Shown: in pieces, positions 1 to 64,000 of the stretch
How the letters are laid out: every line of letters begins with the position of its first letter
Numbering within the stretch: position 1 is the first letter of the stretch
NCBI RefSeq assembly: GCF_005144585.1
Contig: NZ_SSMQ01000001.1
Location: forward strand, 186,001-250,000
Origin: Polyangium fumosum
Lineage (GTDB): Bacteria; Myxococcota_A; Polyangia; Polyangiales; Polyangiaceae
DNA: 64,000 nt
Direction of reading: 5' to 3'
Translations under genes and position numbers: made by a program
The notes under the pieces: generated by a model
What the model saw: only the letters and a program-made list of their open reading frames with translations
What the model was told of the DNA's origin: nothing
Databases searched by the model: none

Positions 1-927
1 GCCGAAGCCCATGAGGCGGAAGTTCGAGGTCTTGTCCTTCGCGAGCTTGACGAACTTCGAGACGTCGCCGCCGTCCTTGCGGATCTCTTCGAGCATCTCG
101 ACGACCTCCTGGTTGGCGCCGCCGTGCAGCGGGCCCCAGAGGGCACAGATGCCCGCCGCGATCGAGGCGAAGAGGTTCGCCTTCGCGCTGCCCACGAGCC
201 GCACCGTCGACGTCGAACAGTTCTGTTCGTGGTCGGCGTGCAGGATGAGCAGGAGGTTCAGCACCTTCACGATGTCCTCGTCGATCTCGTACGGCTCCGC
301 CGGGACCGAGAACATCATGTTGAGGAAGTTCGCGCAGTACGAGAGCGAGTTCTGCGGGTAGACGAAGGGCTGGCCGATCGACTTCTTGTACGAGAAGGAC
401 GCGATCGTGCGGACCTTCGAGAGGAGCCGCGCGATCGTGATGTCGACCTGCTCGCGGTTGTCCGCGTTGATCGCCTCGGGATAGAAGCTCGAAAGCGAAC
501 ACACCATCGACGACAGGATCGCCATCGGGTGCGCCGTCGAGGGGTAACCCTCGTAGAAGTGCTTCATGTCCTCGTGGATCAACGAGTGCCGCGTGAGGAG
601 CGTGGAGAAACGCACGAGCTCCGCGCGGCTCGGGAGGTGCCCGTAAATCAGGAGGTAGGCGACCTCCACGAACGTCGACTTTTCACCGAGCTGCTCGATC
701 GGGATGCCCCGATACCGCAGGATGCCCTGCTCCCCGTCGATGAAACAGATCGAGCTCGACGTGGACGCGGTGTTCACGAACGCCGGGTCGAGCACCACGT
801 AGCCGGTCTTTGCGCGGAGCGTCGAGATGTCGATGCCCTTCTCGTTCTCCGTCCCGGTCACGATCGGAAGCTCGATCGTCTGCTCCTGTCCATCTTTCTT
901 CAGCGTGAGCTTGGCCGATTCCTGCAC
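1..927 (-). CDS. gltA: Citrate synthase, C-terminus cut by window edge
   Basis: Condenses oxaloacetate and acetyl-CoA to citrate in the TCA cycle (cytoplasm). The 309 visible codons translate to a typical GltA N-terminal two thirds: a beta-rich start, a region reading FIDGEQGILRYRGIPIEQL, and the helix with LLILHADHEQNCSTSTVR followed by a Gly-rich ALWGPLHGGANQEV segment holding the catalytic-site His residues. About 120 residues of the usual ~430 lie beyond base 1. The start is GTG at 927, chosen because a strong AAAGGAGGA ribosome-binding site lies at 931-939, 3 nt before it. No downstream partner is visible. Family assignment is confident from recognisable motifs; the missing C-terminus means the catalytic Asp cannot be checked. 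Confidence 0.95.
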   Translation of the reverse strand, partial: MQESAKLTLKKDGQEQTIELPIVTGTENEKGIDISTLRAKTGYVVLDPAFVNTASTSSSICFIDGEQGILRYRGIPIEQLGEKSTFVEVAYLLIYGHLPSRAELVRFSTLLTRHSLIHEDMKHFYEGYPSTAHPMAILSSMVCSLSSFYPEAINADNREQVDITIARLLSKVRTIASFSYKKSIGQPFVYPQNSLSYCANFLNMMFSVPAEPYEIDEDIVKVLNLLLILHADHEQNCSTSTVRLVGSAKANLFASIAAGICALWGPLHGGANQEVVEMLEEIRKDGGDVSKFVKLAKDKTSNFRLMGFG

Positions 928-1165
928 GCGTCCTCCTTTCACCACACCCGCCGCAGCGGCGGCATAAGTACCACGGCTCCTCTGCATAAGCCGAGCGGAA
1001 CCACACGGGAAGTCTCCACGTGGACGCAAATCCTGTGAGGACGCCGGAAAACGCAGGCTTTTGCGCGAGGAAGTGTTGGTCTGGCCACCAAGCGCCGCGG
1101 CGAGCGAGGGGTCTCTCGGGGCAAACCGCGCGGCGGCCCGGGAAAACTTTGGTACGTACACGAGG

Positions 1166-1813
1166 ATGGCCGCGCTCGAGCCGATGGTCCGGGGCAAGCT
1201 CGCCTCTCACCCCGAAGCGTCCGCGTTCGCCGCCGAGGTCCTGCGGGTCCATCGGCGCTACGCGACGGAGATCGTGCAAGCGTACGCGCTCTGTCCGTTC
1301 GTCCGGGATGTGGACGTGGCGTTCGGGAGGTTCTGCGTGATGCTCGACCACGAGCCCGATCTCGATGCGACGCGAGACGCCGTCGTCGCGGCGCAAAGCA
1401 ACGTGCTGCACGTGGTCTTCCCGCTCTCGCTGCCGGCGCCGAACGTGTTCGAGCGGTTCGCGTCGACGCTGCTTGCCCGGCTGCAAGGGTTTTTCCCGGA
1501 GGCGCCGGTGATGGCGGCGTTTCACCCCGCGCTCGTCGGGGATCGCGACGCGCCGCATCGTCTCATCGGGCTCTTGCGCCGCGCGCCCGACCCGTTCGTG
1601 CAGTTCATCCCCGCAGGCATGCACGAGGGCGGCACGGTGTTCGCGACCTCGATCGAGGAGTTCGAGGCGAGCGCCGTCGACCGTTCGGAGCTGAACTTCA
1701 AGAAGCTCACAGGCGAGCCGATCGAAGCGCTGCTCGCGCGGGCGCAGGAGATCCGCGCGGATCGAGATCGGGCGTACGCGCGCTTCGCCAGCCTCGTGGG
1801 CCCGGCGGCGTAG
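1166..1813 (+). CDS. DUF1415-related protein
   Basis: About 215 residues, cytoplasmic, no signal peptide. It resembles the DUF1415 family: an early ALCPF motif, a central MAAFHPAL segment, and an Arg-Ala-Pro-Asp-Pro stretch where the family has an RSPYP-like motif. The biochemical role of the family is unknown. The ATG at 1166 is chosen over an upstream in-frame ATG at 1061 because the extra 35 residues look non-coding and lack a ribosome-binding site; the site before 1166 is weak. The gene stands alone and converges on the HU gene, separated by the terminator hairpin. It could be a divergent relative rather than a true member of DUF1415. Confidence 0.7.
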   Translation: MAALEPMVRGKLASHPEASAFAAEVLRVHRRYATEIVQAYALCPFVRDVDVAFGRFCVMLDHEPDLDATRDAVVAAQSNVLHVVFPLSLPAPNVFERFASTLLARLQGFFPEAPVMAAFHPALVGDRDAPHRLIGLLRRAPDPFVQFIPAGMHEGGTVFATSIEEFEASAVDRSELNFKKLTGEPIEALLARAQEIRADRDRAYARFASLVGPAA

Positions 1814-1820
1814 GCGCGGG

Positions 1821-1884
1821 ACAAAAAAGAAAACGGGCCGCGCGTCGGCTTCGCACACGCGAAGACCGACGTTCCGCGACCCGT
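1821..1884 (-). terminator. Rho-independent terminator of the HU gene
   Basis: An outer stem pairs ACGGGCCGCG (1833-1842) with CGCGACCCGT (1875-1884), with one G-U type mismatch. An inner stem pairs CGTCGGCTTCGC with GCGAAGACCGACG around an ACAC loop. On the minus strand this hairpin is followed by a T-rich run (complement of the A-run at 1823-1833). Placed 31 nt after the HU stop codon, it is a classic intrinsic terminator; it may also stop + strand readthrough, but without a T-run on that side. Confidence 0.8.
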
Positions 1885-1915
1885 GCCCCGTCCGTCATCG
1901 AACGGGAGCGAAGGC

Positions 1916-2251
1916 TCAGCCCATCGCGTCCTTGACCGCCTTGATCGGGCGGGCGCGGACCGTCTTGCTCGCCGGCTTCGCCGGGAACGTCATCGGCTGC
2001 TTCGTGAAGGGGTTGACGCCCTCACGCGCCTTCGTGGCCGGCTTCTTCACGACGCGGAACTTGGCGAAGCCGGGCACAGTGAAGATGCCGGCCTTCTTGA
2101 GCTCGCGGTAGGCGATCTGCGAGAGGTTGTCGAGGACGAGCTTGACCTGCTTGCGCGTGATCTCGCCCCCAGCCTCCTCCGCAATCGCGTTGAGAAGCGC
2201 GCTCTTGCTGATCGAGGCCGCCTTCTTCGTCTCCGTCTTCTTGCCAGCCAT
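1916..2251 (-). CDS. HU/IHF-family DNA-binding protein
   Basis: 111-residue nucleoid protein that bends DNA as a dimer. After a short Lys-rich leader it shows the HU fold in order: SKSALLNAIAEEAG helix, a second helix, then the beta-arm region with PGFAKFRVVKKPATKAREG and VNPFTKQ (family pattern GFGxF...RxGxNPxTG). It ends in a basic tail, making it about 20 residues longer than the E. coli HU proteins, as seen in several myxobacterial HU proteins. The ATG at 2251 has a GGAGG ribosome-binding site at 2261-2265; longer upstream readings in this frame are ignored for that reason. It is monocistronic, ending in a strong hairpin terminator. Confidence 0.93.
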   Translation of the reverse strand: MAGKKTETKKAASISKSALLNAIAEEAGGEITRKQVKLVLDNLSQIAYRELKKAGIFTVPGFAKFRVVKKPATKAREGVNPFTKQPMTFPAKPASKTVRARPIKAVKDAMG

Positions 2252-2670
2252 GATGTGTTTCCTCCGAGGTAAATGCCCTCTCGCGGCCCAAACAACCACA
2301 AGGAACGCGTTAGGTCGAGCGGGAAATCGTCGTTCGGAGCGACAAAAACAGGCCATTCGGCGCCGCTCCCGCCCGAGGGCGCAGGGGGAAGGGGGCCTTG
2401 GCGCGGCCGCACGGGCGACCAAAACAGCCGTGATTTTCCGGCGAAACCCGCGATCTTCCGGGAGAACCCTCGCGGCGCGGAGCGGAGGATCGCGGCGCGG
2501 TGGGAGGTCCGGCTACCACGAAAACGTCGGATCCCGAAGGCTCCGCGTGGATCCGACTCTCTCGGGGGGCGCACGCGGCGTGCGTCGTCGCGAGGCGAAT
2601 TTTTCACCGGACAGCCGCGAGACGGGCCTCCGGCGAGGAGGACACGCGCGGACGAACCCCTCTTGTCAGC
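2252..2670. other. Intergenic region between HU and NAD kinase genes
   Basis: No convincing gene is present on either strand; all open frames here are low-complexity GC artefacts. It must contain the promoter of the HU gene near 2270-2330, but no clean -35/-10 pair was seen. A 9-bp inverted repeat, GTCGGATCC at 2526-2534 against GGATCCGAC at 2549-2557, is followed on the minus strand by GTTTTC and may be a weak terminator for the NUDIX/NAD kinase operon. Confidence 0.5.
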
Positions 2671-3699
2671 TCAGCGCGCGTGGTCGTCGCGGTGCGCGGC
2701 GCCGCGCGGGGCGGGCGTCGCAGGTTCGTCTTGGTCGACGCCCCAGCGCCGCGTGGGCGCGATGCCGAGCACGGTGAGGGCCTCGCTCGCCTGCGTGAAC
2801 TCCAGCAGATCGCCGACGCCGACGTCGATCGTGCGGTTCGGCCCGTCGATGAAGAGCTTCGCGTCCGTCATCTTGCTGCGGACGACGAGCGTCGTTCCCG
2901 GCGGGATGATCGCGTGGCGCAGCCGATACTTCTCGCCGTGCGGCGTGTAGGGCTCGCGCACGACGAGCTGCAATCGTTTGGAGGTCAAAGGAATCACGTG
3001 ACCACCGGCGGAGCGCTGCGCGGCGGTGGAGCCGGCCGCCGGGCCGATCCAGAAGCCGCTCGACTTCTGCTCCTCCTCCTCCTCGCCGAGCCGGACGATG
3101 TAGCGCGAGGTGGCGGCGGGCGAGACGTGGCAAAAGAGCGCGTCGTTGAGGACGCGCGCCGCGACGACACGGCCGTTCACGCAGACCTGCATGCGCGTGA
3201 GCACGGCGCGGCGAAGCTCGCCGCGGAGCGCGCGGCCGATGGCGACGGCCGCCTCGCCACGGCGCGCGCCGCAGAAAAAGCCGACGGAGTACTCGGGCGC
3301 GCTGTTGATGCCGAGGATGGGGACATCCGCGACGGAGTGCGAGGCGCTGAGGAGCGTGCCGTCGCCGCCGACGGTGATGACGAGATCGAGGCCGCGGGCG
3401 TCGAAGGCGTCGCCGACGCTGCCCTCGAACGCGATCTCCACGCCGAGCACGGCGAGCGCGGTCCTCACCTCGCGCACGGTGGCCTCGTGTTCCTCGTGCG
3501 CGGCGCGCAGGTGCGCGACGGTGGGGTCGTGCGCGGCGAGGAGGCGCTGAATGCGGCCGTTCTTGCGCTCTTCGACCTGCACCCGGTAGGCCGAGCGCTT
3601 GATGATGAGCGCGACCTTGGGCTTGGGCGCGCTGCGCGCCGCGACGCCGTTCGTGCCTGCGTGCGTCTTCGCGCGTCGCGCGGACGAGGCGCGCTTCAC
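2671..3699 (-). CDS. nadK: NAD kinase, divergent type
   Basis: ATP-dependent phosphorylation of NAD to NADP in the cytoplasm. The 342-residue protein has a Lys-rich leader, then a Rossmann-like N-domain with the diagnostic GGDGTLL motif around residue 115, and a beta-rich C-domain. The next motif reads INSAPEYSVGFF instead of the usual GINxGxLGFL, the NE motif reads ND, and the usual TPTGSTAYSLSAGG reads GPAAGSTAAQRSAGG. These differences recall the mitochondrial NADK2-like branch more than E. coli NadK. The start is GTG at 3699, overlapping the stop of the upstream NUDIX gene by 4 bp (GTGA), so the pair is translationally coupled. Confidence 0.85.
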   Translation of the reverse strand: MKRASSARRAKTHAGTNGVAARSAPKPKVALIIKRSAYRVQVEERKNGRIQRLLAAHDPTVAHLRAAHEEHEATVREVRTALAVLGVEIAFEGSVGDAFDARGLDLVITVGGDGTLLSASHSVADVPILGINSAPEYSVGFFCGARRGEAAVAIGRALRGELRRAVLTRMQVCVNGRVVAARVLNDALFCHVSPAATSRYIVRLGEEEEEQKSSGFWIGPAAGSTAAQRSAGGHVIPLTSKRLQLVVREPYTPHGEKYRLRHAIIPPGTTLVVRSKMTDAKLFIDGPNRTIDVGVGDLLEFTQASEALTVLGIAPTRRWGVDQDEPATPAPRGAAHRDDHAR

Positions 3700-4379
3700 G
3701 AGTCGAGCTCCGCGAGGCGACGGAGCGCGAGCTCGGTCTTTTCATCCTCGAGGAGGCCGCTCCGCGCGAGCGCGAGCGCCTCGTCGAGCGGGAGCGCGGC
3801 GATCGTGGCCTTGCGTTCGAGCACGGAGCCGTCCTCGGTCGGTGCCGCGCGCCGCGAGGGATCCACGGGGACGTGGAAGAAGAAGTGCCGCTCGCCGACC
3901 ATGCCGGGCGCCGGAAACGAAGAAGGGCCGAGCGGCGCGAGCGCGCGCGGGTCGACCTCGAAGCCGAGCTCTTCCTGAAGCTCGCGCGCGGCGCAAAGGA
4001 GCAGGCCTTCGGGGCTCCGCTCGTCGACCTCGACGAGGCCCGCGGGCAGCTCCCACAGGTTGCCGAGGTCGTCGCGCTCGGGGAGGGGCGAGGCCACGCG
4101 GCTCCGCAGCGCGACGGGCGGGCGCACCGAGGAGCGAAGGTAGACGTGGCGGATGCCCTTCGCGTCGCGGAAGTGCGCGGCGATGACCACGGCGTCGAGC
4201 CGCTCCCGATCGACGATATCGTACGAGAAGGGCTCGCTCTGCTCGCCGTCCGGGAAGGAGGCGCGGAGCATGACGCGCTGGACGCGCAGGAAGGCGGGCG
4301 AGCTCAATTCCGCGTGCGGGTCCTGCGTGAGCAGGATGCGTGGCAAGGGGGGCAGCGGCATCGCCGGAGCCCGGAGCAT
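3696..4379 (-). CDS. NUDIX hydrolase
   Basis: 227-residue NUDIX-fold pyrophosphohydrolase. The NUDIX box is complete: G-x5-E-x7-REL-x-EE-x-GF, seen as GLVEVDE... then AARELQEELGF. The pattern around it (LWELPAGLVEVDE) is that of the ADP-ribose/NADH pyrophosphatase-like branch. Coupling to the NAD kinase gene by a 4-bp overlap suggests a shared role in nicotinamide-nucleotide turnover, for example ADP-ribose or NAD(H) hydrolysis; this is inference from context. The substrate cannot be decided from sequence. A second Met lies 6 codons in, so the start could be slightly later. Confidence 0.88.
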   Translation of the reverse strand: MLRAPAMPLPPLPRILLTQDPHAELSSPAFLRVQRVMLRASFPDGEQSEPFSYDIVDRERLDAVVIAAHFRDAKGIRHVYLRSSVRPPVALRSRVASPLPERDDLGNLWELPAGLVEVDERSPEGLLLCAARELQEELGFEVDPRALAPLGPSSFPAPGMVGERHFFFHVPVDPSRRAAPTEDGSVLERKATIAALPLDEALALARSGLLEDEKTELALRRLAELDS

Positions 4380-4398
4380 ACGCCGAATGGTCCGTGCG

Positions 4399-6027
4399 TT
4401 ACAGGACTTTTCCGGCCCAGAGCGTGGCGTTGTACGCGAGCTGTTTGCCCCACGTGTAGCCCGAAGCGAGCGAACAATCGGACGTGAGGTAATGAAAATC
4501 GAGATACACGACGCGGCCGCTGCCGTACTGCCACTTCGCGACCGCGTGTCGGCTCAGGTCGCCGAGCCATACGACCGAGCTCTTCGCGCCGGGTTTGAGC
4601 GTGAACTGGATCTCCTCCCAGCCGACGAAGTCGCCGTTCTGGAACGTGACGCCTTGCAGAAGGACGTCGGTCGGATCGGTCACGGTGACCTTGAGCGGGT
4701 AACTCTGGAAGCTGTTGATGAGCTGGCCCGTGACGGGCAAGGCGTCGAGGTCGCCGTAGTTGCTGTACATCCACGGCGTGGCGATGACGCCGCCGCCTCC
4801 CTGCACGTACGTGTTGAGGGTGGAGGGGCTGAAGCAGCTCATTTGGCCGTGAAGGATCACGACGTCGAACTTCTGCAGCGTCGAGAGCGAGCAATCGGTG
4901 TTCACCACGGCCGAGCCGATGAAGGGCTGCGTCGCGAGGTGGGCGCGCAGGTCGTCCACGTAGAACGGCCCGCCCATCACGCCGATCTTGAGCAGCTTGC
5001 AGTCGTCGTCGGTCGAGAGATCACAACCCGCAGGGCAGCAGCCGTCGCCAGGGGCGCACGCGAGGATGGGCGCGCCCCCGCCGCAGGTGCCGGCCTCGCA
5101 CGTCTCGCCCGTGGTGCAGGCTTTGTTGTCGTTGCACGTGGTGCCCGAAGGCACGGGCGCGCCGCTGCCGCACGCGCCGCCCGCGCAGACCTCGCCCTCG
5201 GTGCAGGCGTTTCCGTCTTCGCACGCGGCGCCGTCGTTGCCGGCGATCGCCACGCAGGTCTCCTGGATCTCGTCGCACTGCGGGATCTTGCAGGGGTCGG
5301 CCGTCGGCGTGCACGGGTTCGGCGCGCCGACGCACTGGCCGGCGACGCAGACGTCCTCGACCGTGCAGAAGAGCTTGTCGTCGCAGAAGACGCCGTCGTT
5401 TTGCGGGACGGCGATGCAGCCGGCGACCGGGTCGCAGGTGCCGATTGCGCAGAGGTCGTTGAGGAAGGAGCAATCGATCTTCGGGCCTAGCTGGCACGCG
5501 CCGGCCTTGCATACGCCGAGCTCGGTGCACGGGTCGCCGTCATCGCAAAAGCCGCCCTCGTTGACGGGCCCGAACTCGCACGCGTTGGTCTCCTCGTTGC
5601 AACTGCCGATCTTGCAGGCTTCGCCGTTCGACGGGCAGATCTTCGAGGTGCCCGCGGTGCACGCGCCGCTCAGGCAGACATCGTTGACGGTGCAGAAGAG
5701 CCCGTCGTCGCAAGGGCCGAAGTCGTTCTTCGGCACGAGCTGACAGCCGCTCTCTCCGGCGCACACGCCATCACTGCAAGGGCCTTCGAGGGCCACGCAG
5801 TCGAGATCCGTGGTGCAGGGGGATCCCGGCGTGACGTCGGGGCCCCCGTCGAGGCCCCCCGCGCCGCCCATACCGCCCGCGCTGCCCCCGCCGGCGTCCC
5901 CGCCCGCGCCGGTGCTGGTGTCGGGCATTTGAAGGGGATTTGCGCAGGCAAAAGGGGCTGCGGCGAGTGTGAACAGGGGGAGAAGGAAGAACGGTGATGT
6001 AAGCGAAGCAATACGCATGGTCGCCAT
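4399..6027 (-). CDS. Exported Cys-rich repeat protein with GATase-like C-domain
   Basis: 542 residues. A hydrophobic N-terminal signal peptide ends near AAPFACANP; the cleavage site is ambiguous, because the Cys is not preceded by a canonical lipobox. A Gly-rich linker follows, then roughly eight Cys-rich repeats of about 35-45 residues (pattern C-x3-D-C-x-G-x-C ... DG-x-C) of the type common in myxobacterial surface proteins, up to about residue 335. The C-terminal ~200 residues have a flavodoxin/class I amidotransferase-like look (KIGVMGG, FDVVILHGQ, GGGGVIATPW, GRVVYLDFHY), perhaps ThuA-like. Extracellular disulfide-rich adhesion or scaffolding is plausible, but the function is unknown. 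It is a single gene following the MATM start at 6027. Confidence 0.75.
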   Translation of the reverse strand: MATMRIASLTSPFFLLPLFTLAAAPFACANPLQMPDTSTGAGGDAGGGSAGGMGGAGGLDGGPDVTPGSPCTTDLDCVALEGPCSDGVCAGESGCQLVPKNDFGPCDDGLFCTVNDVCLSGACTAGTSKICPSNGEACKIGSCNEETNACEFGPVNEGGFCDDGDPCTELGVCKAGACQLGPKIDCSFLNDLCAIGTCDPVAGCIAVPQNDGVFCDDKLFCTVEDVCVAGQCVGAPNPCTPTADPCKIPQCDEIQETCVAIAGNDGAACEDGNACTEGEVCAGGACGSGAPVPSGTTCNDNKACTTGETCEAGTCGGGAPILACAPGDGCCPAGCDLSTDDDCKLLKIGVMGGPFYVDDLRAHLATQPFIGSAVVNTDCSLSTLQKFDVVILHGQMSCFSPSTLNTYVQGGGGVIATPWMYSNYGDLDALPVTGQLINSFQSYPLKVTVTDPTDVLLQGVTFQNGDFVGWEEIQFTLKPGAKSSVVWLGDLSRHAVAKWQYGSGRVVYLDFHYLTSDCSLASGYTWGKQLAYNATLWAGKVL

Positions 6028-6106
6028 ACTTACCGTGACGAACGTGCAGCGTCACGGCGACGGCGACTTCTCGACGGGGGCGTGTCGAGGGCGTGTCGAG
6101 GACGGG

Positions 6107-6907
6107 TCAGTCCTGCAAACAGGCGTTGACCTGCTGCCCGCACTTCTGCTGCACGCAGCCCAAGCACGCCTGCGTCGGCTGTCCGCCCTGGCAGGAGCTT
6201 CCGCACTCGTTCGTGCAGCTCTGCTGGCAGGTGCAGGTGAAGAGCGCGCCGAGCAGCACGTCCGAGCCCTGGCAAGGCGGGTCATTGCCTCCGCCCTGGA
6301 GGATCTGCGAACACGTGCTGCACGCAGGGCCGCCGCCCGTGCCGCTCGCGCTGCTGCTTGCCACCGTCGTCGTGCCCGAGCTCGATCCGCTCGCGCCGTC
6401 GCAGAAGGTGCCGCACTGGCCGCTGCACGAGGCGCACGTGCAATCGTAGGCCGGTTGCGCTTGCGGGAACTGCGTCAGGCAATCGTCGACGCAAAGGCTG
6501 TCGGTGCAGTTTTGCGCGCAGCCGAGGAAGCCCTGACACGGCTGGCCACACGCGAAGAGCTCTGCCTGGCAAGCGCCGAACGCGCATTGCCCACACGCCT
6601 GCGGATCGAAGCCGCCGCCGCCTTGCCCGCCCTGTCCCCCGGTGCTCGCGCTGCTCGAGCTCGGGCCCGTGCCCGTGGCCGCGCTGCTTGAACTCGAAGC
6701 GGCCCCGCCTTGTCCGCCCGCGCCGCCGAGCCCGCCTACGCCGCCGAGCCCACCTTGTCCGCCCGCGCCGCCTTGTCCGCCCGCGCCGCCTTGTCCACCG
6801 GCCGTGCCGCCGCCGGAGAAGAGCGATTCCACCTCGGCGGCGCATGCGGCCACGGAGCCGAGACTGAGCACGATCGACAAAAGTCCAAGTCGAAGAGAAG
6901 TACGCAT
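6107..6907 (-). CDS. Gly-rich and Cys-rich lipoprotein
   Basis: 266-residue predicted lipoprotein. The signal peptide MRTSLRLGLLSIVLSLGS is followed by the lipobox-like VAAC. A low-complexity Gly/Gln/Ala stretch (about residues 32-60) and Ser-rich linkers separate two Cys-rich parts with CxxC-type motifs (for example CGQCAFGACQ, CASCSGQC, CLGCVQQKC). The start at 6907 is chosen over an upstream in-frame start at 7009 because it begins the signal peptide and has an AGGTG-like ribosome-binding site. The function is unknown. Such proteins are frequent in Polyangiales and are probably surface exposed. The gene is divergent from the cNMP/kinase gene with only 41 bp between them, so promoters must overlap. 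Confidence 0.78.
   Translation of the reverse strand: MRTSLRLGLLSIVLSLGSVAACAAEVESLFSGGGTAGGQGGAGGQGGAGGQGGLGGVGGLGGAGGQGGAASSSSSAATGTGPSSSSASTGGQGGQGGGGFDPQACGQCAFGACQAELFACGQPCQGFLGCAQNCTDSLCVDDCLTQFPQAQPAYDCTCASCSGQCGTFCDGASGSSSGTTTVASSSASGTGGGPACSTCSQILQGGGNDPPCQGSDVLLGALFTCTCQQSCTNECGSSCQGGQPTQACLGCVQQKCGQQVNACLQD
6700..6800. repeat. Short tandem repeats encoding Gly-rich linker
   Basis: Imperfect tandem copies of a 9-18 bp unit (CCGCCCGCGCCGCCTTGT variants) encode the GGxGGxGG linker of the lipoprotein on the minus strand. Length variation between strains would be expected here. Confidence 0.6.
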
Positions 6908-6948
6908 GAAGGCACCTCGCGGGCGCATGGTAGCTCTCCCTGCGTCGT

Positions 6949-9135
6949 ATGTCGTCGCCCACGCTGCCTTATCTCCCCGACTCCATTCCGTCCGGATCCG
7001 TGGACGCACTCGCCGCTACGAGTGTGCTTTTCGCGCAGGTCTGCAGCGCGACGTCGTCGCGGCTGGTTTCGTATCTCGAACACGTCGAGGTGCCGCCGAC
7101 GTCGGTGCTGCTGCGCGAGGGCGAAGTCGGACAGGAGATGTATTTCCTGGTGTCGGGCGAAGCGCGCCTCCGCCGCGCGAACGTGGACCTCGGGCGCATC
7201 GGGCCGGGCGCGCATTTCGGCGAGCTCGCGCTGATCGCGGGGCGCCTGCGCACGTCGAGCGTGGTCGCGGAGTCGACGCTCACGCTCGCGCGGCTCTCGC
7301 GTGCGCAGTACGAGCAGATGTCGAAGCGCGACCCGGAGCTCGCGCTTTGCCTGACGCAGGCGCTCGTGGCGTCGCTCGGAAAAGAGCTCACCGAGATGAC
7401 GGAGAACATGGGCGCGCTCTTGCACGAGCGCTCCTTGCCGCGGCGCGTGTTCGTCGACGTCACGGTGAACCGCGCGTGGGCGCGGGTGCGGACGGGGACG
7501 CTCCTCGGTGATCTCCTGCCGCGGGACGTCGGTGGTGATCCGGTGGTCGCGGCGCTCGTGAACAACAAGGCCGTGTCGCTCGGGATGCCCATCACCTCGG
7601 ACGCGCACGTGGAGCCGCTCTGCGCGTCGCACTGGGAAGGCAAGCGCGTGTATCGCGCGAGCCTCGGGTTGCTCTTGCTCGAAGCGTCGCGGCGCGCCTT
7701 TCCGGACGTGTTCGTGCGGCTCGGGCCCGGCGCGGGGTTTGGTCAGCCGATCGAGTTGCTCCACCCGGGCACGCTCTTGCTCACGACGTGGGCCGAGCGC
7801 GTGACGGCGAAGATGCACGAGCTCATCGCGGCGGACGTGCCGTTCCAGCAAGAGTTCTGGACCGTCGACGAGGCGCGCAGCCACTTCGCCGAGGAGGGCG
7901 CGCGGGACCTGCTCGCGCTCCTGCGGACGTGGCGAACGGGGCACGTGCAGCTCGTCTGCGCGGGGTCCGAGGCGGTGCTGTCGATGGCGCCGCTCCTGCC
8001 GAGCGCAGGGCACATCGCGCCGTTCCCGTTCCGCATCGAGGTCGGCGGCGAGGCGGTGATGTTGTGTTACGGCGACGAGCCCCGCGTGACGCCCGAGGGC
8101 GGCGCGGCCCCGCCGTCGACCCGGTTGCACCAGGACATCCAGCCTGCGTCCGCGCGGCTCGGCGTGCGGCAGGACGAGCCCTGGCTGACGACGCTCGGCA
8201 TCACGAGCGTGGGCGCGTTCAACGACGCGTGCGTGCGCGGCAAGACGCCGGAGATCATCCGGGTGAGCGAGGGCCAGCACGAGAAGCGCATCAGCCGCAT
8301 CGCAGACGCGATCGCGGGGGGCGGGACGATCCGGGTGATCTGCGTGGCGGGCCCGTCATCGTCGGGCAAGACGACGTTCCTCTCGCGCCTGACGGTGCAG
8401 CTCCTCGTGAACGGGATCCACCCCGTGGGGTTGTCCCTGGACGACTACTACGTCGACCGCGAGAAGACGGTGCGGGATGCGCGCGGCGAGTACGACTACG
8501 AGTCGCTCGAAGCGATCGACGTCGGCGCGCTGCGGGAGCACCTCGGGCGCATCTTCGCCGGCGAGACGGTGAAGACGGCGCGTTACGACTTCGTGACGGG
8601 CAAGAGCCACCCGGACGGCGGGCGCGAGGTGACGTTACGCGGCTCCGACGTGCTCCTGATCGAGGGCATCCACGGGCTGAACCCGAAGCTCATCGACGGG
8701 CTCCTCCCGCGGGACAAGGTCTTCTGCATCTTCCTCCAGCCGATGACGGCGCTGCCGTTCGACCGGGTGAACCGCATCAGCGTGTCCGACGTGCGCCTGC
8801 TGCGGCGCATCGTGCGTGATCGGCATGGGCGCGGGACGAACGCAGCGGCGAACATCCTGCGCTGGCCTTCGGTGCGCGCGGGCGAACGCGCGAACATCTT
8901 CCCGTTCCTCGCGCAGGCCGACGCGATCTTCGACTCGTCGCTCGTCTACGAGCTCGGCGTGATCAAGGTGTTCGCCGACCGCTACCTGCTCGAAGTGGCG
9001 CAGGAGCATCCGGCGTTCGTGACGGCGCACCGGCTGCGGCAGCTCATCGACAAGGTGGTGACGATCTACCCGGATCACGTGCCGCCGACGTCGATCCTGC
9101 GGGAGTTCATCGGGGGGAGCGGGTTCGAGTATTAG
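6949..9135 (+). CDS. Cyclic-nucleotide-binding domain fused to uridine-kinase-like nucleoside kinase
   Basis: 728 residues, cytoplasmic. Residues ~15-150 form a cNMP-binding beta-barrel with the phosphate-binding cassette FGELALIAGRLRTSSV, which keeps the key Glu and Arg. Residues ~165-420 resemble the TGS/ThrRS-like N-terminal part of the long uridine-kinase family. Residues ~460-700 are the kinase, with Walker A GPSSSGKTT and a downstream SLDDYYVDR segment as in Udk/phosphoribulokinase-type kinases. Likely role: phosphorylation of a nucleoside (uridine or cytidine), gated by cAMP or cGMP; the gating is inference from domain order. The gene ends in a 4-bp stop-stop overlap with the Uma2 gene on the other strand. 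No SD sequence is obvious before the ATG at 6949. Confidence 0.85.
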   Translation: MSSPTLPYLPDSIPSGSVDALAATSVLFAQVCSATSSRLVSYLEHVEVPPTSVLLREGEVGQEMYFLVSGEARLRRANVDLGRIGPGAHFGELALIAGRLRTSSVVAESTLTLARLSRAQYEQMSKRDPELALCLTQALVASLGKELTEMTENMGALLHERSLPRRVFVDVTVNRAWARVRTGTLLGDLLPRDVGGDPVVAALVNNKAVSLGMPITSDAHVEPLCASHWEGKRVYRASLGLLLLEASRRAFPDVFVRLGPGAGFGQPIELLHPGTLLLTTWAERVTAKMHELIAADVPFQQEFWTVDEARSHFAEEGARDLLALLRTWRTGHVQLVCAGSEAVLSMAPLLPSAGHIAPFPFRIEVGGEAVMLCYGDEPRVTPEGGAAPPSTRLHQDIQPASARLGVRQDEPWLTTLGITSVGAFNDACVRGKTPEIIRVSEGQHEKRISRIADAIAGGGTIRVICVAGPSSSGKTTFLSRLTVQLLVNGIHPVGLSLDDYYVDREKTVRDARGEYDYESLEAIDVGALREHLGRIFAGETVKTARYDFVTGKSHPDGGREVTLRGSDVLLIEGIHGLNPKLIDGLLPRDKVFCIFLQPMTALPFDRVNRISVSDVRLLRRIVRDRHGRGTNAAANILRWPSVRAGERANIFPFLAQADAIFDSSLVYELGVIKVFADRYLLEVAQEHPAFVTAHRLRQLIDKVVTIYPDHVPPTSILREFIGGSGFEY

Positions 9136-9773
9136 AGCTTGTCGGGATCGACGCCGAGGGCGCGGAGTTTCTCGGCGAGGCGCTCTGCGCGCTCGCGACC
9201 GGTCGGGACGAGCGTGCCTTCCTTCGTGAAGAAACGAAGCTTGCCCTCGTGCACGCCGAACGAGAGATCGAGCTGTGTGCTCCACAGCCGCCCGTCGCTG
9301 TCGGGGGGGATCGGTTCGTACCGGCCGCCGAGGAGCCGGAAGCCCGCGAACTCCTTCGTCTCCGGGTCGAACCAGAAGTACTCGGGCGTGCGGAAGACGT
9401 CCTGGTAGACCTGCTTCCTCGGTCCTCGATCGAAGGCTGCCGTGCTCGGTGCGAGCACCTCGATGATCACGTTCGGGTACTTCCCGCCCTCGTGCCAGAC
9501 GTTCCAGCTCTTGCGAGGTTTGCGTTCCGCGCCGAGCACGACGAAGAAGTCGGGGGGGCCGAACGTCGCGCCGGCCATTTGCTTGGCGCTGAATTCGATC
9601 GTCAGGTTGGCCGCGGCAACGACGTCCGTCCGGTCTCGCCAGTGAAGCTCGATGCTCTCCAGGAGGAGGAAGAGCTGCGCGGTGTGGAGGGAGGATTCGA
9701 AGCCTAGCGCTTCGCTCCAGAGTTCTTCCTTCGGCAGGTCGAGGTTGGTGGTGTCGTCCACGTCGTTCTCCAT
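9132..9773 (-). CDS. Uma2-family (DUF820) putative endonuclease-fold protein
   Basis: 213 residues. The PD-(D/E)xK-like core of the Uma2 family is visible: PPDFFVV (catalytic Asp), then VIIEVLAPSTAAFDRGPR with the Glu and downstream Lys (KQVYQD), and the family hallmark PEYFWFDPETKEF. Many Uma2 proteins have unknown function and are abundant in cyanobacteria and myxobacteria; a nuclease role is inferred from the fold only. The C-terminus is a basic helix. It converges with the cNMP-kinase gene and is followed upstream by an unrelated operon 30 bp away. Confidence 0.85.
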   Translation of the reverse strand: MENDVDDTTNLDLPKEELWSEALGFESSLHTAQLFLLLESIELHWRDRTDVVAAANLTIEFSAKQMAGATFGPPDFFVVLGAERKPRKSWNVWHEGGKYPNVIIEVLAPSTAAFDRGPRKQVYQDVFRTPEYFWFDPETKEFAGFRLLGGRYEPIPPDSDGRLWSTQLDLSFGVHEGKLRFFTKEGTLVPTGRERAERLAEKLRALGVDPDKL

Positions 9774-9803
9774 GGAGGAAGGAGCAGGCCATCAGGGACC
9801 CGC

Positions 9804-10085
9804 TCACGGCTCAGAGGCATCGAACTCATGGGCGCTCGGTGTGCCGGCTCGCCGGAGGGCACGTACCTCCTGCCGCAGCGCAACCAGCTCCCGCACGGTG
9901 ATGAGAAATCGCTCCTCCGCTTCCTGTCGTTCTTGTGTGCGCTCGTGCTCCTGCGCGAGGAGCCACCCTTTGATGTCCTCGAGTTCGAGCCGGATAGCGA
10001 GCGCGAAGAGCACCGCGACCAGGGCTAATGCAGCAAAGAGCCCGCCGGTCGCGAGGGCCGCGTAAAAGAGCCAAAGCGGGACCAT
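9804..10085 (-). CDS. Small membrane protein with coiled coil
   Basis: 93 residues: one long N-terminal transmembrane helix (about residues 5-32), then a charged Glu/Arg-rich helix that looks like a coiled coil, and a short acidic tail. The start at 10085 (MVPLW) is chosen because upstream codons in this frame overlap the preceding gene and look non-coding. It overlaps the 3' end of the multi-spanning membrane protein gene by 61 bp. It is the last gene of a three-gene operon. Function unknown; it could be an accessory subunit of the upstream membrane protein. Confidence 0.6.
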   Translation of the reverse strand: MVPLWLFYAALATGGLFAALALVAVLFALAIRLELEDIKGWLLAQEHERTQERQEAEERFLITVRELVALRQEVRALRRAGTPSAHEFDASEP

Positions 10086-10843
10086 CGAAACCCCCTTTGC
10101 ACAATGAACAATATCAAATAAAGGCCCAGGTACGACGCCTGAGCGAGCCCCCACCGTTCCGTAGGCGCCATCCGCGGCAGCGGCAAATAAGGCCCACCGA
10201 ACAAGAGGCCATCAGCAAATCCAAAAAGCATGGGCGCGGCGTGCTCGACGGAGGGCCGAGTCGCCTGGCGCAAGGCCGACGCTCGCAGCAACGTGGCGAC
10301 ATATATCGCGAGAGACGTCGTTATCACCGTCAACTCTGCCGCGTGGAGTCCGGCTCGAATCATCGTCAGCGGCGTTCCTGAGATGGCCGGATACGCAAGG
10401 AAGAGCCCCGCCAGCGCCACGCCGTACAAGAAAATGATGGGGCGTACGGAGCGACCGAGATAGACATGCACGGCGAGCGCGGCGGCGCCGAAGATCCATC
10501 CCCAATAAAGCGCCTCGCGAGCGAAGAATCCGATCCGTGCAACCCCCTCGTAGGGGACCGTGGCGCCCGCCGTGAGCGGCGAGAGCGCCCAGCGCGCGAG
10601 GTCGCCCACCACCGTGTACCACAACATGAGGCTGACCGGCCGATACTCGGACCGAAACGATCGCACGAGTCTCGCTGCATCGATTGCAACGATGAGCCGG
10701 ACGAGCCGCAGGGCGGTGGCGAGCGTGCCTTCACCCTGCGGCAAGCCGATGGCAGGCCACCGGGTAAGCGCGAATCCGACGACGACAGAGATTCCGATCC
10801 ATGCAAGCCGTCCGATTGCGCCCCCGGGCGACGCCGGCTTCAT
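10025..10843 (-). CDS. Multi-spanning membrane protein of unknown function
   Basis: 272 residues with about seven to eight predicted transmembrane helices spread over the whole length and short polar loops. No family motif was recognised. The ATG at 10843 overlaps the stop of the upstream gene by 4 bp (ATGA), which fixes the start and shows translational coupling. The 3' end overlaps the next small gene by 61 bp. The overall pattern recalls 7TM sensor or archaeosortase-like hydrophobic proteins, but this is not enough to name a family. Confidence 0.65.
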   Translation of the reverse strand: MKPASPGGAIGRLAWIGISVVVGFALTRWPAIGLPQGEGTLATALRLVRLIVAIDAARLVRSFRSEYRPVSLMLWYTVVGDLARWALSPLTAGATVPYEGVARIGFFAREALYWGWIFGAAALAVHVYLGRSVRPIIFLYGVALAGLFLAYPAISGTPLTMIRAGLHAAELTVITTSLAIYVATLLRASALRQATRPSVEHAAPMLFGFADGLLFGGPYLPLPRMAPTERWGLAQASYLGLYLILFIVQRGFRWSRFGSFTRPSRPAGSLLH

Positions 10844-11199
10844 GCGACCTGGACCGCGTCCGCCACGTGCCGTGTGCCGTCCCAGATGGCTCGGAGGTGG
10901 AAACGTGTACCATTCGCGACGATTCCACCCTCCGCGGCTGCGCTCGCACGGAGGAGGAGGTCGTACGTCGTTCGCGAGAGTCGATAGGCTGCAACGCCCG
11001 CGGGCACGCGTTCCGCGAGCGACCACTGGATGCTTCCCGGCGCACCACCCGAGGTGGCCACGAGATGCATGCTTGCGCCGTCCGGTGTGGCGAGTTCGCC
11101 GAGCTCGCGGGTGGCGTCGCGGTCGAGGAGGCGGAAAAGAAGCTTTGCGATTGCGTCGAGGAGACCAGGGGGGAGCGCGGGATCAGGGGGATCGGTCAT
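10840..11199 (-). CDS. Small soluble protein, first gene of membrane operon
   Basis: 119 residues, no signal peptide or membrane segment. It starts with a Pro-rich leader and a helix (LLDAIAKLLFRLLDRD), then an alpha/beta-looking C-terminal part. The sequence pattern recalls the effector-associated domain EAD1/trypsin-co-occurring small domains of bacterial conflict systems only vaguely, so no family is claimed. It is coupled by a 4-bp overlap to the multi-spanning membrane protein gene. Confidence 0.55.
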   Translation of the reverse strand: MTDPPDPALPPGLLDAIAKLLFRLLDRDATRELGELATPDGASMHLVATSGGAPGSIQWSLAERVPAGVAAYRLSRTTYDLLLRASAAAEGGIVANGTRFHLRAIWDGTRHVADAVQVA

Positions 11200-11324
11200 G
11201 CTCCCGATGGTACGCGAGGCGGAGCCGCTTGCAAGGGAAAAACCCCGCGGACAAACGCGGCGTCACGTGAATCCGCGCGCATTCTCGACACCGGGTTCTT
11301 GAGGAGCGAGGGACGCGGGCTCGT

Positions 11325-12119
11325 TCAGGGAGTGGAACTTCCCCCGGCGCCGGTGGGCGTGGCTTCGGCGGAGCCTTCGACCGTGTCCTCTGGCTCCGGC
11401 AAGCCGGCCCTGCGTCGCGCCGTGGGCCGCACGCGCTCGGCCAGGGCGGGGCGGCCGGCGAGGAGGAAAAAGGCAGCAGCCGCATCGGCCACCCCTGAAT
11501 ACGATGTTCCCCAGGCGACCATGGCCTCGTTCTTGGCGGTCTGCGTGAGCTGCGCCTCGCGCCTTTCGCGTTCGACATCGCCGAGCGCCGTCTTCAATGC
11601 GGAGGCGCTGGCTTTCAGGTCGTCGGCGGCCGCGATGGGGTCGATCTTCAAGCTCTTGTTTTTCGGCGGCTCCGTGAGTGGACGATTGCGGAGCAGATTC
11701 TCGACGTTGTCGGCGAGGACGAGGACGGTGTGAGGATCCTCGGGAATGGGGGCACCGAGGCCATAAGCACCGGCGACGACCTGGCCATAGTTGCGAGCGA
11801 GGCCGGACCGAAGCGTGCTGAGGAAGTCTCTCGTTTCGGCCGTGCAGTCGTCGCGCTTCGCGCGGTAGCCTTCGTCGTCGGCGAGCTCGATCATGTGGGT
11901 GCGGTCGGCGGTGACGAGCTGGCTGGCGCGCGCGCGGAGGTGATCGCCGAACGCGGCGAGGACCTTGGCAAGCGTGAGGTCCTGAGGGACGCCGCCGGGG
12001 AAAAGGATCATCTCCAGGGTGGGCGCGATCTCGGGGCCGTGGATGTCGACCGCGGCGACCACGTTGTTGGTGATCGCGACGCGGTCGGAGACCATGCGGG
12101 AGGCTTTGGCTTCGCTCAT
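11325..12119 (-). CDS. Hypothetical protein
   Basis: 264 residues, mostly helical, no recognised domain. It begins MSEAKASRMVSDRVAI and ends in a basic, Pro/Gly-rich tail. The frame stays open upstream to 12473, but that extension would be a 118-residue Pro/Arg-rich stretch lacking normal composition, so the ATG at 12119 is preferred; neither start has a clear ribosome-binding site. A conserved-looking core between residues 20 and 220 suggests a real gene. Function unknown. Confidence 0.55.
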   Translation of the reverse strand: MSEAKASRMVSDRVAITNNVVAAVDIHGPEIAPTLEMILFPGGVPQDLTLAKVLAAFGDHLRARASQLVTADRTHMIELADDEGYRAKRDDCTAETRDFLSTLRSGLARNYGQVVAGAYGLGAPIPEDPHTVLVLADNVENLLRNRPLTEPPKNKSLKIDPIAAADDLKASASALKTALGDVERERREAQLTQTAKNEAMVAWGTSYSGVADAAAAFFLLAGRPALAERVRPTARRRAGLPEPEDTVEGSAEATPTGAGGSSTP

Positions 12120-12500
12120 GGGATGTGGAGACCCGAAGAACGAAGGAAGCTTGGGAAGGGGGATGGCGGGAGCGTCCGGGGCGCGAGTTTCAAGTTGAAG
12201 ATGGGGCTCCGGGGACGAACGGAGCGCGGCGATCGGACGCGCGGAGGGGGGCGGGGGCGGCGGGAGGCGAGGTTGAGCGGCGCGGAGAGCGGGCGAGAAC
12301 GGCGGGGTGGAGGTTTGAGCGGCGAGGGGTGCGGCGAGGGCGTCGAGGTGGGTCTGCGATTCGGGAGAGGCGCGGCGGGGGCGGCGGCGAGCGGGTTCGG
12401 GGCTGAAGAGGGGCAGGTGAGGCGGGCGGGGTGAGGCGCGAAAGCGAAGATGGGGAAGCGGATGGCTCGACAACCGGCGCGACGTGGTAGGTTGGCCCCC
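12120..12500. other. Purine-skewed divergent intergenic region
   Basis: Between two divergent genes, the + strand is strikingly G/A-rich from about 12125 to 12460 with many GGCGGG-type runs. No coding frame with normal composition is seen. It presumably holds the promoters of the flanking genes; no clear -35/-10 boxes were found. Confidence 0.4.
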
Positions 12501-12953
12501 ATGTCAGCGGCTTGGCCGAGGATGTATCGAACGATGGTGCCAGAGGATCCGTCGGCGTCGCCTGTGGTTCCGGCGGTGGGGACGGCTGGCGACATGCTGG
12601 GTGCAAGTGTACCTCCCACTGAGCCCGCGGATGTGCATCCGGACGGCGAGGGGAAAGTCGGACCCTCGGGCGAGGGGCTCTCGGTGGTGCCACGCCTGGC
12701 GGCCTTCGCTCCGAGCCGACTGCCCGAGCGCCTCCGGCATCTTAGGCGAGGCGCGCGCGGAGACGATTCACACCGCGTGTTTCGCCTCGGGGAAGCGAAC
12801 TTCGAGCGGGCGCCCTTGGGCAGCTCACTGGAGCTTTTGCCGACGTCACGCACGCACGGGGTGATACAGCCGGTCCAACGGATGCCGATCGGTGACTATC
12901 AACGAGAGCTCGCCGCCACGCAACGGCTGTGGGTCGTGGATGAGGAGGGTTAA
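12501..12953 (+). CDS. Hypothetical protein upstream of TPR gene
   Basis: 150 residues from the ATG at 12501; other in-frame ATGs at 12450 and slightly downstream are possible. It is rich in Pro, Ala and Gly in the first half, with a more regular C-terminal 60 residues (RVFRLGEANFERAPLGSSL). No family recognised. Its TAA stop at 12951-12953 lies one base before the ATG of the TPR gene, and its last codons carry that gene's GAGGAGGG ribosome-binding site, so the two are co-translated. A role linked to the TPR protein is inferred only from this. Confidence 0.5.
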   Translation: MSAAWPRMYRTMVPEDPSASPVVPAVGTAGDMLGASVPPTEPADVHPDGEGKVGPSGEGLSVVPRLAAFAPSRLPERLRHLRRGARGDDSHRVFRLGEANFERAPLGSSLELLPTSRTHGVIQPVQRMPIGDYQRELAATQRLWVVDEEG

Positions 12954-12954
12954 C

Positions 12955-14175
12955 ATGCCGTCGTCCGCGTGCTTGAGATACGAAGCGTTGCTCGTCGAGT
13001 TGCATCGAGAAATGCGAGCAGGACGAGGTAAGGGGGAGCGGGCGGACCAGCTTCGGAACGAGATGGATGCGCCCTACCACGCTTCGAGCGAGGAGGAGCA
13101 GGCGCTCCTTGATGATCTGTCCGAGGACCTTTACATCATCGAGGGGAAGCGTCGGGTCGAGCTGCTTGCCGAGGGGGAGACGCAGGCGATCGTGTCGCAG
13201 AAGGTCAATGAAGCGTTTCTGGGACAAGACGATCGTCAGGCTTTATCGCTTATCAGAAAGCTCCCGTCACCGCTTGAGGCTCGCTACGTATATGCGATGG
13301 GTCGGTGTTGGGAGCGACAGGGATTTTTTCATGCTGCTGTTTGCTTCTACGACTTCGCGAACGAGCTGGAGCCAAAGCCACATTATGAATTTCTCGCTCT
13401 AGAGGCTCTCGTTTCCGCGGGGCTGATCGACGTTGCGGTCGAGCGCGCACGAGAAATCGAATCGCGGCCCATCGTCTCGGGGATACTGCTTCTGGAGGTT
13501 GCTGCGATCCTTCGTCGGGCATCGATGCAGGCAGAGGAGAAAGATCAGCGCGCGGTGCTCGAGCGAGTCACCAAGTTGGTCGAGTCCGCATGGGATGACC
13601 CTACGGCACTGCCTTCAATTCGTGCCATGGGGCTTCTCGCCGCAGGATTTGCGTACGAGGACCTCGGAGACAAGGATCAAGCGTTACGCTCCTTCGAGCG
13701 GGCTGTGACCGTGCATCGCTCCGAAGGGCCGCTGCTCGCGCGCGGCCTCGCGTTGCTGCACTCCGATCGAGCCCGAGCGATGCGAGACTTCACCGATGCC
13801 GCTAGATTGAAGACGAAGCTCGACTGGCCTTACCTCTACGCTGCGTTTCACGCGCTCCAGATAGGCCGCTACGCCGAAGTCGAGAGGTTCTGCGAAGATG
13901 GCCTTGCGCTATCCACCCGTAGCGAGGTGCGCGGGCGCCTCTTCGAGTGGTGGGCCATCGCCGCAGCGATGCTCGGTCGTCCTGAACAACAGGTGAACGC
14001 TCTCTTTGATCAAGCGACGGCAGAGCTACCGCTGGACCTGGAAATCCGTGGCAACGCTAAGCGTTACCGGGAAGCCCTCGATACCCAGGAAGTTTTGCCC
14101 GCAAACGACTGGGAGCTGTCGGCGGCGGAGATCGACGAAGCACAGGCGTGGGAATCGCTACGTCTCGCCGCCTGA
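12955..14175 (+). CDS. TPR-repeat protein
   Basis: 406 residues, all-helical, cytoplasmic (no signal). Several degenerate tetratricopeptide repeats are visible, the best near residues 230-260 (AAGFAYEDLGDKDQALRSFERAV, with the TPR Gly-Ala-Tyr-Ala-Pro-like spacing) and near 115-150. Such proteins act as protein-interaction scaffolds. The ATG at 12955 is set by an excellent GAGGAGGG ribosome-binding site 6 nt upstream, even though the frame is open from 12892. Codon use here is less GC-rich at third positions than neighbouring genes (for example gct, tca, gaa codons), so it may be a more recently acquired gene. Confidence 0.75.
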   Translation: MPSSACLRYEALLVELHREMRAGRGKGERADQLRNEMDAPYHASSEEEQALLDDLSEDLYIIEGKRRVELLAEGETQAIVSQKVNEAFLGQDDRQALSLIRKLPSPLEARYVYAMGRCWERQGFFHAAVCFYDFANELEPKPHYEFLALEALVSAGLIDVAVERAREIESRPIVSGILLLEVAAILRRASMQAEEKDQRAVLERVTKLVESAWDDPTALPSIRAMGLLAAGFAYEDLGDKDQALRSFERAVTVHRSEGPLLARGLALLHSDRARAMRDFTDAARLKTKLDWPYLYAAFHALQIGRYAEVERFCEDGLALSTRSEVRGRLFEWWAIAAAMLGRPEQQVNALFDQATAELPLDLEIRGNAKRYREALDTQEVLPANDWELSAAEIDEAQAWESLRLAA

Positions 14176-14181
14176 TCCCCT

Positions 14182-14586
14182 CTACTTCGGCTCCCCATCG
14201 TCCGTCATGATCCGGAACCCCGGATCCTCCTCCGTCGGCCCCTTCGGCTTCTGGCCCGGCGGGTACCGCGGCGGATCACGATCGTCTTTGCGCTCGTCGT
14301 CCGGCCCGGGCTCGCGCTTCTTGTCCTTGTCCTTGTCCTTGTCCTTGTCCTTCGACCCGAACAGCATCTCCGTCCCCAACCGGCTCACGACGTTGTTCGC
14401 CGCGCGGTAGATCTCGCGCCCCGCGACCTCGACTTGTTTGCCCACGTCCGTCCGGTCGAGCTCCTTCTTGATCCCGGTCGCCGCCATCGTGGCCGCACGG
14501 AACAAGTGGCCGAGGCCCTGCACCAGGTGCGTCTTCGCCCGTTCGGCTTGCTCGTTGCGATCGTCCCGATCGTCGTTCGCGCTCAT
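14182..14586 (-). CDS. Hypothetical charged protein with KD repeats
   Basis: 134 residues. The N-terminal half is an amphipathic helical region (AERAKTHLVQGLGHLFRAAT) of unknown family; the second half is highly charged and disordered, beginning with five Lys-Asp dipeptides encoded by the hexamer repeat at 14321-14352. It converges on the TPR gene with a 6-bp gap. Cytoplasmic; function unknown. Confidence 0.65.
   Translation of the reverse strand: MSANDDRDDRNEQAERAKTHLVQGLGHLFRAATMAATGIKKELDRTDVGKQVEVAGREIYRAANNVVSRLGTEMLFGSKDKDKDKDKDKKREPGPDDERKDDRDPPRYPPGQKPKGPTEEDPGFRIMTDDGEPK
14321..14352. repeat. TTGTCC hexamer tandem repeat
   Basis: Five perfect head-to-tail copies of TTGTCC plus two bases. 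Because the unit is 6 bp, slippage changes the Lys-Asp tract length without shifting the frame of the gene on the minus strand. Confidence 0.85.
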
Positions 14587-14629
14587 ACCTGGAGTGTATG
14601 GGTCGCGTCAGCGCGCTCGCAAGCCACCA

Positions 14630-16825
14630 TCAGGCTGCGTGTTGCGCTTTCGACCCGGCGGCGCGGGGCAGGGCCGCGTGGGCGGTGACGCGGTTCCGCC
14701 CGCCGCGCTTCGAGGCGTAGAGGGCCTCGTCCGCCGCCTTGAAGAGGTCTTCCCAGGTCTCGCCGGCCTCGGGGAAGCTCGCCACGCCGATCGAGCAGGT
14801 CACGCGGATCGTCACGGGCTGACCGTCCGGGCCGGGCTTCGGCGCGTGGAAGATCGTCTTGCCGAGCTCCTCGCGCACCCGCTCGGCCAGCAGCATCGCG
14901 CCGCGCGTGTCCGTCTCCTCGCAGATCACCACGAACTCCTCGCCGCCGAAGCGCGCCGTGGCGTCGGTCGCGCGCCGCTCGCGGCGGAGGATCTCGCCGA
15001 GGCCCTTGATGATCACGTCGCCCGCGTCGTGCCCGTAGGTGTCGTTGACCTTCTTGAAGTGGTCGATGTCCGTCACGAGCACGCTGAGCTTGCGGCCGAA
15101 GCGCTTGGCCGCCTTGATCTTCTGGTCGGCGATCTCCAGCATCGCGCGCTTGTTGTAGAGGCCCGTCATGCCGTCGAGCGTGGCCATCTCTTCGAGCCTG
15201 CGCATCATGCGCGCGTTCGCGAGCGAGACAGCGACGTGGCTCGTGAGCACTTCGAGCGTGCTGCGCGCGGCGTCGCCGAACGCGGCGCGGCGGCGCGAGC
15301 CGAGGACGAGCGTGCCGAGGGGCTTGTCGTGCACGAGCATCGGCAGGACGATCATCGAGGGCATGCTCGGCGGCGCGAGCTTCTTCGTGAAGACGACCTG
15401 GCGCTTCTCGTCGTACTCGCCGCGGTAGGGCAGCGGGTGCTTGTTTTCGAGCGCCATCGAGACGAGGCCGGCGTTCTGCTTGTAGCGCTGGCCGACGAGG
15501 TTCGCCTCGTCGCCGCCGCTGACGGCGCGGATCTCGTGGGCCTTCTGTGACTCGTCGTAGAGCGTGACCGCGGCGAAGTCGACGCTCGTGATCTCGCGCG
15601 CCGTGCGCAGGCCCGACTCCACGACCTCGGCCTCGGTCGTCGCGGCGTTGAGGCTCTCGACCGCGCGGTAGAGCCGGCCCTGCTCCACCTTGGCGCGCTC
15701 GAGCTGCACGAACACACGCTCGTTCTGGATGGCCCGCACCGCGTAGCGGCAGGCCTCCATGGCGAGCTCCTGTTCTTTGAGGCCAAAGGGCTCGTCGGTG
15801 AGCCGGTCGAGGACGAGCACGCCGCGGATGGAGCCGTGCTCGAAGACCGGCAGCGCGAGCGCGGCGCGCACGGGGCAAGGGCCCGTGTAGTAGGGGAGCT
15901 TGTGGCGCGGCTCGAGGCCACGGAGCGCGACGGCCTCGCGCTGCGTGATCGCCGCGCCGAAGATGCCGTCGCCCGCGAGGAAGGGGCCCTCGGCGACGTT
16001 CGGGTCGTCGGTCGAGAGCTCGCTGATGCGCAGGTGCGTCCCGGCGTCGTTTTGCCAGAGGAGGACCGCCGTGTGCAGGTTCATCGCCTGCCGGAGCAGC
16101 CGCAGCGCGAAGAGCACGGACTGGTGGATCTCCTCCACGCCCGAGCGCACGAGCCGCTCCTCGTCGTTCGCCCGCGACGAGGCGCGCCCGCCGCCCGGCG
16201 CGCCGAGCAGCCGGTAGCTCCGCGCGTCATCGCGAAGTTTCTCCACCTCGGCCTGGATGCGATCTTTCAGCGCGCTCCTCGCGCGGGCGATCTCGGCGCG
16301 GAGGAGCAGCGCGTTGAACGAGGCGAACACGACCATGAACGCGCCCGCGTAGGCGAGGCGGTCGAGGCTCGACGCGAGCATGGCCCAGTGTCGCACGGAG
16401 GCGTCGAGCCCGAGCGCGAAGGCGAGGAGCAGGACCGTGGCGATCGGGCGCGCGAACGCGCTCACGAGGCCCACGCACACGTAGACGAGCGGGTAGAGGC
16501 GCCCGTCGAGCGCGCCGTCGCTGCGCGTCACGATCGCGTAGACGAGCACGGTGAAGAGCGCGCCAACCTCGAGGTCGAGGCGGAGCGTGCCCTCGATCGC
16601 CCGGGAGCGCCGCGACGCGCGCGCCGCGAGCAGGCCGAGCAGGAGCGCCGAGGCCGGCGCTTCGATCCAGAGCGAGAGCGGGCTCGCCGTGGACGCGACC
16701 ACGATCGCGCCGAGGCCGATCGCAGAGAGGAGCGGCAAGGCCGCGCGGCCAAGGCGCCGAAGCTTGAGCACGAGGACCACGAGCGGAGCCATGCGGGGTG
16801 GTAAGGCCCCCGTAGCAGAGGCCAT
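14630..16825 (-). CDS. Membrane-anchored two-GAF GGDEF diguanylate cyclase
   Basis: 731 residues. About five to six transmembrane helices (residues ~15-170) are followed by a short coiled coil, two GAF-type sensory domains (~220-370 and ~375-545) and a C-terminal GGDEF domain (~560-715). The active-site loop is GGEEF, and an inhibitory I-site RATD sits exactly five residues before it. The enzyme should make c-di-GMP from two GTP and be product-inhibited. Substrate-binding residues DIDHFKKVND are present. The signal sensed is unknown. It is divergent from the histidine kinase gene with 44 bp between them. A later start at MAPLVV (11 codons in) is equally possible. Confidence 0.9.
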   Translation of the reverse strand: MASATGALPPRMAPLVVLVLKLRRLGRAALPLLSAIGLGAIVVASTASPLSLWIEAPASALLLGLLAARASRRSRAIEGTLRLDLEVGALFTVLVYAIVTRSDGALDGRLYPLVYVCVGLVSAFARPIATVLLLAFALGLDASVRHWAMLASSLDRLAYAGAFMVVFASFNALLLRAEIARARSALKDRIQAEVEKLRDDARSYRLLGAPGGGRASSRANDEERLVRSGVEEIHQSVLFALRLLRQAMNLHTAVLLWQNDAGTHLRISELSTDDPNVAEGPFLAGDGIFGAAITQREAVALRGLEPRHKLPYYTGPCPVRAALALPVFEHGSIRGVLVLDRLTDEPFGLKEQELAMEACRYAVRAIQNERVFVQLERAKVEQGRLYRAVESLNAATTEAEVVESGLRTAREITSVDFAAVTLYDESQKAHEIRAVSGGDEANLVGQRYKQNAGLVSMALENKHPLPYRGEYDEKRQVVFTKKLAPPSMPSMIVLPMLVHDKPLGTLVLGSRRRAAFGDAARSTLEVLTSHVAVSLANARMMRRLEEMATLDGMTGLYNKRAMLEIADQKIKAAKRFGRKLSVLVTDIDHFKKVNDTYGHDAGDVIIKGLGEILRRERRATDATARFGGEEFVVICEETDTRGAMLLAERVREELGKTIFHAPKPGPDGQPVTIRVTCSIGVASFPEAGETWEDLFKAADEALYASKRGGRNRVTAHAALPRAAGSKAQHAA

Positions 16826-16869
16826 CGGGGCGGGCCTAGTTTTGGGAGAAGACAGCTACCCTGACGCTC

Positions 16870-18015
16870 GTGCGCCCCGGCATCCGCCTTCAGCTCCTCG
16901 TCGCGCTCGGCACGCTGCTCGTCCTCGCGTTCCTGCCTCTCTTCTTCGCCGTCGTCAGCTTGCACCGCGCCAGCATGGCCGGCGTCATCCCCACGGCGCC
17001 CCTCGTCCGGCTCCTCGCGCTTTACATGGGCATCTTCGCCCTCGCGCTCCTCGTCTTCATGTACCTCGCGATGACGCGGCTCGTGGTCGATCCGATCGAG
17101 CGCCTCTCGCGCGCCGCGGGCCGCGTGGCCGAGGGCGCGCGCCGGCTCGAGTTGCCTCGCGCGGGCGCGCGGGAACTCGCCGAGCTCGCCGACAGCGTGG
17201 CGCGCATGACCGAGCGCCTGCGCGCCGACGAGGAGAGCCTGCGCGTGAAGATCGACGAGGCCACGCGGTATGCGAAGGAGCTCGAACGCGCGCAGGAGCG
17301 GCTCGTGCGCTCCGAGCGCCTCGCCTCCGTGGGACGCCTCGCGGCCGGGCTCGCGCACGAGATCGGAAACCCCATCGCCGCGCTGCTCGGCTTCGAGGAG
17401 CTGCTGCTCGCCGGCGGCCTCGACGAGGCCGATCAACGCGACTTCTTGCAGCGCATGAAGGGCGAGACCGAGCGCATCCACGGCATCCTGCGGGACCTGC
17501 TCGACTTCGCCCGCCCTGCGACGAGCGTGCGCGGCGGTCGAGCCCCCGAGATCGGCGGCTCCCTCGCGCAAGCGATCGACGCCGCGCTCGCCCTCGTCAA
17601 ACCGCAGAAGGCCCTGCGCGACGTGGCCATCACGCTCGACGTCGACAAGCATCTCCCGCTCGTCGCGCTCTCCGAGGAGCGCCTCGTGCAGGTCCTCTTG
17701 AACCTGCTCCTCAACGCGGCCGACGCCGTCCCGAAGCCCGGAGGGCGTATCGATCTCGTCGCCCGCCGCGCGCCCGAGGGCGTGCGCGTCGAGGTCCACG
17801 ACAACGGCCCCGGCGTCGCGCCGGCCATCCGCGATCGACTCTTCGAACCCTTCACCACGACGAAGGAGATCGGCAAAGGCACGGGCCTCGGGCTCGCGGT
17901 GTGCCGGGGCCTGCTCGAATCCGTGGGCGGATCGATCGGCGTCGAGCACGGCGAGGAGGGCGCGGGCGCGCGCTTCTCCTTCACGGTCCCGCTCGCCGCG
18001 AAGGACCTCAGTTGA
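16870..18015 (+). CDS. Orphan sensor histidine kinase
   Basis: 381 residues. Two transmembrane helices (~8-30 and ~48-72) flank a very short periplasmic loop, then a HAMP-like linker (~75-130) and a coiled coil. The HisKA dimerisation helix has the phosphorylation motif GLAHEIGNPIAALLG. The HATPase_c domain has N-box LLNAADAV, G1 DNGPGV and G2 GKGTGLGLAV. It autophosphorylates on His with ATP; the partner response regulator is not in this window. The start is GTG at 16870. It ends in an 8-bp convergent overlap with the SirB1 gene. The minimal sensor loop suggests membrane or cytoplasmic signal detection. Confidence 0.92.
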   Translation: MRPGIRLQLLVALGTLLVLAFLPLFFAVVSLHRASMAGVIPTAPLVRLLALYMGIFALALLVFMYLAMTRLVVDPIERLSRAAGRVAEGARRLELPRAGARELAELADSVARMTERLRADEESLRVKIDEATRYAKELERAQERLVRSERLASVGRLAAGLAHEIGNPIAALLGFEELLLAGGLDEADQRDFLQRMKGETERIHGILRDLLDFARPATSVRGGRAPEIGGSLAQAIDAALALVKPQKALRDVAITLDVDKHLPLVALSEERLVQVLLNLLLNAADAVPKPGGRIDLVARRAPEGVRVEVHDNGPGVAPAIRDRLFEPFTTTKEIGKGTGLGLAVCRGLLESVGGSIGVEHGEEGAGARFSFTVPLAAKDLS

Positions 18016-18829
18016 ACGAGCGGTTCGCGGTGGGCCGGGCGAGGATCGCGCGGCTGCCGCCGAGCCGATCGAGCTCGCGGGAGAGCTCCGGCGACGGCGC
18101 GATCGCGACGAGGTGTTCGAGCACGTTGCGCAGCCGCTCGTCGTCGTTCCGCGACGCGTGGATGCTGCGGAGGTTCGAGAGCATGCGGGCGAGGATCTGG
18201 CGCTTGCTGCAAGGTTCGAGCAGGCGCGGATCGACCCGCGGCCCCGCGCCCGTCACCCGCGCGTGCAGGGCTTCGAGCTCCTGCCCGGCGAGGATCCGCC
18301 CGTGGAACGGATCGATCACGAGGGGGACGCCCGGGGTCTCGGCTTGCTTGGCGGCGTAGCGCGTCCCGAACCCCGGTCGCGGAGCTTCCTTCTGCCGATT
18401 CCCCGCGCCGACCAGAAAATGCCCCGGGAACGAGATGCCTTTCGCGTCGATCCCCGCGCGTGTCGCCACGTCGAGCAACACGACGGCGAGCGTGATCGGG
18501 ATGCCCTTCTTCCGGTCGAGCACCTCGTTCAGGTAGCTGTTGCGCGGGTCGTAATACTCCTCGGCGTTGCCGCGGAAGCCTTGCGAGCCGTAGAGCCATT
18601 CGAGCACCACGCGCACCCGCTCCTCCGTCGTCCCGTGCGGCGCGTCCTGGGCGATGCGCCGCGCGGCCGCGCGGCCGAGCGCTTCGAGCGTCGACACGTA
18701 CCGCGCGACGTCGAGCGACGGGTACTCGCTCTCCGCGAAGACGAGCGAGGCTTGCACGAGATCGATCTCCGGCTCGGGACGCGAGACGAGGTGGGCGAAG
18801 AGGGTCAGGCTCGGGCGAGAAGGCACCAT
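18008..18829 (-). CDS. SirB1-family protein (transglutaminase-like/TPR)
   Basis: 273 residues. The family core is clear: YYDPRNSYLNEVLDRKKGIPITL followed by GISFPGHFLVG, the Cys-less transglutaminase-like fold of SirB1. A C-terminal helical region resembles a TPR. SirB1 proteins are widespread and lack a firm biochemical function. Residues matching a cysteine-protease triad are not complete, so an enzymatic role is doubtful. It sits 36 bp upstream of nothing related; neighbours are a histidine kinase (convergent) and a deacetylase on the same strand. Confidence 0.85.
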   Translation of the reverse strand: MVPSRPSLTLFAHLVSRPEPEIDLVQASLVFAESEYPSLDVARYVSTLEALGRAAARRIAQDAPHGTTEERVRVVLEWLYGSQGFRGNAEEYYDPRNSYLNEVLDRKKGIPITLAVVLLDVATRAGIDAKGISFPGHFLVGAGNRQKEAPRPGFGTRYAAKQAETPGVPLVIDPFHGRILAGQELEALHARVTGAGPRVDPRLLEPCSKRQILARMLSNLRSIHASRNDDERLRNVLEHLVAIAPSPELSRELDRLGGSRAILARPTANRSFN

Positions 18830-18865
18830 GACGATCCGTCTTCGTTCGTAGCGCTCTTCGGGGCC

Positions 18866-19672
18866 CTAGGCCGCACCTTCCTCGCGGCTTCCTTCCACGA
18901 AATCCGTGACCGCCACGCCCGCGAGGTTCCTCGCCCGCAGGCCTTCGAGGATCTTCGGCAGCGCGGCGAGGCTCGCCGGCACGTGATCCTCGCGCTCGGC
19001 CGCGTCGTGCAGCAGCACGATCGCCCCGTCTTCGAGGCCTCGCGTGACGCGCGCCGTCACCTTCTCGGCGTCCGCGGAGGCGAGCCCGTCGATCGCCCGC
19101 ACCGACCAGCCGACCACGGTCAGATCGAGCGCGTCCACGACCTTCGCGATGCGCGGGTTCGTGTGCCCGATCGGCGGCCGGAACAGGGTCGGCCTCCGGC
19201 CCGTGATCTTCTCCAGCACCACGAGGGAGCGCTCGATGTCCGCGCGCACGGCGGACGTGGGCAACATGGCGAAGGTCCGCGGGTGGGCGTAGCCGTGTGA
19301 GCCGAGAGCGTGACCTCGCGCCACGATGTCGCGCACGATCTCCGGGTGCGCCTCGGCCTTCTTGCCGATCACGAAGAACGTCGCCTTGACCTTCGCCTGG
19401 TCGAGCAGGTCGAGCACCTTCGGCGTATGCGTGGGGTTCGGCCCGTCGTCGAAGGTCAGGGCCACGCCGCGCGCGTCGTCGGGCCCGCGGCAGACCGCGT
19501 CGACGAACATGCGCAGGCGCAGGAGGAGCACGCCGGAGAGGACCGTCGCCGTGTACGCGGCGAGCGCGGCGAGCGTGATCCACGTGGGCACGGGCCCGAT
19601 CAGGAGCGAACGCGCGACGAGCGCGAGGGCCCCGAACGTCGCCATGTAGAACAGGATCCGCGCGGGCGGCAC
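18866..19672 (-). CDS. Polysaccharide deacetylase (NodB/CE4 family)
   Basis: 268 residues. One or two N-terminal transmembrane helices (residues ~5-55) anchor a CE4 domain. Motif 1 is TFDDGPN (catalytic base and metal Asp), motif 2 is GHALGSHGYAH (HxxxH-like metal ligands), motif 3 is LFRPPIGH, and the C-terminal IVLLHDA contains the catalytic His. It should remove N-acetyl groups from a cell-envelope glycan such as peptidoglycan or exopolysaccharide on the periplasmic side. GTG start at 19672, 4 nt after the stop of the upstream membrane protein gene, so an operon is likely. Confidence 0.9.
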   Translation of the reverse strand: MPPARILFYMATFGALALVARSLLIGPVPTWITLAALAAYTATVLSGVLLLRLRMFVDAVCRGPDDARGVALTFDDGPNPTHTPKVLDLLDQAKVKATFFVIGKKAEAHPEIVRDIVARGHALGSHGYAHPRTFAMLPTSAVRADIERSLVVLEKITGRRPTLFRPPIGHTNPRIAKVVDALDLTVVGWSVRAIDGLASADAEKVTARVTRGLEDGAIVLLHDAAEREDHVPASLAALPKILEGLRARNLAGVAVTDFVEGSREEGAA

Positions 19673-19676
19673 CGCT

Positions 19677-20240
19677 CTACTTCTTCGCCTTTTTCTCGTC
19701 CGCCGACGTGTCGTCGAAGTCCTCGTCGAGCTCGTCCGCGGCCGGCTGCGCGATGCGCTTCTGGGACCCGGCCTTCGCGGGCGGGGCCTTCGCCTCTTCT
19801 TTCGCCTCGCCCTCGGGCTCGGGCGTGTTGTCCGCGTCGTAGAAGCCGCCGAGCACCGCGGCGACCGCGGCGAGCGAGGTGATCGGGAAGTACCCGAGCT
19901 GGATCGTCTCGCTCTTCGCCATCACGCCGACCTGGCTCAGCAGATCGGTCGGGAGGTACATCGTCAGCCACTTGCGCGCGGCGAACATGAGCCCGGCGCC
20001 GAGCAACGCGCCGACGCCGGCCTTCATCCCCGCCTCGATCTTCGCGTCCTTCGCCCAGATGGGTTTGCCCGCGATGAGGCCGATCACGACGCCCGTCACG
20101 GCGGCGGCGATGTACGCGAGCCACGCAGGAAGGACGGCAAATCCGAGCTTCACAAGCCCGAACCCGATGAGCCCGCCTACGATGAGGCCTTTGAGGATCC
20201 CTACGATCAGGCGCCCGAGCATCACCGTAATCCTTGGCAC
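19677..20240 (-). CDS. Small membrane protein with acidic tail
   Basis: 187 residues. Hydrophobic, Gly-rich first ~130 residues with three to four membrane segments, then an acidic, Lys-rich, probably disordered C-terminal tail (PEPEGEAKEEAK onward). No family recognised. The start could also be Met-7 at 20222. It precedes the polysaccharide deacetylase gene by 4 nt and is divergent from the MBOAT gene with 33 bp between. Function unknown; possibly an envelope protein. Confidence 0.65.
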   Translation of the reverse strand: MPRITVMLGRLIVGILKGLIVGGLIGFGLVKLGFAVLPAWLAYIAAAVTGVVIGLIAGKPIWAKDAKIEAGMKAGVGALLGAGLMFAARKWLTMYLPTDLLSQVGVMAKSETIQLGYFPITSLAAVAAVLGGFYDADNTPEPEGEAKEEAKAPPAKAGSQKRIAQPAADELDEDFDDTSADEKKAKK

Positions 20241-20273
20241 GGCAGCCCGCGCCGTTCAACATGCGGCCCGCTC

Positions 20274-21743
20274 GTGAACTTCATCAGCATCGAGTACGCG
20301 GTTTTCTTCGCCGTTGCGTTCGTCGGTTGGTGGGGCCTTTCGGCCCTCCGCCCCTCGTTTGCGACGGACGGCGGGCGCCTCCTCGCTTCGTGGCCGCGCA
20401 TCATCTTTCTCCTTGTGATGAGTTACGGCTTCTACGCCGCCTGGGACTGGCGGTATCTGCCGCTCATCTTCGGCTCGTCGACCGTCGACTTCTTCCTCGC
20501 CCGCATCATCGCGAACGAGCCGAGCGCGTCGCGCCGCAAGGCGCTCCTGACGATCACCGTCGTCCTCAACCTCGGCTTCCTCGGCTTCTTCAAGTACTGG
20601 AACTTCGGCGTCGAGAACGTCGAGCTCCTCCGCGCGTGGCTCACGGGCACAGCGCCGAAGACGAGCGACGCGATGCGGGTCTTGCTTCCGCCCGTCGGCA
20701 TCTCGTTCTTCACGTTCGAGTCGATGAGCTACGTCATCGACGTCTACCGCGGCGACCTGCCGGCGCACCGGAGCTACCTCCGGTACCTGCTCTTCGTCTC
20801 GTTTTTCCCGCACCTCGTCGCGGGCCCGATCGTTCGCCCGCGGGATCTTCTGCCGCAGCTCGAAGCCGTCCCCTCCCTGCCGAGCCGCGTCGGCGCCGAG
20901 GCCCTGTTCCTCATCGCGGTCGGGCTCCTGAAGAAGGTCGTCTTCGCCGATCAGCTCGCGATCCACCTCGTCGATCGTGTCTTCGACCAGCCCGAGAGGT
21001 ACTCCGCGATCGAGGTGCTCGCGGGCGTCTACGGCTACGCCGTCCAGATCTACTGCGACTTCTCGGGCTACAGCGACATCGCCATCGGCTCGGCGCTCCT
21101 GCTCGGCGTGCGCTTCCCGCCGAACTTCGACGCGCCCTACACCTCGTCGAACCTCGCCGAGTTCTGGCGCCGCTGGCACATCTCGTTGTCGAGCTGGCTG
21201 CGCGACTACCTCTACATCCCGCTCGGCGGCAACCGCGGTTCGAACCTCGCGACGTACCGCAACCTCATGCTCACGATGCTGCTCGGCGGCCTCTGGCACG
21301 GCGCGTCGTGGACGTTTGTCTTCTGGGGGTTTTTGCACGGGCTCGGCCTCGCCGTGACGCGCGCCGTCGAGCGCGCCGGCGGCAAGAGCGCGGGCAAGCC
21401 GAAGCGCCTTTTGCCGAAGCCTGTCGGCGTGGTCCTCACGTTCCACTACGTCTGCCTCGCGTGGATCTTCTTCCGCGCCCCGACCTTCGACATCGGCACG
21501 CGCGTCCTCAAGCAGATCTCGACCGGGACGACCTTCCACCCGAACCTGCCGCCCATCGTCGCCGCCTTGCTCGCGCTCGGGATCGCCGTGCACCACACGC
21601 CGCGCGTGATCTACGATCGGCTGCGCGCCGCGTTCGCGGCCCTGCCGGCCCCCGCGCAGGGTGCCATGCTCTTCGTCGTCGCCGTCGTGCTGCACGAGGC
21701 AGCGAGCGTGAAAGCCGTGCCGTTCGTGTACTTCCAGTTCTGA
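20274..21743 (+). CDS. MBOAT O-acyltransferase (AlgI-like)
   Basis: 489 residues, about 10-12 transmembrane helices. The hallmark motifs are present: a conserved PVGISFFTFESMSYVIDVYRG segment, ADFCD-like IYCDFSGYSDIAIGSALLLG, FWRRWHISLSSWLRDYLYIPLGG, and LWHGASWTFVFWGFLHG with the catalytic His. Bacterial AlgI/DltB-type MBOAT proteins move acyl groups across the membrane onto polysaccharides or other acceptors. The usual periplasmic SGNH partner is absent from this window, so the substrate is unclear. Two small lipoprotein genes follow. Confidence 0.92.
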   Translation: MNFISIEYAVFFAVAFVGWWGLSALRPSFATDGGRLLASWPRIIFLLVMSYGFYAAWDWRYLPLIFGSSTVDFFLARIIANEPSASRRKALLTITVVLNLGFLGFFKYWNFGVENVELLRAWLTGTAPKTSDAMRVLLPPVGISFFTFESMSYVIDVYRGDLPAHRSYLRYLLFVSFFPHLVAGPIVRPRDLLPQLEAVPSLPSRVGAEALFLIAVGLLKKVVFADQLAIHLVDRVFDQPERYSAIEVLAGVYGYAVQIYCDFSGYSDIAIGSALLLGVRFPPNFDAPYTSSNLAEFWRRWHISLSSWLRDYLYIPLGGNRGSNLATYRNLMLTMLLGGLWHGASWTFVFWGFLHGLGLAVTRAVERAGGKSAGKPKRLLPKPVGVVLTFHYVCLAWIFFRAPTFDIGTRVLKQISTGTTFHPNLPPIVAALLALGIAVHHTPRVIYDRLRAAFAALPAPAQGAMLFVVAVVLHEAASVKAVPFVYFQF

Positions 21744-21745
21744 CC

Positions 21746-22057
21746 ATGCGCCCCCTCGCCCTGCTCCTCCTCGTTCTCGTTGGCCTCGTTCTCGTTGGTT
21801 GCGGCAACACGATCAACGGCCGCGGCGCGGCCGCGCCGCTCGTGCGCGTGCACGCGGCCAAGGACCTCGATTGCCCCGATGAAGAGGTTCGCGTGACCGA
21901 GGAGTTCGGCGGGGTCTACAAGGCCATCGGCTGCGGCAGGAAGGCGTACTATCGCACCCTCTGCGAGGGCCTCTCCTGCGAGGTGAGGGGCGAGGGCGAC
22001 GGGCCCGTCGGCTGGCGGGAGCGGCCCGATCAGACCACGCCCGTCCTTCCGAGGTAG
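21746..22057 (+). CDS. Small lipoprotein
   Basis: 103 residues. N-terminal MRPLALLLLVLVGLVLVGC is a textbook lipobox signal peptide (L-V-G-C), so the mature protein is lipid-anchored. The mature part holds four Cys residues that could form disulfides and no recognised domain. ATG two bases after the MBOAT stop, so it is probably in the same operon. Function unknown. Confidence 0.8.
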   Translation: MRPLALLLLVLVGLVLVGCGNTINGRGAAAPLVRVHAAKDLDCPDEEVRVTEEFGGVYKAIGCGRKAYYRTLCEGLSCEVRGEGDGPVGWRERPDQTTPVLPR

Positions 22058-22091
22058 ACATCGAACCGGCGCTTAGCGACAGGACCGAACG

Positions 22092-22472
22092 ATGAGCGAG
22101 ACGAACGAGGGCGCGGATCCGCAGGGCGAGGCCGAAGAGCCGAGCGAGGCCACGCGCCCCAAGAAGAAGCGCAAGAAGAAGGCGAAGGCGCCGCGCGAAG
22201 GCGTGCCCTCGTTCGCGCAGCGGTTCCCGCGCGACGAGAGCCTCGACGCGCTGCTCGCCGCCTTCGACCGCGGCGACTACGGCCGCGTCCGCGAGGACGG
22301 CGCGCGCCTCGTGAAGAGCACCGACGACCCGGCCGTGCGTCGCGCCGCCGAGGAGCTGCTCCGTCGCATCGAGCCCGATCCGCTCGCGAAGTACATGCTC
22401 CTCGCCGCGTGCTTGCTCCTCGCCTTTTTTACGGTCTGGTACTTCTCCCACCGGCTCGCGCCCACCCCATGA
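22092..22472 (+). CDS. Hypothetical tail-anchored membrane protein
   Basis: 126 residues. A very acidic then Lys-rich disordered N-terminus (PKKKRKKKAKAPRE) is followed by a ~50-residue helical segment and a single C-terminal transmembrane helix (~102-120). A tail-anchored topology with the soluble part in the cytoplasm is likely. The stop overlaps the ATG of the next lipoprotein gene by 4 bp (ATGA). Function unknown. Confidence 0.65.
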   Translation: MSETNEGADPQGEAEEPSEATRPKKKRKKKAKAPREGVPSFAQRFPRDESLDALLAAFDRGDYGRVREDGARLVKSTDDPAVRRAAEELLRRIEPDPLAKYMLLAACLLLAFFTVWYFSHRLAPTP

Positions 22473-23104
22473 CGCGGAGGCGGAGCGCCCTCGCCCTCGT
22501 CCTTTCGGGCTTCACGTTCGCCGCGTGTGGGCCGGCCACGCCCGAGCCGCGGCCTTCGTTCACCACGCCCGGCGAGGGCGTCGTCGATGTTTCCTCCGGC
22601 ACGCCGATCGAGCGGTATTTTCCGATCGTTCACGGCAACCTCTGGCACTACGAGACGACGAGCGACGACGGCGCGCGTGGCCTTTTGCTCGTCCGCGCCC
22701 GCCGCACGAGCGCGTTCGAAGGCGAGCTCGTCACGCCCAAGGGCGCGCGCCGCGTCGCGTTCACGAGCGAGGGCGTCGCGCTCCTCGGCCGCTCGGTCTA
22801 CGTGCTCCGGGCGCCCGTCGTCGTCGGCATGAGCTGGACCGGCGAGCATGGCGGCGGGACGCGGATCGTGGCGGTCGGGCAGAGCGTGACCGTGCCGGCG
22901 GGCCGCTTCGAGGGATGTGTCGTCACGGTCGAAGAGCGCGGCGGCGATGTACCCGTCCGGTACACGACCACGTTTTGTCCCGATGTGGGCATCACCGTTC
23001 TCGACGTCGAGGCGCGCGTAGGCCACGAGCGCGCGGAACTCCGGAGTTACGGGCCACCCGTGAACATCGGACCCGAGGGCACGAGCGTCACCACGACGCC
23101 CTGA
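22469..23104 (+). CDS. Predicted lipoprotein with beta-rich domain
   Basis: 211 residues. Signal peptide with lipobox TFAAC (Cys at about residue 19), so probably a lipoprotein. The mature part is beta-rich (YFPIVHGNLWHYETTSD, repeated in many bacterial lipoproteins with a nuclear transport factor-unrelated beta fold) and contains two Cys. The start is fixed by the ATGA overlap with the preceding gene. Function unknown. Confidence 0.7.
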   Translation: MTRRRSALALVLSGFTFAACGPATPEPRPSFTTPGEGVVDVSSGTPIERYFPIVHGNLWHYETTSDDGARGLLLVRARRTSAFEGELVTPKGARRVAFTSEGVALLGRSVYVLRAPVVVGMSWTGEHGGGTRIVAVGQSVTVPAGRFEGCVVTVEERGGDVPVRYTTTFCPDVGITVLDVEARVGHERAELRSYGPPVNIGPEGTSVTTTP

Positions 23105-23217
23105 TCACGGGCAGACGTTACGTTAGCGGCGGTCGCGGGCGCTCTTCGGGCGCGCTGCTCGTGGCTTCCGTTTTCGCCCGTCGGAAGTAGACTCGCCTCG
23201 CGACGAGGAGCTGACAC

Positions 23218-24315
<1,098 letters not shown>

Positions 24316-24316
24316 C

Positions 24317-26338
24317 GTGGGCAAACGAATTCTGTCGAGCTTCCTTACCATCGACGCTCGCTCCCTGGGGCTCTTCCGCATCACGATGGCCCTCGTCCTT
24401 TGCGGCGACCTCTTCCGCCGCTGGCCCTGGGTGCGCGCGTTTTATTCGAACGAGGGCGTCCTCCCGAACCACAACCACATCTTCAACCTGCGCGACAAAG
24501 GCCAGGTCTGGAGCTTCCTCCACGCCTTTTCGAGCGTCGGCGAGAATCACGTCGCGTTCGCCCTGATCCTGCTCGTCTACCTCGGCTTTCTCCTCGGCTG
24601 GAAGACGCGCGTCTTCCACGCGCTCTCCCTCGTCGGGCTCGTGAGCCTCGGCGCGCGGAACATCCTGCTCGAAAACCAGGGCAACTACGCGGCCGTCGCG
24701 CTCCTCTTCTTCACGCTCTTCTTGCCGCTCGGCAGCCGCTTCTCCGTCGACGCCCTCGTCCGCTCGTATGCGGATCGCGACGAGAAGACCGACGCCGATC
24801 TGAACGATCGCACACGGCCCACGGAGGCCGAGCTCGCGGCCACGCGTGGCCCCGGCTGGTCGCCCCTCTCGTTCGCGGCGCTCGCCGTCACATTGCAAAT
24901 CGTGATCATCCTGATCGCGTCCGCGGCATGGCATTTCGCGGGGCCGTGGCGGGACGGCAGCGGGCTCTATTATGCGCTCCAGGTCGAGCGCTGGGTGAGC
25001 GACGTCGGCGTGCGGTTTCAGCATGCGCCGGCGGGCGTCTTGAAGGGCCTCTCGTATTTGCTCCTCGCCACGGAATGCGTGGTGCCGCTCCTCGTGCTCG
25101 TCCCCGTGGCGCGCCGGCCCTTGCGCGGGATCGCGGTCGGGCTGCTCGTCGTGTATGCGCTCGCGCTCGGCGTCCTGTTCTCGCTCGGCCTGTATGCCTG
25201 GACGCTCCTCGCCGCCGCGGCGCTGCTCCTGCCCGCGGAGAGCTGGGACGCCTTCGAGCGCCGCTTCTCGCCCGAGCGCGCGCGCAGCGTCGTATACGAC
25301 GAGGATTGCGGCGTTTGCTTGTGGCTCGCGCGCCTCGCCAAACGCCTCGATGCCCATACCCACCTCACGTTCCAGGGCAATGGTGACCTCTCGGGTTTGC
25401 TCCGCGGCAAGGCCGACGGCTCGGTCGAGAAGGTCGACCTGCCGGCGGGCATCACCGAGGAGCTCGTGCAGGACACCATCGTCGTCGTGGACGCGAAGGG
25501 CACGGTCTTCACGCGGAGCCGCGGCATCGCGGAGATCGTGCGGGCTCTGCCGCTCGGGCAGCCGCTCGCCTTCGTCATGCGCCTGCCGGGCATCTCGAAT
25601 CTGCTCGACGTCTTGTACGACGCCTTCGCCAAGCGACGCACGAACATCAGCGTGCTAGTTGGCCTGGACGCGTGTGGCCTCCCCGCGCCGAAAGACGAAT
25701 CCGACGCCGAGGCCGCCGAGGCCCTCGAAGTCCCGTCTGCCGTGCGCGCAAAGCGTCTCGTGACGGGCGGCCTCCGCGACGCGTTCGCGCTCGTGCTTTT
25801 CGTCGCGGCGCTCGCCCAGGCGGCCAAGGAAAACCCGCTCCCGTTCGCGATTCCCCAGGGCAGGGTGCTCGCGGCGGTCGTCGCCTGGCCGCGCATGCTG
25901 GAGCGCTGGGACGTGCTCGTCGTGAACACGGACGAGGACGGCGTCTTCGTGATCGACGGCCAGAACCGCAAGGGCGCGAGCATCGACCCGCTCACGGGCG
26001 CCCCGCCCGCGATCGACCCTGCCGCGTTCAACACGCGCAAGCTCGGCCAGCTCTGGAACGATTACTTGAACCGCGTCCGCCAGCGCGAGTACGAGCCGTA
26101 CCAGAAGGCCCTGCGTGATTACCTCGGCAAGGGCGGCCCCGCGCTCGAAGGCCGCGCGCCGGACGAGCAGCTCTCAGGGTACGACGCGTACTGGGTGAAG
26201 TATTCGATCGCGAAGCCCGGCGAGAGCCCGGCGCGGGTCGAGAAGGGTCGCGAAAAACTCTTCACGCATTCGCGCGGCGGACGCCTGGCGATCGACAGGC
26301 TCCCGATCATCAAGCCCGACGTCCGCCGGCAGGAGTAG
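24317..26338 (+). CDS. HTTM membrane protein fused to DCC thiol-oxidoreductase domain
   Basis: 673 residues. The N-terminal ~330 residues form the horizontally transferred transmembrane (HTTM) domain, as in vitamin K-dependent gamma-glutamyl carboxylases: GLFRITMALVL, RAFYSNEGVLPNH, and FLPLGSRFSVD are typical. Then a DUF393/DCC1-like thiol-disulfide domain starts at VVYDEDCGVCLWLAR with an intact CxxC (Cys-Gly-Val-Cys). A C-terminal globular part (~480-673) contains another hydrophobic helix and a WPRMLERWDV motif. GTG start. HTTM proteins' function outside carboxylases is poorly known; a membrane quinone or vitamin K-like redox step is possible (inference). Confidence 0.85.
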   Translation: MGKRILSSFLTIDARSLGLFRITMALVLCGDLFRRWPWVRAFYSNEGVLPNHNHIFNLRDKGQVWSFLHAFSSVGENHVAFALILLVYLGFLLGWKTRVFHALSLVGLVSLGARNILLENQGNYAAVALLFFTLFLPLGSRFSVDALVRSYADRDEKTDADLNDRTRPTEAELAATRGPGWSPLSFAALAVTLQIVIILIASAAWHFAGPWRDGSGLYYALQVERWVSDVGVRFQHAPAGVLKGLSYLLLATECVVPLLVLVPVARRPLRGIAVGLLVVYALALGVLFSLGLYAWTLLAAAALLLPAESWDAFERRFSPERARSVVYDEDCGVCLWLARLAKRLDAHTHLTFQGNGDLSGLLRGKADGSVEKVDLPAGITEELVQDTIVVVDAKGTVFTRSRGIAEIVRALPLGQPLAFVMRLPGISNLLDVLYDAFAKRRTNISVLVGLDACGLPAPKDESDAEAAEALEVPSAVRAKRLVTGGLRDAFALVLFVAALAQAAKENPLPFAIPQGRVLAAVVAWPRMLERWDVLVVNTDEDGVFVIDGQNRKGASIDPLTGAPPAIDPAAFNTRKLGQLWNDYLNRVRQREYEPYQKALRDYLGKGGPALEGRAPDEQLSGYDAYWVKYSIAKPGESPARVEKGREKLFTHSRGGRLAIDRLPIIKPDVRRQE

Positions 26339-26343
26339 GCGCC

Positions 26344-28362
26344 GTGGCCGATGTAGCCGCCGAGGGCGAGGTCACGGCCGACGCGCCGGAGGAGAAGCCG
26401 CGGAAGGACAAAGCCGCGAGGCCGTGGTTTTCCCCGCTCCGCGCCGCGTTCGTGTGGCTGCGCGACCATTACATGACGATGGATCCGCGCACGCTCGGGT
26501 TTTTCCGGCTCGTGATCGGGTTTCTGGTCACGGCCGATTGCATCCGGCACTGGATGGATGCGCGCTTGTTCTACTCGAACGAGGGCATCCTCACGAACCA
26601 TTACCACCTCTTCCGCCCGAGCAGCGGCTTCAATTTCAGCATCTTCCACGCGTTCTCCACGCCCGGAGAGGTCCACGTCGCCTTCGCGATCGCGACGTTT
26701 TGCCATTTTTGTTTCTTCCTCGGCTGGCATACCCGCATCTTCTCGGTCCTCTCGTTCTTCTTCGTGACGAGCCTCGACAACCGGCTCGTCATGGTCGAGA
26801 ACGGCGGGTACGTCGTGGAAAACCTGCTCATCGGCTGGGCGATGTTCATGCCCACCGGCCAGCGATTCTCGGTCGACGCGCTCTTGCGCTCGTTCCGCGA
26901 GCGCAAGGAGCGTTCGTCCGCGGAGCTCAACGCCCGCGCGCCGTTCGCCTGGGCCACGAAGCCCTACGTCTCGCTCATCGGGCTCGTCACGACCCTGAAC
27001 ATCGCGGTCATTTATTATTTCAACGTCGTCAACAAATCGGGCCATATCTGGCGCAAGGGCGACACGGTCCATTACGTGCTCCACCTCGATCGCATGATCA
27101 CGGGGCTCGCCGTGCCGTTTCGCGAGTACATGCCGCTCTGGATGATGCGGCCCGTCGCCTGGAGCGTGCTCGTCGTCGAGGCGCTCCTCGTGCCGCTCAT
27201 CCTCGCCCCCGCCGGCCGCCGCATCACGCGGCCGCTCGCGATGCTCCTGATGACCGGCCTGCACGGGAGCTTCGGCGTGATGATGCGCCTCGGCCCGTTC
27301 TCCTGGTTCATGATCGCCTGGAGCTTCCTGTTCCCCCAGCCCGTGCACTGGGAGATCCTCGGCCGCTGGTACACGAAGAAGGCCCGCGCGTGGGTCGTGG
27401 TCTACGATCGGCGCTCCCCGCTCGCGTTTTTCATGTGCCGGCTCCTCGCGCGCCTCGACCTTTGCGAGCGCCTCACGTTCGAGGAGAGCCCCGAGGAAGA
27501 CGCCACGCCGGCGCTCCTCCGCGTCCGTGATCCTGCGACGAACGAGGTCCACGACGATCACGCGGCGCTCGCGGCCATCGCGCGATCGCTCCCGGCGGGC
27601 CGCTTGGTCTGGCCTCTCTTCCGCGTCCTCACGCTCGGCCTGTCCGCGCCGCTTTTCGGCGCCGTCGCGCGCCGTCGTGACGCCCTCGCCCGCGCCTGGG
27701 GCCTCGGCGCGAAGCCGCGCGGCCGTGAGGCGAGCGCGCCGCCGTCCCCGCTCGCCGCGCGCGCGGGGCGCGTGCGCGCTGGCTTGCGCGAGGCGCTCGT
27801 GGCCTGGTTCTTCGTCTGCGCGGTGAGCCAGACGCTGAACGAGAACAAGTCCGTTCCGGCGCCCTTCAAGCACCAGCAACCGTGGCTCATGCAGGCGACC
27901 CTCGGCTACCCGCGCATGTACCAGGGCTGGGGGATGTTCGCGCCGAACCCGATCAGCGACGACGGCTCGATCTCGGTCGACGCCGTCACGCTCGGCGGTC
28001 GCCGCGTCGATCCGTTCACCGGCGACGTGCCGGACCTCAATCTCTCGGACGCGCGTGGCCTCGGCCTGAACCAGATCTGGCAGGACTACTTCAACCGCAT
28101 CCGGCTCGATCGGAACAAGGTGTTCCGTCATGGGCTCAAGGAGTACCTCCTGCGCTGGCACGAAGAGACGGGCCGCCCCGAGGACGAGCTCGTCGCGTTT
28201 GATGTGTACTGGCTGCGGGATCAGTGCCCTCTGCCTGGACAAACACAACCCTACAAGCATGAAAAGATTGCGATCCTGACATATCGAAAGCCTGGATACA
28301 GGCCTCCGCCGGGCAATCCGCCGCTCCCGCCCGAGCCAAAGGTCGAGAGCGCGGGCAACTAA
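26344..28362 (+). CDS. HTTM membrane protein paralogue with degenerate DCC domain
   Basis: 672 residues, a tandem paralogue of the preceding protein: HTTM core (GFFRLVIGFLV, ARLFYSNEGILTNHYH, PTGQRFSVDALLRSF) and the same C-terminal part (YPRMYQGWGMFAPNPI). In the position of the DCC domain the CxxC-bearing start VVYDEDCGVC reads VVYDRRSPLA, so both redox Cys are lost. GTG start at 26344, 5 nt after the previous stop. It may be an inactive partner of the first protein or have another role. The longest unrelated reading frame on the minus strand here is considered a shadow. Confidence 0.85.
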   Translation: MADVAAEGEVTADAPEEKPRKDKAARPWFSPLRAAFVWLRDHYMTMDPRTLGFFRLVIGFLVTADCIRHWMDARLFYSNEGILTNHYHLFRPSSGFNFSIFHAFSTPGEVHVAFAIATFCHFCFFLGWHTRIFSVLSFFFVTSLDNRLVMVENGGYVVENLLIGWAMFMPTGQRFSVDALLRSFRERKERSSAELNARAPFAWATKPYVSLIGLVTTLNIAVIYYFNVVNKSGHIWRKGDTVHYVLHLDRMITGLAVPFREYMPLWMMRPVAWSVLVVEALLVPLILAPAGRRITRPLAMLLMTGLHGSFGVMMRLGPFSWFMIAWSFLFPQPVHWEILGRWYTKKARAWVVVYDRRSPLAFFMCRLLARLDLCERLTFEESPEEDATPALLRVRDPATNEVHDDHAALAAIARSLPAGRLVWPLFRVLTLGLSAPLFGAVARRRDALARAWGLGAKPRGREASAPPSPLAARAGRVRAGLREALVAWFFVCAVSQTLNENKSVPAPFKHQQPWLMQATLGYPRMYQGWGMFAPNPISDDGSISVDAVTLGGRRVDPFTGDVPDLNLSDARGLGLNQIWQDYFNRIRLDRNKVFRHGLKEYLLRWHEETGRPEDELVAFDVYWLRDQCPLPGQTQPYKHEKIAILTYRKPGYRPPPGNPPLPPEPKVESAGN

Positions 28363-28854
28363 CGAGCGGGCCGCGTCACGTCGGCGCAGCGCGTGATTCT
28401 GTCGTGCGACAATGTGGGCCGTCCGGAGCGCTCTTTGCTTTCCGGTGTGGCCGTGCGGGCTGGCTTGCATCGCAGCGTCGAGCCCCGAACGTGCGATGGG
28501 CAAACGGTTCGGGTTCGTTTAGGATTCTCGGGACTGTATGCACGACGTCCTCCCTGCTTCGATCGATCTTCGGCGGGGGACCGAGGGCCATGTGTGCCGA
28601 CGCCCTCGCCGTGGGGAGGTTCGTCGTCGTGAGGCTCGAGGTGCGTCCTCGCCGGGGTGGGCGAGAAACACGCCATGCGGGCTACCTGGTGCGTCGCTTC
28701 GCCTCCTCGGGGTATATGCTGCTTCCCGGAGCGCGCCGCGCGGCGCGCTTCGAACGTTCGAGGAAGGTTCGAGGCTTTTCGCGGCACGTAAGGACAATGG
28801 ACCGCGACGAGGCCGATGGGCGGTCCCCAGGAGACGAGGTCGGGTTACGCGTCG
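28363..28854. other. Leader region of the PKS cluster
   Basis: 492 bp between the HTTM operon and the PKS cluster. No convincing gene; open frames here have the composition of GC-rich noise. It must hold the promoter of the four-gene PKS operon. A TATATG element at 28713-28718 could be a -10 box, but no good -35 box lies at the right distance. The two palindromes listed separately lie directly after it. Confidence 0.45.
28731..28761. promoter_or_regulatory. Candidate operator: two adjacent palindromes before PKS1
   Basis: A perfect 18-bp palindrome GCGCGCCGCGCGGCGCGC (28731-28748) is followed one base later by a perfect 12-bp palindrome TCGAACGTTCGA (28750-28761) and a direct repeat of GTTCGAGG. 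They lie about 95-125 bp upstream of the PKS1 start, just after a TATATG box. Position and symmetry suit a dimeric regulator site; the GC-only palindrome could be chance in such DNA. Confidence 0.4.
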
Positions 28855-31800
28855 ATGACTCCACCCAACGCAGAGAACCTTTCGGCCTGGCTGGTCTCCC
28901 GCCTCGCCGAGCTTCGGGGGATCGATCCGCGGACCATCGACCCACGCGAGCGGTTCCATCGCTACGGGCTCGACTCCCTCGGCGCGACGAAGCTCATCGC
29001 GGATCTGGGCAAGCACCTCGGCCGTAGCCTCTCGCCGACCCTCGTATGGGAGCACGCGACCCCCGCGTCGCTGGCGAAGTTCTTGACGACCTCCACGGGT
29101 TCGTCCGTGGCGCCGACGTTGTCCGCGCGCCCGCCGCCGATGCCGCCGCGAACGACGTCGCCGGAGAACGAGCCCATCGCCATCGTGGGCATGGCGTGCC
29201 GGTTCCCCAAGGCGCCGGACCTCGACGCGTTCTGGCGGCTCTTGCACGACGGCATCGACGCGATCACCGAGGTGCCGCGCGACCGCTGGGACGCGGCGGA
29301 CCTCTACGATCCGGACACGGCCGCCACGGGCAAGCTCAACACGCGCTGGGGCGGCTTCCTCGACCACGTCGACACCTTCGACCCGCAGTTCTTCGGCATC
29401 TCGCCGCGCGAGGCGGTGCAGATGGATCCGCAGCAGAGGCTCGCGCTCGAGCTCTCGCTGGAGGCGCTCGAAGACGCCGGGATCCCGCCGCCCACGCTGA
29501 AGGGCAGCCGCACGGGCGTCTTCGTCGGCGCGCTCTTCCTCGACCACGCGCTCCTCCAGGATCGCGCGGGGCGCGAGTCGATCACCGCGCACACGAGCAC
29601 GGGCGGCGCCTCGTGCATCATCGCGAACCGCATCTCGTACGCGTTCGGCCTCCAGGGGCCGAGCATGACCGTGGACACGGCGTGCTCGTCGTCGATCGTC
29701 GCCATCCACCTCGCCTCGCAGAGCTTGCGCAGCGGCGAGACGGGCATCGCGATCGCGGGCGGCGTGAGCTTGATGCTCGTGCCCGAGACGACGATGGGCT
29801 TCACGCGGCTGAACGCGATGAGCCCCGACGGCCGCTGTCGCGCCTTCGACGCCCGCGGCAACGGCTACGTCCGCAGCGAGGGCGCCGGGCTCGTGATCCT
29901 GAAGCGCCTCTCGGACGCGCTCCGCGACGGCGACCGCATCTACGCGATCGTGCGCGGCAGCGCCGTGAACAACGACGGCGCGAGCAACGGCCTCACCGCG
30001 CCGAACCCGCTCGCCCAGCAGTCGATGCTGCGGGACGCGTGCCGCGCGGCCGGCATTGCGCCGGCGGACATCCAGTACGTCGAGGCGCACGGCACCGGCA
30101 CGCCGCTCGGGGATCCGATCGAGGCGGGCGCGCTCGGGGCGGTGATCGGCGTCGAGCACCCGCCGGATCAGCCGCTCTGCATTGGGTCCGTCAAGACGAA
30201 CGTCGGGCACCTCGAAGCGGCCGCGGGGATGGCGGGGCTCATGAAGGTCGCGCTCGCGATGCAGCACGACGCGCTGCCCCCGAGCCTGCATTACCAGTCG
30301 CCGAACCCGAACATCGACTTCCCTCGGCTGAACCTGCGTGTCGTCGCGAAGGTCGAGCCCTGGCCTGCGCCCGAGGGCACGCTGCGCCGCGCGGGCGTGA
30401 GCTCGTTCGGGTATGGCGGCACGAACGCGCACGTGATCCTGGAGAGCATGGCCCGCTCGACGGCGAGCGTCGCGCTGATCGAGGCGGGCGCGCCGGAGGC
30501 GATGGGCGCCTCGATCGGGCTCGCGCTCGAATCGATCCGAGGCGAGGAGGTGATCGCCGGGCGGGTCTTGCGTGGCCCTCCGGCCGGCCTGGGCCAGCGG
30601 CTCGCGGTCGTGGCGAGCACGAAGAGCGGCCTCGAAGCGCGGCTCGTCGAGGCCCGCGGCGGCGCCGAAGGGCGCGGAATTTTCCGCGGTGCGGCGCGCG
30701 GATCACGCCGCGTCGTGTGGGTGTTCTCGGGGCAGGGATCGCAGTGGGCGGGGATGGGCCGATCGCTCGTGCTCTCGGAGCCGAGCTTCCGCGCGGCGCT
30801 CACGCGGTGTGATCGTGTCCTCGGCCCGTTGCTCGGCTGGTCGGTGCTCGACGAGATCATGGCCGGCTCGACGCGCGTCGCCGCCGATCGCCTCGACGTC
30901 ATGTGGCCCGTGCTCTTCGCGTTCCAGGTCGCGCTCGCGGAGCTCTTGCACGACCTCGGCCTCGAGCCGGGCGCGGTGATCGGCCACAGCATCGGTGAGG
31001 TCGCGGCGGCGCATGTCGCGGGCGTGCTCTCGCTCGAAGACGCGGCGCGGGTCATCGCGCATCAGGCGACGCTCGTGCAGCGCTCGGCCGGTCAGGGGAT
31101 GATGCTGCTCGCGGGCGTCGGCTGGGACGAGGCGCAGTCGATCGCCGCCTCCTCGGGCGGCCGCATCACCGGCGCCATCGCCGCGAGCCCGACCTCCACG
31201 GTCTTCTCTGGGGAGGGCGGCGCGCTCGCCACACTCGCGGCGTCCTTTGCGTCGCGCGGCGTCTTCGCCCGCCCGGTCAGCACCGGCGCCGCCGTGCATG
31301 GGCCGCAGATGGCCTACCTCACGGACGAGCTGCCGCCTTTGCTCACCGGCCTGCACCCCATGAGCGCGCGGGTCCCTGTCGTCTCGAGCCTCACGGGCGA
31401 GCGCATCCGTGGCGAGGACCTCGACGTCCGGTACTGGTCGCGGCAGCTCCGTGAGCCGGTTCTGTTCGCGAACGGCATTCAGCGCCTCCTCGACGACGGG
31501 CTCGCGGTCTTCCTCGAAATTGCGCCGCACCCCATCGTCAAGCACTCGATCGAGGAGTGCATTCGCCACGTGGACAAGCAAGCCACGGCGGCTGCGGTGG
31601 CGGCGCTCTGGCGCAACGAGGACGAGGGCCGATCGATCCGCGAGGCCGTCGGCCAGCTCTTCGTGCACGGCGCGAGCGTGCTGGATCGCAGCGCGGAGAC
31701 CGAGGCGACCGAGACGGGCCACGTGCATCTCGTGCCGGTCTCGGGCCAGACCGAGTCGGCGATGCGCGACGCTGCGCGGCGCCTCGCCCACTACATCAAC

Positions 31801-34800
31801 GCGTCGAACGGGATCGTGCTGCGAGACGTTTGCTACACGATGAGCGTTCGCCGCGCGCACCACCGCACGCGCGGCGTCGTCGCGGCGCGCACGCGGGCGG
31901 AGGTCCTCGACGGCCTGCGCGCGCTCGCCGAGGGGCGTGATCATCCTCTCGCGCGCGCGGGCGCGTTGCCGATCGGCGGCCGGCGCGGTCTGGTCTTCGT
32001 GTTTCCGGGGCAGGGCTCGCAGTGGGTCGGCATGGGCCGCTCGCTCTTCGTGCAGAAGCCCGTCTTCCGCGAGGCGATCGAGGACTGCGACGTGGTGATC
32101 CGGCGCGAGGCGGGTTTCTCCGTCATCGAGGAGCTCCTCGCGGACGAGACGCGCTCGCAGCTCGGGCGCATCGACGTCGTGCAGCCCATGCTCTTCGCGA
32201 TCGAGGTCGCGCTCGCCGCGCTCTGGCGCGCGTGGGGCGTCGAGCCGGACGCCGTGATCGGCCACAGCATGGGCGAGATCGCGGCGGCGCATGTCGCGGG
32301 TGTGCTCTCCCTCGAGGACGCGGCGAAGGTCATTTGCCGGCGGAGCAAGCTCCTTCGCCGCGTCGCGGGGCTCGGCGCGATGGCGCTCGTCGAGCTCGCG
32401 ATGGACGAGGCCGAGCGCGCGCTCGTGGGGTACGAGGACCGGCTCAGCGTCGCGGTGAGCAATGGCCCGCGCTCCACCGTGATTTCGGGCGAGCCGGCGG
32501 CGCTCGAGGAGATCGTCGCGAAGCTCGAGGGGAGCGGCGTGTTTTGCCGTCGGGTGAAGGTCGACGTCGCCTCGCACAGCCCGCAGATGGACGTGCTGAA
32601 GCAGGACCTCTCGGCCGCGCTCGCCGAGCTTCGGCCGCGGCCCGCGAGCGTCGCCATGCGCTCGACCGTGACGGGCGAGCTCGTCACGGGCGTGGAGCTC
32701 GATGGGTCGTACTGGGTGAAAAACCTCCGCGCGCCCGTCCTCTTCGGCAGGGCCGTCGCGAAATCGGCCGAGGAGGGACAAACCCTCTTCGTGGAGATCA
32801 GCCCGCACCCGATCCTCTTGCATTCGATCGAGGAGACGCTGCGCATGCTCTCGAAAGAGGGGGCAGCCATTGCGTCGCTCCGGCGCAACGAGGACGAGCG
32901 CCATTGCCTCGTCGACGCGCTCGGCGCGCTCCACGTGAAGGGCCACGAGCTCACGTGGGGCAGGCTCTTCCCGCGCGGCGGCCGGTGCATTTCGCTGCCC
33001 ACGTATCCGTGGCAGCGGGATCGTTACTGGCTGCCCGACGAGGTGAAATCGCGGATGCCGTCGTCGCGGCCGTGGCTCGCGCACGCCACGTCCCATGATC
33101 CCGCGGCGCACCCGCTGCTCGGGTCGCAGGTCCACCTCTCCGTCGAGCCCACGCTGCATTTTTGGGAGCAATCGCTGAGCACCACGGCGCTGCCTTACCT
33201 CGCGCATCATCGCGTGCAGAACGACCCCATCTTCCCCGGCGCGGGGTACGTGGAGATGGCGCTCGCCGCGGTCGTCGAGGTGCACGGCAAGGTCTCCGTC
33301 GCGCTCGAAGAGGTCACCTTCGATCGGATGCTCCCGGTCGGCAAGGACCCGGATCGGCGCGTCCAGTGCGTCCTCGTGGACGAGGAGCCGGGGCGCGCGT
33401 CGTTTCAGGTTTCGAGCCGCGAGGCGGGGGCGAAGACGTGGACGCGGCACGCGGCGGGCAAGGTGCGGACAGGCGTGGGCGCGCCGGGCGCGAGGATTTC
33501 GCGCGAGCGTCCTCGCGTGCTCCAGGCGCGTTGCCCGACGGTGGTCAACGCGGAGGCGTTTTATCGCCGCATGGAGGAAGGCGGGCTCTTTTATGGCCGG
33601 AGCTTCCGCGGCCTCGAACAGATGTGGCTCGGCTCCGAGGAGGGGCTCGCCCGCGTGTTCTTGCCGGCCGACGTGGCGGTGAATGCGGATCAATATCAGG
33701 TCCACCCGGCGCTGCTCGATGCCTGCTTCCAGACCCTCGTGCAGGTCCATGTCGCCTCGGAGACGGAGCCGCTCGGCACGTACGTGCTCTCGGGTGTGGA
33801 CAAGATCCGGCTCCACCGCTCGCTCGGGCAGGAGGTGTGGGTTCATGCGCAGCTCCACCCGAGCGACGACAAGGTCAATCCCGCGGGTGACGTCTTCGTC
33901 ATCGACGCGGATGGCCGGGTGCAGGCGGAGGTCCAGGGGCTCCGCATCAAGCGGCTGGAGAGTGGAAAATCGGCGCCTGCGAATGTGCTCGACGATTCTG
34001 TGTACACGATCGAGTGGCGCAAGAAGGACCTCGACGGCGAGTCGGTGCGGATCAAGTCGTCGGGCAACCCGGGCGCGTGGCTGTTTTTCGTCGACGAGGG
34101 CGGCACCGCGGCGTCCATGGCGTTTCTCCTGCTCGCGCGGGGCGAGACGTGCGTGCGGGTCCGCGTCGGGAGCCGGTTTGTCCGCCTCGAAGCGGGCCTC
34201 TTCGAGATCGATCCGACGAACCCCGAGCATTACCAGCGCGTCCTCCGCGAGGCGTTTGGCCGCGAGGTCCATTGCCGTGGGATCCTGCATCTCTTCGCGC
34301 TCGACGCGACCCCGTGGGAGCGGACCACGAACGACACCATCGAACGCGACGTCGCGAACGCCTGCCTGAGTGCGCTTTACCTCGTCCAGGCCGTGCTCCG
34401 GCAGGGGTGGCGTGACATGCCGCGCCTCTGGCTGGTCACGCGCGGCGCCCAGGCCGTACTCTCGAACGGCACGCCGCTCTCCGTCGCACAATCGACGTTA
34501 TGGGGCCTCGGCCGCACGATCGCGCTCGAGCACCCCGAGCTCGAATGCACGCGCATCGACGTCGATCCGAGCCGCAGCGCGGACGAGGCCTCGGTCCTGC
34601 TCCGCGAGATCTCGGTGCGCGACCGCGAGGATCAGATCGCTTATCGCAAGGAAGGCCGGTACGTCGCGCGGCTCGTGCACAGCTCATTCGACGCCGTCGG
34701 GGTTGTCAAGGCGAACGTGCCGCCCGAGCGCGCGAATGGCAGGCCCTTCCGGCTGGAGAGCCTCGAAGTGGGGGTCCTCGATCAGCTCATGCTCCGCGAG

Positions 34801-37035
34801 GCGCCGCGCCGCCCACCAGGCCCGGGCGAGGTCGAGATCGAGGTCGAGGCCGCGGGGCTGAATTACGTCGACGTGATGAAGGCGATGGCTGCTTACCCCG
34901 GGACGGCCGGTGATGTCGCCACGCTCGGCCTCGAATGTGCGGGTCGTATCGTCGCGCTTGGCGAGGGCGTCGAGAACCTCTCCGTCGGCCAGGAAGTCGT
35001 CGCATACGCGCCGGGCGCCTTCGCGTCGCACGTGACCACGCTCGCCGCCTTCGTGGCGCCGAAGCCTGCGAAGATCAGCTTCGCGGAGGCCGCATCCATT
35101 CCTGTCGTCTTCACCACCGTCTATTATGCGCTCAATCGATTGGCGCGCCTGGGTCACGACGAGCGCGTCCTCGTGCACACGGCGACGGGCGGGACCGGCC
35201 TCGCGGCGATCCAGATCGCGCGGGTGCTCAAAGCCGAGGTCTTCGCGACCGCCGGCAGCGAAGAGAAGCGGAAGTACCTGCGATCCATCGGCATCGAGCA
35301 CGTCATGGATTCCCGCACGCTCTCGTTCGTCAGCGAGGTCATGGAGAGCACGTCCGGGCAGGGCGTGGACGTCGTGCTCAATACGCTGACCGGCGATGCC
35401 CGCACACGGAGCCTGGAGCTGCTCGCGCCATACGGGCGCTTCGTCGAGCTCAGCAAGCGCGACATCTACGAGAACAAACAGCTCGCCATCACGCCGTTGC
35501 GGCGCAGCGTCTCGTTCGCGTCGGTCGATCTGCCCGGCATGTCCGTCGAGCGGCCGTCGCTGCTCGGCTCGCTGCTGAACGAGGTGATGCAGCTCTTCGA
35601 AATGGGCATCTTCCAGCCCTTGCCCGTGAAGGTCTTCCCGGCGTCGGAGGCGAATGCCGCGTTCAAGCTGATGTCCGAGGCGAAGCACATCGGCAAGGTC
35701 GTGCTTGTCATGAACGAGCCAACGGCTGCGATTCTTCCCGTGGAGGAGCCGCGTCCCCGCATTCGCCCCGACGTGTCGTATTTGATCACCGGCGGCTTCG
35801 GCGGCCTCGGGCTCTCGCTCGCGCAGTGGATGGTGGATCAGGGGGCGCGGCACCTCGCGCTCGTCTCGCGCCGCGCGCCGGCGCCCGCTGCGCGAGAGGC
35901 CATCCGGGCCATGGAAAAGGCCGGCGCGCAGGTCCTCGTCGTCGAGGCCGACGTCGCCCGGGAGGATCAGGTCGCGGTGATGCTCGCGCAGATCGACCGC
36001 GCGCTGCCGCCTCTGCGCGGGGTCGTGCACGCGGCCGGCGTCCTCGACGACAGGACCTTGCTGGAGCTCGATGAGGAACGCTTCCAACGCGTGCTCGAAC
36101 CGAAGGTCGCCGGAGGGTTCAACCTGCACGCGCGCACCCGGGACCACCAGCTCGATTTCTTCGTGTTGTATTCGTCTGCGGCCTCGCTCCTCGGCGCACC
36201 GGGCCAGGGCAATTACGCGGCGGCCAATGCCTTCCTCGACGCCCTCGCGCATGCGCGCCGGCGCAGCGGTTTGCCCGCGACGAGCATTCACTGGGGGCCG
36301 TTCTCGGACGTCGGCCTCGCCGCCGCGCAGGGCAATCGTGGCCAGCGGCTGTCGTATCGCGGAATCGAGAGCCTTACGCCGCAGCAAGGGCTCCTTGCGT
36401 TCGCCCGTTTGCTCGAACGATCCCCGGCTGAGGTCGGCGTCCTGCGCCTCGCCGTGCACCAATGGCTCGAATTCTACCCGCAGCTCGCGGGCAGCCCCTT
36501 CTGGTCCGAACTCCAGCGGGATCCGAAGACGACGACGGACCGCCCGGCGCCGTCGAGCCGCGTGTCGTTCAAGGGCTTGCTCGAGCGTAGGCCTCCGGCG
36601 GAGCGGCTCCCCGTGCTGGAAAAACACATCCTGGAGCACGTGGGCCAGGTGCTCCGTCTCGACGTCGGGCGCATCGACCGGCTCGCCTCGTTCACGAGCC
36701 TCGGAATGGACTCGCTGCTCAGCCTGGAGCTACGCAATCGGCTCGAATCGAGCCTCGGCGTGCGGCTCTCGGCCACGCTCCTGTTCACGTATCCGAACCC
36801 GGCCTCGCTCGCCGATCACCTTCTCGACCGGATGAGCCTCTCGCCCGGCCGGCGTCCCGGGGACACGGCGCCCCCGTCCATGGCGGCGCCGCGGGCGGAG
36901 CGCTCGTCGGCGCTCCCGGCGAGGCCGAGTGACCCGATCCGCGTGCAGTCACCCAGGCACATTACGCAGTCGGAAGCCGAAATCCTGCTCGAGCTCGAGG
37001 AGGAGCTGGCTCGCTCGGAGGATTACCTCTCGTGA
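28855..37035 (+). CDS. PKS1: type I PKS, loading ACP plus module 1 (ACP-KS-AT-AT-DH-ER-KR-ACP)
   Basis: 2726 residues, cytoplasmic megasynthase. Domains in order with residue ranges: loading ACP (~5-80, Ser41 in GLDSLGA), KS (~106-532, Cys277 in DTACSSS, both His motifs EAHGTGT and KTNVGH present), loading AT (~620-940, Ser712 in GHSIGE), extender AT (~1045-1365, Ser1138 in GHSMGE, specificity motif VASH, methylmalonyl-like), DH (~1419-1702, His1452), a structural half-KR, ER (~1973-2288, NADPH motif ATGGTGLAA), KR (~2306-2540, TGGFGGLG, catalytic Tyr in GNYAAAN, B-type motif LDD) and ACP (~2586-2660, Ser2620). The loading AT has Gln737 where extender ATs have the malonate-carboxylate Arg (Arg1163 in the second AT), and AAVH at the specificity motif, so it should pick a monocarboxylic starter. 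The DH has Asn for Gly in HxxxG. ATG 28816 is an alternative start. Confidence 0.95.
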
Positions 37036-40000
37036 CCACCAGACGCCCCGATGCCTCGCAGAGCATGACGACGCAGCACGACGACGACGCCCCGCCAGCG
37101 TCGGGGCTCTCGTCGATGCAGCGCGCGATCATGACGATCCAGAAGATGCGCGCGAAGATCGAGAACCTCGAGCGCGTGCGCGTCGAGCCGATCGCCATCA
37201 TCGGCATGGGGTGCCGTTTTCCCGGGGGGGCGAACACGCCGGAGGCGTTTTTCGAGCTCTTGAAGCAGGGCGTGGACGCGATCACGGAGGTCCCGCCCGA
37301 GCGGTGGGGGCTCGGCGCGGACCCGTCCACCGATCCGGAGGCGCGCGCGGTTCGCTGGGGGGCGTTCCTGCGCGACGTCGACCTCTTCGATGCTCGGTTC
37401 TTTAACATCTCGCCGCGTGAGGCGTCGAAGATGGACCCGCAGCAGAGGCTCCTGCTCGAGGTCACGTGGGAGGCCCTCGAACGCGCGGGGCAGCTCCCCG
37501 AGCGCCTCGTCGGCAGCCGGACCGGCGTTTTTCTCGGCATCATGAACAACGATTATGCCGAGCTCTCCGCCATCGCCGGTATCGAGCAGGAGGACGCGTA
37601 CACCACGACGGGCAATGGCCATTGTTTCCCGGCGGGCCGCATCTCGTACACATTCGGGTTTCAGGGTCCGAGCATGGCGGTCGACACCGCCTGCTCGTCG
37701 TCCCTCGTCGCGATTCACCTCGCCTGCCAGAGCTTGCGCAGCGGCGAGTGCAACATGGCGGTCGCGGGCGGCGTCAACCTCATGCTCGTCCCTTCGACCA
37801 CGCGCAAATATGCTAGAACGCAGGCCCTGTCGCCCGACGGTCGATGCAAGACCTTCGACGCGACGGCGAACGGGTTCGTCCGGGGCGAGGGCTGCGGGAT
37901 GGTCGTGCTCAAGCGGCTGTCGGACGCCGAGCGTGACGGCGACACGATCGTCGCGCTCATTCGTGGCTCCGCCGTCAACCAGGATGGACGCTCGACGGGC
38001 CTCACCACGCCGAACGTGCTCGCGCAGCAGGCGATGCTGACACAGGCGCTCGAGAGCTCGCGGATCGCGCCCTCCGACATCGGGTATGTCGAGACGCACG
38101 GCACGGGGACCTCGCTCGGGGATCCGATCGAGATGGAGGCGCTCACGCGCGTGTTCGGTCATCCCCGGGAGGCCGGCTCCGTGTGCGCGCTCGGGGCAGT
38201 GAAGACGAACATCGGGCACCTCGAGTCGGCCGCGGGGGTGGCCGGGCTCATCAAGAGCGCGCTCGTGCTTCAAAATGGGCTCATCCCGAAGAACATCCAT
38301 TTCCGCACCTTGAATCCTCGCATCCAGCTCGACCGGACGCCCTTCGTGATTCCCACGGAGCCGCGACCCTGGCGGGCCGCGCTGAAGCGGCGCGTGGCGG
38401 GCGTGAGCTCGTTTGGCATGAGCGGGACGAATGCCCACGTCGTCGTGGAGGAGTTCGCGCAGAGCGCGGAGGAGGATCTCACCCCCGAGGCGAGTTCGTA
38501 TCTCCTCCCCCTCTCGGCGAAGAGCCCCGAGGCGCTCCGGGCGCACGCGTCCGCGTTCCGCGATTACCTCACGAGCACGCAGGACGTCTCGTTTCGGGAC
38601 GTCGTGCACACGGCGAGCTTGCGCCGGAGCCATTTCGAGTATCGCATCTCGGCTGTCGGCCGCACCCGGGAGGAGCTAGCGCGTTCGCTCGACGCGTTCC
38701 TGGGCGGCGAGGTGGGCGGGGGGCTCGCCACCGGAAAGTCCACGCCGGCGCGGGCGAAGGTCGTATTCGTCTTCTCGGGGCAGGGCGCGCAGTGGCTCGG
38801 GATGGGGCGGAAGCTCTACGAAGAGGAGTCGGCATTTCGATCGGTGATCGATTCGTGCGACGCTCTCCTCACCCCGCGGCTCGGATGGAGCCTGCTCGAC
38901 GAGCTCGACACGACCGAGTCGATGTCGCGCTTGAACGAGACGCAGGTGGCGCAGCCGCTCATCTTTTCGATCCAGATCGCGCTCGTGGAGCTGCTCCGGT
39001 CCTGGGGGGTCGCGCCCGACGCGGTGATCGGTCACAGCGTCGGGGAGATCGCCGCTGCCTACATCGCCGGCATTCTTTCCCTGGACGAGGCGGTGCGCCT
39101 CGTCGCGATCCGCGGGCGGATCATGAACAAGGCGACGGGCCTCGGGAAAATGGTGGCGGTCGCGGCGAACCCCGACGTGGCGCGCCAGGCGATCGCCGGG
39201 TACGAGGACCGCCTGGCGATCGCCGCGGTGAACGATCCAGGCTCCGTCGTATTGAGTGGACAAACCGTCGCCCTCGACGAGGTCGTCGCGAAGCTCGAAC
39301 GCGAAGGGGTCTCGTGCCGGCCGCTGCGCGTCAATTATGCGTTTCACAGCCCGCAGATGGAGCCGCTCGCGACGGAGCTCGTCGAGCGGCTCGTGCGCGT
39401 CACGGCGCGGCGAGCCACGCTCGCGATGTACAGCACCATCCTCTCCGAGTGCGTCGAGGGCAAGGAGCTCGACGCGCGGTACTGGGGCCGGAACGTGCAG
39501 GACACCGTCCAGTTCGCGGGAGCCGTGGACGCCGCGATTCACGACGGATATCAGCTCTTTCTGGAGGTCGGGCCTCACCCGGTGCTGGCGGCGAACGTCG
39601 AGCAATGCCTTGCGATGCGCAAGGCGGCCGGGCTCGTCGCGTTCACCCTGCGGCGCAACCAGGACGAGCGCCGCTCGCTGCTCGAAGCGACGGGCGCGCT
39701 TTATACGCGCGGATGTGCGCCGGAATGGGCGAGGCTCGCGCCTAGCGGCGGAAAATGCGTCCCGCTGCCCACCTATCCCTGGCAACGGCAGCGGTATTGG
39801 CTGGAGCTCCCCGAGGACGCGCCGTTCGCCGCCGTGGGTCGGAAGGGGAAGAGCGACGCGCCGACCACGCAGAGCGCGCAGGACGATATGGTCTTCGGGC
39901 TCGCGTGGCGCGCAGCTCCGGCGGCCGTCGATGCGAATTGCGCGTCGGCCCGCGTGGGCACCTGGATGGTCCTCTGCGACGAACGGGGGACGGGACGCGC

Positions 40001-41825
40001 GCTCGGCGCGATGATGCGCGCGCGAGGCATTCCCTGCGTGCTCGTCGAGGCGGGCGAGCGGTATGAGCGTGTCGACGCGACGACGTACCGGATCCAGCTC
40101 ACGAGCGCCGAGGATCATGTCGAGCTCTTGAAGGCGGTCTTCGACGAGAACACCGTTTGCGCGGGCGTCGTCCACCTGTTCGCCCTCGACGCGGTGCCGG
40201 TCGAGCGCGCGAGCGTGTCGACGCTGGAGGCCGATGGGGATCGCGTCGTTGGTAGCGCCTTGTTCCTCGTGCAGGCGCTCGTGCAGCGAGCCTTCCGCGA
40301 AGGGCCGCGGCTCGTCTTCGTGACCCGCGGGGCGCAGGCGGTCCTCGGCGACGTCGACGTCGTCTCTGTGGCCCAGGCGCCGCTCTGGGGGTTCCGCCGG
40401 ACGCTTGCCCTCGAGCACCCGGACCTCGACGGGAAACTCGTGGACCTCTCCCCCGAGGTCGATCCCCTCGACGTCGAGCGTCTCTGCCACGAGCTCTTCG
40501 TGAACGACAGCGAGAGCGAGGTCGCGCTCCGCGGGGAGCTGCGTCACGTCGCGCGCATGACCCACAGCTCGTTCGACGCCGCGCCGGCGCGAGGCCACGC
40601 GGTTCGTCCGGAGTCCTCGTACCTCATCACGGGCGGACTCGGCGGGCTTGGTTTGTCAGTTGCGCAATGGCTGGTGGCGCAGGGCGCCCGGCACGTCGCG
40701 CTCGTGGGCCGTCGTGCGCCCACGCCGGCGGCGCACGAGGCGATCGCGCGCTTACGCGAGGTAGGGGCAAACGTGGTCGTGCTGGAGGCCGACGTTTCCC
40801 GCGCGGCGGACGTCGATGCCGTCCTCGAGCGGGTACGCGCGGAGGCGCGACCGCTCGCGGGCATCGTGCACGCGGCCGGCGTCGTCGACGACCGGACGCT
40901 GCTCGATCTTTCACGCGACAAACTCGCGCGTGTGTTCGGACCGAAGATGCTCGGCTCGTGGAACCTGCACGAGCGTACGCGCGCCGAGCCGCTCGATTTC
41001 TTCGTGATGTACTCCTCGACGGCGTCTTTGCTCGGCTCGCCCGGTCAGGCGAATTATGCCGCGGCGAACGCGTTCATGGATGCGCTCGCGCACATGCGGG
41101 TCGCCGCCGGATTGCCGGCGACGAGCATCCACTGGGGCCCGTTCTCCGACGTGGGCATGGCGGCGCTGCGCGACAATCGTGGCCAGAGGCTCTCCAGCCG
41201 AGGCCTCGAGAGCCTGACGCCGGAGGAGGGCGCACGAGCGCTCGGGCTGATCCTCGCGCGTCCGCGCGCCGAGGTGGCCGTCATGCGGTTTTCCCCGCGG
41301 CGCTGGCTCGATTTTTACCCGCAGGCGGCGGCCTCTCCCATGTTCGCGGAGCTCTCCCGCGAGCGCGGGGGCGATGCGGCGGCGTCGGAGGCGCGAAGGC
41401 GATTGCGGGAGGAGCTCGAGCGCGTGACGCCCGCCGAGCGGGTCGAACAGCTCGCGGCGCACGTCCTCGGCGAGCTTGGGAAGGTGCTCCGTCAGGAGCC
41501 TCGTCAGCTCGACCCGCGCGCGGGGTTCTCGAGCCTCGGCATGGACTCGTTGATGGGCGTCGAGCTGCGCAATCGAATCGAAGCGACCCTCGGCATCAAG
41601 CTCGCGGCGACCATGCTCTACACGTACACGAGTCCCACGGCGCTCATTGACCATCTGGCCAGCCAGTTCGCCGCGCCGCCGAAGCGCGCGGTCGAGGCGC
41701 CGGCCGCGCCCCCGGCGCCTTCGCCTGCCGCAGAGCCGGCGAAGGAGGGGGCCGGCGGCGAGGACGACCTGCTCTCCGCGTTCGATGCGTCGCTGCGTGA
41801 AATCGAGGAGCAGAAACTGCGATGA
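37032..41825 (+). CDS. PKS2: type I PKS module 2 (KS-AT-KR-ACP)
   Basis: 1597 residues. An N-terminal docking helix (MQRAIMTIQKMRAKIENLER) is followed by KS (~52-473, DTACSSS, ETHGTGT, KTNIGH), AT (~577-896, GHSVGE with YAFH, so malonyl-CoA specific), a structural half-KR (~955-1190), KR (~1195-1430, TGGLGGLG, catalytic Tyr in QANYAAAN, motif VDD, expected B-type) and ACP (~1470-1540, GMDSL). The C-terminal docking tail reads LSAFDASLREIEEQKLR. There is no DH or ER, so the module leaves a beta-hydroxyl. GTG start overlapping the PKS1 stop by 4 bp. It extends the module 1 product with malonate. Confidence 0.95.
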   Translation: MTTRRPDASQSMTTQHDDDAPPASGLSSMQRAIMTIQKMRAKIENLERVRVEPIAIIGMGCRFPGGANTPEAFFELLKQGVDAITEVPPERWGLGADPSTDPEARAVRWGAFLRDVDLFDARFFNISPREASKMDPQQRLLLEVTWEALERAGQLPERLVGSRTGVFLGIMNNDYAELSAIAGIEQEDAYTTTGNGHCFPAGRISYTFGFQGPSMAVDTACSSSLVAIHLACQSLRSGECNMAVAGGVNLMLVPSTTRKYARTQALSPDGRCKTFDATANGFVRGEGCGMVVLKRLSDAERDGDTIVALIRGSAVNQDGRSTGLTTPNVLAQQAMLTQALESSRIAPSDIGYVETHGTGTSLGDPIEMEALTRVFGHPREAGSVCALGAVKTNIGHLESAAGVAGLIKSALVLQNGLIPKNIHFRTLNPRIQLDRTPFVIPTEPRPWRAALKRRVAGVSSFGMSGTNAHVVVEEFAQSAEEDLTPEASSYLLPLSAKSPEALRAHASAFRDYLTSTQDVSFRDVVHTASLRRSHFEYRISAVGRTREELARSLDAFLGGEVGGGLATGKSTPARAKVVFVFSGQGAQWLGMGRKLYEEESAFRSVIDSCDALLTPRLGWSLLDELDTTESMSRLNETQVAQPLIFSIQIALVELLRSWGVAPDAVIGHSVGEIAAAYIAGILSLDEAVRLVAIRGRIMNKATGLGKMVAVAANPDVARQAIAGYEDRLAIAAVNDPGSVVLSGQTVALDEVVAKLEREGVSCRPLRVNYAFHSPQMEPLATELVERLVRVTARRATLAMYSTILSECVEGKELDARYWGRNVQDTVQFAGAVDAAIHDGYQLFLEVGPHPVLAANVEQCLAMRKAAGLVAFTLRRNQDERRSLLEATGALYTRGCAPEWARLAPSGGKCVPLPTYPWQRQRYWLELPEDAPFAAVGRKGKSDAPTTQSAQDDMVFGLAWRAAPAAVDANCASARVGTWMVLCDERGTGRALGAMMRARGIPCVLVEAGERYERVDATTYRIQLTSAEDHVELLKAVFDENTVCAGVVHLFALDAVPVERASVSTLEADGDRVVGSALFLVQALVQRAFREGPRLVFVTRGAQAVLGDVDVVSVAQAPLWGFRRTLALEHPDLDGKLVDLSPEVDPLDVERLCHELFVNDSESEVALRGELRHVARMTHSSFDAAPARGHAVRPESSYLITGGLGGLGLSVAQWLVAQGARHVALVGRRAPTPAAHEAIARLREVGANVVVLEADVSRAADVDAVLERVRAEARPLAGIVHAAGVVDDRTLLDLSRDKLARVFGPKMLGSWNLHERTRAEPLDFFVMYSSTASLLGSPGQANYAAANAFMDALAHMRVAAGLPATSIHWGPFSDVGMAALRDNRGQRLSSRGLESLTPEEGARALGLILARPRAEVAVMRFSPRRWLDFYPQAAASPMFAELSRERGGDAAASEARRRLREELERVTPAERVEQLAAHVLGELGKVLRQEPRQLDPRAGFSSLGMDSLMGVELRNRIEATLGIKLAATMLYTYTSPTALIDHLASQFAAPPKRAVEAPAAPPAPSPAAEPAKEGAGGEDDLLSAFDASLREIEEQKLR

Positions 41826-44800
41826 GCGGGTCGGCATCCGTGGACGAATATCGCGCCCGGCTCCGGGAGGCGCTTGCGGTTATCAACGATTTGAAAGCGC
41901 GCGTCCAGGCAGCCGAGCGCGCGCGGGTCGAGCCGATTGCGATTCTCGGAATGGGGTGCCGGTTTCCCGGCGGCGGGGAGGGGCCGGAGGCCTTTCGCGA
42001 GGCGCTCCGCCGCGGCGTGGATGCGGTGCGCGAGATCCCGGCGACGCGCTGGCCCGCGTGGATGGTGCCGAAGGACCGACCCGAGGTGCGTCACGCAGCG
42101 CTCCTCGACGATATCGACGGGTTCGACGCCGCCTTTTTCGGCATCTCGCCGCGAGAGGCACAGAGCCTGGATCCGCAGCAGCGCCTCCTGCTCGAAGTGG
42201 TGTGGGAGGCGCTGGAGGACGGCGGGCAACGCCCCGACGCGCTCATGGGCAGCCGTACGGGCGTCTTCGTCGGGATCGGGACGCTCGATTATCAGCAGCG
42301 CATCGTTTCCGTCGGGCCGGGGGCCCTCGACACGTATTCGGCCACGGGGAACCTCGGGAGCACGGCGGGAGGCCGGCTCGCCTTCACGCTCGGCCTCGTC
42401 GGGCCTTGCATCACCGTGGACACGGCATGCTCGTCGTCGCTCGTCGCGACACACCTCGCCTGCCAGAGCTTGCGGAGCGGCGAGTGTGACGTCGCGATCG
42501 TGGCCGGCGCCAATGCGCTGGTATCGCCCTTCACGATGACCATGCTTTCGCACATGCGGGCGCTGTCGCCGGATGGGCGCTGCAAGACGTTCGACGCGCG
42601 GGCAAACGGCTACGTGCGGGGCGAGGGGTGCGGGGTCGTGATCCTGAAACGCGCCTCGGACGCGCGCCGGGACGGCGATCGCATTCGCGCGTTGATCCGG
42701 GGCTCGGCGGTGAATCAGGATGGGCGGTCGACCGGTCTGACGACGCCGAACGTGCTCTCCCAGCAGGCGCTCCTGCAGCAGGCGCTCGCGAATGCGCGGC
42801 TCACGCCTTCGCAGATCGGGTTCATCGAGGCGCACGGGACCGGGACCCCGCTGGGAGATCCCATCGAGCTCGACGCGCTGCGGGCCGTGTTCGGCGAGCC
42901 GCGCCCGGACGGATCGACGTGCGTGATCGGCGCTGTCAAGACGAACATTGGTCACCTGGAGGGGGCGGCCGGGATCGCGGGCCTCATCAAGGCGGCGCTG
43001 GCGCTCGAATACGAGGAGATCCCCGGGAATCTGCATTTCCGCGTGCTCAATCCGCGATGCGACATCGAGGGGACACCCTTCGTCCTGCCGACGGGGCCCG
43101 TGCCCTGGAAGAGGGGAATGGCGCCTCGTTTCGCGGGCATAAGCTCGTTCGGGATCAGCGGGACGAACGCGCACGTCATCCTGGAAGAGGCGCCGATCGA
43201 GCCCGAGCCGACGCGGCCGTCGCCGCCCGTCGGACCGTTTTTGCTTCCGCTCAGCGCGAAGAGCTCGGGGGCGCTCCTCGCGCTCTCGAAGAAATACGCC
43301 GCGTGGATTGGATCGAAATCGGAGGAGGCGCTCTCCGACGTCACGCAAACGGCGAGCGAGCGCAGGGCTCATCACGAGTATCGCCTCGCGGTCGTGGGAC
43401 GTACGAGCGCCGAGGTCGCGGAGGCGCTCGCCTCCTACGCGGATGGGCAGGTTCGTCCGGGCGTCGCGCAGGGGCGCGTGCCGGTGCAGGGCGCGCCGAA
43501 GGTCGTATTCGTGTTCCCGGGTCAGGGCTCGCAATGGCTGGGGATGGGCCGGCAGCTCCTCGCGGAGGATCTCGCGTTTCGTCAGGCATTGGAGGCTTGT
43601 GACGCGGCGATTCGCGCCGAGGTTGGTTTCTCGGTCCTCGCGGAGCTCGCCGCGGATGAGGCGAGCGCGCGCCTCGGTGACATGGCCGTCGTGCAGCCGC
43701 TCCTGTTCGCGATCGAGGTCGCCCTCGTGGCCACGTGGCGCTCCTTCGGCGTCGAGCCCGATGTCGTCGTGGGCCATAGCATGGGCGAGGTAGCGGCGGC
43801 GCACGTCGCAGGCATCCTGAGCCTCGCGGATGCGGCGAAGGTGATTTGCCGGCGGAGCCGGCTCCTCAAGCGCGTGAGCGGCAAAGGAGCCATGGCGCTC
43901 GTGGAGCTCACGATGGCGGAGGCGGAGCAGGCGCTCGGGACGCGGGCCGCTCGCCTCGGCATTGCGGCCCAGAATGGGCCTCGCTCGACCGTGTTGTCCG
44001 GGAACGCCGACGCGCTCGAAGAGGTTCTCGCCGAGCTTGGCAAGCGCGGCGTGTTTTTCCGCCGGGTGAAGGTCGACGTCGCCTCGCACAGCCCCGAGGT
44101 CGATCCCTTGCTCGGCGAGCTGCGGGAGGCGCTCGCGGAGGTGCGGCCGGGCCCGGCCGCGATTTCGATGCGCTCGACGGTGACGGGCGGGCTGCTCGCT
44201 GGTCCCGAGCTCGACGCGGGCTACTGGGTGCGGAACCTGCGTGAGCCGGTGCGGCTCTCGCAGGTCACGAGCGCGCTCCTCGGGGCGTCGCCATGTGTGT
44301 TCGTGGAAATCAGCCCGCACCCGATCCTCGTGGCGTCGATCGAGGAAAACCTGCACGAGGCGAACCGGGAGGGCGCGGCCATCGCCTCGCTCCGGCGAGA
44401 GTCGAACGAGCGGCGCGCCATGCTGGAGGCGCTGGCCGCTTTGTACACGCACGGCGTGAGCGTGCGGTCGGCCCCGCTCGACGCCGCGCGCCGGCCGATC
44501 GTGCCTCTGCCCTCCTATCCGTTTCAGCACGAACGATACTGGATCGAAATCGGGGAGCGACGCGGCCGCGCCGCTGCCGCTGCCGGCGCACATCCGCTCC
44601 TCGGCGCGCGCGTCTCCCCCGCGGCCGCGCCGGAGATCCATTGCTGGGAGGTGTGGATCGACGTGAAGTCGTTCCCCTATCTCGCGGACCACCGTGTCCA
44701 GGGGGAGATCGTGTTCCCCGGCGCGGGATACGTGGAAATGGCGCTCGCGGCGGCGGCGGAGGTTCTCGGTGAGAATGCGGCGCTGCTCGAGGATCTCTCG

Positions 44801-47800
44801 TTCGAGCAGATGCTCGCGCTGCCCTCCGAGGGCGGCCGCGTCGTGCAGGTGACGCTGATCCAGGAGGGCGGGGGTGCGGCGAGGGTCGTCATTGCGAGCC
44901 GTGAAGAGGGCGCGACGACGTGGGTGACGCACGCGCAGGGCAAGCTCCGCGTGGCCTCGGCGTCGGCCGTCGAGGTCGAATCGCGTCGCGCCGTCGAGGA
45001 GCGGTGCCCGACGCTTTTCGAGGGAGTGGAGCATTATGCGCGCATGGAGGCGCGCGGGCTCTCGTACGGCGAGCGCTTCCAGGGCGTCGTCCGGGGTCGC
45101 ATGGGGGAAGGCGAGGTCGTCGCGTCGGTGCAAATGCCGGCGGGCCTCGACGGGGATGCGGAGGGCCATCGTCTGATGCCCGCGCTTCTCGACGCGTGTT
45201 TTCAGGCGGCGGCCTGGGCGATCGGGTCCTGGGTTTCTGGAAAGGAACCGTTTGTCCCCGTCAGCGTCTCGCGCGTCTCCGCGCACGGGCGTCTCGGTCG
45301 CGCGGTGTGGGTGCATGCGCGCCTCCTCGGCGGGGAGCGCGATGGCGCGCCGAGGCTATCGCTCCGCGTGATGGACGAGCGTGGCGCCTTGCGGGTCGAG
45401 ATCGGCGAGCTCCGCCTGCAGCGCCTCCTTTCGAGCGCGGAGCAGGCGCGTGACCCTCTGGAGGGTTGCTCTTATGTCGTGGAATGGCGGAGGAAGGATC
45501 TCGAGCGAAGGCAAGCGCCTGCCGTCGCGGCCGCGAGCGGCGCCTGGCTCGTGATCACGGACGCTGGAGGCAGGGGGGAGGCGATCGCGCGGCTCCTCCG
45601 GGAGCGCGGTGATGCCTGCGTCGAGGTCGCCCGTGGGCCGGGTCGGGAGCGGCTCGGACCGTCGGAATATCGGATTGACGTCACCGATCCGGACGCGCTG
45701 CGCTGGATGCTCGCCGAGGCGTTCGGCGGCCAGCGCGCCTGTCGTGGCGTCGTTTGCATGCAAGCGCTCGACGCCGCGCCGTGGAAGGACACGACCGCCG
45801 ATTCCCTCGGTGCCGACCTGCGCGGCGGCCTGCTCGGGACGCTGCGGGTGACGCAGGCTATCCTGCGCCACGGATTCAGGGATCGACCGAAGCTCTTCCT
45901 CGTGACGTGCGGCGCGCAGGCGGCAGGGCGGGACGCGCGCTCCCTCGCTGTGTCGCAATCGCCCTTGTGGGGGTTTGGCAGGACGCTCGCCATCGAGAAC
46001 CCCGAGCTCGAATGCACGCGGATCGATCTGCCGGCGCAGCCGGGCGAGGACGACGCCGCGCGGCTCCTCTATGAAGTCGTCGAGGGCGACGGCGAGGACG
46101 AGATCGCGCTCCGGAGCGAAGGTCGTTACGTCGCGCGCCTCGTGCGCGCGGATCTCTCGGCGAAGGCGACGGAGGAGGCGGCCACGCGTCGGGAGCCCGC
46201 GGCCGGGAGGCCCTTCCGGCTGGAGATTCCCGAGCCGGGCGTGCTCGACCGATTCACGTTGCGCCCCGTGACGCGCAGGCAGCCCAGCCGGGGCGAGGTG
46301 GAAATCGAGGTCGAGGCGGCGGGCCTCAATTTCATCGACGTGCTCAAGGCCATGGGCATTTATCCCGGAATGGACGGGACGGCGCCGCTGCTCGGCGGGG
46401 AATGCGCCGGGCGGATCGTGGCGGTGGGCGAGGGTGTGGAGGGCCTGCACCCCGGGCAGGAGGTCATCGCGGCTGTGATGGGCGCGTTCGCGACGCACGT
46501 GGTCGCGAAGGCAGCGTTCGTCGTTCCGAAGCCGCCGGGGCTCTCGTTCGAGCAAGCAGCGGCGATTCCTGGCGTCTTCACGACGGTGCATTATGCGCTG
46601 CGGGACGTGGGGCGCGCGCGCCGAGGCGAGCGGATTCTCGTGCATTCGGCGACGGGCGGCACGGGGCTCGCGGCTATCGTGGTGGCGCGGGCGCTCGGCC
46701 TCGAGGTCTTTGCCACGGCGGGCAGTGAGGAGCGGCGCGCGTACCTGCGCGCGATGGGCATCGAGCACGTGATGGACTCGCGGTCGCTCGGATTTGCGGA
46801 CGAGATCATGCGCACCACGCGCGGAGCCGGCGTGGACCTTGTCCTGAACTCGCTGACGGGCGAGGCGATCGTCAAAGGGCTCGAGGTGCTCGCGCCCTAC
46901 GGGAGGTTCCTCGAACTCGGCAAGCGCGATATTTACGACAACCATCGCCTCGGGCTCCTGCCCTTCAAGAAGAGCCTGTCGTACACGGCCATCGATCTCG
47001 CCGGCATGAGCGTGGACGCCCCCGATACCTATGCGAGGCTGCTCCGGGAGGTCGTCGCCTCGCTCGAGGACGGGACGTACGCACCCCTGCCGATCGAGGT
47101 CCTGCCCGTGTCCCACGCGGACGAGGCGTTCCGTCGGATGGCGCAGGCGCGGCACATCGGCAAGCTCGTCGTCCGGATGCGGGACGCAGAGGCGCAGGTC
47201 GACGCGACGCGTGCGTCCGCCGTGGCCGTGCGGGGCGACGCGACATATCTCCTTACGGGCGGCCTCGGCGGTCTTGGCCTTTCCTTGTCGCAGTGGCTCG
47301 TGGATCGAGGGGCGCGGCACCTCGCGCTCGTGGGTCGCAGCGAGCCGTCCGAGGAGGCACGACAGATCCTTCAATCGATGCGGGACGCCGGAGCCGACGT
47401 GCGTACGTTCCGCGTCGACGTTTCGAATCGCGCGGCTGTGGAGGGGTTGATCGAGGCGGTGGAGCGGGACATGCCGCCCTTGCGCGGTATCGTGCACGCG
47501 GCGGCGGTGCTCGCCGATCGGACGGTCGTGGAGATGGGCGAGGCCGAGCTTTTCCTGCCGCTGGCCCCGAAGGTCCTCGGCGCGTGGAACCTGCACGCGG
47601 CGACCCGCGGCCGTGGCCTCGACATGTTCGTGCTTTATTCGTCGGCGGCCGGTCTGCTCGGAAATCCGGGGCAAGCGAGTTATGCCGCCGGGAACGTGTT
47701 CATGGACGCCCTCGCGCGCGCCCGCGTGGCGGAGGGGTTGCCGGGCATGAGCATTCAATGGGGGCCCTTCGCGGACGTTGGACTCGCGGCGGCCGAGGAC

Positions 47801-48448
47801 AAACGCGGCAAGCGCCTCGCGACCCGCGGCATCGAGAGCTTGACGCCCGAGGAAGGGACGCGGCTCTTCGGTCGGCTCCTCGAGCGCTCCTTTGCGGAGA
47901 TCGGGCTGTTCAAGCTGTCGATGCGCCAGTGGCTCGAATTCTATCCGCAGGCCTCGGGGCTCAGCTTTTTTTCCGACCTCGAGCGCGAAGGCGACAAGCA
48001 CGGCCCGGAAAAACCATCGGGCTTTCGCGAGGCCATCGTGCAGGCCGGGGCCGCCGAGCGGACGTCGATGCTCGAAGCGCACGTCATCGAGCAGATCGCG
48101 CGCGTGCTACGGATGGACGCCTCGCGCATCGATCGCCGCGCGCCCTTCGCGAGCCTGGGTATGGACTCCTTGACGAGCCTGGAGCTGCGGAACCGGCTGG
48201 AAGCGAGCCTCGGAGAGCGGCTCTCGGCGGCGCTCCTGTTCACCTATTCCACGCCAGCCGCGCTCGCGGTCCACCTCATCGAGCGGATGGGCCCGTCGAG
48301 CCCGGCCGCGCCGGTCGTCGCGGAAGTGCCGCCTGCGCCTGCGCCTGCTCTCGCCCGCGACGAGGTCGCGGAGGGGACGATCGACGACGATATTCTTTCG
48401 GCGTTCGACGCGTCGCTTTTGCGCGTCAAGGCGGAGAATCTGCGATGA
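41822..48448 (+). CDS. PKS3: type I PKS module 3 (KS-AT-DH-ER-KR-ACP)
   Basis: 2208 residues. N-terminal docking helix EYRARLREALAVINDLKAR, KS (~37-456, DTACSSS, EAHGTGT, KTNIGH), AT (~560-880, GHSMGE and VASH, methylmalonyl-like), DH (~922-1205, intact LADHRVQGEIVFPG and ALLDACFQ), half-KR, ER (~1467-1786, ATGGTGLAA), KR (~1806-2043, TGGLGGLG, catalytic Tyr in ASYAAGN, motif LAD instead of LDD) and ACP (~2077-2150, GMDSL). All reductive domains look active, so a fully reduced alpha-methyl unit is expected. The C-terminal tail ILSAFDASLLRVKAENLR matches that of PKS2. The start overlaps the PKS2 stop by 4 bp (ATGA). Confidence 0.95.
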   Translation: MSGSASVDEYRARLREALAVINDLKARVQAAERARVEPIAILGMGCRFPGGGEGPEAFREALRRGVDAVREIPATRWPAWMVPKDRPEVRHAALLDDIDGFDAAFFGISPREAQSLDPQQRLLLEVVWEALEDGGQRPDALMGSRTGVFVGIGTLDYQQRIVSVGPGALDTYSATGNLGSTAGGRLAFTLGLVGPCITVDTACSSSLVATHLACQSLRSGECDVAIVAGANALVSPFTMTMLSHMRALSPDGRCKTFDARANGYVRGEGCGVVILKRASDARRDGDRIRALIRGSAVNQDGRSTGLTTPNVLSQQALLQQALANARLTPSQIGFIEAHGTGTPLGDPIELDALRAVFGEPRPDGSTCVIGAVKTNIGHLEGAAGIAGLIKAALALEYEEIPGNLHFRVLNPRCDIEGTPFVLPTGPVPWKRGMAPRFAGISSFGISGTNAHVILEEAPIEPEPTRPSPPVGPFLLPLSAKSSGALLALSKKYAAWIGSKSEEALSDVTQTASERRAHHEYRLAVVGRTSAEVAEALASYADGQVRPGVAQGRVPVQGAPKVVFVFPGQGSQWLGMGRQLLAEDLAFRQALEACDAAIRAEVGFSVLAELAADEASARLGDMAVVQPLLFAIEVALVATWRSFGVEPDVVVGHSMGEVAAAHVAGILSLADAAKVICRRSRLLKRVSGKGAMALVELTMAEAEQALGTRAARLGIAAQNGPRSTVLSGNADALEEVLAELGKRGVFFRRVKVDVASHSPEVDPLLGELREALAEVRPGPAAISMRSTVTGGLLAGPELDAGYWVRNLREPVRLSQVTSALLGASPCVFVEISPHPILVASIEENLHEANREGAAIASLRRESNERRAMLEALAALYTHGVSVRSAPLDAARRPIVPLPSYPFQHERYWIEIGERRGRAAAAAGAHPLLGARVSPAAAPEIHCWEVWIDVKSFPYLADHRVQGEIVFPGAGYVEMALAAAAEVLGENAALLEDLSFEQMLALPSEGGRVVQVTLIQEGGGAARVVIASREEGATTWVTHAQGKLRVASASAVEVESRRAVEERCPTLFEGVEHYARMEARGLSYGERFQGVVRGRMGEGEVVASVQMPAGLDGDAEGHRLMPALLDACFQAAAWAIGSWVSGKEPFVPVSVSRVSAHGRLGRAVWVHARLLGGERDGAPRLSLRVMDERGALRVEIGELRLQRLLSSAEQARDPLEGCSYVVEWRRKDLERRQAPAVAAASGAWLVITDAGGRGEAIARLLRERGDACVEVARGPGRERLGPSEYRIDVTDPDALRWMLAEAFGGQRACRGVVCMQALDAAPWKDTTADSLGADLRGGLLGTLRVTQAILRHGFRDRPKLFLVTCGAQAAGRDARSLAVSQSPLWGFGRTLAIENPELECTRIDLPAQPGEDDAARLLYEVVEGDGEDEIALRSEGRYVARLVRADLSAKATEEAATRREPAAGRPFRLEIPEPGVLDRFTLRPVTRRQPSRGEVEIEVEAAGLNFIDVLKAMGIYPGMDGTAPLLGGECAGRIVAVGEGVEGLHPGQEVIAAVMGAFATHVVAKAAFVVPKPPGLSFEQAAAIPGVFTTVHYALRDVGRARRGERILVHSATGGTGLAAIVVARALGLEVFATAGSEERRAYLRAMGIEHVMDSRSLGFADEIMRTTRGAGVDLVLNSLTGEAIVKGLEVLAPYGRFLELGKRDIYDNHRLGLLPFKKSLSYTAIDLAGMSVDAPDTYARLLREVVASLEDGTYAPLPIEVLPVSHADEAFRRMAQARHIGKLVVRMRDAEAQVDATRASAVAVRGDATYLLTGGLGGLGLSLSQWLVDRGARHLALVGRSEPSEEARQILQSMRDAGADVRTFRVDVSNRAAVEGLIEAVERDMPPLRGIVHAAAVLADRTVVEMGEAELFLPLAPKVLGAWNLHAATRGRGLDMFVLYSSAAGLLGNPGQASYAAGNVFMDALARARVAEGLPGMSIQWGPFADVGLAAAEDKRGKRLATRGIESLTPEEGTRLFGRLLERSFAEIGLFKLSMRQWLEFYPQASGLSFFSDLEREGDKHGPEKPSGFREAIVQAGAAERTSMLEAHVIEQIARVLRMDASRIDRRAPFASLGMDSLTSLELRNRLEASLGERLSAALLFTYSTPAALAVHLIERMGPSSPAAPVVAEVPPAPAPALARDEVAEGTIDDDILSAFDASLLRVKAENLR

Positions 48449-51400
48449 GCGCTCTGCTCGAAGAGTATCGGTCGCGCCTCCGCGAGGCGCTCTCGGTCAT
48501 CAACGAGCTGAAATCACGCCTGGACACGGCGGAGCGCGCGTCCGTCGAGCCCATCGCGATCATCGGGATGTCGTGCCGATTCCCCGGTGGAGGGGGCGGC
48601 CCCGACCGGTTCTTCGATTCGCTTCTGCGCGGCGTCGACGCCGTCGGCGAGATTCCGCCGGAGCGATGGCCGAAGGAGGCGATCCCGGGGGATCGGCCCG
48701 AGGTGCGCTGGGCGGCGCTGCTCGACGATCTTTCCGGGTTCGACGCGGAGTTCTTCGGCATCGCGCCCCGGGAAGCGCAGAGCCTCGATCCGCAGCAACG
48801 GCTCTTGCTCGAGGGCGCGTGGGAGGCGCTGGAGGACGCGGGGACGCGGCCGGACACGCTGTCCGGGAGCAAGACCGGGGTTTTCGTCGGTATATGCGCG
48901 TCGGACAACCAGCACCGTGTCCTCATCCGCGGCACGGATCAGTTCGACATGTACTGCGCCACCGGCAATGCCTACAGCACGGCGGCAGGCCGGATCTCGT
49001 TCGTCCTCGGCCTCCAGGGCCCGTGCATGTCGATCGATACGGCGTGCTCCTCGTCGCTGGTCGCCGTCGCCGAGGGCTGCCACAGCCTGCGCGCGGGCGA
49101 CAGCGATCTCGTGATCGCCGCGGGGGTCAACGTGATTCTTTCGCCGCTCGCGATGGCCCTCCTCGCGGGCACGCAAGCGCTCTCGCCGGACGGTCGTTCG
49201 CGCGCGTTCGACGCGCGCGCGAACGGGTTCGTCCGAGGGGAGGGGTGCGGCGTCCTCGTGATGAAGCGTTTGTCGGACGCGATGCGCGACGGGGACCGCA
49301 TTCAAGCGGTCATCCGCGGGTGGGCGGTGAACCAGGACGGCCGATCGACAGGGCTGACGACGCCCAACGTGCTGTCCCAGAAGGCGCTCCTCCGTCGTGC
49401 GCTGGAGCGCGCGCGCCTCGCGCCGTCGGACATCGGGTTTGTTGAGACGCACGGTACGGGTACGCCGCTCGGCGATCCGATCGAAATGGAGGCCTTGCGC
49501 GAGGTCCTCGGCGCTCCGCGGCCCGACGGATCGGCCTGCGTGCTCGGCGCGGTCAAGACGAACATCGGGCACCTCGAAGGCGCGGCGGGGGTGGCGGGGA
49601 TCATCAAGGCGGTGCTCGCGATGCGGCACGAGTGTATCCCCCGCAATCAGCACTTCCGGCGGCTCAACCCCCGCATTTCGCTGGACGGTACGTGCTTCGT
49701 CCTCCCCACCGAGAACGTACCCTGGCCGCACGGCGACAAGCCCCGGCGCGCGGGGGTGAGCTCGTTTGGTATCAGCGGGACGAATGCGCACGTGATCCTC
49801 GAAGAACCGCCGCCCGAGGCGACGGCCGAGCGGCCCCGTGCCGAGGGGGCCCATTGGCTCGTTCTTTCGGCCCGGAGCAAGGCGGCGCTCCCCGAGCTCG
49901 CGGGTGCCTATGCAGAGCGGCTCTCCACGGCCAGCGATGGCGAGCTCGCCGATATCACGTACACGGCGAGCGTGCGGCGCGTGCATCACGAGCATCGGCT
50001 CGCCGTGACGGGTCGAACCCGGCAGGAGCTCTCCGAGCAGCTCTTTGCCTTTGCGCGTGGAGAGGTTTCGCCCTCCTTGTCGCAAGGGAGCACCTCGCCT
50101 CATGGCGACCCGAAGGTCGTGATGGTGTTCTCGGGGCAGGGATCCCAATGGGCGGGGATGGGCCAGGATCTGCGGGGCGAGGTGGTCTTCTGGAAGAAGC
50201 TCGAGGAATGCGAAACGATCCTTCGGCGCTACGTTTCGTGGTCGCTGCTCGAAGAGCTCGCGGCGCCCGAGGCGCTCTCGCGGCTCGGGGAGACCGAGGT
50301 GGTGCAGCCGGCGCTGTTTTCGCTCCAGGTGAGCCTGACGGAGCTTTACGCATCCTGGGGGATCGTGCCGGGCGCGGTCGTGGGGCACAGCGTGGGTGAA
50401 ATCGCGGCGGCGCACGTGTCGGGGGCGCTTTCGCTGGAGGAGGCGCTCCGGCTCGCCGTGTATCGCGGCCGCACCATGCAGAAGGCGACGGGCTTCGGGA
50501 AGATGATGGCCGTGGAGATCGACCGCGAGCGCGCGGAGCGAGTGCTTTCGGACTATGAGCAGCAGCTCTCGATCGCGGCCGTGAATGCACCGAATTCGGT
50601 CGTGCTCTCGGGCGAGGGCGCGGCGCTCGACGCCGTGGCGGCCCGCCTCGAAGCGGAAGGCGTGCCCTGCCGCTCCTTGCGGGTGAATTATGCGTTTCAC
50701 AGCCCGCAAATGGAGCCTTTGAAGCGCGAGCTCGTGCAAGCGCTCGGGCGGATCGAGGCGGGACCGACGCGGATCCCCATGTTCAGCACGGTGACGGGCG
50801 CGCGGATCGATGGGCGTGATCTCGGCGCCGACTACTGGGGCGACAACATGCGGCAGCCCGTGCTGCTTTCGCGCGCGACGCAGGCTGCGATCGAGGGCGG
50901 CGGAGGCCTGCTTTTCGAGGTGAGTCCGCATCCGGTGCTGACCGCGAACCTGAGGCAATGCGTCGCGGCCCAGGGAGAGAAGGTGGACGTCGTTTACACG
51001 CTGAAGCGGCAGGCCGACGGGCGCCGCGCTGCGCTCGACGCGCTCGGCGCGCTTCACGTGAGGGGTTGCAGCGTGCATTGGGGCGCGCTTCACGGCGGCC
51101 GCGGTCGCAGCGTCTCGCTGCCGGCGTATCCCTGGCAGCGGGCTCGCCATTGGCTCGACGTCGATTTCGTCGCATCGAGCCTCGGCGACGCGGGCGACGC
51201 GAAAGCGCACGTCGCGACGCCGTCGCCGCCCGAGCGCGGGGCGCGGGGGCCGGCGAGTTTCCGCGCGACGCTCGCGATGGCGCTTCCCGGGGAACGGAGG
51301 GAGCTCGTGCAGGTGCACGTTGCGCGGCAGCTCGGGCTCGTGCTCGGGCAGGACCCCCATCGCATCGATCCGCGCGCGCCCTTCTCCAGCGTGGGCGTGG

Positions 51401-51735
51401 ATTCGCTCATGGGCATGGAGCTCGGCAAACGGCTCGAAGCGACCGTCGAGGTATCGTTGCCGGCGACGTTCCTATTCGCCTATCCTACCGTGGAAGCGCT
51501 CGCGGAGCACCTCCTCGGTCAGCTCGACGTGATGGGCCCTCCCGCGACGAACCCGGAGCCCGACATTTCGAGCTTTGCGCCCGTTGCACCGCCCGTCGAA
51601 GTGGCGCCTCTCCTTTCGTCGAAGCCGGCTCCCACGCAGGAAGAGCTCACGGAAGGCGAGGTTGCGGTCCTGCTCGAAGCGAAGCTCGACGCGCTGGAGC
51701 GCTGGCTCGGCCTGGGATCGCAGCCGCTGCGCTAG
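48445..51735 (+). CDS. PKS4: type I PKS module 4 (KS-AT-ACP)
   Basis: 1096 residues. N-terminal docking helix EYRSRLREALSVINELKSR (nearly the same as in PKS3), KS (~36-455, DTACSSS, ETHGTGT, KTNIGH), AT (~557-870, GHSVGE and YAFH, malonyl-specific) and ACP (~949-1025, VGVDSLMGMEL). No reductive domain is present, so the beta-keto group stays. The C-terminal tail EVAVLLEAKLDALER resembles that of PKS1, not those of PKS2/3. ATG overlaps the PKS3 stop by 4 bp. The gene ends in a 4-bp stop-stop overlap with PKS5 on the other strand; no terminator hairpin is seen between them. Confidence 0.95.
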   Translation: MSALLEEYRSRLREALSVINELKSRLDTAERASVEPIAIIGMSCRFPGGGGGPDRFFDSLLRGVDAVGEIPPERWPKEAIPGDRPEVRWAALLDDLSGFDAEFFGIAPREAQSLDPQQRLLLEGAWEALEDAGTRPDTLSGSKTGVFVGICASDNQHRVLIRGTDQFDMYCATGNAYSTAAGRISFVLGLQGPCMSIDTACSSSLVAVAEGCHSLRAGDSDLVIAAGVNVILSPLAMALLAGTQALSPDGRSRAFDARANGFVRGEGCGVLVMKRLSDAMRDGDRIQAVIRGWAVNQDGRSTGLTTPNVLSQKALLRRALERARLAPSDIGFVETHGTGTPLGDPIEMEALREVLGAPRPDGSACVLGAVKTNIGHLEGAAGVAGIIKAVLAMRHECIPRNQHFRRLNPRISLDGTCFVLPTENVPWPHGDKPRRAGVSSFGISGTNAHVILEEPPPEATAERPRAEGAHWLVLSARSKAALPELAGAYAERLSTASDGELADITYTASVRRVHHEHRLAVTGRTRQELSEQLFAFARGEVSPSLSQGSTSPHGDPKVVMVFSGQGSQWAGMGQDLRGEVVFWKKLEECETILRRYVSWSLLEELAAPEALSRLGETEVVQPALFSLQVSLTELYASWGIVPGAVVGHSVGEIAAAHVSGALSLEEALRLAVYRGRTMQKATGFGKMMAVEIDRERAERVLSDYEQQLSIAAVNAPNSVVLSGEGAALDAVAARLEAEGVPCRSLRVNYAFHSPQMEPLKRELVQALGRIEAGPTRIPMFSTVTGARIDGRDLGADYWGDNMRQPVLLSRATQAAIEGGGGLLFEVSPHPVLTANLRQCVAAQGEKVDVVYTLKRQADGRRAALDALGALHVRGCSVHWGALHGGRGRSVSLPAYPWQRARHWLDVDFVASSLGDAGDAKAHVATPSPPERGARGPASFRATLAMALPGERRELVQVHVARQLGLVLGQDPHRIDPRAPFSSVGVDSLMGMELGKRLEATVEVSLPATFLFAYPTVEALAEHLLGQLDVMGPPATNPEPDISSFAPVAPPVEVAPLLSSKPAPTQEELTEGEVAVLLEAKLDALERWLGLGSQPLR

Positions 51736-54700
51736 GCCGGAGGTTCAGCGCGGGCTGGCTCGGCGAGAATGCGACGCAGGATCGCCGAAAGCTCGCGCAC
51801 GTATGGCTCGAAGATCAGATTGAAGTGCGTGCCCGTCGTGTCGTGGATGTCCACGGGATAGGGTGACAGTGCGTCCCAGCCATACGCCAGACCGAGTCCC
51901 TCCAGCGATTGGGCCAGCCCGCCGGCCACCGTTCCGCGGGAGCGTATCAACGTGATGCGTCCGGACCAGGGCTTCAGGCGATAGGTGCGCAATGCCGCGT
52001 TGTGCGCAGCGACTACGGCTTGGAGCCGGTTCGATTCGCTGACGTCGTCGGGCAGCATGGCGGAGGTCGCCACGGCGCGCGCGATGTGGCGTGCTTGCTC
52101 GTCCGGGCCGAGGGACGAGAACATGGGATCGTCCGTGTAGCCGAGCCAGACCGCGAGCAGTTCCAGGAGCGACCCTTCGCGCCCGGCGACGGCCGCGGGG
52201 ATGTCGATGATGACGAGGCGCTCGACCTCCTCGCCTTCCTTCGTGAGCTGTTGTGCCATTTCGTAGGCGACGTAGGCGCCGAACGAATACCCGCCGATCT
52301 TGTACGGACCTCTGGGCTTCACGCTCCGGACGGCCTGCACGTACAGGGCGGCCATTTCCTCGATGCGATCGATCGGAGGCTCGTCGAGGTCGACGCCGCG
52401 CGCCTGGAGCCCGTAAAATGGCTGGTCGGGGCCCAGGTGGACGGCGAGTGTCTTGAAGACGAGGGCCATTCCATAGCCCGGGTGTACGCAAAAAAATGGC
52501 TCCTGCCTGCCCGTCGATCGTAATGGCAGCAGCGGGGAATACGCCCAGGGCCGGGAAAGGCCGGCGGCCTCCCTTGCGTGCGGGATCGGTAGCAGCCTCG
52601 ATGCGAGGTGCTCCACGAGGGCAGAGACACTCGCATGTTCGAGCGTGACGCTCGCCGGGAGCGGCACGCCGAGGGCTCGCCCGAGGGCGGTGGCGAGCTG
52701 TACGCCCGCAATGGAGCCGAGCCCCAGGGAATCGAACGGCGCGTCGATTGCGACCGCGTCGAGCTCGTGTCCGAGCAGATGCGCAACCTGCTCCCGCACG
52801 AAGGTCGTGAGCAGCCGCCGGCCCGCCTGTGCCCCGGCGCGCGGGAGCCGATCGAGGAGGAACTCCGTGCCGCGGCGTCTGGCGTCGGAAGAGCCGTCGA
52901 TTTCCCCCTGCTCCGCATCCATCCCCACGGCCGTCGCCGCCACCAAGCCGCTTTGGCCCATGGATCGATCGAGGGCCGCGCGGAGCGCGTCTCCCGAGAG
53001 CGGCGCGAGTCCCTCGTCCCACGCGGCTGCCGCGTCTCCGGGCGGCACGGCGTGCACGCTATGCGCGCGAAGCCCTTTGCTCCGTCGAAGGAAGGCCAGC
53101 GCGTCCGCGATCTCCTCGGCGAGGACCTCGTACGCGGAGCCCTTCGCTCCGCCGAGGGAAGACGCGGTGGAGAGGAGAACGAATTCAATCGAAGGATCCT
53201 GCGTCAGCTCGTCGAGGACGACACCTGCCAGCGCGCTTCTGCGCACCAGGGTCTCGAAGGCCTGCGCGGCGCTCGGATCGAGCGGCGAATACCGCTCTGC
53301 CCATCCGTGATCGGCGTGCACCACGCCCGCGAGGGGGGCGTCGAGGCGCGCGAGGAGCGATTGCATGGCGTGCCGATCACAAGCGTCCGCCGATTCAACG
53401 CAGATCCGTGCGCCGAGCGCTTCGATTGCGCGCAAGGTGTCCACGGGGAGCTGCGCGTCTTTCTGGCGGCTCGAATCCACGAGCACGAGCGAGCGCGCGC
53501 CCCGCTCGACGAGCCACCGCGCGGCGCAGAGGCCGAGCCATCCGAGCCCTCCCGTCACGAGGTACGTTCCCTCGGGGCGCAGCGAGAGGGGGTTGTCCGA
53601 AAGAGGAGCTCGCAGCCGCGACAAACGCGTGCAGAGCCTCGTGCCGCCGCGGAATGCCATTCGATCTTCGTGGTCGTCTTGCGCGAGCGCCTGCGTGAGG
53701 TGCTCCACGTCGGCGGCGCTCGGCTCCGGATCGAGGTCGATTGAGCCTCCCCAGAGCCCCGGCGTTTCGAGCGCCAGCGCGCGACCGAGGCCGAGCAACG
53801 CCGCCGCCCCGAGCGAACCCGGCGGACCCGAAATGGCCTCGGCGCCCCGGGTCACGAACCAGAAGCGCGGAGGTCGCTCGTGGCTCGACGCAATCGTCGC
53901 CAGGTTGCGCGTGGTGACGAGCACGCGCATCCAGGCCTCGAGGGGCGCCTCTGCATGCATGGCGTCGAGGCTCCAGAGGTGTATGACGTCCGTGATGGAG
54001 CGATTGAGAGCGAGCACCACGTCGAGCCGCTCCGGCGCCTGCTCGAGCTCGTCACGGGTGAAAATCGTGCATGCGTGACCGCGCGCGAGCCAATGCTCCC
54101 GCGCCGCCTGCGCGAGGCCGCTCCGATCGGCGAGAATCAACCCATGGCGCTTCGGTGCCGTCTGTGCCGGTTCCGTGAGAGGTCGCGCGATCCAGGTGCG
54201 CTCGTGGAGAATGCGCGGGGCCGGATCCTTGCCCGACTCACGCAAGATGTCGAAAGGATGGGCGGCCGTGAGCGCGAGGCCACGAATCTCCGCGATCGTC
54301 GTCCCATCCGTGTCGAGCCACGCGCCATCGACGGTCGCCTCCTCGGTATCGAGCCGCGTCCATACCAGCCGGAGCCACGTGGCCGAGGTGATGTTCGCGC
54401 CGTGCTGCAGGTGATCGAAGGAGCGAGCGCTCCAGGGCACGCCGGTCGCGGCTCTGTGCGTGCTCGACGCGAGCGCGATCGCGGCATGGACGAGATCCCG
54501 GGCGATCGCACCGGGGTTCGTCTCGGTGATGATGATGCGGGCGAGGCTCGACCGCTCCGCGGCGCCGACGCGCTCGTAATGAAAACCACGGGGAGACAGG
54601 CCGTTTCGCGCGAGGCGCCGGCGCATGAGGCTCGCTGGGATTTCGACGAGGTCGTCGAACCGCGGCGGTTCGTGCGCGGGCGCAGGGAGCGCAGCCTTCT

Positions 54701-57524
54701 TCGCGGCGAGGGTCCCGGTCGCAATGCGCAGGAAGGGGGCGCCAGCGTGACTTCGGTGGTAAAATCGAATGAGCGTCGCGCCGCCCTCCGCTGGCTCGAC
54801 GTGGGTCTGCAAAACCCCGCCGTCCTCGGCGAGGACGAGCCGCTCGACGGCGAGGCGCAAGGGACGGTCGTCATCGTCGGCTGATCGCGCGAGGCTCGCG
54901 AGCGCCCCCAGGGACAGGACATCCACGAAGGCGAGGTGGTGCCTCCCAAGGCGGTCGATCGCGGCCGCGTCGAGCGTGCGCTCGAATCCACGGAGCAACG
55001 GCTGGTGTGCGAAGGGGACGAGCGGTCGACCGAGGAGCGATTGGCCCTCGGAGAAAGGCGTCTCGGCATTCGTGCGGTTCGCTGGGGCGCGCAGCCAAAA
55101 TCGCTTTCGATCGAAGGGATACGTAGGCAGCCGGACGCGGCAGAGGTCGTACCCCTGGTGAATGTGTTGCCAATCCAGCGCGACGCCCCGCGTATAAAGC
55201 AGCCCGAGGGCGGAGAGGAGCACGTCCGCATCGGGCCTTCCTTCCTGCAAAGAGGCCACGGCCGAAGGGAGGAAGGGGCTTCTGGGAACGTCCGTGTTCG
55301 AGGGAGCGGGCTGCGGACCGAGCTCCAAGATTGCAGCGAAATCACGTGCATCGATGGCGGCGCCGGGCGCGCGGACGGGGGTCCCGGCGCGTGCCCAGGC
55401 CCTCCAGCCTTCGAGGTCGGCGGGGAGGCCGTCGGGCCGCGATGCGAGGTGCAGCGCCGTCCGCGGAGGCTCGAAGCGAATCGGCTCGATCGTCTCTTCG
55501 AGCGGGACCGCGTTTTCCCACGCGAGCAGCAGTGAGATGGCCTCTTCGAGCCGCAAAATGCCCGCGAGGTGGGCCGCGAGGACCTCGCCGCTGCCCTCTC
55601 CGAGCGACGCGCTCGGGTAGACACCCCACGAGCGAAGGAGCTGCGCGACGGCGTATTGCAGGACGAAGCATCGCTGCCCCGGGGGGGACGTCGATTCCTC
55701 TCCATTTTGCGTGAAGGTCGGGGCCACGTCGCGGCCGAGCCTGGCCCGGAGCGCCTCCTCGCAGGTGACCACGGCCTGGCGGAAGACGGGCTCCTTCTCG
55801 TAGAGAGCGCGACCGACGTGGGCCGCGACGGAGCGCTGGTGCGGGCAGGAAAAACCAATCCGGGGCTTTCGCGTGCTGCGCGGCGCGACGCCGCTCGATG
55901 CGTCCCGCGGGATCCCGCCCGCGGCGACGACGGCAAGGTCGTCGAGTAGTTTGTCCGGTGAACCGACGAGGAGCACGAGGCGGTGCTCGAAATGGTTCCG
56001 TCCGACGGCGGCTGTGTAGCAGGCGTCGTCCACGCGGATGTCGGGGTGCTCGGCGAGGTGTGCGCGTAGCCGCTCCGCCGAGGCGCGGAGCGCGGCCGAA
56101 GTGCGGGCGGAGAGCGGCAGGAGATTCGTCTGCGCGCGCAGAGGCCGCTCGTCGCGTCTCGGGGCCGGGGCTTCCTCGACGACCACGTGTACGTTCGTGC
56201 CGCTGAGGCCGGACGCGCTCACGCCGGCAATTCGTGGGGATTCGCCGCGCTTCCAGGGGACTTCGGCGACGGGGATGGTGAACGGCGTATCCGCGAGGGA
56301 GATCCGCGGATTCAGCTTCTCGAAATGGAGATTGGGCGGGATGGCCTCGTGCTCCAGCGCGAGCACCGCCTTGACGAGGCCGGCGACGCCCGAGGCCGCT
56401 TCGGCGTGGCCGATGTTCGTCTTCAGCGATCCGAGGACGCACGTCGATCTGTCGGGTCGCGCGGCGCCGAGCACGGCGCGAAGCGCCTCGGCCTCGATGG
56501 CGTCGCCGAGGGGCGAGCCATTGCTGTGCATCTCCACGTAGCCCACGCGCGTAGGCGCCACGCGCGCCTCGCCGAGCGCGAGGCGCAGCGCCATGACCTG
56601 CGCGCTCACGCTCGGCGCCGTGGGGCTCTGCGCCCGCCCATTGTGGACGACGGCGGAGCCGCGCACGATGGCTCGTATGGGATCCCGCTGGCGCAAGGCA
56701 TCCGAGAGCCGGCGCAGGACGACGATCCCGCACCCTTCGGACCGAACGTATCCATCGGCCGCGGCGTCGAAGGTCCTGCACTTGCCCTCGGACGACAGGA
56801 TTTGTAGCGAGGAGAGCAGGTTCGAACCGCGCGGGTCGAGGATGAGGTTTACGCCCCCGGCGAGCGCGAGATCACACTCGCCGTCTCGCAATGCCCGGCA
56901 GGCGGCATGAACGGCCGCGAGGGCCGAGGAGCAGGCCGTATCGATACAAAGACTTGGCCCCCGCAAGTCGAGCAGGTGCGAGATCCGGCCCGCCGCGAGC
57001 GGCACGGCCGTGCCCGTGGCCAGGAGCCCCTCCGGTTCGTCGGACGCGGCGGACGACAGGCGCTCGTAATCGTGCAGCGTGATCCCGACGTAGACGCCCG
57101 TGCGGCTCCCTTCGAGCGAGGCGGCGGGGATGGTTGCGTCTTCCAGCGCCTCCCAGGCGACCTCGAGCAGGACCCGCTGCTGGGGATCCATGGCGGAGGC
57201 CTCGGCTGGGGGCAGGCCGAAGAACTCGGCGTCGAACTGGTCCACGCCGTCGAGGAGGCCCGCCCAGTGGGCGGCGGGGTGGGGCGCGGCGCTTGCAGTC
57301 CAGCGCTCTGGGATCGTCGAGCGGATGCCGTTCGTCCCGTCGCGCAGCTTTCGCCAGAACGTCTCAGGGTCGATGCCTCCGCCGGGCAAACGGCATGCGA
57401 TTCCGACGATCGCGATGGCCTCATTTTTGGCCCGCTCGGCTTCGGCGAGCCGCACCTCCATCTGCTCGAGCACGTGAAGCGCGCGCCCGAGAAGGGAAGC
57501 GGAATCCGCGCGACCGTGCGTCAC
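51732..57524 (-). CDS. PKS5: degenerate terminal module with active-looking thioesterase (KS-AT*-DH*-KR*-ACP-TE)
   Basis: 1930 residues, on the opposite strand. N-terminal docking helix, KS (~35-452; Cys198 and both His kept, but EAHGTGT reads EMHSNGS), an AT remnant (~555-745) in which FSGQGSQW reads FSCPHQRS and GHSxGE reads GEGSGE, so the catalytic Ser (Gly644) and His (Glu643) are gone and the C-terminal half is missing, a DH remnant (~828-1090) without HxxxGxxxxP, a KR (~1318-1500) with TGGLGWLG and Tyr1465 but Ala1469 for the catalytic Asn and no LDD, an ACP (~1575-1645, Ser1604 in GLGSIAG), and a type I TE (~1672-1930) with Ser1747 (GYSFG), Asp1774 and His1900, an ideal triad spacing. 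It probably off-loads the chain by hydrolysis or cyclisation. Confidence 0.93.
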   Translation of the reverse strand: MTHGRADSASLLGRALHVLEQMEVRLAEAERAKNEAIAIVGIACRLPGGGIDPETFWRKLRDGTNGIRSTIPERWTASAAPHPAAHWAGLLDGVDQFDAEFFGLPPAEASAMDPQQRVLLEVAWEALEDATIPAASLEGSRTGVYVGITLHDYERLSSAASDEPEGLLATGTAVPLAAGRISHLLDLRGPSLCIDTACSSALAAVHAACRALRDGECDLALAGGVNLILDPRGSNLLSSLQILSSEGKCRTFDAAADGYVRSEGCGIVVLRRLSDALRQRDPIRAIVRGSAVVHNGRAQSPTAPSVSAQVMALRLALGEARVAPTRVGYVEMHSNGSPLGDAIEAEALRAVLGAARPDRSTCVLGSLKTNIGHAEAASGVAGLVKAVLALEHEAIPPNLHFEKLNPRISLADTPFTIPVAEVPWKRGESPRIAGVSASGLSGTNVHVVVEEAPAPRRDERPLRAQTNLLPLSARTSAALRASAERLRAHLAEHPDIRVDDACYTAAVGRNHFEHRLVLLVGSPDKLLDDLAVVAAGGIPRDASSGVAPRSTRKPRIGFSCPHQRSVAAHVGRALYEKEPVFRQAVVTCEEALRARLGRDVAPTFTQNGEESTSPPGQRCFVLQYAVAQLLRSWGVYPSASLGEGSGEVLAAHLAGILRLEEAISLLLAWENAVPLEETIEPIRFEPPRTALHLASRPDGLPADLEGWRAWARAGTPVRAPGAAIDARDFAAILELGPQPAPSNTDVPRSPFLPSAVASLQEGRPDADVLLSALGLLYTRGVALDWQHIHQGYDLCRVRLPTYPFDRKRFWLRAPANRTNAETPFSEGQSLLGRPLVPFAHQPLLRGFERTLDAAAIDRLGRHHLAFVDVLSLGALASLARSADDDDRPLRLAVERLVLAEDGGVLQTHVEPAEGGATLIRFYHRSHAGAPFLRIATGTLAAKKAALPAPAHEPPRFDDLVEIPASLMRRRLARNGLSPRGFHYERVGAAERSSLARIIITETNPGAIARDLVHAAIALASSTHRAATGVPWSARSFDHLQHGANITSATWLRLVWTRLDTEEATVDGAWLDTDGTTIAEIRGLALTAAHPFDILRESGKDPAPRILHERTWIARPLTEPAQTAPKRHGLILADRSGLAQAAREHWLARGHACTIFTRDELEQAPERLDVVLALNRSITDVIHLWSLDAMHAEAPLEAWMRVLVTTRNLATIASSHERPPRFWFVTRGAEAISGPPGSLGAAALLGLGRALALETPGLWGGSIDLDPEPSAADVEHLTQALAQDDHEDRMAFRGGTRLCTRLSRLRAPLSDNPLSLRPEGTYLVTGGLGWLGLCAARWLVERGARSLVLVDSSRQKDAQLPVDTLRAIEALGARICVESADACDRHAMQSLLARLDAPLAGVVHADHGWAERYSPLDPSAAQAFETLVRRSALAGVVLDELTQDPSIEFVLLSTASSLGGAKGSAYEVLAEEIADALAFLRRSKGLRAHSVHAVPPGDAAAAWDEGLAPLSGDALRAALDRSMGQSGLVAATAVGMDAEQGEIDGSSDARRRGTEFLLDRLPRAGAQAGRRLLTTFVREQVAHLLGHELDAVAIDAPFDSLGLGSIAGVQLATALGRALGVPLPASVTLEHASVSALVEHLASRLLPIPHAREAAGLSRPWAYSPLLPLRSTGRQEPFFCVHPGYGMALVFKTLAVHLGPDQPFYGLQARGVDLDEPPIDRIEEMAALYVQAVRSVKPRGPYKIGGYSFGAYVAYEMAQQLTKEGEEVERLVIIDIPAAVAGREGSLLELLAVWLGYTDDPMFSSLGPDEQARHIARAVATSAMLPDDVSESNRLQAVVAAHNAALRTYRLKPWSGRITLIRSRGTVAGGLAQSLEGLGLAYGWDALSPYPVDIHDTTGTHFNLIFEPYVRELSAILRRILAEPARAEPPA

Positions 57525-57671
57525 GTCACCGCCATGAGGGGAAAGCGAAAGAGCGCTCGAGGGGCAACGCGTCGGTGCATGACTCGTTGGCGCTCATCTT
57601 CCGAAGGAACGTGGGATCTACCGCGGTCACGTGGGCATCGGCGGTCGTGAGCGATGACGACCGGCGACGAT

Positions 57672-58112
57672 CTACGGCAGCGTCCAGCCGGCCTGCAGGG
57701 CGTTGCGCGACATCTCGGAGTTGTAGTTGGCCCACCACTCCCGGAGGTACGAACTCGCCGGACCCTGGTGCTCGGCCGAGATGTGGGGCACGACTTCGGC
57801 GTGCACGGTGACCGCGTTCCACGTGGCGTACCAGATCATGGCGAGGAGGTTCTCGCCCTGGGAGATCTGCGAGGGAACCACGGCACCCATGTACGTCGCC
57901 AGGGCTTCGGTGCCCTTGTTGTCGAGCTCCTCCGCCATCATGGCGTGCAGGCTCATGAGGAACTGCTCGAGGTCTGCGGCAGTGTACCGGATCCGGACGT
58001 TCGGATCTTTTTGCGCACGGTCGGCCATGGCCTGCGCCACGACCTTGATCTTGGACCTGAAGACAGACAGCAGCTCAGTTGCCCACGCTTCCATGACAGC
58101 GACCCGTAGCAT
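57672..58112 (-). CDS. Small helical protein, paralogue A, upstream of PKS5
   Basis: 146 residues from the ATG at 58112 (MLRVAVMEAW; an alternative ATG lies at 58094). All-helical, soluble, no signal. It aligns by eye over its length with the protein at 58735-59184: shared positions include DLxQ, MxExLxxK, YxxxVxP and GExL. The pattern recalls the helical sensor domains found at the N-terminus of RsbR-type stressosome proteins, but no family can be asserted. It lies 147 bp upstream of PKS5 on the same strand and could be co-transcribed with it. A weak promoter-like CCGACA-18 bp-TATTTC sits about 50 bp upstream. Confidence 0.65.
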   Translation of the reverse strand: MLRVAVMEAWATELLSVFRSKIKVVAQAMADRAQKDPNVRIRYTAADLEQFLMSLHAMMAEELDNKGTEALATYMGAVVPSQISQGENLLAMIWYATWNAVTVHAEVVPHISAEHQGPASSYLREWWANYNSEMSRNALQAGWTLP

Positions 58113-58734
58113 GGACCAACCGTCGACACAAGACTGACCGGGGGAGGCTCCTGGGGGCTTGAAATACGCGCCCCAAAGCAGGTGTGTCGGCGTGGAGCTC
58201 AAGGCGTGCGCGGTGCGGGAGGGGGTGTCGGGCGATCGTCGGCGGGGGCGCGTCGCGAGAGGAGAGGCGCGGCCAAACGTATTCGTCGGGCGTGGCGCTT
58301 GCGGCTTGTCGTGCATTTCGGTTTGAATGCGATTGCAGGAGCGCGGCGCCAGCCCTCATTCGATGGCGCGGGTGGGAGGAGACGGTGCGCGGGTAAGAAT
58401 TTTTGTCTTGACGTGGATTTTTGAATGTGGGGTGGTATGTTTTCGGGTCGATTGGGATATGTCGCCGCGGGCTCCGTATGTGGCGAACAGGAGACGCCTG
58501 CTTGCTCGCCAGGAGCGAAATTCTCTAGACAAACGGGTTTCCGAGGCGCGCATCGCGCATGCAGGATCTCACGGCTGTGGCGGCGCCGGGAGCGACGAGG
58601 TCCGCGGGCGTCGCTTCGCACCCTCACTGCATGGGTCAGAAATGTGAGGTGGCTCGCGTTTTGGTGCGCGGGCTGCCCGGATGACCGAGGCGAACACCAT
58701 ATTACCCAGCGCGGACAATGTGGTAGCATGCGCC
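58113..58734. other. Divergent intergenic region of the paralogue pair
   Basis: About 620 bp between the two divergent small-protein genes. No convincing gene. A clearly AT-richer stretch at about 58395-58460 (GTAAGAATTTTTGTCTTGACG and following) is the best promoter-like zone; it holds TTGACG on the + strand but no good -10 at 17 bp. Just upstream of 58735 lie AATTACCC-like and TAGCAT elements, and codons between 58681 and 58735 are rare AT-rich ones, so that stretch is better read as promoter than as coding sequence. Confidence 0.45.
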
Positions 58735-59184
58735 ATGCTCACCGAAGGCGATCGCCTGCAGCTCGCTCGGTTCATCCAAGCGAACGTCGAAAAGTACACG
58801 GACGCGCTCGTCCGTGCCGTCGAGCTCACCCAGGCGAAGGATTACCGGCGCGAGGATCTGAAGCAGATCATCGCTGGGTACGTCGCGATCATGTCCGAGG
58901 CCCTGGTCGAGAAGAGCAACGACAAGCGCTCGTTCTACCTCGAGACGGTCATCCCCGGCCTCGTCACGAACGGGGAGGCGCTGCCGAAGCTCCTTTACGG
59001 CGCGGCGAGCGTCAGCCTGATCATCTCGATGGATGTGATGCACGGATTCCCCTCCGCCTCGCCGAGCGATCTTTCCGACTGGGTTGCCGATTATTTTGCG
59101 TCGTTTTTACGCGACATGATGGGCTCCGCCCTCACGACCGCGATGCAGACCCCGGCGCTCCTCGCGCAGATGGCGAGCAGCTAG
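58735..59184 (+). CDS. Small helical protein, paralogue B
   Basis: 149 residues, all-helical and soluble, similar to the protein encoded at 57672-58112 (DLxQ, MxExLxxK, PxxxxxGExL shared). Start: the frame is open from the ATG at 58681, but the 18 codons before 58735 include ATA, TTA, AAT, GTA and GCA, atypical here, so the ATG at 58735 (MLTEGD) is preferred; the mRNA could be nearly leaderless. It converges on the terpene synthase gene with stop codons overlapping in CTAG. Function unknown; a regulatory or sensor role is possible. Confidence 0.65.
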   Translation: MLTEGDRLQLARFIQANVEKYTDALVRAVELTQAKDYRREDLKQIIAGYVAIMSEALVEKSNDKRSFYLETVIPGLVTNGEALPKLLYGAASVSLIISMDVMHGFPSASPSDLSDWVADYFASFLRDMMGSALTTAMQTPALLAQMASS

Positions 59185-60161
59185 CCCGACGAGCCTTCTT
59201 CTCGCGCGACGGCGACCTTGGGCGGCAATGTGGGAGAGACTTGATACCGCCCATTTTCGTAGGCCCAATCGAGATGGCCACGCAGCAGATGCCCGAGCGC
59301 GGTGACGAAGCGGCGCGTGCCCTCGTCCGGATCGTCGTGGCGTAGGCGCTCCGCGAGCTGGAACCATTGGCGCATGCGCTCGTTGTGCATGCCAACCACC
59401 AGCTCCTCGGCTTGCGCGGCGCCGATTTTTTTCTCCCGCATGAGCACGAGGACGAGGTTGTGGTAATCGCCCTCGTCGAGCTCCCGCGCATACGTGAACA
59501 GGTCGTTCGCCATTCCCACGAGCGAGCAAGCCTGGCCTTCGAGCCGCGCGACGTCCGGCCGCATCCGGGCCGCCGTCCCCGCGGGCCGTGCACGATCCGC
59601 GTCGGCGAGCTCGATCAGCGGAGAAAGACCAATCGTGGTCTTCCGCGCCTCCAAATAAAGATCTGCGTGCGGGACGAACCGGTTTTTTCGATTGATCGCC
59701 TCCCAGGCAAAACCGGCGAACAGATCCGCCACCTTGTCGGCGAAACGAGCGAACCAGGCCTCCGAGAACATGCTCGTCATCCGGAGCCGAAGATCCTCGA
59801 ACGCGCTCCCCATCGGGACATCCCTTTGCGACGGTTCGGTTCCGCGCAGGACGTTCACCTGCCGACCCAGCAAGAGCGCGGTATCGATCGGATGCACCTC
59901 CGGCCGCTCGCTCAGGTCGTCCGTCAGGAAAAACAGCACGAGCCAATCCGTCGCGATTCGCAGGGCATCGGCGCTCGCGTCGGGAAAGAATCGCGCGCCG
60001 AGCGTTCCGAGCTGAATTTTTTCGAGCCGTGTGTAGAGGGCTTCCGTCGGGAGAAGCTCGTGGCGCCGTGCCCACCCGAGGCTCGCGGCCTGCGCCTCGG
60101 CACCGTTGGGATTGAGCGCCGAAGGTAACGGACAATAGATGGCAGAACTCATGAGACTCAT
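59181..60161 (-). CDS. Class I terpene synthase
   Basis: 326 residues. Metal-dependent cyclisation of a prenyl diphosphate (farnesyl or geranyl type) in the cytoplasm. The Asp-rich motif reads DDLSE within FFLTDDLSERPE, and the NSE motif NDLFTYARE fits N-D-x-x-S/T-x-x-x-E. The C-terminal WAYENGRY matches the RY-type ending of bacterial terpene synthases. The start at 60161 is chosen for AGGAGGG at 60166-60172 and because the upstream promoter -35 box overlaps the alternative start at 60236. It is alone apart from the convergent small protein; no prenyltransferase or P450 gene is nearby. The product cannot be predicted from sequence alone. Confidence 0.9.
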   Translation of the reverse strand: MSLMSSAIYCPLPSALNPNGAEAQAASLGWARRHELLPTEALYTRLEKIQLGTLGARFFPDASADALRIATDWLVLFFLTDDLSERPEVHPIDTALLLGRQVNVLRGTEPSQRDVPMGSAFEDLRLRMTSMFSEAWFARFADKVADLFAGFAWEAINRKNRFVPHADLYLEARKTTIGLSPLIELADADRARPAGTAARMRPDVARLEGQACSLVGMANDLFTYARELDEGDYHNLVLVLMREKKIGAAQAEELVVGMHNERMRQWFQLAERLRHDDPDEGTRRFVTALGHLLRGHLDWAYENGRYQVSPTLPPKVAVAREEGSSG

Positions 60162-60207
60162 GAGGCCCTCCTGGCGCGTGGGCGTTATGCCAATGATTCC
60201 AGCATCG

Positions 60208-60236
60208 AGTAGACCCGAGAAAAACCTCGAAGTCAA
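60208..60236 (-). promoter_or_regulatory. Sigma70-type promoter of the terpene synthase gene
   Basis: On the minus strand TTGACT (complement of 60231-60236) and TCTACT (complement of 60208-60213) are separated by 17 bp, matching 5/6 and 4/6 of the consensus. The start site would fall near 60201, giving a ~40-nt leader with the AGGAGGG ribosome-binding site. Confidence 0.6.
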
Positions 60237-60517
60237 GGGTGTGACGCGGTACGGAAGCTCAGCACGGCGCCGCGCCTATTGTGGGACTCGTACGAAAGCA
60301 GGAATCAGACGATCCAGAATATCAAAAGAAAGCGTCGATTTAACCGAAATGGCGCGCTCTCCATTGGCACCATTGCAACCACGTCGCGCTGGCCTGCGCT
60401 TCGAGCGTTTCGGTTCGTGGCCGCACCTCGACGGCGGGCGCACCACGCGCGAGAGGTCCGTGATCCTACGCCATCCATTGCCCTCCCCCCTCGTTCGGTG
60501 TCACAACCACGCCCCCG
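60237..60517. other. Intergenic region before the subtilase gene
   Basis: Together with the promoter above, this divergent gap (60162-60517) holds no gene. A modestly AT-rich stretch at 60295-60345 (AATATCAAAAGAAAGCG and following) may contain the subtilase promoter. The TGGCAC...TTGCA-like sequence at 60365-60377 has the wrong spacing for sigma54. Confidence 0.45.
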
Positions 60518-61657
60518 ATGGCCCGCCCCCAGCTCCTCTCCATCCCCGAGCGCCTCGACGCCAACCCCCGCTTCACCGGCCGCGGCATCGTCATCGCCCT
60601 CGTCGACAGCGGCTTCTATCCGCACCCCGACCTCATGCGCCCGAAGCGCCGCATCAAGGCGTACGCCGACGCGACGCGTGACGAGGCCGTCGCCGACGAC
60701 TTCTTCACGCCGCGCGCCGCGTCGTGGCACGGCACCATGACCGCCTGCACCGCCGCAGGGAACGGCTACGTTTCGGGCGGCCGGTACCGCGGGCTCGCCT
60801 CGGAAGCCGAGGTCGTGCTCGTCAAGGCGATGAGCAGCGAGGGAAAGATCACGGGCAAGAACGTCGCCCACGCGATCCGCTTTCCGCTTCGATACCCGCA
60901 CCTCGGCATCCGCGTGCTCAACGTGTCGCTCGCCGCGCCGTCGAGTGATCCCGACCTCGCCGAGGTCGAGGCCGCCGTCGCCGAGGTCGTCGCCGCAGGG
61001 ATCACGGTCTTCGCCGCCGCAGGCAACACGCCCGGCAGGCCCTCGCGTCCGCCCGCGTCCGCGCCCGAGGCGATCACCGTCGGCGGCCTCGACGACAAGG
61101 GCGAGCGCGAAGGCGACGCGTCGCTCTGGCCGTCGAGCTACGGCACGATCCGCGAGGGGCTCGACAAGCCGGACCTCGTGGCCCCCGCGATCTGGGTGCC
61201 CGCGCCGATGCTGCCCGGCACGCTCGTCGCACGGGAAGCCGTCGCGCTTTTCCAGCTCCTCTCCGTGCTCGAAGAGCTCTCCGTCGAGCAGGGTTTCTCC
61301 GAGCAGAAGCAGCGCGCGGGCCACGACGAGCGCAGCAGCGTGAACGGGCTCATCGACGCGGTCAGCGCGCGCATCAACCGGCAGAAGTACATCGGCGTCG
61401 ACTACCAGCACGTCGACGGGACGTCGTTCGCCGCGCCGATCGCCGCGAGCGTGGCGGCGCAGATGCTCGAAGCGAACCCGCTCCTCACGCCCGCGCAGAT
61501 CCGCGAGGGCCTGCTCGCGACGGCGGCGCCCATGCCGCAGTACCCGAAGATCCAGCAAGGCGCAGGGTTCATCCGGCCTCGTCAGGCCGTGATGTGGGCG
61601 CAGCAGAAGAAGCAGGACAAGTTCGTCGCCGTGGTGGAAGAAGGCGCGCTCGAGTAA
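60518..61657 (+). CDS. Intracellular S8-family subtilase
   Basis: 379 residues, no signal peptide. The subtilisin triad is complete: Asp in IALVDSGF, His in SWHGTMTA, Ser in DGTSFAAPIAAS; the oxyanion Asn is in FAAAGNT. It lacks a recognisable inhibitor propeptide, and the sequence starts directly at the catalytic domain (MARPQLLSIPERLD). An insertion of about 70 residues (~250-295) between the Asn and Ser motifs is unusual. Probable cytoplasmic serine protease of unknown substrate. It ends 3 bp before the convergent substrate-binding protein gene. No ribosome-binding site is obvious. Confidence 0.88.
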   Translation: MARPQLLSIPERLDANPRFTGRGIVIALVDSGFYPHPDLMRPKRRIKAYADATRDEAVADDFFTPRAASWHGTMTACTAAGNGYVSGGRYRGLASEAEVVLVKAMSSEGKITGKNVAHAIRFPLRYPHLGIRVLNVSLAAPSSDPDLAEVEAAVAEVVAAGITVFAAAGNTPGRPSRPPASAPEAITVGGLDDKGEREGDASLWPSSYGTIREGLDKPDLVAPAIWVPAPMLPGTLVAREAVALFQLLSVLEELSVEQGFSEQKQRAGHDERSSVNGLIDAVSARINRQKYIGVDYQHVDGTSFAAPIAASVAAQMLEANPLLTPAQIREGLLATAAPMPQYPKIQQGAGFIRPRQAVMWAQQKKQDKFVAVVEEGALE

Positions 61658-61660
61658 CGC

Positions 61661-62689
61661 TCAAGGCACCGCGTACACGCTCTCCCACGTGCGCGGAAAG
61701 ACGCCTTCCTTGCCGAAGAGCTTGGGCACGACCTCGTCCCAGCCGCCAAGCGCGTCGATGCGCACGGGCGCTTGGACCTCGGGGAACGCGTCGGCGTGCG
61801 CGGCGCGTACCTCGGGGTCGTCGCTGCGGAAGCCGTACTTCGCGAGGAAGTGCTGCGCCTCGTTGGAGCTCAAATAGTCGACGAAGGCCTCGGCCTCGGG
61901 CAGGAGGGCGTGCTTCGTGGCGTTCACGTCGACGACGGCCGCCATGACCTCGACGACCATCGTCGACGCGGGGATCACCATGTCGTAGGTGCGGCCCGCG
62001 GCGCGGCCCGCGAAGACCTCGCTCTCGTAGGTGACGGCCACGTCGCCGACGCCCTTCTCGAACGTGATGAGGCTCTCGCGCGCGCCCTTGTCCATGATAG
62101 CGACGTTCTTCAGGACGCCGCGGAGATATCCCTGCGCGGCGCCCTCGTCGTTCGCAGCGACACCCGCATGGCCACGGAGCGCCGAGACCCAGAGCGCGCT
62201 GACGTTCCACATCGCGCCGCCGCTCGTCTTCGGGTTCGGCATGAGCACGTCGAGGCCCGGGCGCGCGAGGTCGGAAAAACCCGTGACGCCCTTCGGATTG
62301 CCCGGACGCACCGCGAGGGCCACGACGGAGGTGGTGAAAGCGCCGCGCCGGCCCCGCTTGCGCCAGTCGTGCGTGATGAGTTTTTCCTTCTCCAGGCGCG
62401 CGACGTCGGGGGCGAGCGCGAGCACGACGACGTCGGCGGGGAAGCCGGAGGCGACGGCGCGAGACTGCGCGCCGCTCGCGAGGTACGAGGCGCGCACGCG
62501 GAGGCGCTTGCCGGTGCGCGCCTCGTGCTGCGCTTGAAAGGCGGGGAGGATGTCGCGTTCGAAGGCGTCACGCGACGCCGAGTACGCGGCGAGGACGAGC
62601 GTGACGTCCGCTTCGGGTTCGCGTCGCTCGTGGGTGCACGACGCGAGCCCGAGGAAAGCGAGCGCGAGGGCGAAGCGCGCCCAGCGCAT
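61661..62689 (-). CDS. Sulfate/thiosulfate-type ABC substrate-binding lipoprotein
   Basis: 342 residues. Lipobox LGLASC in the signal peptide makes it a lipoprotein, unlike the soluble Sbp/CysP of enterobacteria. The family is visible in LVLAAYSASRDAFERDILPAF, a DVVVLALAPDV segment and NPKTSGGAMWN, which is the sulfate-binding loop region. It would bind sulfate or a similar oxyanion outside the inner membrane. No CysT/CysW/CysA genes are nearby, so it is an orphan here. The start lies 3 nt after the stop of the upstream kelch gene, so the two are probably co-transcribed. Confidence 0.85.
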   Translation of the reverse strand: MRWARFALALAFLGLASCTHERREPEADVTLVLAAYSASRDAFERDILPAFQAQHEARTGKRLRVRASYLASGAQSRAVASGFPADVVVLALAPDVARLEKEKLITHDWRKRGRRGAFTTSVVALAVRPGNPKGVTGFSDLARPGLDVLMPNPKTSGGAMWNVSALWVSALRGHAGVAANDEGAAQGYLRGVLKNVAIMDKGARESLITFEKGVGDVAVTYESEVFAGRAAGRTYDMVIPASTMVVEVMAAVVDVNATKHALLPEAEAFVDYLSSNEAQHFLAKYGFRSDDPEVRAAHADAFPEVQAPVRIDALGGWDEVVPKLFGKEGVFPRTWESVYAVP

Positions 62690-62692
62690 CGA

Positions 62693-64000
62693 TCAGGGGA
62701 GGATCGACGGATCGAGGACGCCGCCGGTGTTCGTGACGCCGCCGCCGGGCGTGACGCCGCCCCAGACGACCATCTTGCTGCCCGTGCTGATGGCCGTGTG
62801 ATGCGCGCGGCCGAGGGGCGCCGTCGGGATGGGCTTCGCGCTCCAGGTGTTCGTCGCCGGGTTGTAGAGCGAGCCCGTGTTGAGGTAGCTGCCGTCGACG
62901 TTCTGGCCGCCCCACACGATGAGGCGCGGCGCGATCCACACGGCCGTGTGGAACTGCCTGAGCTCGGGCGCAGCCTCGGTCGTCATGAAGCTCCACTCGA
63001 TCTTCGGCTTGTACCGCGCGCCGATCGACGCCGGCCCGAGCAGATCGTAGCCACCCCAGACGATCATCTCGGTGCCCGTCCACTCGGCCGCGTGACGCGC
63101 GCGCGCCGGCGGTTGGCCGTCCTTGACCGCGCTCCAGACGCCCGTGCCCGGATCGAACTCGGCCCCGTCGCCGAGGTAGGTGACCTCGACGCCGTTGAAG
63201 CCGTAGCCGCCGAACACGATCATGTCCGAGCCGGTCCACACGGCCGAGTGATCCGAGCGCGGGCTCGGCGGCGTGCCGCCCCCGGGGATCGCGTCCCAGC
63301 GGTCCTCGGTCACGTCGTACGCGCCGCCGTCGCCGAGGTAGTTCGTCCCGTCGAACCCGCCCCACACGATCACCTTCGAGCCGGTCCACACCATCGTGTG
63401 GCCCGAACGCGGCGAGGGCGCGCCGGCCGTGGTCATCGTCGACCACGTGTTCGAGATCGGGTTGAACACGCCGCCCGTCTTGACCGGGGTGCCGTTCTCG
63501 CCGCCCCAGACGACCATGTGCGTGCCGGTCCAGACAGCGCGGCCGCGCGAGCGCGGCGCCGGGACGTTCGCGGTGCTCGTCGGCGTCCACGTGCCCGTGG
63601 CGAGGTCGAGCATGCCGCCGGTGTTCGTGTTGCCGCTGGCGGTGTTGCCGCTCCAGACGATCATCGTCGCGCCGGTCCACACGCCGACGTGATGCGAGCG
63701 CGGGGCGGGCGCGTCCTGCGTCGGCGTCGGCTCCCAGGCGTCCGCGCACTTGCCCTCGGTGCACGCGCCGAAGCACGCGTGCCCGCAGGTGCCGCAGTCC
63801 TGGCTGCTCGTCTGCCGATCGACGCAACGCGCGGGTTCGCCGCAGAACGACTCGCCCTCGTTCGGACACACGCACGCGCCCTCGGAGCAGATCGTGCCCG
63901 GCCGGAACGCGCAGTCCGCGATCTCCAGGCACTCGACGCATGTCGACTTCTTCGTGTCGCAGACCGCGGTGGGCGCGGGGCAATCGGAGTTCGAGATGCA
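62693..64000 (-). CDS. Cys-rich kelch-repeat protein, N-terminus cut by window edge
   Basis: At least 436 codons; the 5' end lies beyond base 64000, where the frame is still open. The first ~90 visible residues are Cys-rich, with spacing such as CVECLEIADC and CGTCGHACFGAC. Then six to seven kelch-type repeats of about 50 residues follow, each with the pattern R-x-H/G-x-x-VWTG-x-x-M-I-VWGG then NTGG and a Trp, forming a beta-propeller. Such proteins in myxobacteria are exported and surface-linked, probably for adhesion; the signal peptide is out of view. It precedes the substrate-binding lipoprotein gene by 3 nt. Confidence 0.85.
   Translation of the reverse strand, partial: CISNSDCPAPTAVCDTKKSTCVECLEIADCAFRPGTICSEGACVCPNEGESFCGEPARCVDRQTSSQDCGTCGHACFGACTEGKCADAWEPTPTQDAPAPRSHHVGVWTGATMIVWSGNTASGNTNTGGMLDLATGTWTPTSTANVPAPRSRGRAVWTGTHMVVWGGENGTPVKTGGVFNPISNTWSTMTTAGAPSPRSGHTMVWTGSKVIVWGGFDGTNYLGDGGAYDVTEDRWDAIPGGGTPPSPRSDHSAVWTGSDMIVFGGYGFNGVEVTYLGDGAEFDPGTGVWSAVKDGQPPARARHAAEWTGTEMIVWGGYDLLGPASIGARYKPKIEWSFMTTEAAPELRQFHTAVWIAPRLIVWGGQNVDGSYLNTGSLYNPATNTWSAKPIPTAPLGRAHHTAISTGSKMVVWGGVTPGGGVTNTGGVLDPSILP

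Follow-up and report, generated by a model that had tools for sequence, protein, structure and literature searches.

The locus described here raises the question of what is contributed by a last PKS gene that lies inverted with respect to its neighbours and codes for a module in which the AT, DH and KR are dead and the ACP and thioesterase (TE) are intact. The window, by which we mean the whole stretch of 64,000 nucleotides that was analysed, corresponds to positions 186001-250000 of a contig in a 12.98-Mb genome, and its features are presented in Table 1. PKS1-PKS4 are all encoded on the plus strand and each overlaps the next gene by 4 bp. PKS5 is a single open frame with a GTG start, tail-to-tail with PKS4. 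The preliminary description of this DNA had stated that PKS5 faces the other four PKS genes and overlaps PKS4 by 4 bp, and this was confirmed, the overlap being one palindromic CTAG (51732-51735) which contains both TAG stops. AT domains were present in PKS1, PKS2, PKS3 and PKS4 alike. Among the five PKS proteins a TE was found only in PKS5, and domain search found none in PKS1-4.

Table 1. Features of the PKS locus in window coordinates
Feature	Position	Strand	Remarks
PKS1, ACP-KS-AT-AT-DH-ER-KR-ACP	28816..37035	+	Starter protein, tandem AT
PKS2, KS-AT-KR-ACP	37032..41825	+	Domain search
PKS3, KS-AT-DH-ER-KR-ACP	41822..48448	+	Domain search
PKS4, KS-AT-ACP, 1096 aa	48445..51735	+	Last active-looking extension module; putative C-terminal docking tail
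PKS5, terminal protein KS-AT-DH-KR-ACP-TE (AT, DH and KR dead), 1930 aa	51732..57524	-	Convergent with PKS4
PKS5 N-terminal docking region (putative), aa 1-33	57426..57524	-	Aligns into N-terminus of CurL (class 2 type)
PKS5 KS, aa 34-455	56160..57425	-	Cys198, His333, Lys368, His373 present; HSNGS in place of HGTGT
PKS5 AT (dead), aa 549-760	55245..55880	-	Gly644 at catalytic Ser position; 88 residues over His region absent versus active ATs
PKS5 DH (dead), aa 821-1100	54225..55064	-	No DH Pfam match; His aligned to catalytic Asp
PKS5 psiKR/KR (dead), aa 1101-1500	53025..54224	-	Lacks Lys and Asn
PKS5 ACP, aa 1570-1645	52590..52817	-	Ser1604 intact
PKS5 thioesterase, aa 1672-1925	51750..52511	-	Ser1747-Asp1774-His1900 intact

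Catalytic residues of PKS5

The KS of PKS5 was reported to read EMHSNGS while keeping Cys198 and both His, and all of these were found (C198, H333 and H373, together with K368, and S334-N335-G336-S337 following H333). When compared with canonical KS motifs, the catalytic residues were kept in the window and the HGTGT motif was lost; in one congener (G001) the His was lost as well. The AT motif reads GEGSGE (G642-E643-G644-S645-G646-E647), with Gly644 at the Ser position, and the Pfam AT model matched PKS5 at just positions 14-117 of 319, scoring 36 bits against a cut-off of 32.7. The distance from the Ser position to the post-AT LPxYPF motif was 157 residues in PKS5 versus 245 in the extender-type ATs of the other proteins (the second one of PKS1 and those of PKS2-4), in which the His motif begins 102 residues after GHSxGE. 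The 88 residues that are absent span the His region, and the post-AT linker is retained. The AT has therefore lost both Ser and His as first described, and it is indeed shortened; the lesion is an internal deletion, however, and not a plain loss of the C-terminal half.

With respect to the remaining domains, no match to the Pfam DH model was obtained in PKS5 at E<=0.01. In a merged alignment, a His of the window was aligned to the catalytic Asp of the DH and another His to that of the HxxxGxxxxP motif, which refines the earlier statement that the catalytic motif is missing. Pyran-synthase-type DH domains were considered as a model for this domain and rejected, as the His kept in the window was Gln or Arg in the other five sequences aligned, leaving no conserved function. 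The KR gave a weak Pfam score of 97 bits versus 226-241 bits in PKS1-3. It was said to lack the Asn, and in the same alignment both Asn and Lys were absent from the window sequence, with the Tyr and a near-normal nucleotide-binding motif (TGGLGWLG) kept. The ACP and TE both scored above their Pfam cut-offs, and the ACP Ser (S1604) and TE triad (S1747, D1774 and H1900), described as intact, were present. Measured against a canonical terminal extension module, PKS5 lacks a functional AT (GHSxGE with its paired His) and possesses the ACP Ser and the Ser-Asp-His of the TE. Two AlphaFold models made from 5- and 6-row alignments were poor (mean pLDDT 36.8 and 52.6) and were set aside.

PKS5 homologues in congeneric genomes

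The search for homologous clusters proposed in the preliminary description was run on 59 genomes, including that of the window and five congeneric genomes besides it (G001-G005). A full-length PKS5 homologue was found in four of these five (E=0), at the same locus; each is inverted like PKS5, its AT is dead in the same way and its KS motif is altered. Identity between the window protein and the other four was 38-40%, and that of the four among themselves 56-63%. All five genes, the window included, have open frames of 1930-1982 aa and are convergent with the penultimate PKS gene, the stops ranging from a 4-bp overlap to 37 bp apart. The number of modules ahead of PKS5 was four in the window, G002 and G004 and five in G001 and G005, and a KR was present in the penultimate module of G001, G004 and G005, but not in that of the window or G002.

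A Ser-His pair was looked for in the AT of each of the five proteins. The Ser position was Gly in every case, no His was found at the expected place in the window or in the other four, and the domain was 78-88 residues shorter than in active modules. The four congeners also retain a recognizable, degenerate AT tail, which the AT model matched in three. In contrast to these losses, the ACP Ser and the TE triad were invariant in all five. The dead state of the DH and KR extends to a sixth sequence, that of G003 described below: the DH Asp was replaced by His or Arg in 6/6, the KR Asn was absent in 6/6 and the KR Lys in 4/6 (it is present in G001 and G002), and the KR Tyr was absent from the five sequences other than the window.

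HGTGT was replaced in the KS of all five homologues, by HSNGS in four (the window and three congeners) and by ASNGS in G001, in which the His is thus changed to Ala. Cys198, Lys368 and His373 were invariant and H333 was kept in four of the five. A DNA pattern of the E[VIM]HSNGS type was run on 183 genomes of the order and hit 14 sites, in 13 of the genomes; four of the 14 lay in a KS, and all four of these were PKS5. G001 falls outside this pattern because its His codon is changed. The altered KS motif is diagnostic of PKS5 in this order. In a KS tree of 73 rows (71 different), the five PKS5 KSs formed one clade with support of 100/99, in which the KS of the window had the longest branch (0.51). 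The tree comprised 33 KSs from the clusters and 40 from 27 loci chosen among 143, with at most three per locus and with shorter or weaker stretches left out; two short general patterns applied to contigs, from which records close to the window may be missing, gave at least 77 loci, 10 of which entered the tree.

Altered ATs were also seen elsewhere. In G001 (G001:C6:523691-531529) and G005 (G005:C110:83041-89838), module 2 carries tandem ATs, the first being full length but with GHGVGE (Ser to Gly) as its motif. Modules of loci L015 and L023 (G023) have an AT reading GHGAGE (Ser to Gly), whose match to the AT model is split in two by a gap, and in L015 no second AT was present between this AT and the DH.

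A fused terminal protein in the fifth congener

Inverted PKS5 was absent from the locus in G003. The terminal protein of this genome is co-linear with the other PKSs and has the order KS-AT-DH-KR-ACP-TE, with dead DH and KR and with HGTGT and GHSMGE intact. Its KS belonged to the penultimate-module clade (100/94), adjoining module 4 of G002 (99/69, an SH-aLRT of 69 being low), and its KS and AT were 80% and 81% identical to those of that module. The remainder of the protein, from the dead DH to the TE, aligned with PKS5. Over the DH, psiKR, KR, ACP and TE parts, identity of G003 was 36-51% with the four congeners and 29-38% with the window, and that between the window and the four was 27-43%. 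When a DH-KR-ACP-TE profile of the six sequences was scored in 177 genomes of the order, taking the best four candidates per genome, the six sequences scored 1527-1903 bits by construction. No seventh full-length match was found in the 177 genomes, the next best scoring 480 bits and ending before the TE.

The simplest reading of these results is that the release half of PKS5 was fused in G003 to an active KS-AT of the penultimate type, which would dispense with the dead KS-AT. The direction of this change is inferred. The six related genomes constitute a natural experiment in which five keep the dead KS-AT and one fuses the release half to an active KS-AT.

Selection on dead and kept domains

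To compare selection on the PKS5 domains, dN/dS was calculated (NG86 with Jukes-Cantor) as the mean of six pairs from four genomes (G001, G002, G004 and G005), with three pairs for the penultimate KR; the distant PKS5 of the window and the G003 protein lie outside these sets. For PKS5 the ratios were 0.28 for the KS, 0.44 for the N-terminal stretch of the dead AT that was matched by the AT model, 0.49 for the KR, 0.50 for the ACP and 0.34 for the TE. In the penultimate module the ratios were 0.17 for the KS, 0.40 for the AT (a set that mixes putative malonyl and methylmalonyl types), 0.41 for the KR and 0.26 for the ACP. Module 1, at 0.04-0.24, was far tighter than either. With borders set by hand, dS in PKS5 was 0.51-1.44 and pN/pS was 0.39 (KS), 0.65 (AT), 0.52 (DH), 0.66 (KR), 0.62 (ACP) and 0.53 (TE).

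By this rough comparison the dead domains are not in free drift, the dN/dS of the dead AT and KR being near that of the active penultimate module, and PKS5 as a whole is looser than module 1. The PKS5 ACP, with a ratio that exceeds that of its penultimate counterpart and is not below those of the dead domains, lends weak support to an active carrier and does not favour the reading proposed below. The PKS5 KS was likewise under less constraint than the penultimate KS. Recent decay in this strain alone was considered and rejected, as the dead state is common to five genomes and dN/dS among the congeners was below 1 in each PKS5 domain measured.

A species-variable segment

DNA identity between the window and each congener was determined per 500 bp from 25 kb onwards. 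It was 81-99% up to about 34 kb where the congener stretch was compared. Beyond this point it fell to 73-88% in G001 and G004, and stayed at or above 86% to about 37.5 kb in G002, G003 and G005. On the left, the extended matches broke off at 39.80-39.84 kb in all five comparisons (within 35 bp); since the AT of PKS2 ends at the same place, the break may equally reflect a domain border or a point of exchange. From there to 58.64 kb (G003 and G004) or 60.46 kb (G001, G002 and G005), identity was at the level of paralogues or absent, and PKS5, apart from its KS, resembled the congeners little at the DNA level. Beyond the right boundary mean identity was 89-96%, although G003 dropped to 74% near 60.0 kb. 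Flanking proteins were mostly 81-99% identical across the congeners, with the exception of two small proteins, one at 57672-58316 (26-48%) and one at 58681-59184 in G001, G002 and G005 (27-30%).

The identity profile and the flanking proteins place PKS5 within a species-variable segment of about 19-21 kb between conserved flanks, and this segment (39800-58640, or to 60464) looks like a cassette exchanged between species. More tentatively, the inverted dead module could serve as a fixed outlet for a PKS locus in which the downstream half is swapped between species as a cassette. A conserved starter half and style of release would then bracket variable modules (four or five before PKS5, with a final beta-group that is keto or hydroxy by domain content), and the dead KS would act as a permissive acyl relay through which different chains could use the same kind of release unit. 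Such a relay function would explain selection for a KS-AT that is chemically idle. If this possibility were true, G003 would indicate that recombination can also remove the dead KS-AT.

Proposed role in chain release

We consider it probable that PKS5 is a conserved non-elongating off-loading module, and it looks like a maintained release device, not a gene in decay. In the mechanism we propose, the N-terminus of PKS5 would dock on the C-terminal tail of PKS4, the finished chain would be transferred from the PKS4 ACP to Cys198 of the KS and then to Ser1604 of the PKS5 ACP with no malonyl unit added, and the TE would release it; the dead AT, DH and KR would be retained as structural scaffold. 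The HGTGT motif of a KS aids decarboxylation. An extender unit would not be added in PKS5 because no AT of this protein is able to load the ACP and because the KS motif is altered. As PKS5 would add none, the window line is predicted to carry out four extensions, not five. From the AT motifs VASH and YAFH, the units of the window line are presumably methylmalonyl, malonyl, methylmalonyl and malonyl, and the chain would end as a beta-keto acyl group.

As a separate observation on the start of the line, PKS1 (28816-37035) has an ACP at its N-terminus and two ATs in tandem; the first AT carries AAVH at the specificity motif in place of VASH or YAFH, which suggests an unusual starter unit.

For the docking step, residue 6 onward of PKS5 aligned to residue 10 onward of CurL, and the tails were judged by eye. 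The N-terminal helix of PKS5 appears to be of the CurL kind, and with the PKS4 tail it is a candidate class 2 docking pair, following the docking domain classes set out in the relevant part of a review (PMC9113145).

Alternative explanations

An unlikely alternative, and the one which survives best, is that PKS5 still extends the chain, with its ACP loaded in trans by a free-standing AT or that of another PKS and with the KS adding a fifth unit that is left as beta-keto because KR and DH are dead. Evidence against our own reading belongs here, as H333, K368 and H373 are all kept in the window alongside C198, so that its KS is not disabled by loss of the triad, and H333 is kept in four of the five homologues. 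Loss of the AT is nevertheless fixed in all five, as is replacement of HGTGT, with Ala for His in G001, and in G003 the release half is fused to an intact KS-AT, the dead one being dispensed with. Passage of the chain without extension and loading by an AT in trans had both been put forward in the preliminary description; of the two, non-extension is favoured and an AT in trans disfavoured, while the window KS does keep its Cys-His-His. The broader proposal that a full extender module has decayed into an off-loading platform is partly supported, non-extending off-loading being the best reading given its presence in five of six congeneric genomes (window included), the G001 KS without the decarboxylation His and the G003 fusion. 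Recent decay confined to this gene does not fit, as a whole clade shares the dead state and dN/dS in the dead domains is below 1.

There is a slim chance that PKS5 serves as a docking and TE platform only, with direct delivery of the chain by the ACP of PKS4 to the ACP or TE of PKS5 and a KS that acts as a dimerising scaffold. According to the part of the docking review that deals with pikromycin, class 2 docking domains at the PikAIII/PikAIV junction favour the shorter macrolide, which was read as better delivery to the PikAIV TE (PMC9113145). A KS used only as scaffold fits poorly with a Cys that is invariant in all five homologues and with a KS dN/dS of 0.28, the lowest of the five PKS5 domains measured.

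It is very unlikely that the KS of PKS5 performs chemistry of its own or releases the chain onto an amine or alcohol in the manner of the CalA3 KS, with the TE proofreading. CalA3 of calcimycin (PDB 7WVZ, 8I4Y and 8I4Z) is described in the sections of its report drawn on here as a terminal chain-release protein, KS-AT-DH-KR without ACP or TE, in which the AT Ser is Gly, the dead DH and KR are read as structural, and the KS keeps Cys-His-His and forms a C-N bond, releasing the chain (PMC10006239). PKS5 shares the dead AT (Ser to Gly), DH and KR and the intact Cys-His-His, and PDB searches with PKS5 and with its AT stub both retrieved CalA3 entries by sequence. However, PKS5 has the intact ACP and TE which CalA3 lacks, and the His proposed as the general base of CalA3 is lost in G001. 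Specific kinship was also rejected, as the AT stub matched 54 other PDB sequences besides CalA3 and the DH-KR part had 35 PDB matches at E<=0.001 with CalA3 not among them. CalA3 came first of 197 Foldseek matches (E<=0.001), a result which was discounted as the model had a mean pLDDT of 52.6.

It is barely credible that PKS5 should be a pseudogene in decay, with another exit for the chain, since the long branch of the window KS and the low DNA similarity to congeners outside the KS have to be set against open frames in all five homologues, dN/dS of 0.28-0.50 in the five domains measured and the lack of a TE in PKS1-4.

Comparison with known systems

The polyether PKSs of monensin and nanchangmycin are said to use a chain-transfer pair, KSX/ACPX, in which the KS moves the finished chain to a separate ACP before release by a TE. 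The route we propose for PKS5 resembles this relay; KSX and ACPX are discrete small proteins, however, whereas PKS5 is a full-length dead module with conserved inverted orientation. PikAIV of pikromycin is reportedly an active terminal module which is skipped part of the time, and when skipped it delivers the upstream chain to its own TE unextended, as PKS5 would. The difference is that PikAIV is active and PKS5 is without a working AT.

Non-elongating modules are a known feature of trans-AT lines, in which KS0 domains (e.g., of phthoxazolin) are defined by loss of the HGTGT His, to go by the portion of that report used here (PMC5764310). PKS5 is like the KS0-ACP modules of phthoxazolin in its altered HGTGT and in that the chain is presumed to be passed on unextended, but it belongs to a cis-AT line and has an AT remnant. 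The His that defines KS0 is kept in the window and in three other homologues and is lost in one of the five (G001). CalA3 is the nearest published structure in kind among those found, being likewise a terminal release module with Ser to Gly in the AT, dead DH and KR, and a KS with Cys-His-His. In contrast to CalA3, PKS5 has an ACP and a TE, its HGTGT motif is gone and its AT lacks an internal stretch. PKS5 would behave like a non-elongating module, yet it fits neither the KS0 nor the CalA3 family, failing in a defining feature of either.

In the portion of the angiolam report covered (PMC10913735), a TE is present in the last module and some domains are inactive, with a dead release module not reported there. 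No inverted, dead, TE-bearing terminal module was found in the parts of the open-licence literature that were searched. The earlier statement that such modules are rarely described requires qualification in that a dead terminal module has already been published in CalA3, albeit one without ACP or TE. As far as these sources extend, the new element is a cis-AT line with a conserved full-length dead module which still holds ACP and TE, a dead scaffold beside a working KS being already known (PMC10006239). The natural experiment of the six genomes makes testable the idea of a KS as a pure acyl relay, the contribution of the dead AT, DH and KR, and, for PKS engineering, where a PKS can be cut and rejoined. 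Counting every KS-ACP pair would mispredict such clusters by one extension.

Neighbouring genes

Directly upstream of PKS5 and on the same strand, 57672-58316 encodes a 214-aa protein with no Pfam match. Its homologues, at the 26-48% identity given above, lie beside the terminal PKS in G001, G002 and G003 and within the G005 cluster, and the G004 stretch compared yielded none. A terpene synthase family 2 gene (59181-60236) adjoins the locus and, within the congener stretches compared, had homologues in G003 and G004 only. Ahead of PKS1, 23218-28362 encodes tryptophan 2,3-dioxygenase-family, DCC1-like and HTTM-domain proteins, which were 84-99% identical to those of the congeners where this region was compared.
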